Of a stretch of 53,441 nucleotides of DNA, positions 1 to 53,441 are shown one piece after another. The stretch spans positions 1 to 53,441 of the forward strand of contig JAIEQF010000040.1 of NCBI GenBank assembly GCA_019747895.1, in the 5' to 3' direction. Origin of the DNA: Chthoniobacterales bacterium (lineage in GTDB: Bacteria; Verrucomicrobiota; Verrucomicrobiia; Chthoniobacterales; UBA6821). The notes beneath the pieces are model-generated. The model saw only the letters and a program-made list of their open reading frames with translations. It was not told the DNA's origin and ran no database searches. Each line of letters begins with the position of its first letter. Position 1 is the first letter of the stretch. The translations under genes were made by a program, and so were the position numbers.

Positions 1-336
1 TCGTTGGTCTTCCTTTGCACGAAAACTACTCTTCTGTTGTAAAAACAAAAACTCATCTTTTTGGACAGAATCTATGTTACTCCTCCTCTGCTCAAGACTA
101 GACCGATCTGATCCATTATCGCTTAATTGATCAAACCGTGCTCGATTGTCCGCCGTTATCTCTCTTGTATCGCCTAATTCTCCCTTCGTGTCAGAATCTC
201 CAATATTCCAAACACCAAATCCTTTTGTTCCTACGAGTTTAGGCCTGACAGCAAAAGAGCTGCTCAAAAAAGTAAGCGACAATAGCAGCACTGCTACCTG
301 AATAACGAAAAAACTGGAGGGAGATCTTCTTTTCAT
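1..336 (-). CDS. secreted protein of unknown function, N-terminal part only
   Basis: An open frame runs from an ATG at 336 to the window edge (112 codons) without a stop. The first ~28 residues form a classic Sec signal peptide: MKRRS at the start, a hydrophobic stretch rich in V, L and F, then SSSFA as a likely cleavage site. The rest seen is polar and charged, rich in D, R, Q and S, with no recognisable motif. I do not recognise the family. The 3' end lies outside the window, so length and function cannot be judged. No Shine-Dalgarno-like stretch is visible before the ATG, as for many genes here. Confidence 0.6.
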   Translation of the reverse strand, partial: MKRRSPSSFFVIQVAVLLLSLTFLSSSFAVRPKLVGTKGFGVWNIGDSDTKGELGDTREITADNRARFDQLSDNGSDRSSLEQRRSNIDSVQKDEFLFLQQKSSFRAKEDQR

Positions 337-679
337 AAAAAATGGGAGGTCTAGCAAAATAGCAAGACGCTCTTTAGACTCAAGATCTTTATCTTTCTAT
401 TTGACCACAATGGCTATTACCCCTCTTTTTGACCTCTTTTCCCCTTTTTGGACCAAATCTAGCAACATTCCTACAGAGAAAACGGCGGAAACCCCTCTGC
501 GGCAGGAGAGAAATATTATTAGCAACATGTTAATTATCTGGATGATTTACTGAAAATCAAAAATTCTTAACCGCCGCTATGACCATAGCACCTCCTCAAA
601 AAACGGGGCACCACGGGCCTCCTAGAGCGTTTTTTTAACCGACATCTTCAATTTTTACCCTCACTCTGGGCCAACTGTA

Positions 680-791
680 TGCGCTGAGCGTATTCAAACT
701 AAAAAAACTGCCGCAGTAATTCGCTGAGGCTAGTGAAGATCAAGGCGCCTCGGAGCATAGACACCTTGGAGAGTTTGCAAGCTACACGAAG
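680..791. repeat. degenerate partial copy of the palindromic element
   Basis: The stretch around 715-750 (ATTCGCTGAGGC, then GTGAAGATCAAGG) matches the left arm of the full element that follows at 792 (ATTCGCTAATGC, GTGAAGAGCAAGG). CAAACT near 695 and AGTTTG near 770 could be its terminal inverted repeat. The conserved GAGCACC core is missing, so this is a deleted copy lying in tandem with the intact one. The rest of the gene-free region 337-679 shows no ORF or repeat that I can recognise. Confidence 0.4.
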
Positions 792-933
792 CCCTACTTT
801 CAAAATTCGCTAATGCAGGTGAAGAGCAAGGAGTGACGGCGCGCAGTACCGCAGTGTATATGAACATACTCGAGGACACGAGCACCGGCACGACGCAGCT
901 CTTCGCTGCAGTAGTAGAATTTTCAAAGCAGGG
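792..933 (+). repeat. palindromic element, copy 1, next to the permease stop codon
   Basis: This is a 142-bp element with terminal inverted repeats: CCCTACTTTCAAAATTC at the left, GAATTTTCAAAGCAGGG at the right. The core reads CATACTCGAGGACACGAGC then ACCGG. It ends one base before the TGA of the permease (935-937). Read in the sense of the permease transcript, it lies directly after the stop codon. The core is shared with the copies near 28.9, 31.3, 35.4, 41.4 and 50.3 kb. Confidence 0.75.
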
Positions 934-934
934 C

Positions 935-2848
935 TCAGCCGCAAACGACGAGATACATATCCTCTGGCAGCATCTTCGATAGCGTTGAAATCAAATCTCC
1001 ACGAAGCATGTTGACCAGTTTGCCTCGCTGAGAAGCACCGATGATGACGCGTTCGGCGCCGACGGTAGAAGCCAGATCAGCAATAGCATCGGGAGGAGAA
1101 TCACTAATAGTGTAGCAAGGCAAAATATTTTCTCCGAGCCCTTCTTCCCTGAGGCTTTCAAAAATAATTTTGGCTTCTTTGTCATCGTGCCATTTTTTCT
1201 TTCGGTCTCCTGGAGCAATGGCTGGTTGTTCTCGAACAAACATCACGTAGAGCGGACGTCCCGTTTCCCGGGCCTCACCGACTGCAAAATCCAGCGTCTT
1301 ACCCAAACCTCGTACAGCCGCAAGAATAGGACCACCATGATGCTGAGTCGGATGTTCGTAAGGATGCTGATGCGAATGCTGTGTAGATGTGACAACTGAT
1401 GGCAGTTGTCGAGAGCTCATCGCCACGGGCTCTACTTTACGATGAAGTTCGTGACTCTGAGCTTTTAGTTTTGCTGCTTTGCGAAGGGAATGCTCACGAG
1501 CCAGACCTCGCATGATGAGCCCAATTGCTAAAATTGTAACAGCAAAGACACGAGCGCTTGGTTTTTCAATAAAGAGGGTTACTTCAATTGCCACCAGAAT
1601 ACCAAAAGTAATAAACATCAAAGCACGTTCATAAAAACGCAATGGCAATTTACGATCGGTCATCGTTGCTCCAAGATTCGTGGCGATAGCGCCAACAACT
1701 CCCACCGCATAAAGCTCTGCAAGTCCTGAAATATCGCCAACGAGAATCACCAAGGACGCTGGAATTAAGGTGACCAGCAATAATGCAAAATGAGGCACAC
1801 CAAATTGATTGAGCTTTGCAAAGACGGGAGGAAGCTCTTCATCTTTTGACATCAAAAAGGAGATTGAAATTAAACCAAGAATAGCTGTGTTAACAGCAGA
1901 GAGAAGGAGCAATCCAAAAGTAATGCTGACTAACCATGCTGCAACCATCCCAAAAATAGGCCCTAGCGAATGGCTCACAAAAACCTGTGCCATGTACCGC
2001 AACATATAATCTCTGACTCCTTCTGCTCCAGGCGCACTCACATCACCATGAGCGACTGCCAATCCAGGCAAAGCCGTCATCGCTAACCCAAGGAGCGCCG
2101 TAAATCCTACGACTTCACAAAGCACGACAAGAAGAGCTCGTGTTGATGTCTTGGTGACTACCGGAGCCCTCAGCGAACTTCCTGGGTTGAGCTTCATGAC
2201 ACCTGTTGCATTGGCAATCGCCTCAACGCCTGAAAGAGCCAGCACAATACTAACAAAGCCAACCCAATTATGCCCCAAGCCACCGTGAAGTGGCTGCAGG
2301 TGGGTCAATGCTGTTCCTAAATGAGGGACGGAAAAAACTGCGAGCATGATCACCACCAACGCTGTTGGCACAGAAATCATCACCGCTAGTGCACCCGTGT
2401 GCTTGGGACCAAAGAAATTTAAAAAACCAATCAGCAAAATAGCGCCTCCAGCATAGTAGGCAGGATGACTGACTCCTAAATATTGAAAGGCAGCCAACGC
2501 GCTGAGGGCAGCAGTTACAATATAATCGGCAACCATTAAAAAAGCACCGACAATCGAAATCACTTCCGAACGATGACGCACACTTGCGTAGACGCCACCA
2601 CCATTCGGATAGAGTCGACAAATCGTGATGTAGTTGATTCCAACGAGCGCTGTCAAAATGCACATCGGAACAACGAGCCAGAAGCAGCTGTAACCAGCCG
2701 CCGCAAAAGCAAGACCGATCACGTAAGCTTTGCTCGTTCCCCAATCTCCATAGAGAATAGCGGCCGCTCTTTTCCAATCGACGTTACGAGGTCGAGATGT
2801 ACCGGTATCTAGCATGGCTGGAGGCTGGAAAAACAAACTTTCCAACAA
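935..2848 (-). CDS. APC-superfamily permease with C-terminal UspA-like domain
   Basis: This is a probable amino acid or polyamine transporter of the inner membrane. About twelve hydrophobic segments lie between residues ~35 and 450, with the APC-type start (ILYGDWGTSKAYVIGLAFA) and a GGGVYA segment typical of helix 2. After a His-rich linker (~490-505) comes a cytoplasmic domain ending in VGAERVIIGASQRGK and LVVCG, like the nucleotide-binding end of universal stress proteins; this architecture is known for APC permeases. The longest frame starts at TTG (2848); an ATG at 2815 (MLDTGTSRP) is an alternative, and neither has a clear ribosome binding site. The gene lies 39 bp downstream of the DUF6572 gene on the same strand. 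The substrate cannot be read from the sequence. Confidence 0.85.
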   Translation of the reverse strand: MLESLFFQPPAMLDTGTSRPRNVDWKRAAAILYGDWGTSKAYVIGLAFAAAGYSCFWLVVPMCILTALVGINYITICRLYPNGGGVYASVRHRSEVISIVGAFLMVADYIVTAALSALAAFQYLGVSHPAYYAGGAILLIGFLNFFGPKHTGALAVMISVPTALVVIMLAVFSVPHLGTALTHLQPLHGGLGHNWVGFVSIVLALSGVEAIANATGVMKLNPGSSLRAPVVTKTSTRALLVVLCEVVGFTALLGLAMTALPGLAVAHGDVSAPGAEGVRDYMLRYMAQVFVSHSLGPIFGMVAAWLVSITFGLLLLSAVNTAILGLISISFLMSKDEELPPVFAKLNQFGVPHFALLLVTLIPASLVILVGDISGLAELYAVGVVGAIATNLGATMTDRKLPLRFYERALMFITFGILVAIEVTLFIEKPSARVFAVTILAIGLIMRGLAREHSLRKAAKLKAQSHELHRKVEPVAMSSRQLPSVVTSTQHSHQHPYEHPTQHHGGPILAAVRGLGKTLDFAVGEARETGRPLYVMFVREQPAIAPGDRKKKWHDDKEAKIIFESLREEGLGENILPCYTISDSPPDAIADLASTVGAERVIIGASQRGKLVNMLRGDLISTLSKMLPEDMYLVVCG

Positions 2849-2887
2849 TAATGTAGGTCCATAGGTTGCTTTGTATCCTGATCTAAC

Positions 2888-3445
2888 CTAGCTAACAAGA
2901 GAAGTCTCTTCTCGACAACAATTTTGCTGACGAGTTTCTTGGCAACAGGATGTTTGATTTCTTTCCTGACAGCAACGCGCGTCAGTTTTTTCCTGACAGC
3001 AAGTTTCTCTCTGCATGGACAACATCGAAGGACCGCCACAACACTCGGCTCCTTGATGATTGCAGCGGCAACCATCCAACTGCTCTTCGATCAAAACAAC
3101 TTCGAGGCTAATCTGTTGATGAGCGATCTGATCATTCACACGCTTTAAAAATCCGAGCGCTTGCTCACTCGGCTCATGTAAGGTCCGAAGCTCGATGCTG
3201 ACAGGCTTGCCAACGAGATGCGGAAACGATTCATTCATCTCTCCATCCAAGATGAATGAAAGATAAGCATTTAATTTTTCCTGCAACTGAAAAAGTTGCA
3301 ACTCGCCAAGATTCCATGGGCGCAATTCAAACATCGCCAAGATGAGTTGGTCACGGTCTTTATCGTGTACCAAAGCATCAAGCGTGCCGGTCTTTTCAAG
3401 GCCTGAATGAGGCATGGAGCGATCGTGATGAAGGGATGTGTTCAT
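2888..3445 (-). CDS. DUF6572-like protein with a Cys-pair repeat tail
   Basis: Residues ~20-120 resemble DUF6572: a DALVHDKDRDQLILAMFE opening, then LQLFQLQEKLNAYLSFI, DGEM and KPVSIELRTL. That family is small and of unknown function. The last ~60 residues form a separate tail with repeated Cys pairs about ten residues apart (TCCQEK, RCCQER, SCCQET, NCCREE) plus CRCNHQG and ECCGG before it, roughly a dozen Cys in all. The DNA of the tail is itself repetitive (TTCCTGACAGCAA units), so it probably grew by tandem duplication. Metal binding or disulfide formation is a guess. There is no signal peptide or membrane segment. Confidence 0.7.
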   Translation of the reverse strand: MNTSLHHDRSMPHSGLEKTGTLDALVHDKDRDQLILAMFELRPWNLGELQLFQLQEKLNAYLSFILDGEMNESFPHLVGKPVSIELRTLHEPSEQALGFLKRVNDQIAHQQISLEVVLIEEQLDGCRCNHQGAECCGGPSMLSMQRETCCQEKTDARCCQERNQTSCCQETRQQNCCREETSLVS

Positions 3446-3451
3446 AAAATA

Positions 3452-3520
3452 CAGTTGAGGAGTTGAGCGCCGCTAACGCGGCTGTTGAGAGGTTGAGAAA
3501 AAAGGTTGAGTATCTTGAGT
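3452..3520. repeat. GTTGAG-type degenerate tandem array
   Basis: Units GTTGAGGAGTTGAG, GTTGAGAGGTTGAG and GGTTGAG surround a small perfect palindrome, GCCGCTAACGCGGC. The array lies between the DUF420 gene and the DUF6572 gene. The same motif recurs near 7.5, 25.9, 42.6 and 52.5 kb. Confidence 0.7.
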
Positions 3521-3578
3521 GCTTTGCATTTTTACGGCTTCACTTATACAAATCAAGTTTTGATAACTGCAAAAATTA

Positions 3579-4004
3579 TTATTTGAACCAAACATATAAC
3601 ATATAATATACGAGAACGCCTGTCACGGAGACATAGAGCCAGATAGGAAGTGTCCAGCGAGCGATTTTTTTGTGCTGATCAAAATGCTGACGTAATGCCG
3701 GCGTGAAGGTCATGATCACCAACGGAACAAGGACCAAGGCCAGAGGCAGGTGGGTGAAGAGGATGAAAAAATAAACGACTCGCGGCCAACCTAGCGTTGT
3801 AAAAGCGACGTGATGTCCCGGAAGGTTAAAATGGTAATAGAGATAACAGCCCAAAAAAAGAGAAGAGGTAATAAAAGCTGCGATCATGCAGCAGGCATGG
3901 GCCACTCGTCGCTGATGCTTGATGCAATACCATCCTCCTAAAATCAAGAGAGCGCTCAAGGCATTGAGAGAAGCATTGATGGATGGAAGTTGAGAAAGGG
4001 GCAT
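3579..4004 (-). CDS. DUF420 membrane protein, oxidase assembly type
   Basis: This 141-residue protein has four predicted membrane helices. The DUF420 hallmarks are the YYHFNLPGHHVAF loop after helix 2, the FILFTHLPLALVLVPLV helix with its His, and a C-terminal KKIARWTLPIWLYVSVTG segment. Members of this family (for example CtaM/YozB) are linked to maturation of heme-copper oxidases and contain conserved His residues. It is the last gene of the coxC-SCO-CEGC-DUF420 group, which fits that role. An inverted array pair (4010-4170) separates it from the preceding gene. Confidence 0.85.
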   Translation of the reverse strand: MPLSQLPSINASLNALSALLILGGWYCIKHQRRVAHACCMIAAFITSSLFLGCYLYYHFNLPGHHVAFTTLGWPRVVYFFILFTHLPLALVLVPLVIMTFTPALRQHFDQHKKIARWTLPIWLYVSVTGVLVYYMLYVWFK

Positions 4005-4009
4005 GGGGA

Positions 4010-4170
4010 AGAAAGTAATGAGTACTGGGTAATGGGTAGTGGATATTTTTTAGATCAAAAACAAATCAGGATCTCGAAATTCATTTTTTGATAGATTATC
4101 TTTTTAAAATTATTTGCTACATCAAATTGTATCTTAGAACTCATTACCCATTACTTATTACTCATTACTT
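4010..4170. repeat. inverted pair of ATGGGTAATG-type arrays
   Basis: The left arm (4010-4042) carries GTAATGAGTACTGGGTAATG; the right arm (4138-4170) carries the complement-type units ACTCATTACCCATTAC and TTATTACTCATTAC. About 95 bp of AT-rich sequence lie between. The arms could pair into a long hairpin in the transcript. The right arm supplies the TAA stop of the CEGC-motif gene. Confidence 0.65.
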
Positions 4171-4413
4171 TTTTGTTAGGTGCACCACATCAGCCTGCAA
4201 GCAAGCAGTGCGCATGGCCCATCCGAAGATGACTAGCAACAAAAAAAAAGCGGCAAGCATAAAAAGCACACTCCAGGAAAAAGCCATTCCAGCCATGATT
4301 GTTTGTGGCTCCGAAATTCCTTTAGAAGCCGCCATCTTGCACCCTTCGCAGGCAAGAGCTTGAAAAGGAACAATAGCGCTCAAGACTAATAAAAACTTTA
4401 AAATATTTTTCAT
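4165..4413 (-). CDS. small membrane protein with CEGCK motif
   Basis: This 82-residue protein has a signal peptide (MKNILKFLLVLSAIVPFQALA), the mature start CEGCKMAAS just after the cleavage site, and one membrane helix (~42-65, SWSVLFMLAAFFLLLVIFGWA). The CxxC right after cleavage would face the periplasm and could bind copper or form a disulfide; this is inference. It overlaps the SCO gene by 4 bp, as in translational coupling, and sits between SCO and DUF420, which points to a role in CuA or CuB assembly. I do not know a name for it. Confidence 0.75.
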   Translation of the reverse strand: MKNILKFLLVLSAIVPFQALACEGCKMAASKGISEPQTIMAGMAFSWSVLFMLAAFFLLLVIFGWAMRTACLQADVVHLTKK

Positions 4414-5045
4414 GGCTGAGAAGGAGTTGCGGGATGCCTCACAAGGCTTCCGATATCGATCAAAATTTTTTGTACGACTTCGGGATCATTGACATCGTGA
4501 TAGCTGCGAATCATTCCCGTTTGATCGACGATCATAAAACGAGTCGAATGATTGGGCATCGCGCCTGGCTCACTGACCAGAGCCTGCTTCATTCCTTGTT
4601 GCGTAAAAGTAGTGATCTTGTCGAGTGGTCCCGTCACAAAATACCATTGCGATGGATCTGCTTGGATATTGTTGGCGTATTGCGCCAAGACGGCAGGCGT
4701 GTCATAGACCGGATCGACGCTAACAGAAACCAATTTAACATCTCGAAGTTTCGCGACCTTGGAAGACAGCTCTATCATGCGTGACGTCATGATCGGACAA
4801 GGTCCTGAACAGCGAGTAAAAATAAAATCAACAACCCAAACTTTTCCGAAGAGATCGGCCTTCGTTAATGTTTTTCCTTCTTGCGTCGTAAAACTAAAAT
4901 CAGGAACCTCTGCAATCGGCGGCTCTGTCATCGTGCTCCGTTGCTCCGATTTGCGGAACATGAACACAGCTCCTCCAAGGAGCAACACGACTAGGAGAAA
5001 AATAACAACCCACCAAGAGAGTGAGAGGGATTTAGAAGAATTCAC
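4410..5045 (-). CDS. SCO1/SenC family copper chaperone
   Basis: The protein is a membrane-anchored thioredoxin-fold chaperone for copper delivery to the CuA site of cytochrome oxidase. One N-terminal helix (WWVVIFLLVVLLLGGAVF) is followed by the SCO core: PDFSFTTQEGKTLT, VVDFIFTRCSGPCPIM with the CxxxC copper ligands, SVSVDPVYDTP, and the conserved His in MPNHSTRF. The longest frame begins at an ATG at 5090 inside the end of coxC. The GTG at 5045, 8 bp after the coxC stop, avoids that overlap and gives a normal 211-residue protein, so I prefer it. It lies directly downstream of coxC. Confidence 0.88.
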   Translation of the reverse strand: MNSSKSLSLSWWVVIFLLVVLLLGGAVFMFRKSEQRSTMTEPPIAEVPDFSFTTQEGKTLTKADLFGKVWVVDFIFTRCSGPCPIMTSRMIELSSKVAKLRDVKLVSVSVDPVYDTPAVLAQYANNIQADPSQWYFVTGPLDKITTFTQQGMKQALVSEPGAMPNHSTRFMIVDQTGMIRSYHDVNDPEVVQKILIDIGSLVRHPATPSQP

Positions 5046-5053
5046 GTTCAAAA

Positions 5054-5683
5054 TTAAACGATATACAAAATGGTATAAAGAAACACCCAAACCACATCGA
5101 CAAAATGCCAGTAGAGCCCCACATTATCTAGTGCGACATGATGATGCTGAGTGAATGATTTGAAAAAACATTGCCGCAAAAAGCACCACACCATCAGGAG
5201 CACTCCAATACAAACGTGAACTCCGTGAAACCCTGTCAAAACAAAAAAGGAAGACCCGTAAACTCCTCCAAGATGGAACCAGAGACCTTCATGATAGAGG
5301 TGAGTCCATTCATATGTTTGACCAGCAATGAATGTAGAACCTAGCAAAATAGTTAGGAACAACCAACGTCGTCCGGTCTTTCCGCTTTTGACGGAGACTT
5401 CAACCATGTGAAAAGCAAGACTGCTAGCAATCAGGATCAGGGTGTTGCATCCAGTGAGAAATTTTGGAAGCGCTGGCAATCCTGGTGAAGGCGGCCACTG
5501 AGCACATCCGAGGCGCAAAACAATGTACCCGCTAATGAGGCCGGCAAAAAGCATCGCCTCAGAAATAAGAAAAACAATCATCCCGAATTTACAGACATGC
5601 GGCGGAGCACCGTGGTGAGCCGGCTCAGAATGCGAAGGGACTACGGAATCAGAAAAAGAAGTAGGGAATGCTGCTGAAGACAT
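5054..5683 (-). CDS. coxC: cytochrome c oxidase subunit III
   Basis: This 209-residue subunit of the aa3/caa3-type oxidase has the five-helix core typical of short bacterial forms. Visible family features are FGMIVFLISEAMLFAGLISG near the start, FHMVEVSV, GQTYEWTHL, the SSFFVLTGFHGVHVCIGV helix, and the final YWHFVDVVWVFLY. It is the first gene after the plus-strand hip/MITE island, 1.7 kb from the tiny ORF behind ctaB, so the oxidase genes seem to have been split. SCO follows directly. Confidence 0.95.
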   Translation of the reverse strand: MSSAAFPTSFSDSVVPSHSEPAHHGAPPHVCKFGMIVFLISEAMLFAGLISGYIVLRLGCAQWPPSPGLPALPKFLTGCNTLILIASSLAFHMVEVSVKSGKTGRRWLFLTILLGSTFIAGQTYEWTHLYHEGLWFHLGGVYGSSFFVLTGFHGVHVCIGVLLMVWCFLRQCFFKSFTQHHHVALDNVGLYWHFVDVVWVFLYTILYIV

Positions 5684-5742
5684 GAATTGAGTTTAGAGAA
5701 ATAGAATAAAATTGCTATAAAGAATTTTGCTATAAAAAGAAT

Positions 5743-5976
5743 CTGCGTCTGGAGCGCGAATGGAGTCAGCAGGAGATTGCTTCTCGCGCAGCCATCCGCT
5801 TAGCCACGTACCAGGTCTTTGAGAGAACAGGAAAAATTTTTTTTGAACGCCTCTATCGTATCGCCGTGACGTTACAACGCACCAAAGAAATCGAAGACCT
5901 CTTCAAACCATTACCGATACGATCGATTGATGAGCTGATACCAAAACCACAACGACAACGAGGAAAATCATCATGA
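5743..5976 (+). pseudogene. HipB-like HTH antitoxin remnant, 5' end lost
   Basis: A 77-codon frame reads LRLEREWSQQEIASRA and ends at the TGA 5974-5976. The segment SQQEIASRAAI followed by TYQVFERTG resembles an XRE-family helix-turn-helix. There is no in-frame start codon: a TAA lies about 14 codons upstream with only AAT, TGC and similar codons between. The stop overlaps the ATG of the hipA remnant (ATGA), the usual hipBA arrangement. It lies on the plus strand inside a minus-strand respiratory cluster, which suggests an inserted and decaying toxin-antitoxin module. Confidence 0.6.
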
Positions 5977-7018
5977 TTCTAGAAGTACGTTACAAAGATG
6001 AGATGAGAGTCGGCAGATTAGCAGATGATCCTTCAAATGGTCTCATACCACTTCCATTAAATAATCGGACTATTGCAACAAGCAGGAAATCCTAAAAATC
6101 ATTTGTGAAAGGTATACCTAGGCAATCGAGGAATGGGCGCTCTCAGTTATTTTCCTGATGCAGATTCAGAGCAGCAAAAAATTCTCCAAGCTGTTTCTCT
6201 AGCAGGCATGGACCGCGAAGCCAGCTGCATTCTTGAAGGGAAACCGATTCAGGAAAAAACTGAAGAGATCCTCACCTTATTTGAAGCCGGTTGTTCAGCA
6301 GGCGGAGCAAAACCAAAAGTGCTAGCCTCTTTCCAAGGAGATACTCTTCGTATTGGCCCTCAGATTTCTTCAGGCCGGGAAGATTGGATCATCAAATTAT
6401 CCAATATTCCAACAGCGGATAAAGACTCCAAACAAGAAGGCCGCATGGAGTATGCTTGTTCACTCATGGCTCGAGCAGCAAAGATTGAGGTGCCGCCTTC
6501 ACGACTGTTTGAAATTGATAGTCCCAAAGAAAAAATGAAGCGCGGTCTTTTTGGCACACATCGTTTTGATCGCGATAGAACAGAAAAAATTCATATTCAT
6601 TCACTAGCAGCTCTTCTTCAAAAAGATTTTCGCACCTGTGAAATTAGTTGCGAAGATTTAGCTTCTGTGACCCTGAAGCTCACTAGAGATTTTTCTCAAC
6701 TAGAGCAGGTCTTACGTCGTCTCGTTTTTAATGTCGCTGTTGGAAATTATGATGATCATGCCAAGAATCATAGTTTTCTTATGAAGACTTCAGGCGAATG
6801 GAAATCAGCTCCAGCCTTTGATCTAACGTTAAGCGCTGGGATGAATAAATGAATATGCATGCTATGTCGGTCAATATCACAAGACAACCTCAACAAAAAA
6901 ATCTGAAAATTTTTGCTGAAAATTTTGGAATCACATCGTTAGATAAAATTCTAGAAGACGTCATTGCTAGTATTGAACGCTGGCCTGAATGGGCTGAACA
7001 AGCTGATTGTCGAGTCGC
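5973..7018 (+). pseudogene. HipA-like Ser/Thr kinase toxin, broken
   Basis: HipA-family pieces lie in order but in several frames. 5973-6095 encodes a short N-terminal fragment and stops. The main frame (6133-6852; similarity begins slightly upstream at YLGNRGMGALSYFP) has SAGGAKPKVLAS, the ATP-site segment DWIIKLS, RFDRDR, the catalytic VGNYDDHAKNHSF and PAFDLT. A frameshift near 6850 separates the C-terminal part (MSVN onward, then FAENFGITSLDKILEDV). That last part runs into the MITE at 7019, which supplies the final VKLLRNYREERRNF and stop. The catalytic motif survives, but the N-terminal deletion, frameshift and truncation mean no full toxin can be made. Confidence 0.8.
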
Positions 7019-7184
7019 TATAGTCAAATTACTTAGAAATTACAGGGAAGAACGCAGGAATTTTTAGAAAAGGCCAGGCCGAAGACCGAGCGCTATCTAA
7101 ACGATAACGTGACGGGATGAGAACGCAGTCTTTTCCTAAAAAGGACAAGTCAGTTGCTTGTAAGTTCTAAGTAATTTGACTATA
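7019..7184 (+). mobile_element. 166-bp TA-flanked MITE, copy 1
   Basis: The ends are near-perfect inverted repeats, TATAGTCAAATTACTTAGAA and TTCTAAGTAATTTGACTATA. The whole unit differs by about one base from the copy at 41176-41341. The TA at both ends fits a target duplication like that of IS630/mariner-type transposases. No transposase is encoded. It truncates the hipA remnant. The following 7185-7395 shows no gene or repeat that I recognise. Confidence 0.85.
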
Positions 7185-7395
7185 ACATTCAAAAAGGAAA
7201 ATTGCGCCTTAAAAAATCACTCGTCCGACTTCTTGGTTAGTTAGAGCGCGTCCTGGAAAACTAATTTTTTTAGACCATAACTTGAACGCTAGAAAATATC
7301 TAGTTGTAGAGACCAAAGGCTGTAGTCGAGTCAGCCATCAAACAAAAATAAAAAACATTTTCAAAAATCACATCTACTCGGACAGACTCTAGTTA

Positions 7396-7509
7396 CTACG
7401 CCAACGCAGGCCCACGGAGGAGCATCAGCCAAATGACGAGGGCACAAAGGGAGATGGCGAAAACAAAAATCGCAAGACCAATCGCAAGACGAGTTTTTTT
7501 GGGCATCAT
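7396..7509 (-). CDS. tiny single-helix membrane protein behind ctaB
   Basis: This 37-residue frame begins MMPKKTRLAIG and continues with one hydrophobic helix (LAIFVFAISLCALVIWLMLL), ending RGPALA then TAG. Its ATG (7509) overlaps the TGA of ctaB in an ATGA junction, the arrangement of translational coupling. A positively charged N-terminus before a single helix suggests an N-in membrane peptide. Small subunits of this form are common in oxidase operons (CcoQ or CoxIV-like), but I cannot assign it to a family. It is the last gene before the hip/MITE island. Confidence 0.55.
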   Translation of the reverse strand: MMPKKTRLAIGLAIFVFAISLCALVIWLMLLRGPALA

Positions 7510-8438
7510 GGAGAAGAAGGTTGAACGCTGCTGCGCAGCTGTTGAAACGTTGAAGCGTTGAAGGGTTTAAGCGTTGAACTTTTGAAAATCACCAGTGCTC
7601 CCAAGATCAGCGGCAAATAAATAATCGATGTAAAAAAAAGTACGCGTGCATTTTTTCGAGTACGATCTCTCACAAAAAAGAAAGCCGTCAGCGCAAAAAG
7701 AATCCCTAAGATCAATGCCGCTACAAAATAAAATGGCGAGGCCATCCCTAACAGCGTAGGAAGAAGCGAGACAGCAAGCAGGCCCAATGCATAGAGCAGA
7801 GCTTGACGCGACGTCATGAAACCTTGCGGATCATCCACGCTGAGCATGCGAAAACCAGCCGAGGCATAGTCTTCTCGATAAAGCCAAGCAATTGCGAGAA
7901 AATGAGGCATCTGCCAAAACCAGAGAATCAAAAAAAGAACCGCTCCCCCAACCCCAATATCATTTGTTGCCCCTGCCCAACCGATCAACGGAGGCAAGGC
8001 GCCGGGAATAGCTCCCAGCAAGGTATTCAGGGTCGTTCGCCGCTTCATGGGCGTGTAGACCAAGACATAAATGATGATAGTTGCCGCTGCCAAAAGCGCA
8101 GCAAGCACGTTCACGAAAAAAAACAAAAGTGCCGTTCCAACAAAGCAACATAGCAGTCCAAAAAGAAGCGCATCCCGAGGATGCAATCTTTTTGCAGGAA
8201 GAGGACGATCTTCCGTCCGCTTCATTAAGGCGTCGAGAGCCCTTTCCCACCATTGATTCAGCGCTGAGGCACCACAGGCAGAAAGAGCGGTTCCAAACAA
8301 AGTCGCACCCAACAAAAGATAATCAAGCGGCCCATTCCATCCTAATAAAAATCCCACGAGCGTCGTGATAAGCACGAGCAAAGACAAGCGAGCCTTGATG
8401 AGCTCCATGAAGTCGTTCACTGAATTCGCTGTTTTCAA
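7506..8438 (-). CDS. ctaB: protoheme IX farnesyltransferase
   Basis: This is the heme O synthase, an inner-membrane UbiA-family prenyltransferase that adds a farnesyl group to heme B. Typical features are KARLSLLVLITTLVGFLLG, the Asp-rich loop WERALDALMKRTEDRPLP, YTPMKRRTTLNTLLGAIPGA, and the second loop REDYASAGFRMLSV. About nine helices are expected. The longest frame starts at TTG (8438); an ATG at 8408 (MELIKARLS) is an alternative. The last ~24 residues (TLKPFNASTFQQLRSSVQPS) are encoded by a GTTGAA-type repeat array and are not part of the family. It lies 2 bp behind ctaA and supplies that enzyme's substrate. Confidence 0.93.
   Translation of the reverse strand: MKTANSVNDFMELIKARLSLLVLITTLVGFLLGWNGPLDYLLLGATLFGTALSACGASALNQWWERALDALMKRTEDRPLPAKRLHPRDALLFGLLCCFVGTALLFFFVNVLAALLAAATIIIYVLVYTPMKRRTTLNTLLGAIPGALPPLIGWAGATNDIGVGGAVLFLILWFWQMPHFLAIAWLYREDYASAGFRMLSVDDPQGFMTSRQALLYALGLLAVSLLPTLLGMASPFYFVAALILGILFALTAFFFVRDRTRKNARVLFFTSIIYLPLILGALVIFKSSTLKPFNASTFQQLRSSVQPSSP
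7509..7580. repeat. GTTGAA-type tandem array inside the ctaB 3' end
   Basis: Units GTTGAACGCTGCTGCGCAGC, GTTGAAACGTTGAAGCGTTG and TTTAAGCGTTGAAC follow one another, with the small palindrome GCTGCGCAGC near the start. The array is translated as the non-conserved C-terminus of CtaB. Confidence 0.6.
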
Positions 8439-8440
8439 AA

Positions 8441-9610
8441 TCAGCTTACGGTTGGGAGTGAGATAGGCTCGTCACCTTGTTCTTCATATTTTCCATCACT
8501 TTCATCGCTTCCATCCTCGTGAATTATTTGTTCTTCCATTTTATTCGCCACAAAAAGCCGGAAAGTTAGAAGCATAGCGCCTCCTAATAAGAGTGCTCCG
8601 AGTGCCATATGAGCGGTCGCCATGTCAGCCGCCTTGTTGGACCAGATCGTCCAAGCTCCCAGCGCAGCTTGCAGCACTAGCAAAATTCCCCAAATAAATG
8701 ACCAACGATGAACCCAATGTTTTTCAGGCAAAAGCTCTCGAGCTCGAATCATGAGCAAGAGTACGACTCCCATGAGCAGCAAAGCCCCACCGCGGTGAAT
8801 CAGCTGTAGCTCAATTTGTGTTGCTGTTGTCGGCATCATCGCTTGAGCCAAACGCGTCGCATTGATAGCTGCCAAGGCTTTTTCTGAAAGATCAGGAAGA
8901 ACCCTTCCGTAAGCCGTTGGGAAATCAGGAATCGCCAATCCCAAATGAGCATGACGCATCGTCGCTGCAATGATGAGTTGAAAATAAGTCAGCACTACGC
9001 CTGCGAGCCCGAGCCAGCGCAGCTTAGCAGCAGGAGCTTCTCCCGACCATGTTCCTGTGATAAAAGCACGACTCGTAGCCGCAGAAAAAATCAGCAAGAG
9101 AGCAAAAAAAGTTTGCGCTACAATCGCATGAAAAATTCCAAGTTCATCTTTGTAAAGCGTGACGCGAAGTCCGCCTAGCACTCCTTGCAAGATGACACCA
9201 ATCAGGAGTGCGAGCGCCAAGCGTCGCACCCAGCGCCGCTTTTCTAAAAAAAAAGTCATCACACTCAAGATCACTGTAAGGAGCCCAATCCCAGAGGCTA
9301 GCAGCCGATGCGTATGTTCATAAAAAACTCCCCCGACCCATCGCGAGAGCGGAAAAAGAAACATGTTGTAGCCATAAGTCGTCGGCCAATCGGGAACCGA
9401 CATTCCAACGCCTTTGGAGGTCACTAGCCCGCCGCTACACAGAAGCACGAACGTCAGCACCGTCGTCAGCACCGCGAGAGCATGCAAAATGAGCAAAGAG
9501 GCTGTAGGCTGTAGACTGTAGGCTGAGCTATCGCGCTGCGATGGCAGTTGACAGTTGGCAGTTGGCAGTTGTCGGTTATGTTGAGCTCGTTGATCCATTA
9601 GAAAAGGCAA
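8441..9610 (-). CDS. ctaA: heme A synthase, COX15/CtaA type
   Basis: This membrane enzyme oxidises heme O to heme A for the oxidase. It shows the family's two-fold arrangement: GGLVTSKGVGMSVPDWPTTY with FYEHTHRLLAS in the first half, AHLGLAIPDFPTAYG with LIHRGGALL in the second, and further His in GIFHAIVAQ and MATAHMALG. About eight helices are expected. Residues ~13-30 (RQLPTANCQLPSQ and on) and the acidic C-terminus are not conserved. The N-terminal piece is encoded by a CAGTTGGCAGTTG tandem array, so the true start may be further in. The order coxA-ctaA-ctaB is a common oxidase operon order. Confidence 0.92.
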   Translation of the reverse strand: MPFLMDQRAQHNRQLPTANCQLPSQRDSSAYSLQPTASLLILHALAVLTTVLTFVLLCSGGLVTSKGVGMSVPDWPTTYGYNMFLFPLSRWVGGVFYEHTHRLLASGIGLLTVILSVMTFFLEKRRWVRRLALALLIGVILQGVLGGLRVTLYKDELGIFHAIVAQTFFALLLIFSAATSRAFITGTWSGEAPAAKLRWLGLAGVVLTYFQLIIAATMRHAHLGLAIPDFPTAYGRVLPDLSEKALAAINATRLAQAMMPTTATQIELQLIHRGGALLLMGVVLLLMIRARELLPEKHWVHRWSFIWGILLVLQAALGAWTIWSNKAADMATAHMALGALLLGGAMLLTFRLFVANKMEEQIIHEDGSDESDGKYEEQGDEPISLPTVS

Positions 9611-9717
9611 TACTATTTTAGAGCGGCAGAATAAAGAAGGTTTTCCTTTTCATAATACGGGTCACGTTAAACTTTCTGATAACTGTCAACTGTCAACTGC
9701 CGTTGCACAGCAACGGC
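9498..9717. repeat. inverted array pair around the ctaA start
   Basis: The left array (9498-9578) has GGCTGTAGGCTGTAGACTG followed by CAGTTGACAGTTGGCAGTTG. The right array (9678-9717) has AACTGTCAACTGTCAACTG, then the palindrome GCCGTTGCACAGCAACGGC. The two arms are complementary in type and bracket the coxA-ctaA junction. The right array ends at the stop codon of coxA; the left one is translated as part of CtaA. Confidence 0.65.
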
Positions 9718-11501
9718 TAGTGCAGCTCAATCCGCGCTGTATCCGGCGCCTTCACATTTTGAGGAAGATAATCTTCTTCCATTCCAGGAACACTATACTC
9801 GTAAGGACCATTGTAAACAGTAGGAGTAACTGGAAAATTTCCATGGAGTGTTACTGGTGACGGGAGCGTCCACTCGAGCGTTGTAGAACGCCAAGGATTA
9901 TTGGGAGCCTTTGGACCGTAGCGAAGACTGTAAACAAGATTAACGAAAAAGACGAGCGTCGAAAGCCCTAAACCAAAAGCTCCAATCGTGGAAATCACAT
10001 TGAGTGGTTGCAACTGACGTAAGTGTTCATAAATTGTCGGATCAGAAATACGACGCATCATACCTCCGAGCCCCAAATTATGCATCGGGAAAAAGGTGAT
10101 GTTAAAAAACACTAATGTTAGGAAAAAGTGAACCATGCCTAGTGTTGGATTCATCATCCGACCAAACATTTTTGGAAACCAAAAATAAATGGCAGCAAAA
10201 ATAGAAAAGATACTTCCTCCAAAAAGAACGTAGTGGAAGTGAGCAACAATAAAATAGGTGTGGTGCACAAAAAGATCGACCGGTGTTGATGCCATGAAAA
10301 TACCACTGAGGCCTCCGATCACAAACATCATCACAAACGCCAATGCAAAGCACATTGGAACAGTATACTCAATCGAACCTTTCCAGATTGTGCCAAGCCA
10401 GTTGAATGTCTTAATCGCAGAAGGAACAGCGATCACCATTGTTGAAACACCAAAAGCTGCACTCAATGTCAGATTCATACCGCTGACAAACATATGATGT
10501 CCCCAGACAATAAATCCAAGAAAGCCGATTGCCCCCATCGCATAGACCATTGCTTTATAACCAAAGATTGGCTTCCGAGCAAAGACAGGCATAATCTCTG
10601 AAACAAGCCCCATGGCTGGCAAGATCATGATGTAAACTTCAGGATGTCCAAAAAACCAAAAGAGATGCTGCCAGAGCAAAGGCTGCCCATTGCCAGCAGG
10701 TCTGAAAAAGCTTGTTCCAAAATTGAGATCAAACGCGAGCATCGCTGCTCCTGCTGAAAGCACAGGAACCGCAAAAATGAGAAGGATCGAAGTAATGAAG
10801 AGCGACCAAACAGTCAAGGGTAAACGGAACATCGTCATTCCTGGCGCCCTCATTGTAATAACAGTCGTGATATAATTTGTAGCTCCAGCAATAGAAGCGA
10901 GTCCATTGACAAAAATACCAGCACCCCAAAGCGTCTGCCCAAGTTGAGTTTGATTAAAAGCTGCTACCGAACTCAAAGGTGCATAGGCCGTCCATCCCGT
11001 TCCCGGTGCTCCACCTGGAGCAAAAAAAGCACCAAGCATGATGATTCCAGAAAGAAGATAGAGCCAGTAGCTCAATTCATTCAAGAGAGGAAAGGCCATG
11101 TCGCCAGCTCCAATTTTTAAAGGAATAAGATAATTACCAAATGCTCCAATAATGATAGGCATCACAAAAAAGAAAACCATGATCGTGGCATGCATGGTCA
11201 CGAGCATATTAAAACCCCCAGGAATAATCGCTCCTTCATCAGTCACAAGGGTTGAAGGAAAAAATTTTCCAATCAAAGGAATCGCATGGTTAGGAAATCC
11301 CAATTGAAAACGAATAGCCAATGCTAATGCTCCACCAATCAAAAGAAAAAAGAAAGATGTCCAGAAATACTGGAGCCCAATCATCTTGTGATCGTAGGTC
11401 CAGAGATATTTCATGATGCCACGAGAAGCGTGTTCATCATGATGATGAGCAGCCTTAGCATGCACTGTTTCAGAGGAAGTGGAGGTCATTACAGCGTTCA
11501 T
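9717..11501 (-). CDS. coxA: cytochrome c oxidase subunit I, A1 type
   Basis: This is the catalytic subunit of the proton-pumping oxidase, with low-spin heme and the heme a3/CuB centre. Twelve helices fit the length of 594. Visible motifs are TMHATIMVFFFVMP, NYLIPLKIGAGDMAFP of the D-channel region, WFFGHPEVYIMILPAMG near residue 285 (the Glu of A1-type enzymes and the CuB His with its Tyr), WGHHMF with two CuB ligands, the K-channel helix MVIAVPSAIKTFNWL, and HHTYFIVAHFHYVL with the heme ligands. All ligands expected for an active enzyme are present, in contrast to the CcoN-like protein encoded upstream. It lies downstream of coxB. Confidence 0.97.
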   Translation of the reverse strand: MNAVMTSTSSETVHAKAAHHHDEHASRGIMKYLWTYDHKMIGLQYFWTSFFFLLIGGALALAIRFQLGFPNHAIPLIGKFFPSTLVTDEGAIIPGGFNMLVTMHATIMVFFFVMPIIIGAFGNYLIPLKIGAGDMAFPLLNELSYWLYLLSGIIMLGAFFAPGGAPGTGWTAYAPLSSVAAFNQTQLGQTLWGAGIFVNGLASIAGATNYITTVITMRAPGMTMFRLPLTVWSLFITSILLIFAVPVLSAGAAMLAFDLNFGTSFFRPAGNGQPLLWQHLFWFFGHPEVYIMILPAMGLVSEIMPVFARKPIFGYKAMVYAMGAIGFLGFIVWGHHMFVSGMNLTLSAAFGVSTMVIAVPSAIKTFNWLGTIWKGSIEYTVPMCFALAFVMMFVIGGLSGIFMASTPVDLFVHHTYFIVAHFHYVLFGGSIFSIFAAIYFWFPKMFGRMMNPTLGMVHFFLTLVFFNITFFPMHNLGLGGMMRRISDPTIYEHLRQLQPLNVISTIGAFGLGLSTLVFFVNLVYSLRYGPKAPNNPWRSTTLEWTLPSPVTLHGNFPVTPTVYNGPYEYSVPGMEEDYLPQNVKAPDTARIELH

Positions 11502-11523
11502 AAATATTCAGATCAAATTTTTC

Positions 11524-12378
11524 TTAGTTTTTTGCAGCGAGCTCAATGAAGATATTCGGCTTTGTAACTTTCTCGGCATACCATTTATCATACTCTTCTT
11601 GGCTGACAACCCGAATAGGAGCCTTCATGTTATAGTGGCCTTTACCGCAAAGCTGACTGCAAGCGAGTTGAAAATTCCCTTCACGAAGTGTTTTAAACCA
11701 AACCCATCCGATGGTTCTACCTGGCACCGCATCTTGATAAATACGAAACTCAGGAACATAAAAAGAGTGAATGACATCACGCGAGCGAAGCAAGATGTGA
11801 ACAGGTCTTCCAACAGGGATAACTAATTCCGTTGTAGAAAAATCTTCCTTAGCGCGAGGATCCGTCATGTCGACACCAAATTTATTGATTGGTGTAATAT
11901 CACGCACATCCGACCGAGCTAACGTGCCGCTGACGCCAGGATAACGAAAATCCCATGCAAACTGATAAGCTGTGATTTCAACAGTTAGAGCATCCTGAGG
12001 AGCCGGCTGATGAATTTCATACCACATCCGATTTCCATAAATCGCTAATCCCAAGAAAATCAATGTGGGCAATGTTGTCCAAATAATCTCCAGCGTATTG
12101 TTTCCATGGCTGTAGTGAGCCTTCACACCGGGCTTGCGCCGATACTTAATTAAATAATAAATAAAAACAGTTTGAACGAGAAAGAAAACAGTTGTTGTTA
12201 ACCAAAAAATAAAAGTTAAGAGACGATCTGTTTCAATTCCATTGAGCGTCGCATTACGAGGTGTCCAATAAATATTACCGGAACGAGCCTCAGCCATAAC
12301 GCTAACCGAAAAAAGAAAAAATGTCGCAACAAGAGCGATGCATTTTTGAAGAGGAAAATTTTTAATTGAAAACTTCAT
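11524..12378 (-). CDS. coxB: cytochrome c oxidase subunit II
   Basis: This subunit carries the CuA centre that takes electrons from cytochrome c. It has a signal peptide (to ~AEA at residue 31), two helices (~52-78 and ~97-115) and a periplasmic cupredoxin domain. CuA ligands are visible: His204 in VIHSFYVPEFR, Cys240 and Cys244 in CSQLCGKGHYNM, His248 and Met251. ITAYQFAWDFRYPG is the usual Trp-rich segment. A fused C-terminal heme c domain is absent; separate cytochromes are encoded just upstream. It sits 2 bp behind the CcoP-like cytochrome gene. Confidence 0.96.
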   Translation of the reverse strand: MKFSIKNFPLQKCIALVATFFLFSVSVMAEARSGNIYWTPRNATLNGIETDRLLTFIFWLTTTVFFLVQTVFIYYLIKYRRKPGVKAHYSHGNNTLEIIWTTLPTLIFLGLAIYGNRMWYEIHQPAPQDALTVEITAYQFAWDFRYPGVSGTLARSDVRDITPINKFGVDMTDPRAKEDFSTTELVIPVGRPVHILLRSRDVIHSFYVPEFRIYQDAVPGRTIGWVWFKTLREGNFQLACSQLCGKGHYNMKAPIRVVSQEEYDKWYAEKVTKPNIFIELAAKN

Positions 12379-12380
12379 GA

Positions 12381-13094
12381 CTATTTTTTAGCGGGAGGAG
12401 TTGCAGGGGCAGCGGAACCAGAGCACATTTCTTTAGGAATAGCTTTCATTTCAGCCAGATTCCAAGCCTCAGTACGAGGTTTGGTGTCGGCACGAACTTT
12501 CGTCACAAATTCTGTTGTGATAGGAGGCGCATTATTACCCCATTCCGAACGAACGTACGTTAACACAGCAGCAATTTGTTGATCAGACAATTGACTCCAA
12601 GCAGCCATAGCATTGTTATAGGGGAGGCCTTTCACCGTTATAGGACCTTGCATTCCATACAAGACTTGCTTCACAAGATGATTGTCACCATGCCAGTCTT
12701 GAGAAAGAACCCACTCTGTTCCGACCAGTGGAGGAAATTGTCCAGGAACGCCAAGCCCTGTTGCTTGGTGACAAATCACACAGGTCTGAGTAAAAACTTT
12801 TTTCCCAAGAACTTTCATATCAACCGCAGCTGCTGCGCCACCACTCCCACCGCCACTCCAAGAAACCACCGAGGCATCAAAGACATTGGCCTTAAAACCA
12901 CCACTATTGTAAGCCAAGTACATTCCAGCCCAGAAAAACAGGAACATTGAAAAAGCCATCAACCAAAGCGGCAACGGCCTTAAAAAACCGTTCCTATCAG
13001 CATTGTGGAGCGATGCCGGAGCATGATTGATCTCAACAAGATCGCGTGCAAGCTGCAAGTCGTCGGAAGAATGATGGATATTAGATGGATTCAC
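12381..13094 (-). CDS. membrane-anchored monoheme cytochrome c, CcoP-like
   Basis: An N-terminal segment (LRPLPLWLMAFSMFLFFWAG, residues ~38-57) gives one membrane helix and resembles the CcoP anchor. A Gly/Ala-rich linker (~80-92) follows. The heme c domain has TCVICHQATGLGVPGQFPPL with Cys105, Cys108 and His109, a likely Met ligand in NNAMAAW and the closing helix AAVLTYVRSEWG. CcoP normally has two hemes; this one has a single CxxCH. The start is GTG (13094). Together with the two genes before it, it forms a CcoN-O-P-like trio in front of coxB; it may carry electrons between ActE and CoxB (inference). Confidence 0.85.
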   Translation of the reverse strand: MNPSNIHHSSDDLQLARDLVEINHAPASLHNADRNGFLRPLPLWLMAFSMFLFFWAGMYLAYNSGGFKANVFDASVVSWSGGGSGGAAAAVDMKVLGKKVFTQTCVICHQATGLGVPGQFPPLVGTEWVLSQDWHGDNHLVKQVLYGMQGPITVKGLPYNNAMAAWSQLSDQQIAAVLTYVRSEWGNNAPPITTEFVTKVRADTKPRTEAWNLAEMKAIPKEMCSGSAAPATPPAKK

Positions 13095-13109
13095 AAAAAC
13101 AGAATGTGT

Positions 13110-13733
13110 TTATTTTTCAGGAACAGGAGGAACTTCTGGCAAGGTATAATCTTGTTTCCGAGAGAGCAAGTAAGCGACGAGGTCTTTGGCCTCTTCCGTC
13201 GGAACAACCTCGTAACCTTCTTTGGGAGCATGAGGTCCTGTTAAAGAGACTGCTTCTTCGGAAGGTTGACCTTCAATTTTTTGCATTTTGAAAAGATATC
13301 GATAAGCAGGCATGTTCGATCCTGGAACCACGGTCGTTGATTCATAAAGGTGACGATAATACCAAGCAGGATCTGTAAAACGAACTCCCACATTGCTCAA
13401 ATCAGGACCGATTCGAGATGTTCCAAGAAAAGCAACTTGATCTCTTAGATAATCACGTGCCACCGAGGGGCGCTTACCCCAGTTACGATCAATGTCAGAG
13501 CTCGTCACACTAGGTTGACGAACTTGTTGGCTATGGCAAGTCATGCATCCCTCAGCCGCATAAACCTTAGCTCCGCGAATCGCGCTCCCACTTTGCAGTG
13601 GCGGCAAACTGCCATCGCTCTCAACCTGCGGAGCGAGACGCCCTAATTCCAAATAGGAATAAGCAACGAATCCAAGCCATCCCGCAAAAAAGAGAAGGGC
13701 AATAGTAATGAAGAGTGGTCTCAAACGATTCAT
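13110..13733 (-). CDS. CcoO/FixO-like monoheme cytochrome c
   Basis: The protein resembles the second subunit of cbb3 oxidases. It has an N-terminal helix (residues ~8-28), then GAKVYAAEGCMTCHSQQVRQ with the heme c motif at 63-67, DYLRDQVAFLGTSRIGPDL, and SNMPAYRYLF with the likely axial Met. Both cytochrome features of CcoO are intact. It overlaps the CcoN-like gene by 4 bp, as ccoN-ccoO pairs often do. Its partner has lost its cofactors, so this heme probably serves electron transfer in the alternative complex III/caa3 assembly rather than a cbb3 oxidase. Confidence 0.87.
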   Translation of the reverse strand: MNRLRPLFITIALLFFAGWLGFVAYSYLELGRLAPQVESDGSLPPLQSGSAIRGAKVYAAEGCMTCHSQQVRQPSVTSSDIDRNWGKRPSVARDYLRDQVAFLGTSRIGPDLSNVGVRFTDPAWYYRHLYESTTVVPGSNMPAYRYLFKMQKIEGQPSEEAVSLTGPHAPKEGYEVVPTEEAKDLVAYLLSRKQDYTLPEVPPVPEK

Positions 13734-15208
13734 GAAACGGAAGCAAGTGAATTAAAAGAACAAGCTGATACTTTTTGATCAGGATGAGTAGCATGAAAAA
13801 GCATGTTACCAAAAAGCCTGACAAAAGAAACGTAAGAAAGGAGTAACAATATCCAAGCGATTACATTCAGCCAACGCCATGGTGCTGCAAAAGAGAGGAC
13901 ATTCACCCATGTGATAGCAGCATCATCCAAGGCCAGGCCTTCAAGAAGTCCTCCCAGCGTCATCGAAACGACCATTAGTGAAAGACCAACAACCGCAAGC
14001 CAAAAATGGCATCGAATCGAACAGGAGCACAACCATGAAAAACCAAACAACCGCGGCGCAATGTAATAAATGCCAGCAAAGAATACCATGCTCACAGCTC
14101 CTAAGAGCGTGAGAATTATAATGCCATTGGAGTAATGCGTGAAATGGAGAATCCCATTCCAAGTTGGAATAGCAAAGGCCAAATTCAGCAGCGTCGCCAC
14201 AAGATAAGCAATGATTCCAAAAGCAATAAAGCGAAGAGCCGGACTTTCTTTGAGCGCAGCGACTTGTCCCTGCAGCATCTTGGCATAATTCAAAATTACC
14301 GCTGCGACAGGAATCATCATCAACATTGTTGCCACCACGCTGGCACTGACCATCCAAACAGGAATAGGTCCGCCGAGAAAGAGAGTCATTCCAGACCAGC
14401 CCGCCAAGAGCAAGAGCGAGAAGAATCCAAGCACAGCCAAATAGTAACTGTAAATAGGAGCTCCCGTGATTTTAGGAATTAAATAGTAGATGATCCCAAG
14501 CGCTAACGGAATAAGGAAGAGTCCAAAAATATTCGCGCTATACCAAGCGATGATCGGTCCTTGAGCAGAAGCCTGTATCGAACCCCATGTCAAAAACATA
14601 TTTGCGGTGGCATAGAGCCAAGGAAAAGCACATAGTCCTAACAAAAAGTACCATTGCGTTATATAAATAGAACGTGGCTGACGTGCTGAAAAAAGCAATA
14701 CTATCCAAACACCCATCAGCAAAAAGGCGATAAAGAGAGGGACGGAAGCCCAATTAGGATATTCGAGCCAAGGAATGGAGGTTCCATAACCACAAAGGAC
14801 GCCCAATGATCCGAGAAAAACTCCGGTGTTCCAAAAAAACGTAGCAGCGACTAGCAATTTAGAACAACGCAGAGGTCTTCCGCAAAGTCGGGCTACCATC
14901 CAGAGGCTGATACCAAGGCCGGCTGGGATCGCCCACCCATAAAGCAGTGCATCGAGAGCAACCGGAAGAAGTCTTCCATAAGATAAAAAATTGATGCCAT
15001 CTAAAAAGCAAGGCACCACCAACTTCAAAGAGGTCATCGTGCAAAGAATGGAGCCGAACAAAAGCCAAAAAAGAGCCGTCCTAAAAAAGAGCAAAACTGG
15101 AAAACGAAGCGAGGCATCAATCTCAGCACGAGTCGTCGCATGCAATGGAGCCGGCTCGCTAAAATTAGTGGCTGCTTGAACTTGAGAGAGAGAGGATTCG
15201 TGACTCAT
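13730..15208 (-). CDS. CcoN-like heme-copper oxidase fold lacking all cofactor ligands
   Basis: This 492-residue, about twelve-helix protein aligns along its length with CcoN (cbb3 subunit I), for example in IIYYLIPKITGAPIYSYYL and IYYIAPRLFG. The ligands are gone. Where CcoN has GRLRPLH, this has YGRLLPVA (Ala84). The CuB helix WYGHN reads WYSAN (Ala225). The GPHHL pair is GMTLF (Thr275, Leu276). The GHVH heme ligands read GIII (Ile363, Ile365). It therefore should bind neither heme nor CuB. It is well conserved in fold and sits in operon with a heme-bearing CcoO-like gene, so it looks retained rather than decaying. A structural or quinone-site role is a guess. Confidence 0.8.
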   Translation of the reverse strand: MSHESSLSQVQAATNFSEPAPLHATTRAEIDASLRFPVLLFFRTALFWLLFGSILCTMTSLKLVVPCFLDGINFLSYGRLLPVALDALLYGWAIPAGLGISLWMVARLCGRPLRCSKLLVAATFFWNTGVFLGSLGVLCGYGTSIPWLEYPNWASVPLFIAFLLMGVWIVLLFSARQPRSIYITQWYFLLGLCAFPWLYATANMFLTWGSIQASAQGPIIAWYSANIFGLFLIPLALGIIYYLIPKITGAPIYSYYLAVLGFFSLLLLAGWSGMTLFLGGPIPVWMVSASVVATMLMMIPVAAVILNYAKMLQGQVAALKESPALRFIAFGIIAYLVATLLNLAFAIPTWNGILHFTHYSNGIIILTLLGAVSMVFFAGIYYIAPRLFGFSWLCSCSIRCHFWLAVVGLSLMVVSMTLGGLLEGLALDDAAITWVNVLSFAAPWRWLNVIAWILLLLSYVSFVRLFGNMLFHATHPDQKVSACSFNSLASVS

Positions 15209-15214
15209 GAGTGA

Positions 15215-15634
15215 TTACTTGGCTGACGTGGAGGAAGCACTAGAAATAGGTTCCGGCGCTGGAACCGGCATACCAGCTGGTTTAGGAACAAGGTCAATGG
15301 GTGCAATCGGATAAGTTGCATGGGGCTTCCACTTAGAATCATTGAGAGAAACCATTTCTAATTCCATTGCTCGCGCTATCGGAATAAAAACAATCCCTTT
15401 AGCTTGATCGACCCATCCATAGTTATTCAGACGCTTGTCATTGGCCTCTTGAAGTTCTTTCAAGTTTTTAGTGCGCAAGATGGCTCGCTCAGCATCTTCA
15501 TCGAGAGGCCGAGGATTCCAAAGCACCAAAACAATCACGGCTGCAAGAAAAAGCACAAACATTCCCAAAGCTGTCCAAAGCCGCGACCAAGGAAAGCAAC
15601 AAGATGATGATGGATGAGAAGAAGAGCAGGTCAT
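15215..15634 (-). CDS. small membrane-anchored protein of act-cox clusters
   Basis: This 139-residue protein has a Cys/Ser-rich start, one helix (residues ~20-42, ALGMFVLFLAAVIVLVLW) and a periplasmic part with NNYGWVDQAKGIVFIPIARA followed by MELEMV. That YGWVD...IPI..AME signature is one I associate with a small conserved protein found next to alternative complex III and oxidase genes; I know no assigned function. The C-terminus is Pro/Ala/Ser-rich and probably disordered. It lies between actF (5 bp) and the CcoN-like gene (6 bp) in the same operon. Confidence 0.7.
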   Translation of the reverse strand: MTCSSSHPSSSCCFPWSRLWTALGMFVLFLAAVIVLVLWNPRPLDEDAERAILRTKNLKELQEANDKRLNNYGWVDQAKGIVFIPIARAMELEMVSLNDSKWKPHATYPIAPIDLVPKPAGMPVPAPEPISSASSTSAK

Positions 15635-15639
15635 GAGTT

Positions 15640-16842
15640 TTAGACAGCAATGTTAATCGAATCTTTCAAGCGTGGATCACGCAACGGCCACAGAGGAACA
15701 TCTCCCAAACGTTTGAGAAAAACAGCCGCTAGCGTGCATCCAATGGCAAGAAGAGCCAGGATATCAAAAATACTTGGTGCAAATCCAGCAGGATGAATCA
15801 TCGGCAAGACGACAATATAGATATCGAGCATGTGCATGAGCAAAATCCAAAAAGCAATACCACAAAGATAAGCAGGCCGACGTTTTGGATTACGGAAAAG
15901 TAAAAGCAAAAAGGGAATTAAAAAATGTCCTGCGACTAAAATGATATTGAGCGTGCACCAACTCTCCGTGTTGCGCCGCAAAAAATAAATCGTCTCTTCA
16001 GGAATGTTGGCATACCAAATCAACATATATTGATCAAATCCGATATACGCCCAAAAAACGGTAAAGGCTGTCATCAATTGTCCCATAAGAGAATAGTGAC
16101 GTTCGGAAACAATCCCTTGAAGATAACCTGCTGAGCGAAGCGCTGTCACAATGAGGAGAATAACGCAAAGTGAACTCAACGCAGAACCAGCAAAAATATA
16201 GACACCCCACATCGTCGAGACCCATTTAAAATCAAGCCCCATGAGCCAATCAACCGCAGCAAAAGTAAGGCAGACTGCGAAGAAGGGAAGACTTGCAAAA
16301 GTTATTTTCCGGGCCATCACGGTATATTTTGGATCGCCCGTTTTATCCTGAGCCACCGAAAGCTTACGGAGCCACAAAGCGGCCGTGCTAAAAAAGAGAA
16401 AATAGAAGGCCGCTCTCATCCAGAAAAAAGGAAGGTTGAGATAAGGTGCTTTTTCTATCAGCTGAACATCATGGCCATGAGGAATCGTCATCCATGTCCA
16501 AAGTCGTGGCGCTACAAAAATCAGAGGAACAAAAAGAAGGGCCATCACCGGGAAGAGACTTGCAACATTCTCCATCTGGCGGCGAACTCCGACGCTCCAT
16601 TCTACGTCGATACCATGATGCACAAGGATCCAAAAGAGGCTCCCAATCACGATTGTCATAAAATAGAAAAAGGCAAACAACCATGAAAAAGCAAACTGCT
16701 TGGGATGGTGCATCCCAAGAAGAAAAGAAACCACCAATGATACGATCGCAACGGAAACAAGGCCCATAAAGCGTCCCCCGACATGCTTGTAGTCGAAGTA
16801 TTCAGGGCTTTTTGCTGAAGAAGAAGTGGTAGGTTGGCTCAT
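15640..16842 (-). CDS. actF: alternative complex III subunit ActF
   Basis: This is a polytopic membrane subunit, about ten helices in 400 residues, homologous to ActC but shorter. Recognisable stretches are GSLFWILVHHGIDVEWSVGV near residue 75, FAAVDWLMGLDFKWVSTMWG, AYIGFDQYMLIWYANIPEET and NPKRRPAYLCGIAFW. In known complexes ActF packs against ActC and takes part in quinol handling and proton paths. It follows actE by 14 bp, so the actABCDEF order is complete. The start region (MSQPTTSSSAKSPEYFDYKH) is normal for the family. Confidence 0.92.
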   Translation of the reverse strand: MSQPTTSSSAKSPEYFDYKHVGGRFMGLVSVAIVSLVVSFLLGMHHPKQFAFSWLFAFFYFMTIVIGSLFWILVHHGIDVEWSVGVRRQMENVASLFPVMALLFVPLIFVAPRLWTWMTIPHGHDVQLIEKAPYLNLPFFWMRAAFYFLFFSTAALWLRKLSVAQDKTGDPKYTVMARKITFASLPFFAVCLTFAAVDWLMGLDFKWVSTMWGVYIFAGSALSSLCVILLIVTALRSAGYLQGIVSERHYSLMGQLMTAFTVFWAYIGFDQYMLIWYANIPEETIYFLRRNTESWCTLNIILVAGHFLIPFLLLLFRNPKRRPAYLCGIAFWILLMHMLDIYIVVLPMIHPAGFAPSIFDILALLAIGCTLAAVFLKRLGDVPLWPLRDPRLKDSINIAV

Positions 16843-16856
16843 GAAAAAAGGAAAAT

Positions 16857-17561
16857 TTATTTTGTTGCAGGAACAGGAGTGAGTTTGCTGAGTTCATCAG
16901 CAGGAACATCTCCCATCGTTGCATTCTGTGAGCGTTGGAGCGCGCGCAAATAACAGATGATTGCCCAACGATCGGGAACTTGAATATTGGAACCATAACC
17001 CATCATCGTATTTTTTCCCCAAGTGATGGTATTAAAAATTTCTCCGTCGGCCATATCACGAATCCGTTGCTGATGCTGATTAGCAATACTATTGAGGCCA
17101 TACTTGGAAGCAATTCCGTTTCCTTGACCCGTCGCACCATGACAGACCGCGCAGTTAATGTTATACCGCTCCTGCCCTCGTTGCATAATGGCAGGTGTCA
17201 CTTCAAATGGAATACCTGTTCCCCACTGCGTTCCCATTCTACCCGTCTCGCGATAAGTTAGAGATCCAGAAAATTGAATGTTTTTGTAAGGACCAGCAAG
17301 GTCCGTCGATGGATTATTGCTGTCAACAGACTTTCCTTGAGGAGCAGAATAGCCCATCGGCACTGTTCCTGTAGCATGTACCCGGCCTGATCGACCATCG
17401 GCATAAAAGGAGCTCTCCGTTTGCGCTTTGTATTTTGCCTGGCGCACCATATCAGGAAAAAGCTCTAGCGGTGGACGTTTTGACTTCCAGCCACGCAACC
17501 CTGTCATCGAGACAAGAAGCAAGAGGAGTAAGGTAAATCCAATGAAAAAATAACGTAACAT
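16857..17561 (-). CDS. actE: alternative complex III monoheme cytochrome ActE
   Basis: This is a periplasmic cytochrome c subunit held by an N-terminal signal anchor (MLRYFFIGFTLLLLLLVSM). It has the ActE-type region MVRQAKYKAQTESSFYADG and PMGYSAPQGK, then RYNINCAVCHGATGQGNGIA with the heme c motif and DMADGEIFNTITWGKNTMMG with the likely axial Met. The end AIICYLRALQRSQNA closes the cytochrome fold. It probably passes electrons from the pentaheme ActA toward the oxidase. The gene is 9 bp behind actD. Confidence 0.92.
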   Translation of the reverse strand: MLRYFFIGFTLLLLLLVSMTGLRGWKSKRPPLELFPDMVRQAKYKAQTESSFYADGRSGRVHATGTVPMGYSAPQGKSVDSNNPSTDLAGPYKNIQFSGSLTYRETGRMGTQWGTGIPFEVTPAIMQRGQERYNINCAVCHGATGQGNGIASKYGLNSIANQHQQRIRDMADGEIFNTITWGKNTMMGYGSNIQVPDRWAIICYLRALQRSQNATMGDVPADELSKLTPVPATK

Positions 17562-17570
17562 GATTTGAAA

Positions 17571-18167
17571 TTATTCGTCGTGATAAATGACAGTGATATG
17601 ACTACCGCCAAGAGATTGTAAAAATTGGCGTGTCTCTTCCAAAGAAAATTTTTCATCCGTTGCCTCTATTGCAATATAAAATTTATCTTCGGTCACTTTT
17701 TTAAAACGATCCCAATTAAAAAGCGGATGATTCCAACGCGGAAGGCCATTGAGAGCCAGCATTCCAAAAGTCGCTGTGAGTGCTGAAAAAAGAATCGTCA
17801 GCTCAAACATGATCGGGAAGAAAGCAGGAATCGTCATCAAGTTTGTCGGCTTTGCATCCACAATTAATGGATAGAGAAAACTAGAAGCGCCAAATTCCAT
17901 AAAGACAGCCGTGCTAAAACCAGTCAGACCACCAATAAAGACCAGGGCGCTCAACCAGGACTTAGGAAGTCCCATGGCCGTGTCCATTCCATGAATGGGA
18001 AAAGGAGAAAAAGTATCCCAACGTTTGTAGCCAGCATCACGAACTTTCTCAGCGGCATGATAAAGATCACGGGCGCTATCGAATTCTACTCCAACTGCAT
18101 AAATAGGAGCTTTCGAAGAACCTGTTGTTGTTGTCGGTGTCGTCATCTTAGTGGTGCTCCTCTCCAT
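17571..18167 (-). CDS. actD: alternative complex III subunit ActD, DUF3341
   Basis: This 198-residue membrane protein has a small soluble N-terminal domain ([20 protein letters not shown]) and two helices (~70-92 and ~118-140), the DUF3341 layout. [20 protein letters not shown] and [15 protein letters not shown] are family hallmarks. Its first codons overlap the end of actC by 20 bp; an internal ATG seven codons in (MTTPTT) would leave almost no overlap and may be the real start. It has no cofactor motif; in known structures it is a structural subunit. Confidence 0.9.
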
Positions 18168-19548
18168 AATGTGGATTAGCTTCGGGCAAGACAGCTTTTA
18201 CTTCAAACATACAAATCATCGGCAAGAAACGAACAAAAAGCAGGAAGAGTGTTGTGAAAAGACCAAAGGTTCCTATAAAAGTTAAAATATCGACAATAGT
18301 CGGATGAAAGAGTCCCCAAGAGGATGGTAAAAAGTCGCGAGCCAACGTTGTTGCAATAATAACAAAACGCTCAAACCACATTCCTGCATTGACAAACATA
18401 CACACAATAAAAACGGCATAGACATTGGTCCGACACCACTTGAACCAAAAAACTTGAGGTGAAACAACGTTGCAGAACATCATGGAAGCATAGGCCCACC
18501 AATAAGGTCCAAAGGCGCGGTACCAGAAAGCAGCACGCTCGTATGGATTTGCTCCATACCAGGCAATAAAAAGTTCCATCAGGTAGGCATAGCCAACAAT
18601 CGAACCGGTCAACAAAATTACTTTAGCCATTTTGTTAATGTGACCAGGAGTGATCATGTCGTGGAGCTGCGGATAAATAGCTCGCGCTGGAAGCATAATA
18701 GTTAAGACCATTGCAAATCCACCGAAAATCGCTCCTGCCACAAAGTAAGGAGGGAAGATCGTGGCATGCCAGCCCGGAATGACCGAGGTTGCAAAGTCAA
18801 AGGAAACGACACTATGAACGGAAAGCACCAACGGCGTAGAAAGACCTGCTAGCAAAATGTAAGCCATTTCGTAATGACGCCATTGACGATTGCCTCCACG
18901 CCAACCGAGTGCCATGACGCCATAAATAAATTTTTTAATTTTGGTAGTACAGCGATCTCGCACGGTTGCTAAATCAGGAATCAATCCGGTGTACCAGAAC
19001 AAGACGGAAACGGTAAAATAAGTCGAAACGGCAAAGACATCCCAGAGCAACGGACTGCGGAAGTTCTGCCAAATCGCATTTGAATTAGGAACAGGCGCCA
19101 AGAAATAAACTTTCCAAATGCGTCCTACGTGAAACATCGGATAGATACCGGCGCAGACGACCGCAAAAAGAGTCATCGCCTCGGCAGCTCGGTTAATCGA
19201 GGTCCTCCATTTTTGACGCGTGATAAAAAGAATGGCGGAAATCAACGTCCCTGCGTGCCCGATACCGATCCAGAAAACGAAGTTTGTAATATCCCAAGCC
19301 CAAAAAACAGGACTGTTATTTCCCCACACACCAACACCCGTTGCTACCAAATAAATCAGCATCAGCGGTGTCAATAATGCAATAGAACTCGTGATCGCAA
19401 TCGAAACGAACCACCAACGAGGCGTTTTCGATTCGACAATCGTGCTCACATAGCTACTGATCCAGCCCATCGTCCGCTTGTTGAGGACAAGTGGAGGACG
19501 AGTGATGGCTTCACTATTGAGAGTTGAAGGGTTGAGAGAAGAGTCCAT
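18148..19548 (-). CDS. actC: alternative complex III subunit ActC, NrfD-like
   Basis: This 466-residue protein is a NrfD/PsrC-type subunit with about ten helices that bears the quinol site. Family stretches include [71 protein letters not shown]-like text and [20 protein letters not shown]. The His and Asp residues in the GIGHAG and SFDF segments are typical of the quinol region. Residues ~3-12 ([10 protein letters not shown]) are encoded by a GAGAGTTGAAGGGTTGAG repeat stretch, so the first residues may not be native. It starts 2 bp after actB. Confidence 0.93.
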
Positions 19549-19550
19549 AC

Positions 19551-22500
19551 CTATGAAGAAACTGAAACCGATGATTGTTGTGATGCTTTCTTTGCTTCAA
19601 CTCCAGCTTCTGCCTTTGGCTGCTGGGGAGCAACCACACCGTGACTATCAAAATGAGTTGGTCCTACGTCGGAATGCTCTGAGGCCGCAGACGCATGATG
19701 TGCTCCATGATGAGGCACCCCATTAGCAAGACCGACATGCTGGGCTCCAGGCATATTGAGGTTTGGATTTTTGATACGAGCAAGATAAGTAACACGCGGT
19801 TTCGTGTTGAGATACTTCAACATCGTGTAATCACGAGCGCTCGCCTTACGTCGTGAAACCTCACTATTCGGATCAGCGATGTTTCCAAAAACAATCGACT
19901 CTGAAGGACAAGCTTGTTGGCACGCTGTTTTAAACGGAGCCACAGCGACCTGATGAGAATCGCTATCCCCTGCTTTGACCAGCCGTCCAATCTTAGCCTC
20001 TTCGATGCGTTGAATACAGAAGGTGCATTTTTCCATGACACCACGCATCCGAACCGTAACGTTAGGATTCTTCGACATCTTGAGACTATCGGCCATGCCT
20101 TTCGGTGCCAATGGTCCGTAATAAAGCTCATCGAGCGGGCGTTGGTTGTAATCAAAGAAATTAAAACGACGAACTTTCCAAGGACAGTTGTTCGCACAAT
20201 AACGCGTTCCAATGCAACGGTTGTAAGCCATCAAATTCAATCCATCTTCGCTATGCACCGTGGCATTAACAGGACAAACCGTCTCGCAAGGAGCATTTTC
20301 ACAATGCTGACAAAGGATCGCCTGCGGCAACATTTCAGGTTCTTGTTCGGAACCATCAGGACTTGCAAACCAACGATCGATCCGAATCCAAGCCATATCA
20401 CGCCCGCGACGGACCTGATCTTTTCCAACAACAGGAACGTTGTTCTCCGCCTGGCAAGCCAAGAGACAAGCGTTGCATCCGATGCAAGTATTCAAATCGA
20501 TTGACATTCCCCACTGCTCTTGCGCTGTGAAAGGAGGACGGTTGTAGAGACTGATGTTGGGAGGAATGTGAGCATCCATTCCCATCGTCTGGGCAAAAGA
20601 AGGATCTTCTTGATAGCGCTCGACAGTTCCTTCACGGACGAGGTCACGCCCTTCCATGTTGCGATGCTCTTGCGTTTGCGCAAAATCATACTTTTTGCCA
20701 CGGAGTGGTTCTATCGAAATACCTTGAACATATCCCAGACTCCTATTCCTTCGCAGCGGATAAACATTAAATCCAACATGATCGATGACGTGCGAAAGCC
20801 CACCCCTCCCATATCCTAGGGCCGCACTCACAGATCCATCAGCATGACCTGGTGCTGCAAGAACAGCAATGTTCACACTACGAGTTCCATCGTTGAGGGA
20901 AACCATATCTCCGTCAGCAAGGCCGAGCCGCTTTGCGTCAGCAGGACTCATCAAGAGTGCATTATCCCAAGTCAATTTAGTGACAAAATCTGGAGTCTCT
21001 TGCAACCAAGCATTGCCGCTGTAGCGACCATCGTAGACGCTAGAACTAGGAAGAAAGGCTAACTCAAATCCACCAGGTGAAGCATCAGCCATTTCGGCTA
21101 CCACAGCACTCTGCGCTGCAGCCGCATTCCAAGAAGGTTTGACAACAAGAGCTGCAGAATTTTCTAAGAACCCGTTGTGCAGATATTGATTCCAAGCAAC
21201 GTCAGATGTGTCTTTAGAAAATGTATTGAATGTCTCACGAATCAGCGCTGGACCTTCAGGAGCAGGCTTGCCTTGAAGCGCATTGAGCACTTCGATCTCA
21301 GTGAGTCCATTCCAAAGTGGAAGCACCATCGGCTGGATCGTGCAGAGCGTTCCATCAAAACTCCGAGTATCGCCCCATGATTCAAGGTAGTGAGCAGCTG
21401 GAACAACCCAGTGACAGACCTTACTCGTCTCATCTTCGTTGAGCGTAAGATGAAGCGAGTCAGGAACAGCAGCAAAGAGCTTCGCGAGCTCAACCTCTTG
21501 AGACGCTGTATACACAGGATTGGTTTGAAAAAGAAACAGTTGCTTGATGGAATCCGTTTTTAATGCGGCTACAACTTCTTCAAAAGAAGTTGGTTTTTTT
21601 CCTAGCGCTGCCACATCCATGGTTGCACCTAAATTTCCCAATGCTGCATTGATTCCAAAAACCAAAAGCTGCACCGCCTCTGATTGTCCAGGTCCTGCGA
21701 GAACCAGACTTTTTCCTTGCGCCGCCATCAAATCATCTGCGAGCGGCTTAATCCATGGGCTCCAGTCAGGAAGAGCTACAGCGGAATGGTTTTTTAAATA
21801 GGTCGATGCTAATGAGTCGAGAGAACTATTGTTTGTTTTTTTAGCAATTTGCTGCGCCAAGGCCGCCGCGAAAGCCCCAATCTGACTTGCTTTGACGCGC
21901 AAACGATGATCAGCCATTCCTCCTGTCAACGTGTAGCTACTCTCGACAGCGTAGAGGCGATTCATGCCCTGCTCTGGATTGCGACGCGTATAAAAATCAG
22001 CAGCAAAGCCGACACCACGTTCTACAGGATTGAGAAAATCGCTATCTAGGGCAACAAGCACATCTGCTTTTTTGAGATGATAGACAGGCCTCATTCCAGC
22101 TCCAAAAGCCACTTCACAAGCCTGATGCTCGTTTTCGCGCGAGAGTGCTTCATACTCCACCCACTTCATCTTTGGAAATTCTTTCATCAAGGCATCGCGC
22201 AAACGATTGCGCGTTGGAGAATGGGCGCTCTCGACGACAAAAACCAATCCCTCGCCTTGAGTGCTCAAAGCAGTCTGACGCAGTTGACTTAAATAAGAAT
22301 CTAACGCCGCACGCTTGACCTCTTTGCCATCGCGCTTGATCGCCTTCGCGCGATGAGGATCGTAGAGATCCAAAATGGAAGCTTGAGCAAAAGCATCTGT
22401 CGAACCGTTGCTGATCGGATGAAGCGGGTTGCCTTCCATCTTCGTCGGGCGACCTTCAAACGTTGTTGCAATCAGCGGAATACCACCAAGGGGCGTTGGC

Positions 22501-22820
22501 ATCGTTGTCGCGTAGTAAAGAAACTTTCCGGGAATAGCCCACTCCGCAGAACGCGTGAATGGAACGAGGTAGGCCTCAGGACGGCGACAAGCGGTGAGCC
22601 CAATGCCCGCAAGAGCAGCAGAAGCTCCGGTCAGTTTTAAGAAATTGCGGCGGGACATCCCATTGGTCGCAACATTCTCCTCTCCCTCACGGCAATCAAG
22701 GCCAGGAGCAAACTCACGTCCGAGATCTTCGTTAAATGCAGCACTGTTCTCGTGCTCACCAGAAGTCCTCCAAAGCGTTGGCTGCTCGTCACGGGATGGA
22801 TGTTGAAAAATGCGTTTCAT
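19551..22820 (-). CDS. actB: alternative complex III subunit ActB, molybdopterin-enzyme-like fused to ferredoxin domain
   Basis: The 1089-residue protein has a twin-arginine signal placed unusually far in ([20 protein letters not shown], residues ~55-74), then a domain related to molybdopterin oxidoreductases (~80-740). In this family that domain lacks the cofactor. The C-terminal part (~775-1010) is a four-cluster ferredoxin domain: [51 protein letters not shown] and [10 protein letters not shown]. Both domains are fused, as in many ActB proteins. It would act on the periplasmic side between ActA and ActC. It follows actA by 12 bp. Confidence 0.94.
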
Positions 22821-22832
22821 TACTCAAAAAAA

Positions 22833-23492
22833 TTATCTGTGACAGCCACCGCAGGTTACGGGCGGATTCACATTCCAGTCTTGTTTTAATTTCGTCCCAA
22901 CTTTGAGTTGTTCATCAAAGGACTTAGGATGCCAATCCATGTTGAACACCTCACCAGGAGGACGAAGGAAATTTTCCGGAGCACGGTGACATTCCAGGCA
23001 CCACGCCATGCTGAGCGGCTTAGCTTCATAGACCACCGACATTTCATTGATGGCGCCATGACAGCTATAACAACTCACACCTCGGTTCACGTGCACAGCG
23101 TGATTGAAATAGGCATAATCAGGAAGTTTGTGAATCTTAACCCACTGAATCGGACGTCCGGTCTTCCAACTCTCTTGAACTGGAGCAAGGCGCGGGCTGT
23201 CCCATTTTACTTTGCCTTGGCCGTGACAGTTGATGCAGGTCTGGGTGTTAGGAATATTGGAGTGTCCAGAAACTTCGACAAAACTATGACAGTAGCGGCA
23301 GTCCATCCCAAGCTGCTTCACATGGATCGCGTGAGAAAAAGGAATAGGTTGATCAGGCTGGTAGCCAACACGCGTGTACTTTGGTGTAAAGTAATACCAA
23401 ATCCCTCCAACAATGGCGCAGCCGATGACTGCCAAGCAAACAAGGAGCTTTAGCGGCAAAAGATTGGACCAGCGAGGAAAAAAATTGGACAT
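22833..23492 (-). CDS. actA: alternative complex III pentaheme cytochrome ActA
   Basis: This is the first gene of the supercluster. It has an N-terminal membrane anchor (LLPLKLLVCLAVIGCAIVGG) and five CxxCH heme c motifs: CRYCH (65), CINCH (86), CYSCH (141), CLECH (165) and CGGCH (214), the last just before the C-terminus. Extra His residues (FSHAIHV, YFNHAVHV, MDWHP) are suited as distal ligands. This matches the pentaheme form of ActA. It would form the periplasmic heme wire of the quinol:cytochrome c reductase and depends on the ResB/CcsA pair encoded at 37.5-41.1 kb. Confidence 0.94.
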   Translation of the reverse strand: MSNFFPRWSNLLPLKLLVCLAVIGCAIVGGIWYYFTPKYTRVGYQPDQPIPFSHAIHVKQLGMDCRYCHSFVEVSGHSNIPNTQTCINCHGQGKVKWDSPRLAPVQESWKTGRPIQWVKIHKLPDYAYFNHAVHVNRGVSCYSCHGAINEMSVVYEAKPLSMAWCLECHRAPENFLRPPGEVFNMDWHPKSFDEQLKVGTKLKQDWNVNPPVTCGGCHR

Positions 23493-23513
23493 GAGAACTG
23501 TTAATACTTTTGG

Positions 23514-23548
23514 GAGGCTCTAGAGTGCCGTAAATCGGCTAGAGGCTC
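23514..23548. promoter_or_regulatory. imperfect hairpin in the actA leader region
   Basis: GAGGCTCTAGAGTGCCG and CGGCTAGAGGCTC form an inverted repeat with a five-base loop, about 20 bp before the actA start and 110 bp before the divergent gene at 23659. It could be an operator or a leader hairpin for the respiratory operon. No promoter boxes are clear enough to name. Confidence 0.3.
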
Positions 23549-23658
23549 AATTAAAAAGTGACGCGTGAGTCTACTACTAAAACGAGAGAAAACAACCCTT
23601 TTTTTGCAAAAAATTTTTTACTTTTCTAAAAAAAACTTATTTTTAACACTCATTTTTT

Positions 23659-24459
23659 ATGAAGAAATTGCTTTCTGTTTTACTTTTATTCCTCCTCACG
23701 ACAGGACCTGCCGGCATGGCACAATCCAAGATCACACTGCCGGATCTTTTTGCTTCAAAAATCCAAGGCAACTATTTTCTTTATGATGATTATCGATTTG
23801 ATGTTTCTAAAGTTTTAAATGATGAGCATCTTGAGGAAGCCTGCAATGAATGCATCCGACAAGTTGGTTATATCGAATCTACCAACCTCCCAAAAAATAT
23901 TACTAATTTTTTCAAAACAGTTCCTGTAACATTACTACCCCAGGATCAACTGCCTCAAACTTCAGCATCGAGCGCTACTCTCAGAGGGATGTATCTTCCT
24001 AATGAATCTGCAATTGTGTTGAACATTGATAGTCTTTATCAAAATGAATGTGATGACTATAAAGATCAAACACTCCTCCATGAATTACTTCATGCATTTC
24101 ATCATCAAAGACTAGGTTCTAACAATCTTGCTATTATCAAGTTTTTCAAAGAGGCCAAGGATCATCATTACTATAACTCAGAAAATGACCCTTACGCCAA
24201 TTATTTGAAAAGCCAGACTAAGTATGCGAAATTAAAAACAAATTTCGATTACATGATGCGAAATGACCACGAGTTCTTTGCTTGCACCAGCATAGCGTTT
24301 TTAAATGATTTTGCACCCTATGAACCATTCAGTCGCAATAATATCTACCAGCATCAACCAGAATATTATCATTATCTTGACAATCTCTTTCAAACAGGGC
24401 GTGACCCATACATAATCGAGAGATGCCTCTTTTCTGATTTCATTGACTATTTATACTAA
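23659..24459 (+). CDS. secreted metallopeptidase-like protein
   Basis: This 266-residue protein starts with a clear signal peptide (MKKLLSVLLLFLLTTGPAG, cleavage near MAQS). LLHELLHAFHHQ (~residues 142-153) is a HExxH zinc motif. NDHEFFACTSIAFLNDFAPY some 50 residues later contains a Glu in the position used as third ligand by gluzincins such as the lethal-factor-like enzymes. The earlier part (VVLNIDSLYQNE-type text, DDYRFDV) has no motif I know. A zinc peptidase acting outside the cytoplasm is therefore likely but not proven. The region just upstream is very T/A-rich. It is the first plus-strand gene after the respiratory cluster. Confidence 0.65.
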   Translation: MKKLLSVLLLFLLTTGPAGMAQSKITLPDLFASKIQGNYFLYDDYRFDVSKVLNDEHLEEACNECIRQVGYIESTNLPKNITNFFKTVPVTLLPQDQLPQTSASSATLRGMYLPNESAIVLNIDSLYQNECDDYKDQTLLHELLHAFHHQRLGSNNLAIIKFFKEAKDHHYYNSENDPYANYLKSQTKYAKLKTNFDYMMRNDHEFFACTSIAFLNDFAPYEPFSRNNIYQHQPEYYHYLDNLFQTGRDPYIIERCLFSDFIDYLY

Positions 24460-24501
24460 TTTCACACTCGCCTCCTCTGATTTTTTTATTATCTTTGTTC
24501 G

Positions 24502-25290
24502 ATGAATTTCGAACATTACCTCGCTCTATGTCCAGGACTCATCTGGATCTGCATCTTAGTCCCTGTTACTCTGGCTGCTCTTGGGAATTTTTTAGCACGC
24601 AAATGGATTAAACCCGACAAACGAAATCCTCACCACGCCATTGCGCATGCGACACTGGGTCCTGCCGCAACGATTTTTGGTATCTTGGCCGCTTTCATGG
24701 TTGCAACTACATGGAATGAATACATGGCCACCAAATCCAATCTCAATGAGGAAAGCAACGCCTTGCGTGATATTTACTTTAACGCACAAGCCTTCACACC
24801 TGAACTTTCTAATAAAATCCAAAATTTTTGTCGCAACTACCGCAAGACCGTCACAGAAAACGAATGGAAGATTGTCATCAAAGGAAAAGATGACCTCACC
24901 GGCGATCATATCGTTAGCAAACTCTCCGACCTCTACCGTACCTATCAACCAAAAACAGATAATGAACGGGTTTATTTTAGCATGAGTGTGCAAAATTTAG
25001 AAAATCTCCGCAAATATCGGGAGCAACGCATTCAAGATTCCTTCACAGGCTTGTTACCCCTTCTTTGGATTCTTTTTCTTCTCGGAGCCACGACACTTAT
25101 TTCCGTTAGCCTCTTGATGATCTCCTCTCCTGGTCAAACACACTGCCTCATGTCGGTCCTCATCTCAGCCATGATCGGCATCATGACTTTTGCCATCATC
25201 AGCCTTGACTTTCCGTTCATTGGCTTCACGCAAATGAGCAAGATGCCCTTGGAGATGATTCCCATGGAGCAGGCAACAGACAACAGGTGA
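24502..25290 (+). CDS. DUF4239 membrane protein
   Basis: This 262-residue protein has two N-terminal helices (~8-30 and ~48-68), a cytoplasmic or periplasmic helical middle of ~110 residues and two C-terminal helices (~185-207 and ~215-237). HATLGPAATIFGILAAFMVA followed by TTWNEY and LNEESNALRDIYFNA are characteristic of DUF4239, a family distantly likened to bestrophin channels. The function is unknown. It is 42 bp behind the peptidase-like gene; the DUF192 gene follows. The 3' end and the following spacer carry short ACAGGT/GGTTGCAGG repeats. Confidence 0.8.
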   Translation: MNFEHYLALCPGLIWICILVPVTLAALGNFLARKWIKPDKRNPHHAIAHATLGPAATIFGILAAFMVATTWNEYMATKSNLNEESNALRDIYFNAQAFTPELSNKIQNFCRNYRKTVTENEWKIVIKGKDDLTGDHIVSKLSDLYRTYQPKTDNERVYFSMSVQNLENLRKYREQRIQDSFTGLLPLLWILFLLGATTLISVSLLMISSPGQTHCLMSVLISAMIGIMTFAIISLDFPFIGFTQMSKMPLEMIPMEQATDNR

Positions 25291-25319
25291 TAGGTTGCAG
25301 GAAAACAATTTGATCATCT

Positions 25320-25784
25320 ATGCGATTTTTGTTTCCCTTTTTTTCTCTTGTCATCAGCTCTCATTTTTTGTTCGGAAGTGTTGCATCTGCTACTCCCAAA
25401 CAAACGCTCTCTCGCACTTCACTTTCTATTGGAAAGTATCAACTCGACGTGCAGTTAGCTTCGGATGAGGCCGCTCGCGAAGAGGGATTGATGAAGCGAA
25501 AAACATTAGGAGCTAATGAAGGAATGCTCTTTATTTTTCCTTTTCCACAACGAGTCGCTTTTTGGATGAAAGATACTTCGCTCCCCCTCAGCATTGCTTA
25601 CCTTAACAGCAGCGGACGCATTGTTGAAATGCACGATCTAGAACCTTTCAATGAGCATTCTGTTTTGAGCAGCTCTCCTTCGATCGTTTACGCACTTGAA
25701 ACACCTCGCGGATGGTTTGCACAGCATCAGGTTCTTCCAGGAGATGTTATTGCCGGGCTGCCTAACTTCGCCGCGGCGAAGTAA
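25320..25784 (+). CDS. secreted DUF192 protein
   Basis: This 154-residue protein has a signal peptide (MRFLFPFFSLVISSHFLFGS, cleaved near ASA) and a DUF192 domain: LDVQLASDEAAREEGLMKRK, GMLFIFPFPQRVAFWMKDTS, LPLSIAYLNSSGRIVEMHDL and YALETPRGWFAQHQVLPGD. These segments match the family along its usual length. DUF192 proteins are exported, small and of unknown biochemical role. No terminator with a T-run follows; an inverted repeat array begins 60 bp downstream. Confidence 0.88.
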   Translation: MRFLFPFFSLVISSHFLFGSVASATPKQTLSRTSLSIGKYQLDVQLASDEAAREEGLMKRKTLGANEGMLFIFPFPQRVAFWMKDTSLPLSIAYLNSSGRIVEMHDLEPFNEHSVLSSSPSIVYALETPRGWFAQHQVLPGDVIAGLPNFAAAK

Positions 25785-25842
25785 AAATACAATCATTCAG
25801 TTGACTGCTAAAAAGCCAGTTTCGTATAACTGCTTTTGTAGA

Positions 25843-25947
25843 ATGTTGAGATGTTGAGCCGCTGCAAAGCAGCTGTTGAGCGCCGCTAGCGCGACTGTTG
25901 AGAAAAAACCCATCCTTTTAACCTCTCAACTTCTCAACTCCTCAACA
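25843..25947. repeat. inverted GTTGAG/CTCAAC array pair
   Basis: The left arm has GTTGAGATGTTGAG, the palindromes GCCGCTGCAAAGCAGC and CGCCGCTAGCGCG, and CTGTTGAG. The right arm (25921-25947) is CTCTCAACTTCTCAACTC then CTCAAC. The arms can pair over ~25 bp with a short loop. It lies between the DUF192 gene and tRNA-Arg. Confidence 0.7.
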
Positions 25948-26069
25948 AAAATTTTCGTTAATAAATAGCTTTTTCTTTTTTAAAAACCGCTCGCCTGAAC
26001 GCATACGTAAAAAAATTGTTTTCCATTTCATCAATGATCGAGTATATTCTCACTTCCACTTTGGAAAAA

Positions 26070-26146
26070 GCAGCCGTAGCTCAATTGGATAGAGCATCTG
26101 ACTACGGATCAGAAGGTTTGGGGTTCGAATCCCTACGGCTGCACCA
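26070..26146 (+). tRNA. tRNA-Arg (anticodon ACG), CCA encoded
   Basis: The cloverleaf is complete: acceptor stem GCAGCCG with CGGCTGC, D-arm GCTCAATTGGATAGAGC, anticodon stem and loop CTGACTACGGATCAG, T-arm GGGGTTCGAATCCCC-like, discriminator A and an encoded CCA. A34 would need conversion to inosine by TadA to read CGU, CGC and CGA. Confidence 0.95.
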
Positions 26147-26227
26147 AAAGAAGCTTGAGTCATCAAGGCTTCGCATCTTAGGAAAATAGGCACAAGAGAA
26201 CGCAAAGAACGCAAAAGAATTCTTTTT

Positions 26228-27478
26228 GTGAAGCACCTCACTCCTCTCCAGCTCGCAGAGTCACTGCGTCACAAAAAAGATTTTGTCTGGCTGGATTCTT
26301 TAGTCCCCAGCGCATCAGCAACACCAGTCGAACAAGGCCTCTCACTCCTAGCTGCAGAGCCTGATCTCATCTTAGAAGGCGGGCCTAACGACTGGCCACT
26401 ATTAGAAAAGGAATTAAAAAACAGACTGCAGGGATTTTCTGCGAACTGCGAACTGCGAACTGTGAACTGCTCCTGCGAAGCAGGTGCCGCTATCGGTTTC
26501 TTTCGCTACGATGGCTCTTTTCGATTTGGATTTTATGAAAAAGTTTATCAGCATCTTGCGACTGAAAAAAAATCTGAATGGTTGACAACTCTTCCAGCGT
26601 TAGAGCTTCAGCAACCAACACCATTCAAGAAAATTGATCCTCTCGATTTTCAAGACAACATGACTCGTGATGAGTTTTGCGAGATTGTCCGCGAAGCACA
26701 GCGAGAAATTGCTTTAGGAAATATTTATCAAATCTGCCTCGCCCATCGCTTCCAAGCAGCTTGCCAGACTGATCCGTGGCCGCTCTACCTGTCTTTGCGT
26801 CAACATTCTCCTGCTCCTTTCGCCGCTTACCTACAATGTGGAGAAGAGACGATTTTATCAAGTTCTCCAGAATGTTTTTTAAAAATGGAGGGGCGTCACA
26901 TTCTCACACGTCCGATCAAAGGAACACGACCTCGTGGAAAAACCGCAGCAGAAGACGCAGAACAAGCAGCTCTCCTTCAGGCTTCGTCCAAGGAAAATGC
27001 AGAACTGGTCATGATCACTGATCTAGAACGAAATGACCTTGGTAGGGTTTGCAACTATGGAAGTGTCATCACTTCACAACTCCTCCATCTGGAGCGCTAC
27101 CCTCAAGTTTTTCATTTGGTCTCTACTATTCAGGGCCAACTCCGACAAGAGATCTCGCATGTAGAGGCTTTTGCTGCCTGCTTTCCAGGAGGATCGATCT
27201 CAGGAGCTCCTAAGAAAAAAGCCATGGAAATTATCCAACGGCTAGAGCCTGTGCCTCGCGAACTTTTTACAGGCGCAATCGGCTATTTTGGATTCGATGG
27301 GAAAAGTCAATTCAACATCGCTATTCGAACACTCCATCTGCTAAATGGAATAGCTCAATTCCATGTGGGTGCTGGGATCACCAGCGATTCCATCCCTGAA
27401 CAGGAATGGGAAGAAACCTTACACAAAGCTGCTGGGATTCTGACCGCAACACAAGCTTTGAAAAAAATAGAAGAATAG
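26228..27478 (+). CDS. pabB: aminodeoxychorismate synthase component I
   Basis: The enzyme makes 4-amino-4-deoxychorismate from chorismate for folate synthesis, together with a glutaminase subunit not seen here. The chorismate-binding core is complete: IALGNIYQICLAHRF, HILTRPIKGTRPRGKT, ENAELVMITDLERNDLGRV, FHLVSTIQGQL, FPGGSISGAPKKKAMEII and GAIGYFGFDG. PIKGT with Lys, rather than the PIAGT of TrpE, supports PabB. The start is GTG. Residues ~70-84 (FSANCELRTVNCSCEAG) are encoded by a GCGAACTGCGAACTGC tandem array sitting in frame before AAIGFFRYDG. The gene ends in a hairpin terminator. Confidence 0.9.
   Translation: MKHLTPLQLAESLRHKKDFVWLDSLVPSASATPVEQGLSLLAAEPDLILEGGPNDWPLLEKELKNRLQGFSANCELRTVNCSCEAGAAIGFFRYDGSFRFGFYEKVYQHLATEKKSEWLTTLPALELQQPTPFKKIDPLDFQDNMTRDEFCEIVREAQREIALGNIYQICLAHRFQAACQTDPWPLYLSLRQHSPAPFAAYLQCGEETILSSSPECFLKMEGRHILTRPIKGTRPRGKTAAEDAEQAALLQASSKENAELVMITDLERNDLGRVCNYGSVITSQLLHLERYPQVFHLVSTIQGQLRQEISHVEAFAACFPGGSISGAPKKKAMEIIQRLEPVPRELFTGAIGYFGFDGKSQFNIAIRTLHLLNGIAQFHVGAGITSDSIPEQEWEETLHKAAGILTATQALKKIEE
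26436..26475 (+). repeat. in-frame GCGAACTG tandem array inside pabB
   Basis: Four to five copies of GCGAACT or GTGAACT follow one another (CTGCGAACTGCGAACTGC, GAACTGTGAACTGC). They encode CELRTVNC in a poorly conserved loop between the N-terminal part and the first conserved strand of PabB. Confidence 0.6.
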
Positions 27479-27557
27479 CCACAAAGAACACAAAGAAACA
27501 CAAAGAAAAATTTTCTTTTTCGTTCTTTGTGTTCTTTTGTGGCTATTAATTTTTTAA
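27477..27557. terminator. long CAAAGAACACAAAG hairpin, probable bidirectional terminator
   Basis: AGCCACAAAGAACACAAAG on the left pairs with TTCTTTGTGTTCTTTTGTGG on the right, around an A/T-rich loop. A TTTTTT run follows at 27550. It starts at the pabB stop codon and ends 2 bp before the stop of the convergent RRM gene, so it can serve both. The same repeat words occur at 26185, 33.2, 37.4, 46.6 and 49.0 kb. Confidence 0.75.
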
Positions 27558-27558
27558 C

Positions 27559-27906
27559 CTAGTAATCGCGACGAGGTCCGCGACGATCATCACGACCGCC
27601 ACCGCCACCGCGACGAGGTCCGCCATAACCACCACCGCCGCCACCGCTACGAGGAGCGCGCTCCTCCATAGGACGAGCTTCGTTGACTGTAAGGCGACGA
27701 CCGCCGATTTCTTGACCATTGAGTCCTTCAATGGCAGCAAGACCTTCCTCATGACCGCTCATCGTCACAAATCCGAAACCGCGTGAGCGGCCGGAGGTGC
27801 GATCCATGAGGATAGAGGCATCGGTAACGGTGCCATATTGTGAGAAGATCTCGCGGAGATCACCATCTGTTGCGGAGAAGGCTAGATTGCCTACATATAA
27901 TTTCAT
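27559..27906 (-). CDS. RRM-type RNA-binding protein with Gly/Arg tail
   Basis: This 115-residue protein contains one RNA recognition motif: RNP2 is LYVGNL at residues 3-8 and RNP1 is RGFGFVTM at ~42-49. The C-terminus from ~85 is a Gly-rich, Arg-rich tail ([19 protein letters not shown]) like that of plant and cyanobacterial glycine-rich RNA-binding proteins. Such bacterial proteins are often cold-induced and bind single-stranded RNA. A structured leader of about 170 nt precedes the start codon (see 27915-28085), which may control expression. The start ATG gives the canonical MKLYVGNL beginning. Confidence 0.93.
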
Positions 27907-27914
27907 AACTAATT

Positions 27915-28085
27915 TTGGGTTGGTTCATCGTTGCGCTGATGGCACTGTCTCGGAATGCACTAAATCTCTCACTTGAGAGAGTCAGAGCAGCCCACCGTTT
28001 CACGGAGAACCTGCATTACCTCGGACGCTATCACCGAACTTCGACACGCACGTATGAGCGGAACTGAGGATTTTAGCAATAGAAA
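27915..28085 (-). ncRNA. candidate structured leader RNA of the RRM gene
   Basis: Four stems can be drawn by eye, given here on the plus strand. GGAATGCA (27952) pairs with TGCATTACC (28012). CTCTCACTTGAGAG (27966) and CCGTTTCACGG (27995) are hairpins inside that stem. CCTCGGACGCT (28019) pairs with AGCGGAACTGAGG (28057). This is more structure than expected by chance in an untranslated 5' region and ends just before the start codon. It could be a cold-responsive leader, or an independent RNA on either strand. I compared it mentally with 6S, tmRNA and RNase P and found no match. Confidence 0.35.
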
Positions 28086-28464
28086 TCTTCATAAAAGTGC
28101 ATTTTTCTTTTTGGAGACCACCTTAATTTTTTCCTTAAAAAGAAGCTAAATAAGAAAACAATCACTCTCAAAGGCTCATTTTTACAGCCTTTGAAGATAT
28201 TTCAATTAGTCAAAATAAAAAAACAATCTACTTTTTCGGCATTTTAAAAAAAACATACCAACTAAGCTAAAAATCTTAGTTGTGCTGAAAAGTTAAAGCG
28301 TTGAAAAGTTGAAAAAATAACTCGTTATCTTTTACTCTTTATTCATTACTTTTCTATAATTGGAACAGCTACCAAACAAAAACAAACTATCATTTTCAAA
28401 AGCAATTTACTTCCGAGCAGCCCTAGTTATACTGATTTTTCATAAAACCGAATCTCATTTTGAT
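28086..28464. other. gene-free AT-rich stretch
   Basis: No ORF with coding character is seen. The stretch is A/T-rich with poly-T and poly-A runs near 28130 and 28240. A weak array of the GTTGAA type (AAAGCGTTGAAAAGTTG) lies near 28290, just before the lipoprotein gene. Promoters for the RRM gene and the lipoprotein gene must lie here, but I cannot name boxes. Confidence 0.4.
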
Positions 28465-28887
28465 ATGAAATCTTCCAATCGCACACTCCCTTTTTTTTCT
28501 CTCCTTGTTGCTCTTGCTATCTCCATGATCGTTGGATGTGCTGACCATACAACAAGACAACATTCTGCATCACCTCCACCAAGTCGTTTTGGCTATGGTG
28601 GCACGAATGCCGATGCTTCCTTTGTGGAAACTGCCACTACTAACACCACCACTCCTGCGGATGCAACGATGGCAACGAATGCTCCAGCAAATCCTTTTCT
28701 CTCCTCCACTCCACAACCAGCAGCAGCTACCGCACACGATCTTCCATATGGAACTCCTGTTCCAGGAAAACCAGGCTTTGTCACCAGCCCTCACTCTCCT
28801 AACGCTGGCTACGTCGATGTTCGCGGCTTCCCTCCTGGCACCGAGGTAAAGGATCCTTACTCCGGAAAAACTTTCTTAGTTCCTTAG
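28465..28887 (+). CDS. lipoprotein of unknown function
   Basis: The likely start at 28465 gives 140 residues with a lipoprotein signal: [20 protein letters not shown] then MIVGC with the lipobox Cys. A longer frame from 28360 only adds a non-conserved stretch. The middle is low-complexity, rich in T, A, S and P. The C-terminal ~45 residues ([43 protein letters not shown]) form a conserved-looking motif that I associate with small lipoproteins of Verrucomicrobia. Its stop codon TAG touches the first base of a palindromic element (copy 2). Confidence 0.75.
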
Positions 28888-29030
28888 AGTCTCATTGAAA
28901 TGCTCTACTGCTGAAGCGTAGGACTACGTCACTCCGGTGCTCGCATCCTCGAGTATGATATATACACTGCGGGTCTGCGCTCCTCGTTCCTTGTCCTACA
29001 TCTCCAGCAGCGCATTTGAACGAGACTCTT
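28887..29030 (-). repeat. palindromic element, copy 2, starting at a stop codon
   Basis: Arms GAGTCTCATTGAAATGCTC on the left and GCGCATTTGAACGAGACTC on the right are complementary over ~38 bp with scattered mismatches. The core on the plus strand is CACTCCGGTGCTCGCATCC then TCGAGTATGATATATACAC. The left end coincides with the last base of the lipoprotein stop codon; the right end lies 22 bp before the aroA start. Confidence 0.8.
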
Positions 29031-29052
29031 CAAACTTCTCATTTGCTTTTTC

Positions 29053-30435
29053 TTGAGCTTTAAAATTGTTCCAACATCTGCTCCTTTTCGCGGCACCATA
29101 ACGCTGCCTGGTGACAAAAGCATTTCTCATCGCGCCTTGATGCTTGCTGCGATTAGCAAAGGAACTTCCACCATTACTGGCTTGCCAGAAGGTGACGATG
29201 TGCAAGCGACGCATCACGCATTAGAACAACTTGGAATTGCTATTGAGTCTCCAGAACCTGGAAAAATCAAGGTCTATGGACAAGGCGGAAAATTTTCTCA
29301 ATCATCAGATCCTATCGATTGTAAAAATTCTGGAACAACAATGCGATTGTTGTCTGGGCTCTTAGCGGCACAACCATTCTCTTCGCAACTCATTGGCGAC
29401 GCTTCCCTTTCTCAGCGACCCATGGAACGAATCATCACGCCCCTGCGCATAATGGGAAGCACGATCGATGCAGAAGGAAAGAATGATCGAGCTCCCATCC
29501 TTGTCGGAGGAAATAAAAATTTTTCTCCACTTCATGATTACACCCTTCCGATCGCGAGCGCTCAGCTGAAGAGCGCCCTCCTGCTCGCAGCTCTTTTTGC
29601 AAAAGGAACAACAACGATCATCGAACCGACGCCAACACGCGATCACACCGAGCGACTCTTTCAAGCGTTTCAACTTTCCTTCAACGAAACAAAAATTGGA
29701 ACCTCTAAAAAATTTTCTCTCACAGGACCGCAGACTCCCCAAGCTTGCGACATCAGCATCCCAGGCGATATTTCCAGCGCTGCATTTTGGATTGTGGCAG
29801 CTGCAGCCAGGCCAGAATCCCACCTGCAGCTTGAAGACGTTGGGCTCAATCCCACACGCACTGGCTTTTTGCAAGTGTTAAAACGAATGGGAGCCAACAT
29901 CAAAATTAGGGGTCAGATTAGGGGTCAGTCCCTGAATTTGCAGAATTTGGGGTCAGACCCCAAAATTCATAGACTGGCACTAAATTCTACAATTTCAGGG
30001 ACTGACCCCTTCGGTGAGATCATTGTTCACGGCTCTTCCCTCACAGGAACCACGATCGAGGGAAACGAAATTCCTGGCCTCATTGACGAACTTCCTATCC
30101 TCGCTGTCGCTGGAGCATTAGCTCAAGGGACAAGCATCATTCGTGATGCTCGAGAACTGCGCGTCAAAGAAACGGACCGTATCGCAGCTCTCGTTCATAA
30201 TTTGTGTGCCATGGGGGTCTCTGCCTTTGAACATCCTGATGGCCTTGAAATCAAGGGCGGAAGCCGCTTACAAGGCGCACCTCTAAAAAGTTTTGGCGAC
30301 CACCGTATCGCCATGGCATTTTCCATCGCCGCTCTTTTTGCAGAAGGAACGAGCACGATCGATGATACGAATTGTATTGCGACTTCTTATCCAGGATTTG
30401 CAGCAGAGCTGCAAAGGGTGGCGAGTAACGAGTGA
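29053..30435 (+). CDS. aroA: 3-phosphoshikimate 1-carboxyvinyltransferase
   Basis: EPSP synthase joins phosphoenolpyruvate to shikimate-3-phosphate in the aromatic amino acid pathway. Family motifs are LPGDKSISHRALMLAAIS, KNSGTTMRLLSGLLAA, SLSQRPMERIITPL, DISSAAFWIVAA, LRVKETDRIAALV and FGDHRIAMAFSIAA. The start is TTG (29053). The protein is 460 residues, about 30 more than usual; the excess lies at residues ~285-320, where an inverted repeat of the GGGGTCAG type is inserted in frame between GANIKI and DPFGEIIVHG. All active-site motifs lie outside the insert, so the enzyme is probably functional. cmk follows 118 bp downstream, a frequent neighbour of aroA. Confidence 0.95.
   Translation: MSFKIVPTSAPFRGTITLPGDKSISHRALMLAAISKGTSTITGLPEGDDVQATHHALEQLGIAIESPEPGKIKVYGQGGKFSQSSDPIDCKNSGTTMRLLSGLLAAQPFSSQLIGDASLSQRPMERIITPLRIMGSTIDAEGKNDRAPILVGGNKNFSPLHDYTLPIASAQLKSALLLAALFAKGTTTIIEPTPTRDHTERLFQAFQLSFNETKIGTSKKFSLTGPQTPQACDISIPGDISSAAFWIVAAAARPESHLQLEDVGLNPTRTGFLQVLKRMGANIKIRGQIRGQSLNLQNLGSDPKIHRLALNSTISGTDPFGEIIVHGSSLTGTTIEGNEIPGLIDELPILAVAGALAQGTSIIRDARELRVKETDRIAALVHNLCAMGVSAFEHPDGLEIKGGSRLQGAPLKSFGDHRIAMAFSIAALFAEGTSTIDDTNCIATSYPGFAAELQRVASNE
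29905..30010 (+). repeat. GGGGTCAG-type inverted repeat inserted in aroA
   Basis: Two direct copies of ATTAGGGGTCAG are followed by TCCCTGAATTTG, a central GGGGTCAGACCCC palindrome, and the closing complement AATTTCAGGGACTGACCCC. The outer arms (GGGGTCAGTCCCTGAA and TTTCAGGGACTGACCCC) are perfect inverted repeats. It resembles REP-type elements spread by Y1 transposases. No frame break results. Confidence 0.8.
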
Positions 30436-30543
30436 CGGGTGGCGACTTCTGAAACAATATCTGCTAAACTTTTTTCTTTGATGGCTTCGACATCTTTAAT
30501 AAATTTTCTTTTTAAGAAAAGTTTTTGGCTCGCTACCCGTTAG
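30418..30543. repeat. inverted GAGTAACGAGTGACGGG-type array pair
   Basis: GGCGAGTAACGAGTGACGGG and TGGCGAC at the aroA end face GGCTCGCTACCCGTTA before cmk. A second hairpin (AATTTTCTTTTTAAGAAAAG) lies between. The left arm contains the stop codon of aroA. Confidence 0.5.
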
Positions 30544-30553
30544 TTCTTTTATC

Positions 30554-31222
30554 ATGCCTCACACCATTATCACCATCGATGGTCCAGCCGCCTCGGGAAA
30601 AACAATTGCCGGCCGTCGATTGGCCAGCAGACTCGGTTATCTTTTTGTGAGCTCCGGCCATTACTACCGCGCGCTAGCTTGGACGGCACATCATGATCAG
30701 ATCAATATTTCAGAACTGAAAGCTGTTCAACATTGGCTTGAGGATCTCTTATTACAACCTCAGATCATTGAAGAAGCACTGCACCTTTTCATCAATGGCA
30801 GTGATGTTACACCACATTTAAATGATGCGGTTGTCACCGGCCTTGTCTCACCACTCGCGGCGCTTCCTGCAGTAAGAAATTTTTTACTCACTAAACTGCG
30901 CTCTCTGGCTGATCATCACAATTTAGTCATGGAGGGACGTGATATTGGATCCGTTGTCTTTCCTGAAGCTCCATGGAAAATTTATATGGATGCTTCCCCT
31001 GAAGAGAGAGCACGCCGCCGTACTAAAGAAGGAATTATCGACAACATTGCCCAACGCGATCAACAAGACAAAACCCGTGCCACAGCGCCGCTGGTCATTC
31101 CTGAAGGAGCTATCGTTATCGACACGACCAATCTGAGCGTCACTGACACCAATCAAGCGATTGATGAGATTCTTGAGAAATTCATGAAAAAAGAAACCTC
31201 GAAATGCACTAATGACCGCTAA
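30554..31222 (+). CDS. cmk: cytidylate kinase
   Basis: The enzyme phosphorylates CMP and dCMP. The P-loop is TIDGPAASGKTIAGRRLA at the start, followed by YLFVSSGHYYRALAW in place of the usual dSGamYRa segment, VTGLVSPLAALPAVR, the nucleotide-binding MEGRDIGSVVFPEAPWKIYM and the lid segment SPEERARRR. The protein has 222 residues, the usual length. One small oddity is GHYYR where most members have GAMYR. It lies between aroA and plsC, a conserved neighbourhood in many bacteria. Confidence 0.94.
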   Translation: MPHTIITIDGPAASGKTIAGRRLASRLGYLFVSSGHYYRALAWTAHHDQINISELKAVQHWLEDLLLQPQIIEEALHLFINGSDVTPHLNDAVVTGLVSPLAALPAVRNFLLTKLRSLADHHNLVMEGRDIGSVVFPEAPWKIYMDASPEERARRRTKEGIIDNIAQRDQQDKTRATAPLVIPEGAIVIDTTNLSVTDTNQAIDEILEKFMKKETSKCTNDR

Positions 31223-31267
31223 AATAAAAATGTCATTTCCTTTGGGAAAGGGAAAATTGTAAGATGA

Positions 31268-31408
31268 AGGACGTGTCTAAAAAAGAGATAAAATCGATGC
31301 AGTGCCAGGAGCAAGGAGCACAGACGCCGAGCGTATATGTAATCCGTGAGGCAACGAGCACCACAGCGACGATGCAATGCGCGATTTTGGCCTTTTTAAG
31401 ACATGCCC
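31268..31408 (+). repeat. palindromic element, copy 5, before plsC
   Basis: Arms are GTGTCTAAAAAAGAGATAAA on the left and GATTTTGGCCTTTTTAAGAC on the right, complementary with a few mismatches. The core is reduced: GGAGCAAGGAGCACAGACGC, then GTGAGGCAACGAGCACC. It ends 1-2 bp before the ATG of plsC. Unlike the other copies it is in reverse orientation relative to the surrounding genes. Confidence 0.7.
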
Positions 31409-31409
31409 T

Positions 31410-32030
31410 ATGAAATTTACTTACTATTTTTTCTACACCCTTTCCAAAATTATCGCGCGGACGTGCTTTCACTTCCGTGTGATTCACCCAGAACGGATGG
31501 TCGAATCAGGCTCGCTGATTCTTGCAATGAATCATCAAAGTTATTTTGATCCTCCACTCGCTGGCATCTGCTCCAAACGCGCCGTCTATTTTTTAGCGCG
31601 CAAGACATTATCATCGCTTCCTTTTTTTGGACGACTACTCCCTGACTTTAACGTCATACCCATTGATCGTGATGGAAAGGACTCCTCCTCGCTGAAAACC
31701 ATTATACGGCTCCTGCGCTCTGGCAATGGTGTTGTGCTCTTTCCCGAAGGAACGCGCTCTCCTGATGGAAATTTACAACGCGGACAATCTGGAATCGGAC
31801 TCATCATTGCTAAGACAAAATCTCCCGTCCTTCCGATGCGCGTCTTTGGCGCTCACGAGGCTTTTCCAAAAAACTCTAAGAAAATTCATTTCAATCAGAT
31901 TATCGTTGTTCTAGGAAACCCCATTTATTTTACCGAAGAAGAACTCACCCCCGTCCGCGGCCAAGAGCGAGAGCTTTATCAAAAACTTTCTGATCGTGTG
32001 ATGGCGGCCATTGGAGCACTAACATTGTAA
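31410..32030 (+). CDS. plsC: 1-acyl-sn-glycerol-3-phosphate acyltransferase
   Basis: This enzyme adds the second acyl chain in phosphatidic acid synthesis at the membrane. Motif I is AMNHQSYFDPPLAG (the NHxxxxD box) and motif III is VLFPEGTRSPDG. LARKTLSSLPFFGRLLP and VIPIDRDG are the intermediate conserved blocks, and SPVLPMRVFGAHEAFP the last. The chosen ATG at 31410 (MKFTYYFFYTLSKII, 206 residues) lies just outside the palindromic element; a start at 31377 would lie inside it. It follows cmk by 190 bp, mostly repeat. Confidence 0.93.
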   Translation: MKFTYYFFYTLSKIIARTCFHFRVIHPERMVESGSLILAMNHQSYFDPPLAGICSKRAVYFLARKTLSSLPFFGRLLPDFNVIPIDRDGKDSSSLKTIIRLLRSGNGVVLFPEGTRSPDGNLQRGQSGIGLIIAKTKSPVLPMRVFGAHEAFPKNSKKIHFNQIIVVLGNPIYFTEEELTPVRGQERELYQKLSDRVMAAIGALTL

Positions 32031-32057
32031 TTAGTTCTGTTCCTTTGCTGCGCTGCA

Positions 32058-32165
32058 AGTTTGAGTATTTGTAGTTTGAGTTTGAGTTCTATAGGCGCTT
32101 CGCGCATCATTGAAAAGAGCGAAGCCTAGTTAACTCAAACTCAAACTTCTAGTACTCAAACTCTC
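32058..32165. repeat. inverted GTTTGAG/CTCAAAC array pair
   Basis: AAGTTTGAGTATTTGTAGTT and TGAGTTTGAGTTC on the left face AACTCAAACTCAAACTTC and TACTCAAACTC on the right. Between them TAGGCGCTTCGC and GCGAAGCCTA form an inner stem. The whole unit could fold as one ~105-nt hairpin after the plsC gene. Confidence 0.7.
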
Positions 32166-32227
32166 ATCAAGTTGATTTTTGAGATCAAACGTTAAAACAA
32201 TTAATTTTCGAAAATTTACTCCCTAAC

Positions 32228-33169
32228 ATGAATTCCCACGACGCCATCGTTATCCGTGATCTCACCAAAAATTTTGGAGAGCGGCGCGCCCTAGATCATT
32301 TAACCCTCAGCGTTAAACGCGGCGAGCTCTTTTGCATGCTCGGCCCTAACGGCGGCGGCAAGAGCACCCTCTTCCGCATTTTAAGCACCTTGATGCAGCC
32401 CGATCATGGAGAGGCAGAAATTCTTGGTCACAATGTCGTCTTGGAAGCTGCTGCGGTACGTGCGCGCATTGGCGTTGTCTTTCAAGCTCCTAGCCTTGAT
32501 GGAAAATTAACAATTCGTGAAAACTTGCTCTGCGGAGGAGCCATGTATGGACTTCGCGGCAAAGAACTGGAGCAACGTCTCCGCGATGCCGTCGCTGTTG
32601 TTCAACTCGAAGAACGCCTAAACGATCGAGTCGAGACTCTTTCCGGAGGGTTGCAACGTCGCACCGAAATTGCAAAATGCCTCCTCATTCGTCCTGAGCT
32701 ACTCTTGCTGGACGAACCTTCGACCGGCTTGGATCCAGCTGCCCGTCTGGATCTTTGGGCCGCTTTAGAAAATCTCCGTCGCGATCGTGGTGTCACCGCC
32801 CTCTGCACCACTCACCTCATGGATGAGGCGGCACGCGCTGACCGCGTTGGAATCATGAGCGCAGGCCAATTAGTTGCGCTCGGCACTCCTAGCGAATTGA
32901 CTTCCGCGTTAGGAGGCGATGTCTTAAGCCTTACCACGCGCCACGGCGCCGACCAATTGGCCCAACGCATCAATCAACATCATGAAATTGTTGCCACCGT
33001 CGTCGAGGGTGAAGTCCGCATTGAACATCCACAAGCCCATGAGCTCGCAGCTCGCCTCGCGGCACAATTTTCGAATGAGATCACCTCCGTTCGTGTCGCA
33101 CGCCCAACGTTAGAAGATGTCTTTGTTGCTCGCACAGGACGACTTTTCGCCGAGCAAGGGAATGAATAA
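32228..33169 (+). CDS. ABC-2 type transporter, ATP-binding subunit
   Basis: This 313-residue ATPase belongs to the DrrA/NatA-like exporter group. Walker A is MLGPNGGGKSTLFRIL, the Q-loop VVFQAPSLDGKLT, the signature ETLSGGLQRRTEIAKCLL, Walker B LLLLDEPSTGLDP and the H-loop TALCTTHLMDEA. The Walker A Gly-rich loop reads GPNGGGKST, Gly instead of the common Ala. A C-terminal extension of ~90 residues ends with TLEDVFVARTGR, typical of the DrrA subgroup. The permease partner follows after a 217-bp repeat-filled spacer. The cargo is unknown. Confidence 0.92.
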   Translation: MNSHDAIVIRDLTKNFGERRALDHLTLSVKRGELFCMLGPNGGGKSTLFRILSTLMQPDHGEAEILGHNVVLEAAAVRARIGVVFQAPSLDGKLTIRENLLCGGAMYGLRGKELEQRLRDAVAVVQLEERLNDRVETLSGGLQRRTEIAKCLLIRPELLLLDEPSTGLDPAARLDLWAALENLRRDRGVTALCTTHLMDEAARADRVGIMSAGQLVALGTPSELTSALGGDVLSLTTRHGADQLAQRINQHHEIVATVVEGEVRIEHPQAHELAARLAAQFSNEITSVRVARPTLEDVFVARTGRLFAEQGNE

Positions 33170-33177
33170 AGAATTAA

Positions 33178-33379
33178 TTAACCGCAAAGAACACAAAAAA
33201 GGAAATTTTTCAAGAAAGATTAATTTCAAAAATCGCTCTCTTCAAAGCAAGCCTCCCTATCAACAAAATTTTTTCTGAAAAACTTCTAGTGATCTCCTCC
33301 TATTTTTCTTTGCATTCTTTGCGTTCTTTGCGGTTAATTTCTTTCTGTTTCCTTGTGTTCTTTGTGGTTAATTTCTTTT
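33178..33379. repeat. CAAAGAACACAAAA / TTCTTTGCGTTC array pair
   Basis: The left arm is TAACCGCAAAGAACACAAAA. The right arm has CTTTGCATTCTTTGCGTTC, TTTGCGGTTAATTTC and CTTGTGTTCTTTGTGG then TTAATTTC. The arms are complementary and enclose ~105 bp. It lies between the two ABC transporter genes. Confidence 0.7.
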
Positions 33380-33386
33380 AAAAAAT

Positions 33387-34193
33387 ATGTCATCTTTAAA
33401 ATCTTCCTCTCCTCAATTTCTTTGGACCCCTGTAAAAGCTCTTTGGTGGCGCGATGTCATTCGCTTTTTGCGCCAACGCAATCGCATTATCGGAGCGCTC
33501 GCAACTCCGCTTGTTTTCTGGCTCCTCGTCGGATCAGGTTTCGGCCCTTCGTTTCATAATTCTGGCAGCAGCACGAATGAAACCTACCTCGCCTATTTTT
33601 TTCCAGGAACGATTGTCCTCATTATGCTCTTCACTGCGATCTTTTCCACGATCTCGGTGATTGAAGATCGCCGCGAAGGCTTTCTCCAAGGAGCTCTGGT
33701 GGCACCTCTCTCTCCAGCAACCATTCCACTGGGAAAATTTTTAGGCGGCACAACCTTGGCAGTGCTTCAAGCAATTCTTTTTTGCGTCTTGGCACCACTC
33801 GCTCATATTCCCATTGGTTTTGGCCAAGCACTTTTATTGTTGCCCGCTTTTCTCTTCGTCGGATTTTGTATGACTGGTCTTGGATTCCTTGTCGCCTGGC
33901 CAATGGACTCCACGCAAGGCTTTCATGCAATCATGAATATTTTTCTGATGCCACTCTGGATGATGTCTGGCGCACTCTTCCCGATGCCTGCAGGAAGCGG
34001 CTGGCTCTATTGGGTTGGTCTCCTCAATCCTGTGAGCTACAGCGTCTCTGCGATTCGCGATGCCTTAATGATTGGAACACCCTTAGTGCCGTTATCTGAT
34101 TATTTATTCTCGCTCTTAATCACGGCACTTTTTGGAGCAGTGACTTTTGGAGTAAGTTACTATCTTGTGGCTCATCCCAAAAAGAAAACGTAA
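33387..34193 (+). CDS. ABC-2 type transporter permease
   Basis: This 268-residue membrane protein has about six helices and the ABC-2 layout: an amphipathic start (KALWWRDVIRFLRQRNRIIG), ALATPLVFWLLVGSGFGPSF, YLAYFFPGTIVLIMLFTAIF, the coupling segment VIEDRREGFLQGALVAPLSP, LGFLVAWPMDSTQGFHAIMN and MPLWMMSGALFPMPAG near the end. These match the DrrB-like partner of the ATPase upstream. A hairpin at its stop codon may end the transcript. Confidence 0.92.
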   Translation: MSSLKSSSPQFLWTPVKALWWRDVIRFLRQRNRIIGALATPLVFWLLVGSGFGPSFHNSGSSTNETYLAYFFPGTIVLIMLFTAIFSTISVIEDRREGFLQGALVAPLSPATIPLGKFLGGTTLAVLQAILFCVLAPLAHIPIGFGQALLLLPAFLFVGFCMTGLGFLVAWPMDSTQGFHAIMNIFLMPLWMMSGALFPMPAGSGWLYWVGLLNPVSYSVSAIRDALMIGTPLVPLSDYLFSLLITALFGAVTFGVSYYLVAHPKKKT

Positions 34194-50528: not shown

Positions 50529-52361
50529 ATGACTGAACTTGAAACACTGCGTCACTCTTGTGCGCACGTTCTTGCCAATGCGATTTTAAAACTGTGGCCA
50601 GAAGCTCAGTTTGCGGCTGGTCCTCCGACTGCTGCAGGATTTTATTACGATGTTGATCTTCCTCATCGGATCACACCGGAAGATTTTGAGCGTCTTGAAA
50701 AAGAGATGCGCCAGATTACTCAGGCAGCACAACCTTTCGAACGCCAAGTCATCAGCCTCGAGGAAGCGCTTGCCATGGGCCAGCGCGGCGAACTTGCTGG
50801 CTTAGGACATCGTTCTTCGCCGAGTCGATTCAAGCTCGACATCATTCAAAATATTCCTGAGAACGAAACTATCACGCTCTATCGCAATGGCGAGTTCACT
50901 GACCTCTGCGCGGGACCACACGTTGCTGACACTTCTAAAATCGGCGCCTTTCGCCTGACTCATGTTGCCAGCGCTTATTATAAAGGCGACGAAAATAATC
51001 CTCAGCTGCAACGTATCTACGGAACGGCTTTTGCAACACAAGAAGAACTAGATCGATCGATTGAACTTTTAGAAGAAGCAAAAAAGCGAGACCATCGCAA
51101 AATTGGCCGCGAGCAAGGACTCTTTCATATTGATGACATGGTCGGTCAAGGCCTCATCCTCTGGACACCAAAAGGAGCCATCATCCGTCAAGAGTTACAA
51201 AATTTCATTGGCGCAGAGCTCCGCAAGCAAGGCTACTCTCAAGTTTTCACGCCGCACATCGGACGCCTCGACCTTTTTCGCACCTCCGGACATTTTCCTT
51301 ACTACGCTGAATCACAATTTCCACCGATCATCGATCGAGAAACGATTGCTCAGCTGGCGGAAGAAAAATGCAGCTGCGCTGAATTGAGCAATCGTCTCGA
51401 ACAAGGTGCTGTTGACGGCTATCTCCTGAAGCCGATGAATTGCCCGATGCACATTAAAATTTTCGACTCGCAACCACGAAGCTATCGTGACCTGCCAGTC
51501 CGCCTCGCCGAGTTTGGCACTGTCTACCGCTGGGAGCAGTCGGGAGAGCTCAATGGCATGACTCGCGTACGCGGCTTCACTCAAGATGACGCACATCTTT
51601 TTTGTACCGAAGAACAAATCTCTGCTGAAATCAGAGGCTGTCTCGATCTCGTTAAAACGGTCTTGACGACATTTCAACTCACTGACTATCGCGTGCGCAT
51701 CGGCCTTCGTGATCCTGCCTCTGAAAAATATGTCGGAGCCAATGCCCATTGGGAAAAGGCAGAAGAAGCTTGTCGTGAAGCAGCTAAAAGCCTCGGCGTT
51801 TCTTTTTCAGAAGAACCTGGTGAAGCCGCTTTCTACGGCCCTAAGATCGACTTTGTTGTCAAAGATGTTTTGGGGCGTGACTGGCAGTTGGGCACGGTGC
51901 AAGTTGATTTTAATCTGCCTCGCCGCTTTGACCTCAAGTACACCGGCCCCGACGGGAAACAACATGTTCCCGTCATGATCCATCGTGCTCCGTTTGGCTC
52001 TCTGGAACGTTTTATGGGAGTCTTGATCGAGCATTTTGCTGGGAATTTCCCGCTCTGGCTTGCTCCTGAGCAGGTTCGCGTTCTTCCTATTTCTGAAAAG
52101 CTAACTTCGTATGCTCAGACCATTCTCTCCGAGTTGATATCACGAGATGTACGAGCAACAGCCGATTTCTCTTCCGAAAAAATTGGAGCAAAAATTCGCC
52201 TTGCTCAAATGGAAAAAGTTCCTTACATGCTCATCGTTGGCGGTCGAGAAGAAGCTGCTGGCCTGCTCTCCCTGCGCAGCCGCTCCCAAGGCGATGAAGG
52301 GTCTTTCCCAAAGGAAATTTTTTATGAACGCTTGCAAGAAGAAATTAAAACTCGGAAATAA
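50529..52361 (+). CDS. thrS: threonyl-tRNA synthetase without TGS domain
   Basis: This class II synthetase begins directly at the editing domain: LRHSCAHVLANAILKLWP contains its HxxxH motif, and DLCAGPHVADTSKIG follows. The N-terminal TGS domain of ~60 residues found in E. coli ThrS is absent, a variation known from other bacteria. The catalytic core has YLLKPMNCPMHIKIF with the zinc Cys, LAEFGTVYRWEQSGELNGM (motif 2), VRGFTQDDAHLF, FYGPKIDFVVKDVLGRDWQ and VMIHRAPFGSLERFMGVLIE (motif 3). The anticodon domain is LAPEQVRVLPISEK onward. infC follows, a classic thrS-infC order. Confidence 0.96.
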   Translation: MTELETLRHSCAHVLANAILKLWPEAQFAAGPPTAAGFYYDVDLPHRITPEDFERLEKEMRQITQAAQPFERQVISLEEALAMGQRGELAGLGHRSSPSRFKLDIIQNIPENETITLYRNGEFTDLCAGPHVADTSKIGAFRLTHVASAYYKGDENNPQLQRIYGTAFATQEELDRSIELLEEAKKRDHRKIGREQGLFHIDDMVGQGLILWTPKGAIIRQELQNFIGAELRKQGYSQVFTPHIGRLDLFRTSGHFPYYAESQFPPIIDRETIAQLAEEKCSCAELSNRLEQGAVDGYLLKPMNCPMHIKIFDSQPRSYRDLPVRLAEFGTVYRWEQSGELNGMTRVRGFTQDDAHLFCTEEQISAEIRGCLDLVKTVLTTFQLTDYRVRIGLRDPASEKYVGANAHWEKAEEACREAAKSLGVSFSEEPGEAAFYGPKIDFVVKDVLGRDWQLGTVQVDFNLPRRFDLKYTGPDGKQHVPVMIHRAPFGSLERFMGVLIEHFAGNFPLWLAPEQVRVLPISEKLTSYAQTILSELISRDVRATADFSSEKIGAKIRLAQMEKVPYMLIVGGREEAAGLLSLRSRSQGDEGSFPKEIFYERLQEEIKTRK

Positions 52362-52459
52362 TTTTTTTTAACACTTCATTTACATTTCCCGTTTTTTTGT
52401 TAACTATTTTCTAATTACATTCTCCAGAAAAGCTTGTCTGTTGATTCCCCGTCGCTTTG

Positions 52460-52525
52460 CGATGGTGAACCCTTCAACTTTTCAACCCTCCAACCCTTCA
52501 ACGGCTGCGAAGCAGCCATAACCCA
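52460..52525. repeat. CTTCAAC-type array upstream of infC
   Basis: AACCCTTCAACTTTTCAACC, CTCCAACCCTTCAAC and the palindrome GGCTGCGAAGCAGCC. It occupies the place where the infC leader and ribosome binding site would be expected, and ends 10 bp before the proposed ATT start. Confidence 0.65.
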
Positions 52526-52534
52526 CTTCCGCTT

Positions 52535-53137
52535 ATTAACCCTGACTTCATCCGCATCAACGAACGAATTCGCGCTCGCGAAGTTCGTGCCATCATTGGC
52601 TCTACTGGCCAGCAGCTCGGCATCGTCAAAACAGAAGATGCTATTCGCCAAGCTAAATCTTATGGACTCGATCTCATCGAGATTTCTCCCAATGCCACTC
52701 CTCCGGTATGTCGCATTGCTGATTTTGGAAAGTATAAGTATGAACTGACCAAACAGGAAAAAGAGCGCAAGCAACATCACACAAAAATCAAAGAAATTAA
52801 GTTTCGTGTGAAAATTGGGACTCATGATTATGAGACAAAGTTGCGTCATGCTGAGGAATTCTTGGATAAAGGAAATAAATTAAAGATCCAACTTCAATTC
52901 CGAGGCCGCGAGATTGCTCACAAGGATCTTGGTATGGCGATGATGGAAAAAATCAAAGCTGATCTTGAAACCATGGCCGTTGTTGATATGCCGGCAAAAA
53001 TTGTCGGTCGTGCTATTGGAATGTCGATGGCACCACTCCCTGCTGCTAAGCGCAAACGCCGCTTTGCTAAGCCTGAAGAGAGTTTCGAGGAAATCGAAGC
53101 AAAGGATGCAGCTGAAGAAAAATTGGAAGAAGAATAA
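52535..53137 (+). CDS. infC: translation initiation factor IF-3, ATT start
   Basis: IF-3 binds the 30S subunit and checks start-codon pairing. The N-domain reads FIRINERIRAREVRAIIGST, GQQLGIVKTEDAIRQAKSYG, LDLIEISPNATPPVCRIADF and GKYKYELTKQEKERK; the C-domain has EIKFRVKIGTHDYETKLRHA, FLDKGNKLKIQLQFRGREI and MAPLP near the end, then an acidic tail (EESFEEIEAKDAAEEKLEEE). The open frame extends back to a TGA at 52466, with no ATG, GTG or TTG before residue 92 of this call. The ATT at 52535 gives INPDFIRINERIRA, the right N-terminus. E. coli infC also starts with AUU, used for autoregulation. Confidence 0.88.
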   Translation: MNPDFIRINERIRAREVRAIIGSTGQQLGIVKTEDAIRQAKSYGLDLIEISPNATPPVCRIADFGKYKYELTKQEKERKQHHTKIKEIKFRVKIGTHDYETKLRHAEEFLDKGNKLKIQLQFRGREIAHKDLGMAMMEKIKADLETMAVVDMPAKIVGRAIGMSMAPLPAAKRKRRFAKPEESFEEIEAKDAAEEKLEEE

Positions 53138-53285
53138 GTCATTTGAGAATTTTCATCTTTTTTTAACAATCTTGCTCTCTTCTCGTTATTCAGCAAAATC
53201 TCCTCCAGAATAAATATTGTTTTCTTTCAAGATGTTTTCTTGATTTCTGCTTGTTTCTTGTTTTTTCATGCTCCCCTCATAGCGG

Positions 53286-53366
53286 TATAGTCAAATTACT
53301 TAGAAATTACAGGGAAGAACGCAGGAATTTTTAGAAAAGGCCAGGCCGAAGACCGAGCGCTATCTA
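53286..53366 (+). mobile_element. 166-bp MITE, copy 3, interrupted
   Basis: The first ~80 bases are identical to the other two copies (TATAGTCAAATTACTTAGAA onward) up to GCGCTATCTA. There an unrelated sequence begins. The region 53138-53285 behind infC shows no gene; it is T-rich. Confidence 0.85.
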
Positions 53367-53441
53367 GAGCCTGTCCCAAAGCCCTCAGTTTTTTTAGCGT
53401 TTTCAAAAGCGGGTCAAAACGGCCCAATTTCGTAACGGTGA
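53363..53441. mobile_element. end of an insertion sequence inside the MITE (window edge)
   Basis: After CTA the sequence GAGCCTGTCCCAAAGCCCTC starts abruptly. Such GAGCCTGTCC ends are seen in IS5-group elements, which often duplicate short CTAG or TNA targets. No ORF is visible in the 75 bases available, so the family is a guess. Confidence 0.5.

Follow-up and report, generated by a model that had tools for sequence, protein, structure and literature searches.

A CcoN homologue without heme or copper ligands lies between alternative complex III and an aa3 oxidase in a Chthoniobacterales gene cluster

The window analysed here is one entire contig of 53,441 nucleotides (C44; JAIEQF010000040.1 of GenBank assembly GCA_019747895.1) from a Chthoniobacterales bacterium whose genome measures 2.06 Mb and is 96% complete. 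Its nearest named relatives are lake Verrucomicrobiota, including LacPavin MAG_45_28 (92% identity in N′, see below) and the Chthoniobacterales MAG Tobar2m-G38. The minus strand carries a run of respiratory genes in the order actA, actB, actC, actD, actE, actF, a small one-helix gene, N′, O′, P′, coxB, coxA, ctaA and ctaB, where N′, O′ and P′ denote a CcoN homologue and the two cytochromes c encoded after it. No intergenic gap from actA to coxA exceeds 22 bp, and the N′ and O′ genes overlap by 4 bp. The features are:

22833..23492 (−), ActA, pentaheme, with no sixth N-terminal heme (6f0k_A, 1e-69; five CXXCH)
19551..22820 (−), ActB (6lod_B, 8e-225)
18148..19548 (−), ActC, NrfD/DsrP-like
17571..18167 (−), ActD (position; conserved in the clusters of relatives)
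16857..17561 (−), ActE, mono-heme cytochrome c (position and one CXXCH)
15640..16842 (−), ActF (6f0k_F, 8e-69)
15215..15634 (−), small protein of 139 amino acids with one transmembrane helix, between actF and N′
13730..15208 (−), N′, CcoN homologue (heme-copper oxidase subunit I), 492 amino acids, with no heme or CuB ligand and no cross-link Tyr
13110..13733 (−), O′, CcoO/FixO-like mono-heme cytochrome c with one N-terminal transmembrane helix (PF02433, 5.7e-21; 8smr_F, 4e-16)
12381..13094 (−), P′, membrane-anchored mono-heme cytochrome c, c-552-like (PF00034, 1.5e-12; one CXXCH)
11524..12378 (−), CoxB, CuA subunit of the aa3 oxidase (TIGR02866 above cut-off; no CXXCH and no fused heme c)
9717..11501 (−), CoxA, A-type catalytic subunit with all ligands (HPEVY, HH, HFH)
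7506..9610 (−), ctaA and ctaB, heme A and heme O synthesis for the aa3 oxidase (gene order the same in relatives)
4410..5683 (−), coxC (209 amino acids) and an SCO1-like gene

With a multiheme ActA, a fused ActB and NrfD-like ActC and ActF, the products of actA–actF constitute an alternative complex III (ACIII). The small protein that follows was considered as ActG and set aside, its best ActG match being non-significant (E 0.97). The oxidase encoded downstream is of the A type: CoxA has the ligands of heme a, heme a3 and CuB together with the HPEVY motif, and CoxB has the CuA motif. CoxC matches only positions 67–255 of COX3 and lacks the first two helices. A frame on the opposite strand (6133–6852, +), weakly matching the HipA-family protein YjjJ (5.6e-5), lies between ctaB and coxC and breaks the run of oxidase genes. 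Elsewhere in the window are a 185-amino acid protein with C-terminal Cys pairs (CCGG, CCQE, CCRE) and no NCBIfam match (2888–3445, −) and ResB- and CcsA-like cytochrome c maturation genes (37505–41067, +), the latter named by eye from their translations.

The initial annotation had placed N′ ahead of a CcoO-like cytochrome with an intact heme c, a CcoP-like cytochrome with one heme and an active-looking coxBA, all within an ACIII–caa3 cluster. The first of these descriptions is borne out, O′ combining a FixO match and the N-terminal transmembrane helix with one CXXCH and a retained axial Met region, and so belonging with CcoO (FixO). P′ does have a single heme; its likeness to CcoP did not hold up. 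It matches Thermus cytochrome c-552 at 4e-23 vs 4e-4 for CcoP, reaches 30.1 of 179.95 bits with the ccoP family model, and has one heme where CcoP is usually di-heme, and a true CcoP is thus not supported. The active look of coxBA stands with the ligands of CoxA, but the caa3 label falls: as CoxB contains no CXXCH in the window or in 57 relatives, the oxidase is, to judge from its subunits, aa3 and not caa3.

The coordinates, length and frame of N′ agree with those given earlier. The protein matches COX1 of Pfam over residues 38–451 (5e-48), P. stutzeri CcoN1 (3mk7_A) over nearly its full length (5e-35) and the NCBIfam ccoN model at 4e-39, yet with 134.7 of 583.15 bits it stays far below the equivalog cut-off of that model. 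Aligned with P. stutzeri CcoN, it has A84 for H60, A225 for H207, T275/L276 for H257/H258, I363 for H345, I365 for H347, and A269 for the cross-link Tyr251. Absent, then, are both low-spin heme b His and the high-spin heme b3 His (A84, I363, I365), as well as the three CuB His and the cross-link Tyr (A225, T275, L276, A269). None of the seven His of N′ (3, 23, 355, 358, 401, 472, 475) occupies a heme or CuB position. Misalignment, or a His shifted nearby, was ruled out, there being no His at or near the ligand positions in the relevant helices. The earlier claims that the 492-residue protein follows CcoN over its whole length and holds another residue at each His position are confirmed to the residue: the alignment finds no His at any ligand position, and the Tyr is gone as well.

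A structural model of N′ computed from 37 homologues (pLDDT 88.9, pTM 0.90) superimposes on the solved CcoN 3mk7 with a Z-score of 48.6 and an rmsd of 1.7 Å over 444 residues, so that overall homology and a predicted 12-helix fold both place N′ with CcoN. With the modelled fold kept and every ligand replaced, the cofactors cannot bind in the known way. N′ might have stayed a cytochrome b by using other residues as heme ligands, a reading favoured by relatives in which at least one of the two low-spin heme b His survives (L050, L193–L203). In the window protein itself, however, no more than three His (358, 401, 472) fall within predicted helices, and non-polar residues occupy both low-spin ligand positions; we regard heme binding by it as very improbable.

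About 150 distinct homologues were compared together with their surroundings. In the order to which the window belongs, 147 of 156 genomes match the family profile, a count that includes matches of canonical CcoN and CoxA. All six His and the Tyr are kept in 66 homologues, which comprise all Opitutales-type sequences but one, all those from Planctomycetota and many from Chthoniobacterales; in all three groups intact orthologues adjoin ACIII. Two homologues (L144, L073) miss one His, one of them also lacking the Tyr. In L073 (genome G093/G193), Tyr251 is replaced by Cys and H257 by Ser with the other ligands kept, and an A-type CtaD was not found in that genome. At the other end, 62 homologues are ligand-poor, keeping at most two ligands. 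Exactly the two low-spin heme b His are kept in 11 homologues, all from one family of the order (f9; L050, L193–L201, L203), in which N, A/S, Q, R and Y replace the CuB ligands, the Tyr and the high-spin His identically in 11/11 (pattern HN[AS]QRYH); by sequence, these proteins look like a stable cytochrome b stage. One genome (G131) has two copies, an intact N–O–P set with no ACIII nearby (L202, on C78) and a heme-b-only copy inside an ACIII cluster (L201, on C47).

The replacements themselves are partly recurrent. At the position of CcoN H258, the second CuB His (L276 in the window), 48 of the 73 ligand-poor sequences, spread over several lineages, have Arg or Lys; at that of Tyr251, 64 of 73 have Gly or Ala. 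The fixed residues of f9 and the recurrent Arg/Lys hint at a further function. These patterns would suit an N′ whose emptied pockets bind a quinone, a lipid or an ion and give it a new catalytic or gating task in place of scaffolding, and so would the f9 family, in which N, Q, R and Y are fixed at four former ligand positions and both heme b His are kept. Against this, the window's own genus has small or non-polar, variable replacements, and most former ligand columns of the ligand-poor set are now of ordinary or high variability; a re-used site therefore strikes us as quite unlikely.

The history of ligand loss was traced on two trees, that of N, with the ligand columns masked and canonical CcoN as the outgroup, and that of ActC, an independent gene of the same operon. 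The N tree, with intact sequences at its base, requires three or more losses and rejects a single ligand-poor group (p-AU 8.9e-5). On the ActC tree, the intact and ligand-poor labels need 8–11 changes and a single ligand-poor group is likewise rejected (p-AU 1.4e-6). A single ancestral loss is thus rejected on both, and the ligands appear to have been lost at least three times. Fast-evolving ligand-poor sequences may attract each other on the N tree, and the higher count on the ActC tree could partly reflect gene exchange within the cluster. The proposal that N′ is a former cbb3 oxidase is strongly supported: orthologues at the same operon position keep all ligands, and the CcoN-rooted tree has the intact state at its base. 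N′ would accordingly descend from an active cbb3-like oxidase coupled to ACIII.

Intact N and ActC both evolve more slowly than ligand-poor N′, as the branch lengths of the N tree also indicate for N, and in one assembly (L155; G051:C58, about 9.2–10.7 kb) the homologue is split into two overlapping frames by a frameshift, with the rest of the operon intact. Both observations are what one would expect of a dying gene en route to deletion, kept only by lying in an essential operon. The dN/dS of independent ligand-poor pairs, however, is 0.05–0.23 at dS 0.07–1.7 (0.108 at dS 0.41 for the window N′ vs L066), which is within or slightly above the values of ActE, ActF, O′ and P′ and above those of ActC and CoxA in the same pairs. 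Moreover, almost every one of some 60 ligand-poor homologues has an open frame, about 50 columns of the ligand-poor set remain at least 85% identical, most of them common to intact N, and the gene persists over whole families. Neutral decay is rejected by the dN/dS values and by retention, and a gene on its way out is extremely improbable. The selection invoked in the initial annotation is upheld by the same values and by retention across most of the order; of the frameshifted or neutrally evolving homologues it had contemplated, the one frameshift exists and neutrality does not. The pattern points to the loss of one function, with the rest of N′ still constrained.

Genomic linkage indicates the partner. 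Wherever 3 kb of sequence is available upstream, ligand-poor or heme-b-only loci have ActF as the immediate neighbour on that side (64/64); of 59 intact loci, 7 are solitary and have no ACIII beside them. Among loci with enough flank, coxA occurs within 6 kb downstream in 35 of 46 ligand-poor vs 8 of 44 intact loci. The other 11 of the 46 ligand-poor loci, about a quarter, have no coxA in this range, which makes ACIII, rather than the aa3 oxidase, the apparent constant partner of ligand-poor N′. At the level of genomes, an A-type CtaD is present in all 71 ligand-poor genomes examined and absent from 9 of 50 intact ones (Fisher p 2e-4, kinship ignored).

Rather than a permanent component of the functioning complex, N′ could be an assembly factor required for maturing or inserting O′ and P′ or CoxBA. 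It is encoded between actF and the cytochrome and oxidase genes, has no cofactor, and has ctaA and ctaB nearby. Constraint over its whole length and a CcoN-grade fold speak against this role, as do the intact orthologues, which have all features of an oxidase subunit, and the persistence of the ACIII linkage even where CoxBA is elsewhere. We judge an assembly factor unlikely.

The heme c sites of the two cytochromes have not shared the fate of the N′ ligands. CXXCH is kept in 158/158 O′ and in 171/172 P′, the exception being a frame that ends at a contig end. In F. johnsoniae, electrons are thought to reach aa3 through a sixth, mobile heme of ActA, and in R. marinus the bridge is an extra heme c on the oxidase, fused to CoxB (PMC8552683). 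ActA is pentaheme in 103/103 loci and CoxB lacks heme c in 57/57; with neither heme encoded, both known bridges between ACIII and the oxidase are missing here as far as the protein sequences tell.

The rest of the respiratory chain of this organism appears simple. In its own genome we found no COX1-family protein besides CoxA and N′, no bd oxidase and no cytochrome b of a bc complex, and the path from ACIII to aa3 is therefore likely its only aerobic route. Searches with two Pfam cytochrome c models, preferred as a raw CXXCH scan was too noisy, recovered O′, P′, ActE and one small frame as the class I cytochromes c of the genome, and no others. This last frame (L209, contig C49, 1434–1785) looks like a soluble cytochrome c (CAICHG), and its C-terminal part seems to continue in another frame; it is possibly broken or an assembly error, though it could be another electron carrier.

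ACIII beside a C-type oxidase is known from verrucomicrobial methanotrophs and Opitutaceae (PMC8498564, citing Refojo et al. 2010). Those clusters resemble the window in having ACIII genes directly beside a C-type oxidase, as do the intact orthologues from Opitutales and Planctomycetota; in them N has its full set of ligands and presumably acts as the terminal oxidase, whereas N′ of the window has none and is followed by coxBA. The cbb3 oxidase of P. stutzeri (3MK7) shares the fold of N′ (Z 48.6) and has in CcoO a homologue of O′, but N′ lacks its heme b, heme b3 and CuB ligands and cross-link Tyr, and P′ is c-552-like in place of a di-heme CcoP. We know of no CcoN-like subunit reported in the F. 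johnsoniae ACIII–aa3 supercomplex. That assembly (6BTM, EMD-7447) also pairs ACIII with an A-type oxidase and has a shortened subunit III, but its proposed bridge is the sixth ActA heme where the window has five. The ACIII–caa3 of R. marinus (6F0K) provides the closest solved ActA and ActF and likewise lacks a sixth ActA heme, but its oxidase has an additional heme c (PMC8552683), whereas the window has none in CoxB and has O′ and P′ as separate proteins. More generally, N′ resembles pseudoenzymes, in which catalytic residues are lost and fold and partners are kept under selection (PMC10211241). In open papers, subscription papers being outside the scope of the search, we found neither a pseudoenzyme in the heme-copper oxidase superfamily nor a description of a ligand-less CcoN in ACIII clusters.

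Combining homology, ligand loss, predicted fold, ancestry, repeated loss, selection, linkage, heme c retention and the missing bridges, we consider it reasonably probable that N′ is a pseudo-oxidase kept as a scaffold in the membrane, where it supports two cytochromes c connecting ACIII with aa3; the physical complex, the order of electron transfer and the scaffold function are what we infer. In this model, an ancestral ACIII–cbb3 unit would have acquired an A-type oxidase. Once the latter took over O2 reduction, CcoN catalysis would have become dispensable and all heme and copper sites would have been lost. What would have preserved N′ is its 12-helix body, which would keep the membrane-anchored O′ and P′ in place next to ACIII. 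Electrons leaving menaquinol would enter ActB/ActA (and ActE), move on to the O′ and P′ hemes c and from there reach the CuA site of CoxB, before CoxA hands them to O2, O′ and P′ being the obvious replacements for the missing sixth ActA heme or CoxB heme c.

The earlier suggestion, that the former oxidase became a structural or electron-wiring link between ACIII and the A1 oxidase, fits the ACIII linkage, the kept hemes c and the absent bridges. Taken as a whole, that reading is partly supported, its former oxidase and its selection by the tree, the intact orthologues, dN/dS and retention. Its "new role" may overstate the change, since the intact protein probably served already as a scaffold for O′ and P′ beside ACIII, and only catalysis was lost. 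The shortened subunit III of F. johnsoniae docks directly on ACIII (PMC8361435), and as CoxC of the window also lacks the first two helices, ACIII and aa3 might by analogy contact each other without N′.

A further-reaching reading, possible but rather doubtful, would make N′ and its kin a new class of obligatory non-catalytic ACIII-supercomplex subunit, a recurrently dismantled oxidase serving as an adaptor that delivers electrons to any A-type oxidase. One large family would have stopped at, or been re-tuned to, a stable heme-b-only stage (H N [A/S] Q R Y H), a membrane cytochrome b with a second electron-transfer job.

Few known enzymes are as constrained as the heme-copper oxidases, whose subunit I is normally recognised by its ligands. 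The natural series of intact, heme-b-only and empty forms described here offers a way to ask which tasks an oxidase body performs beyond catalysis, and wiring by O′ and P′ would be a concrete, testable answer to how electrons pass from ACIII to an oxidase without either known bridge heme. As a subunit I appears to have been stripped of all cofactors more than once and is still selected, annotation by family alone would mislead: it would call the ligand-poor genes cbb3 oxidase and credit these bacteria with a high-affinity oxidase that they lack.
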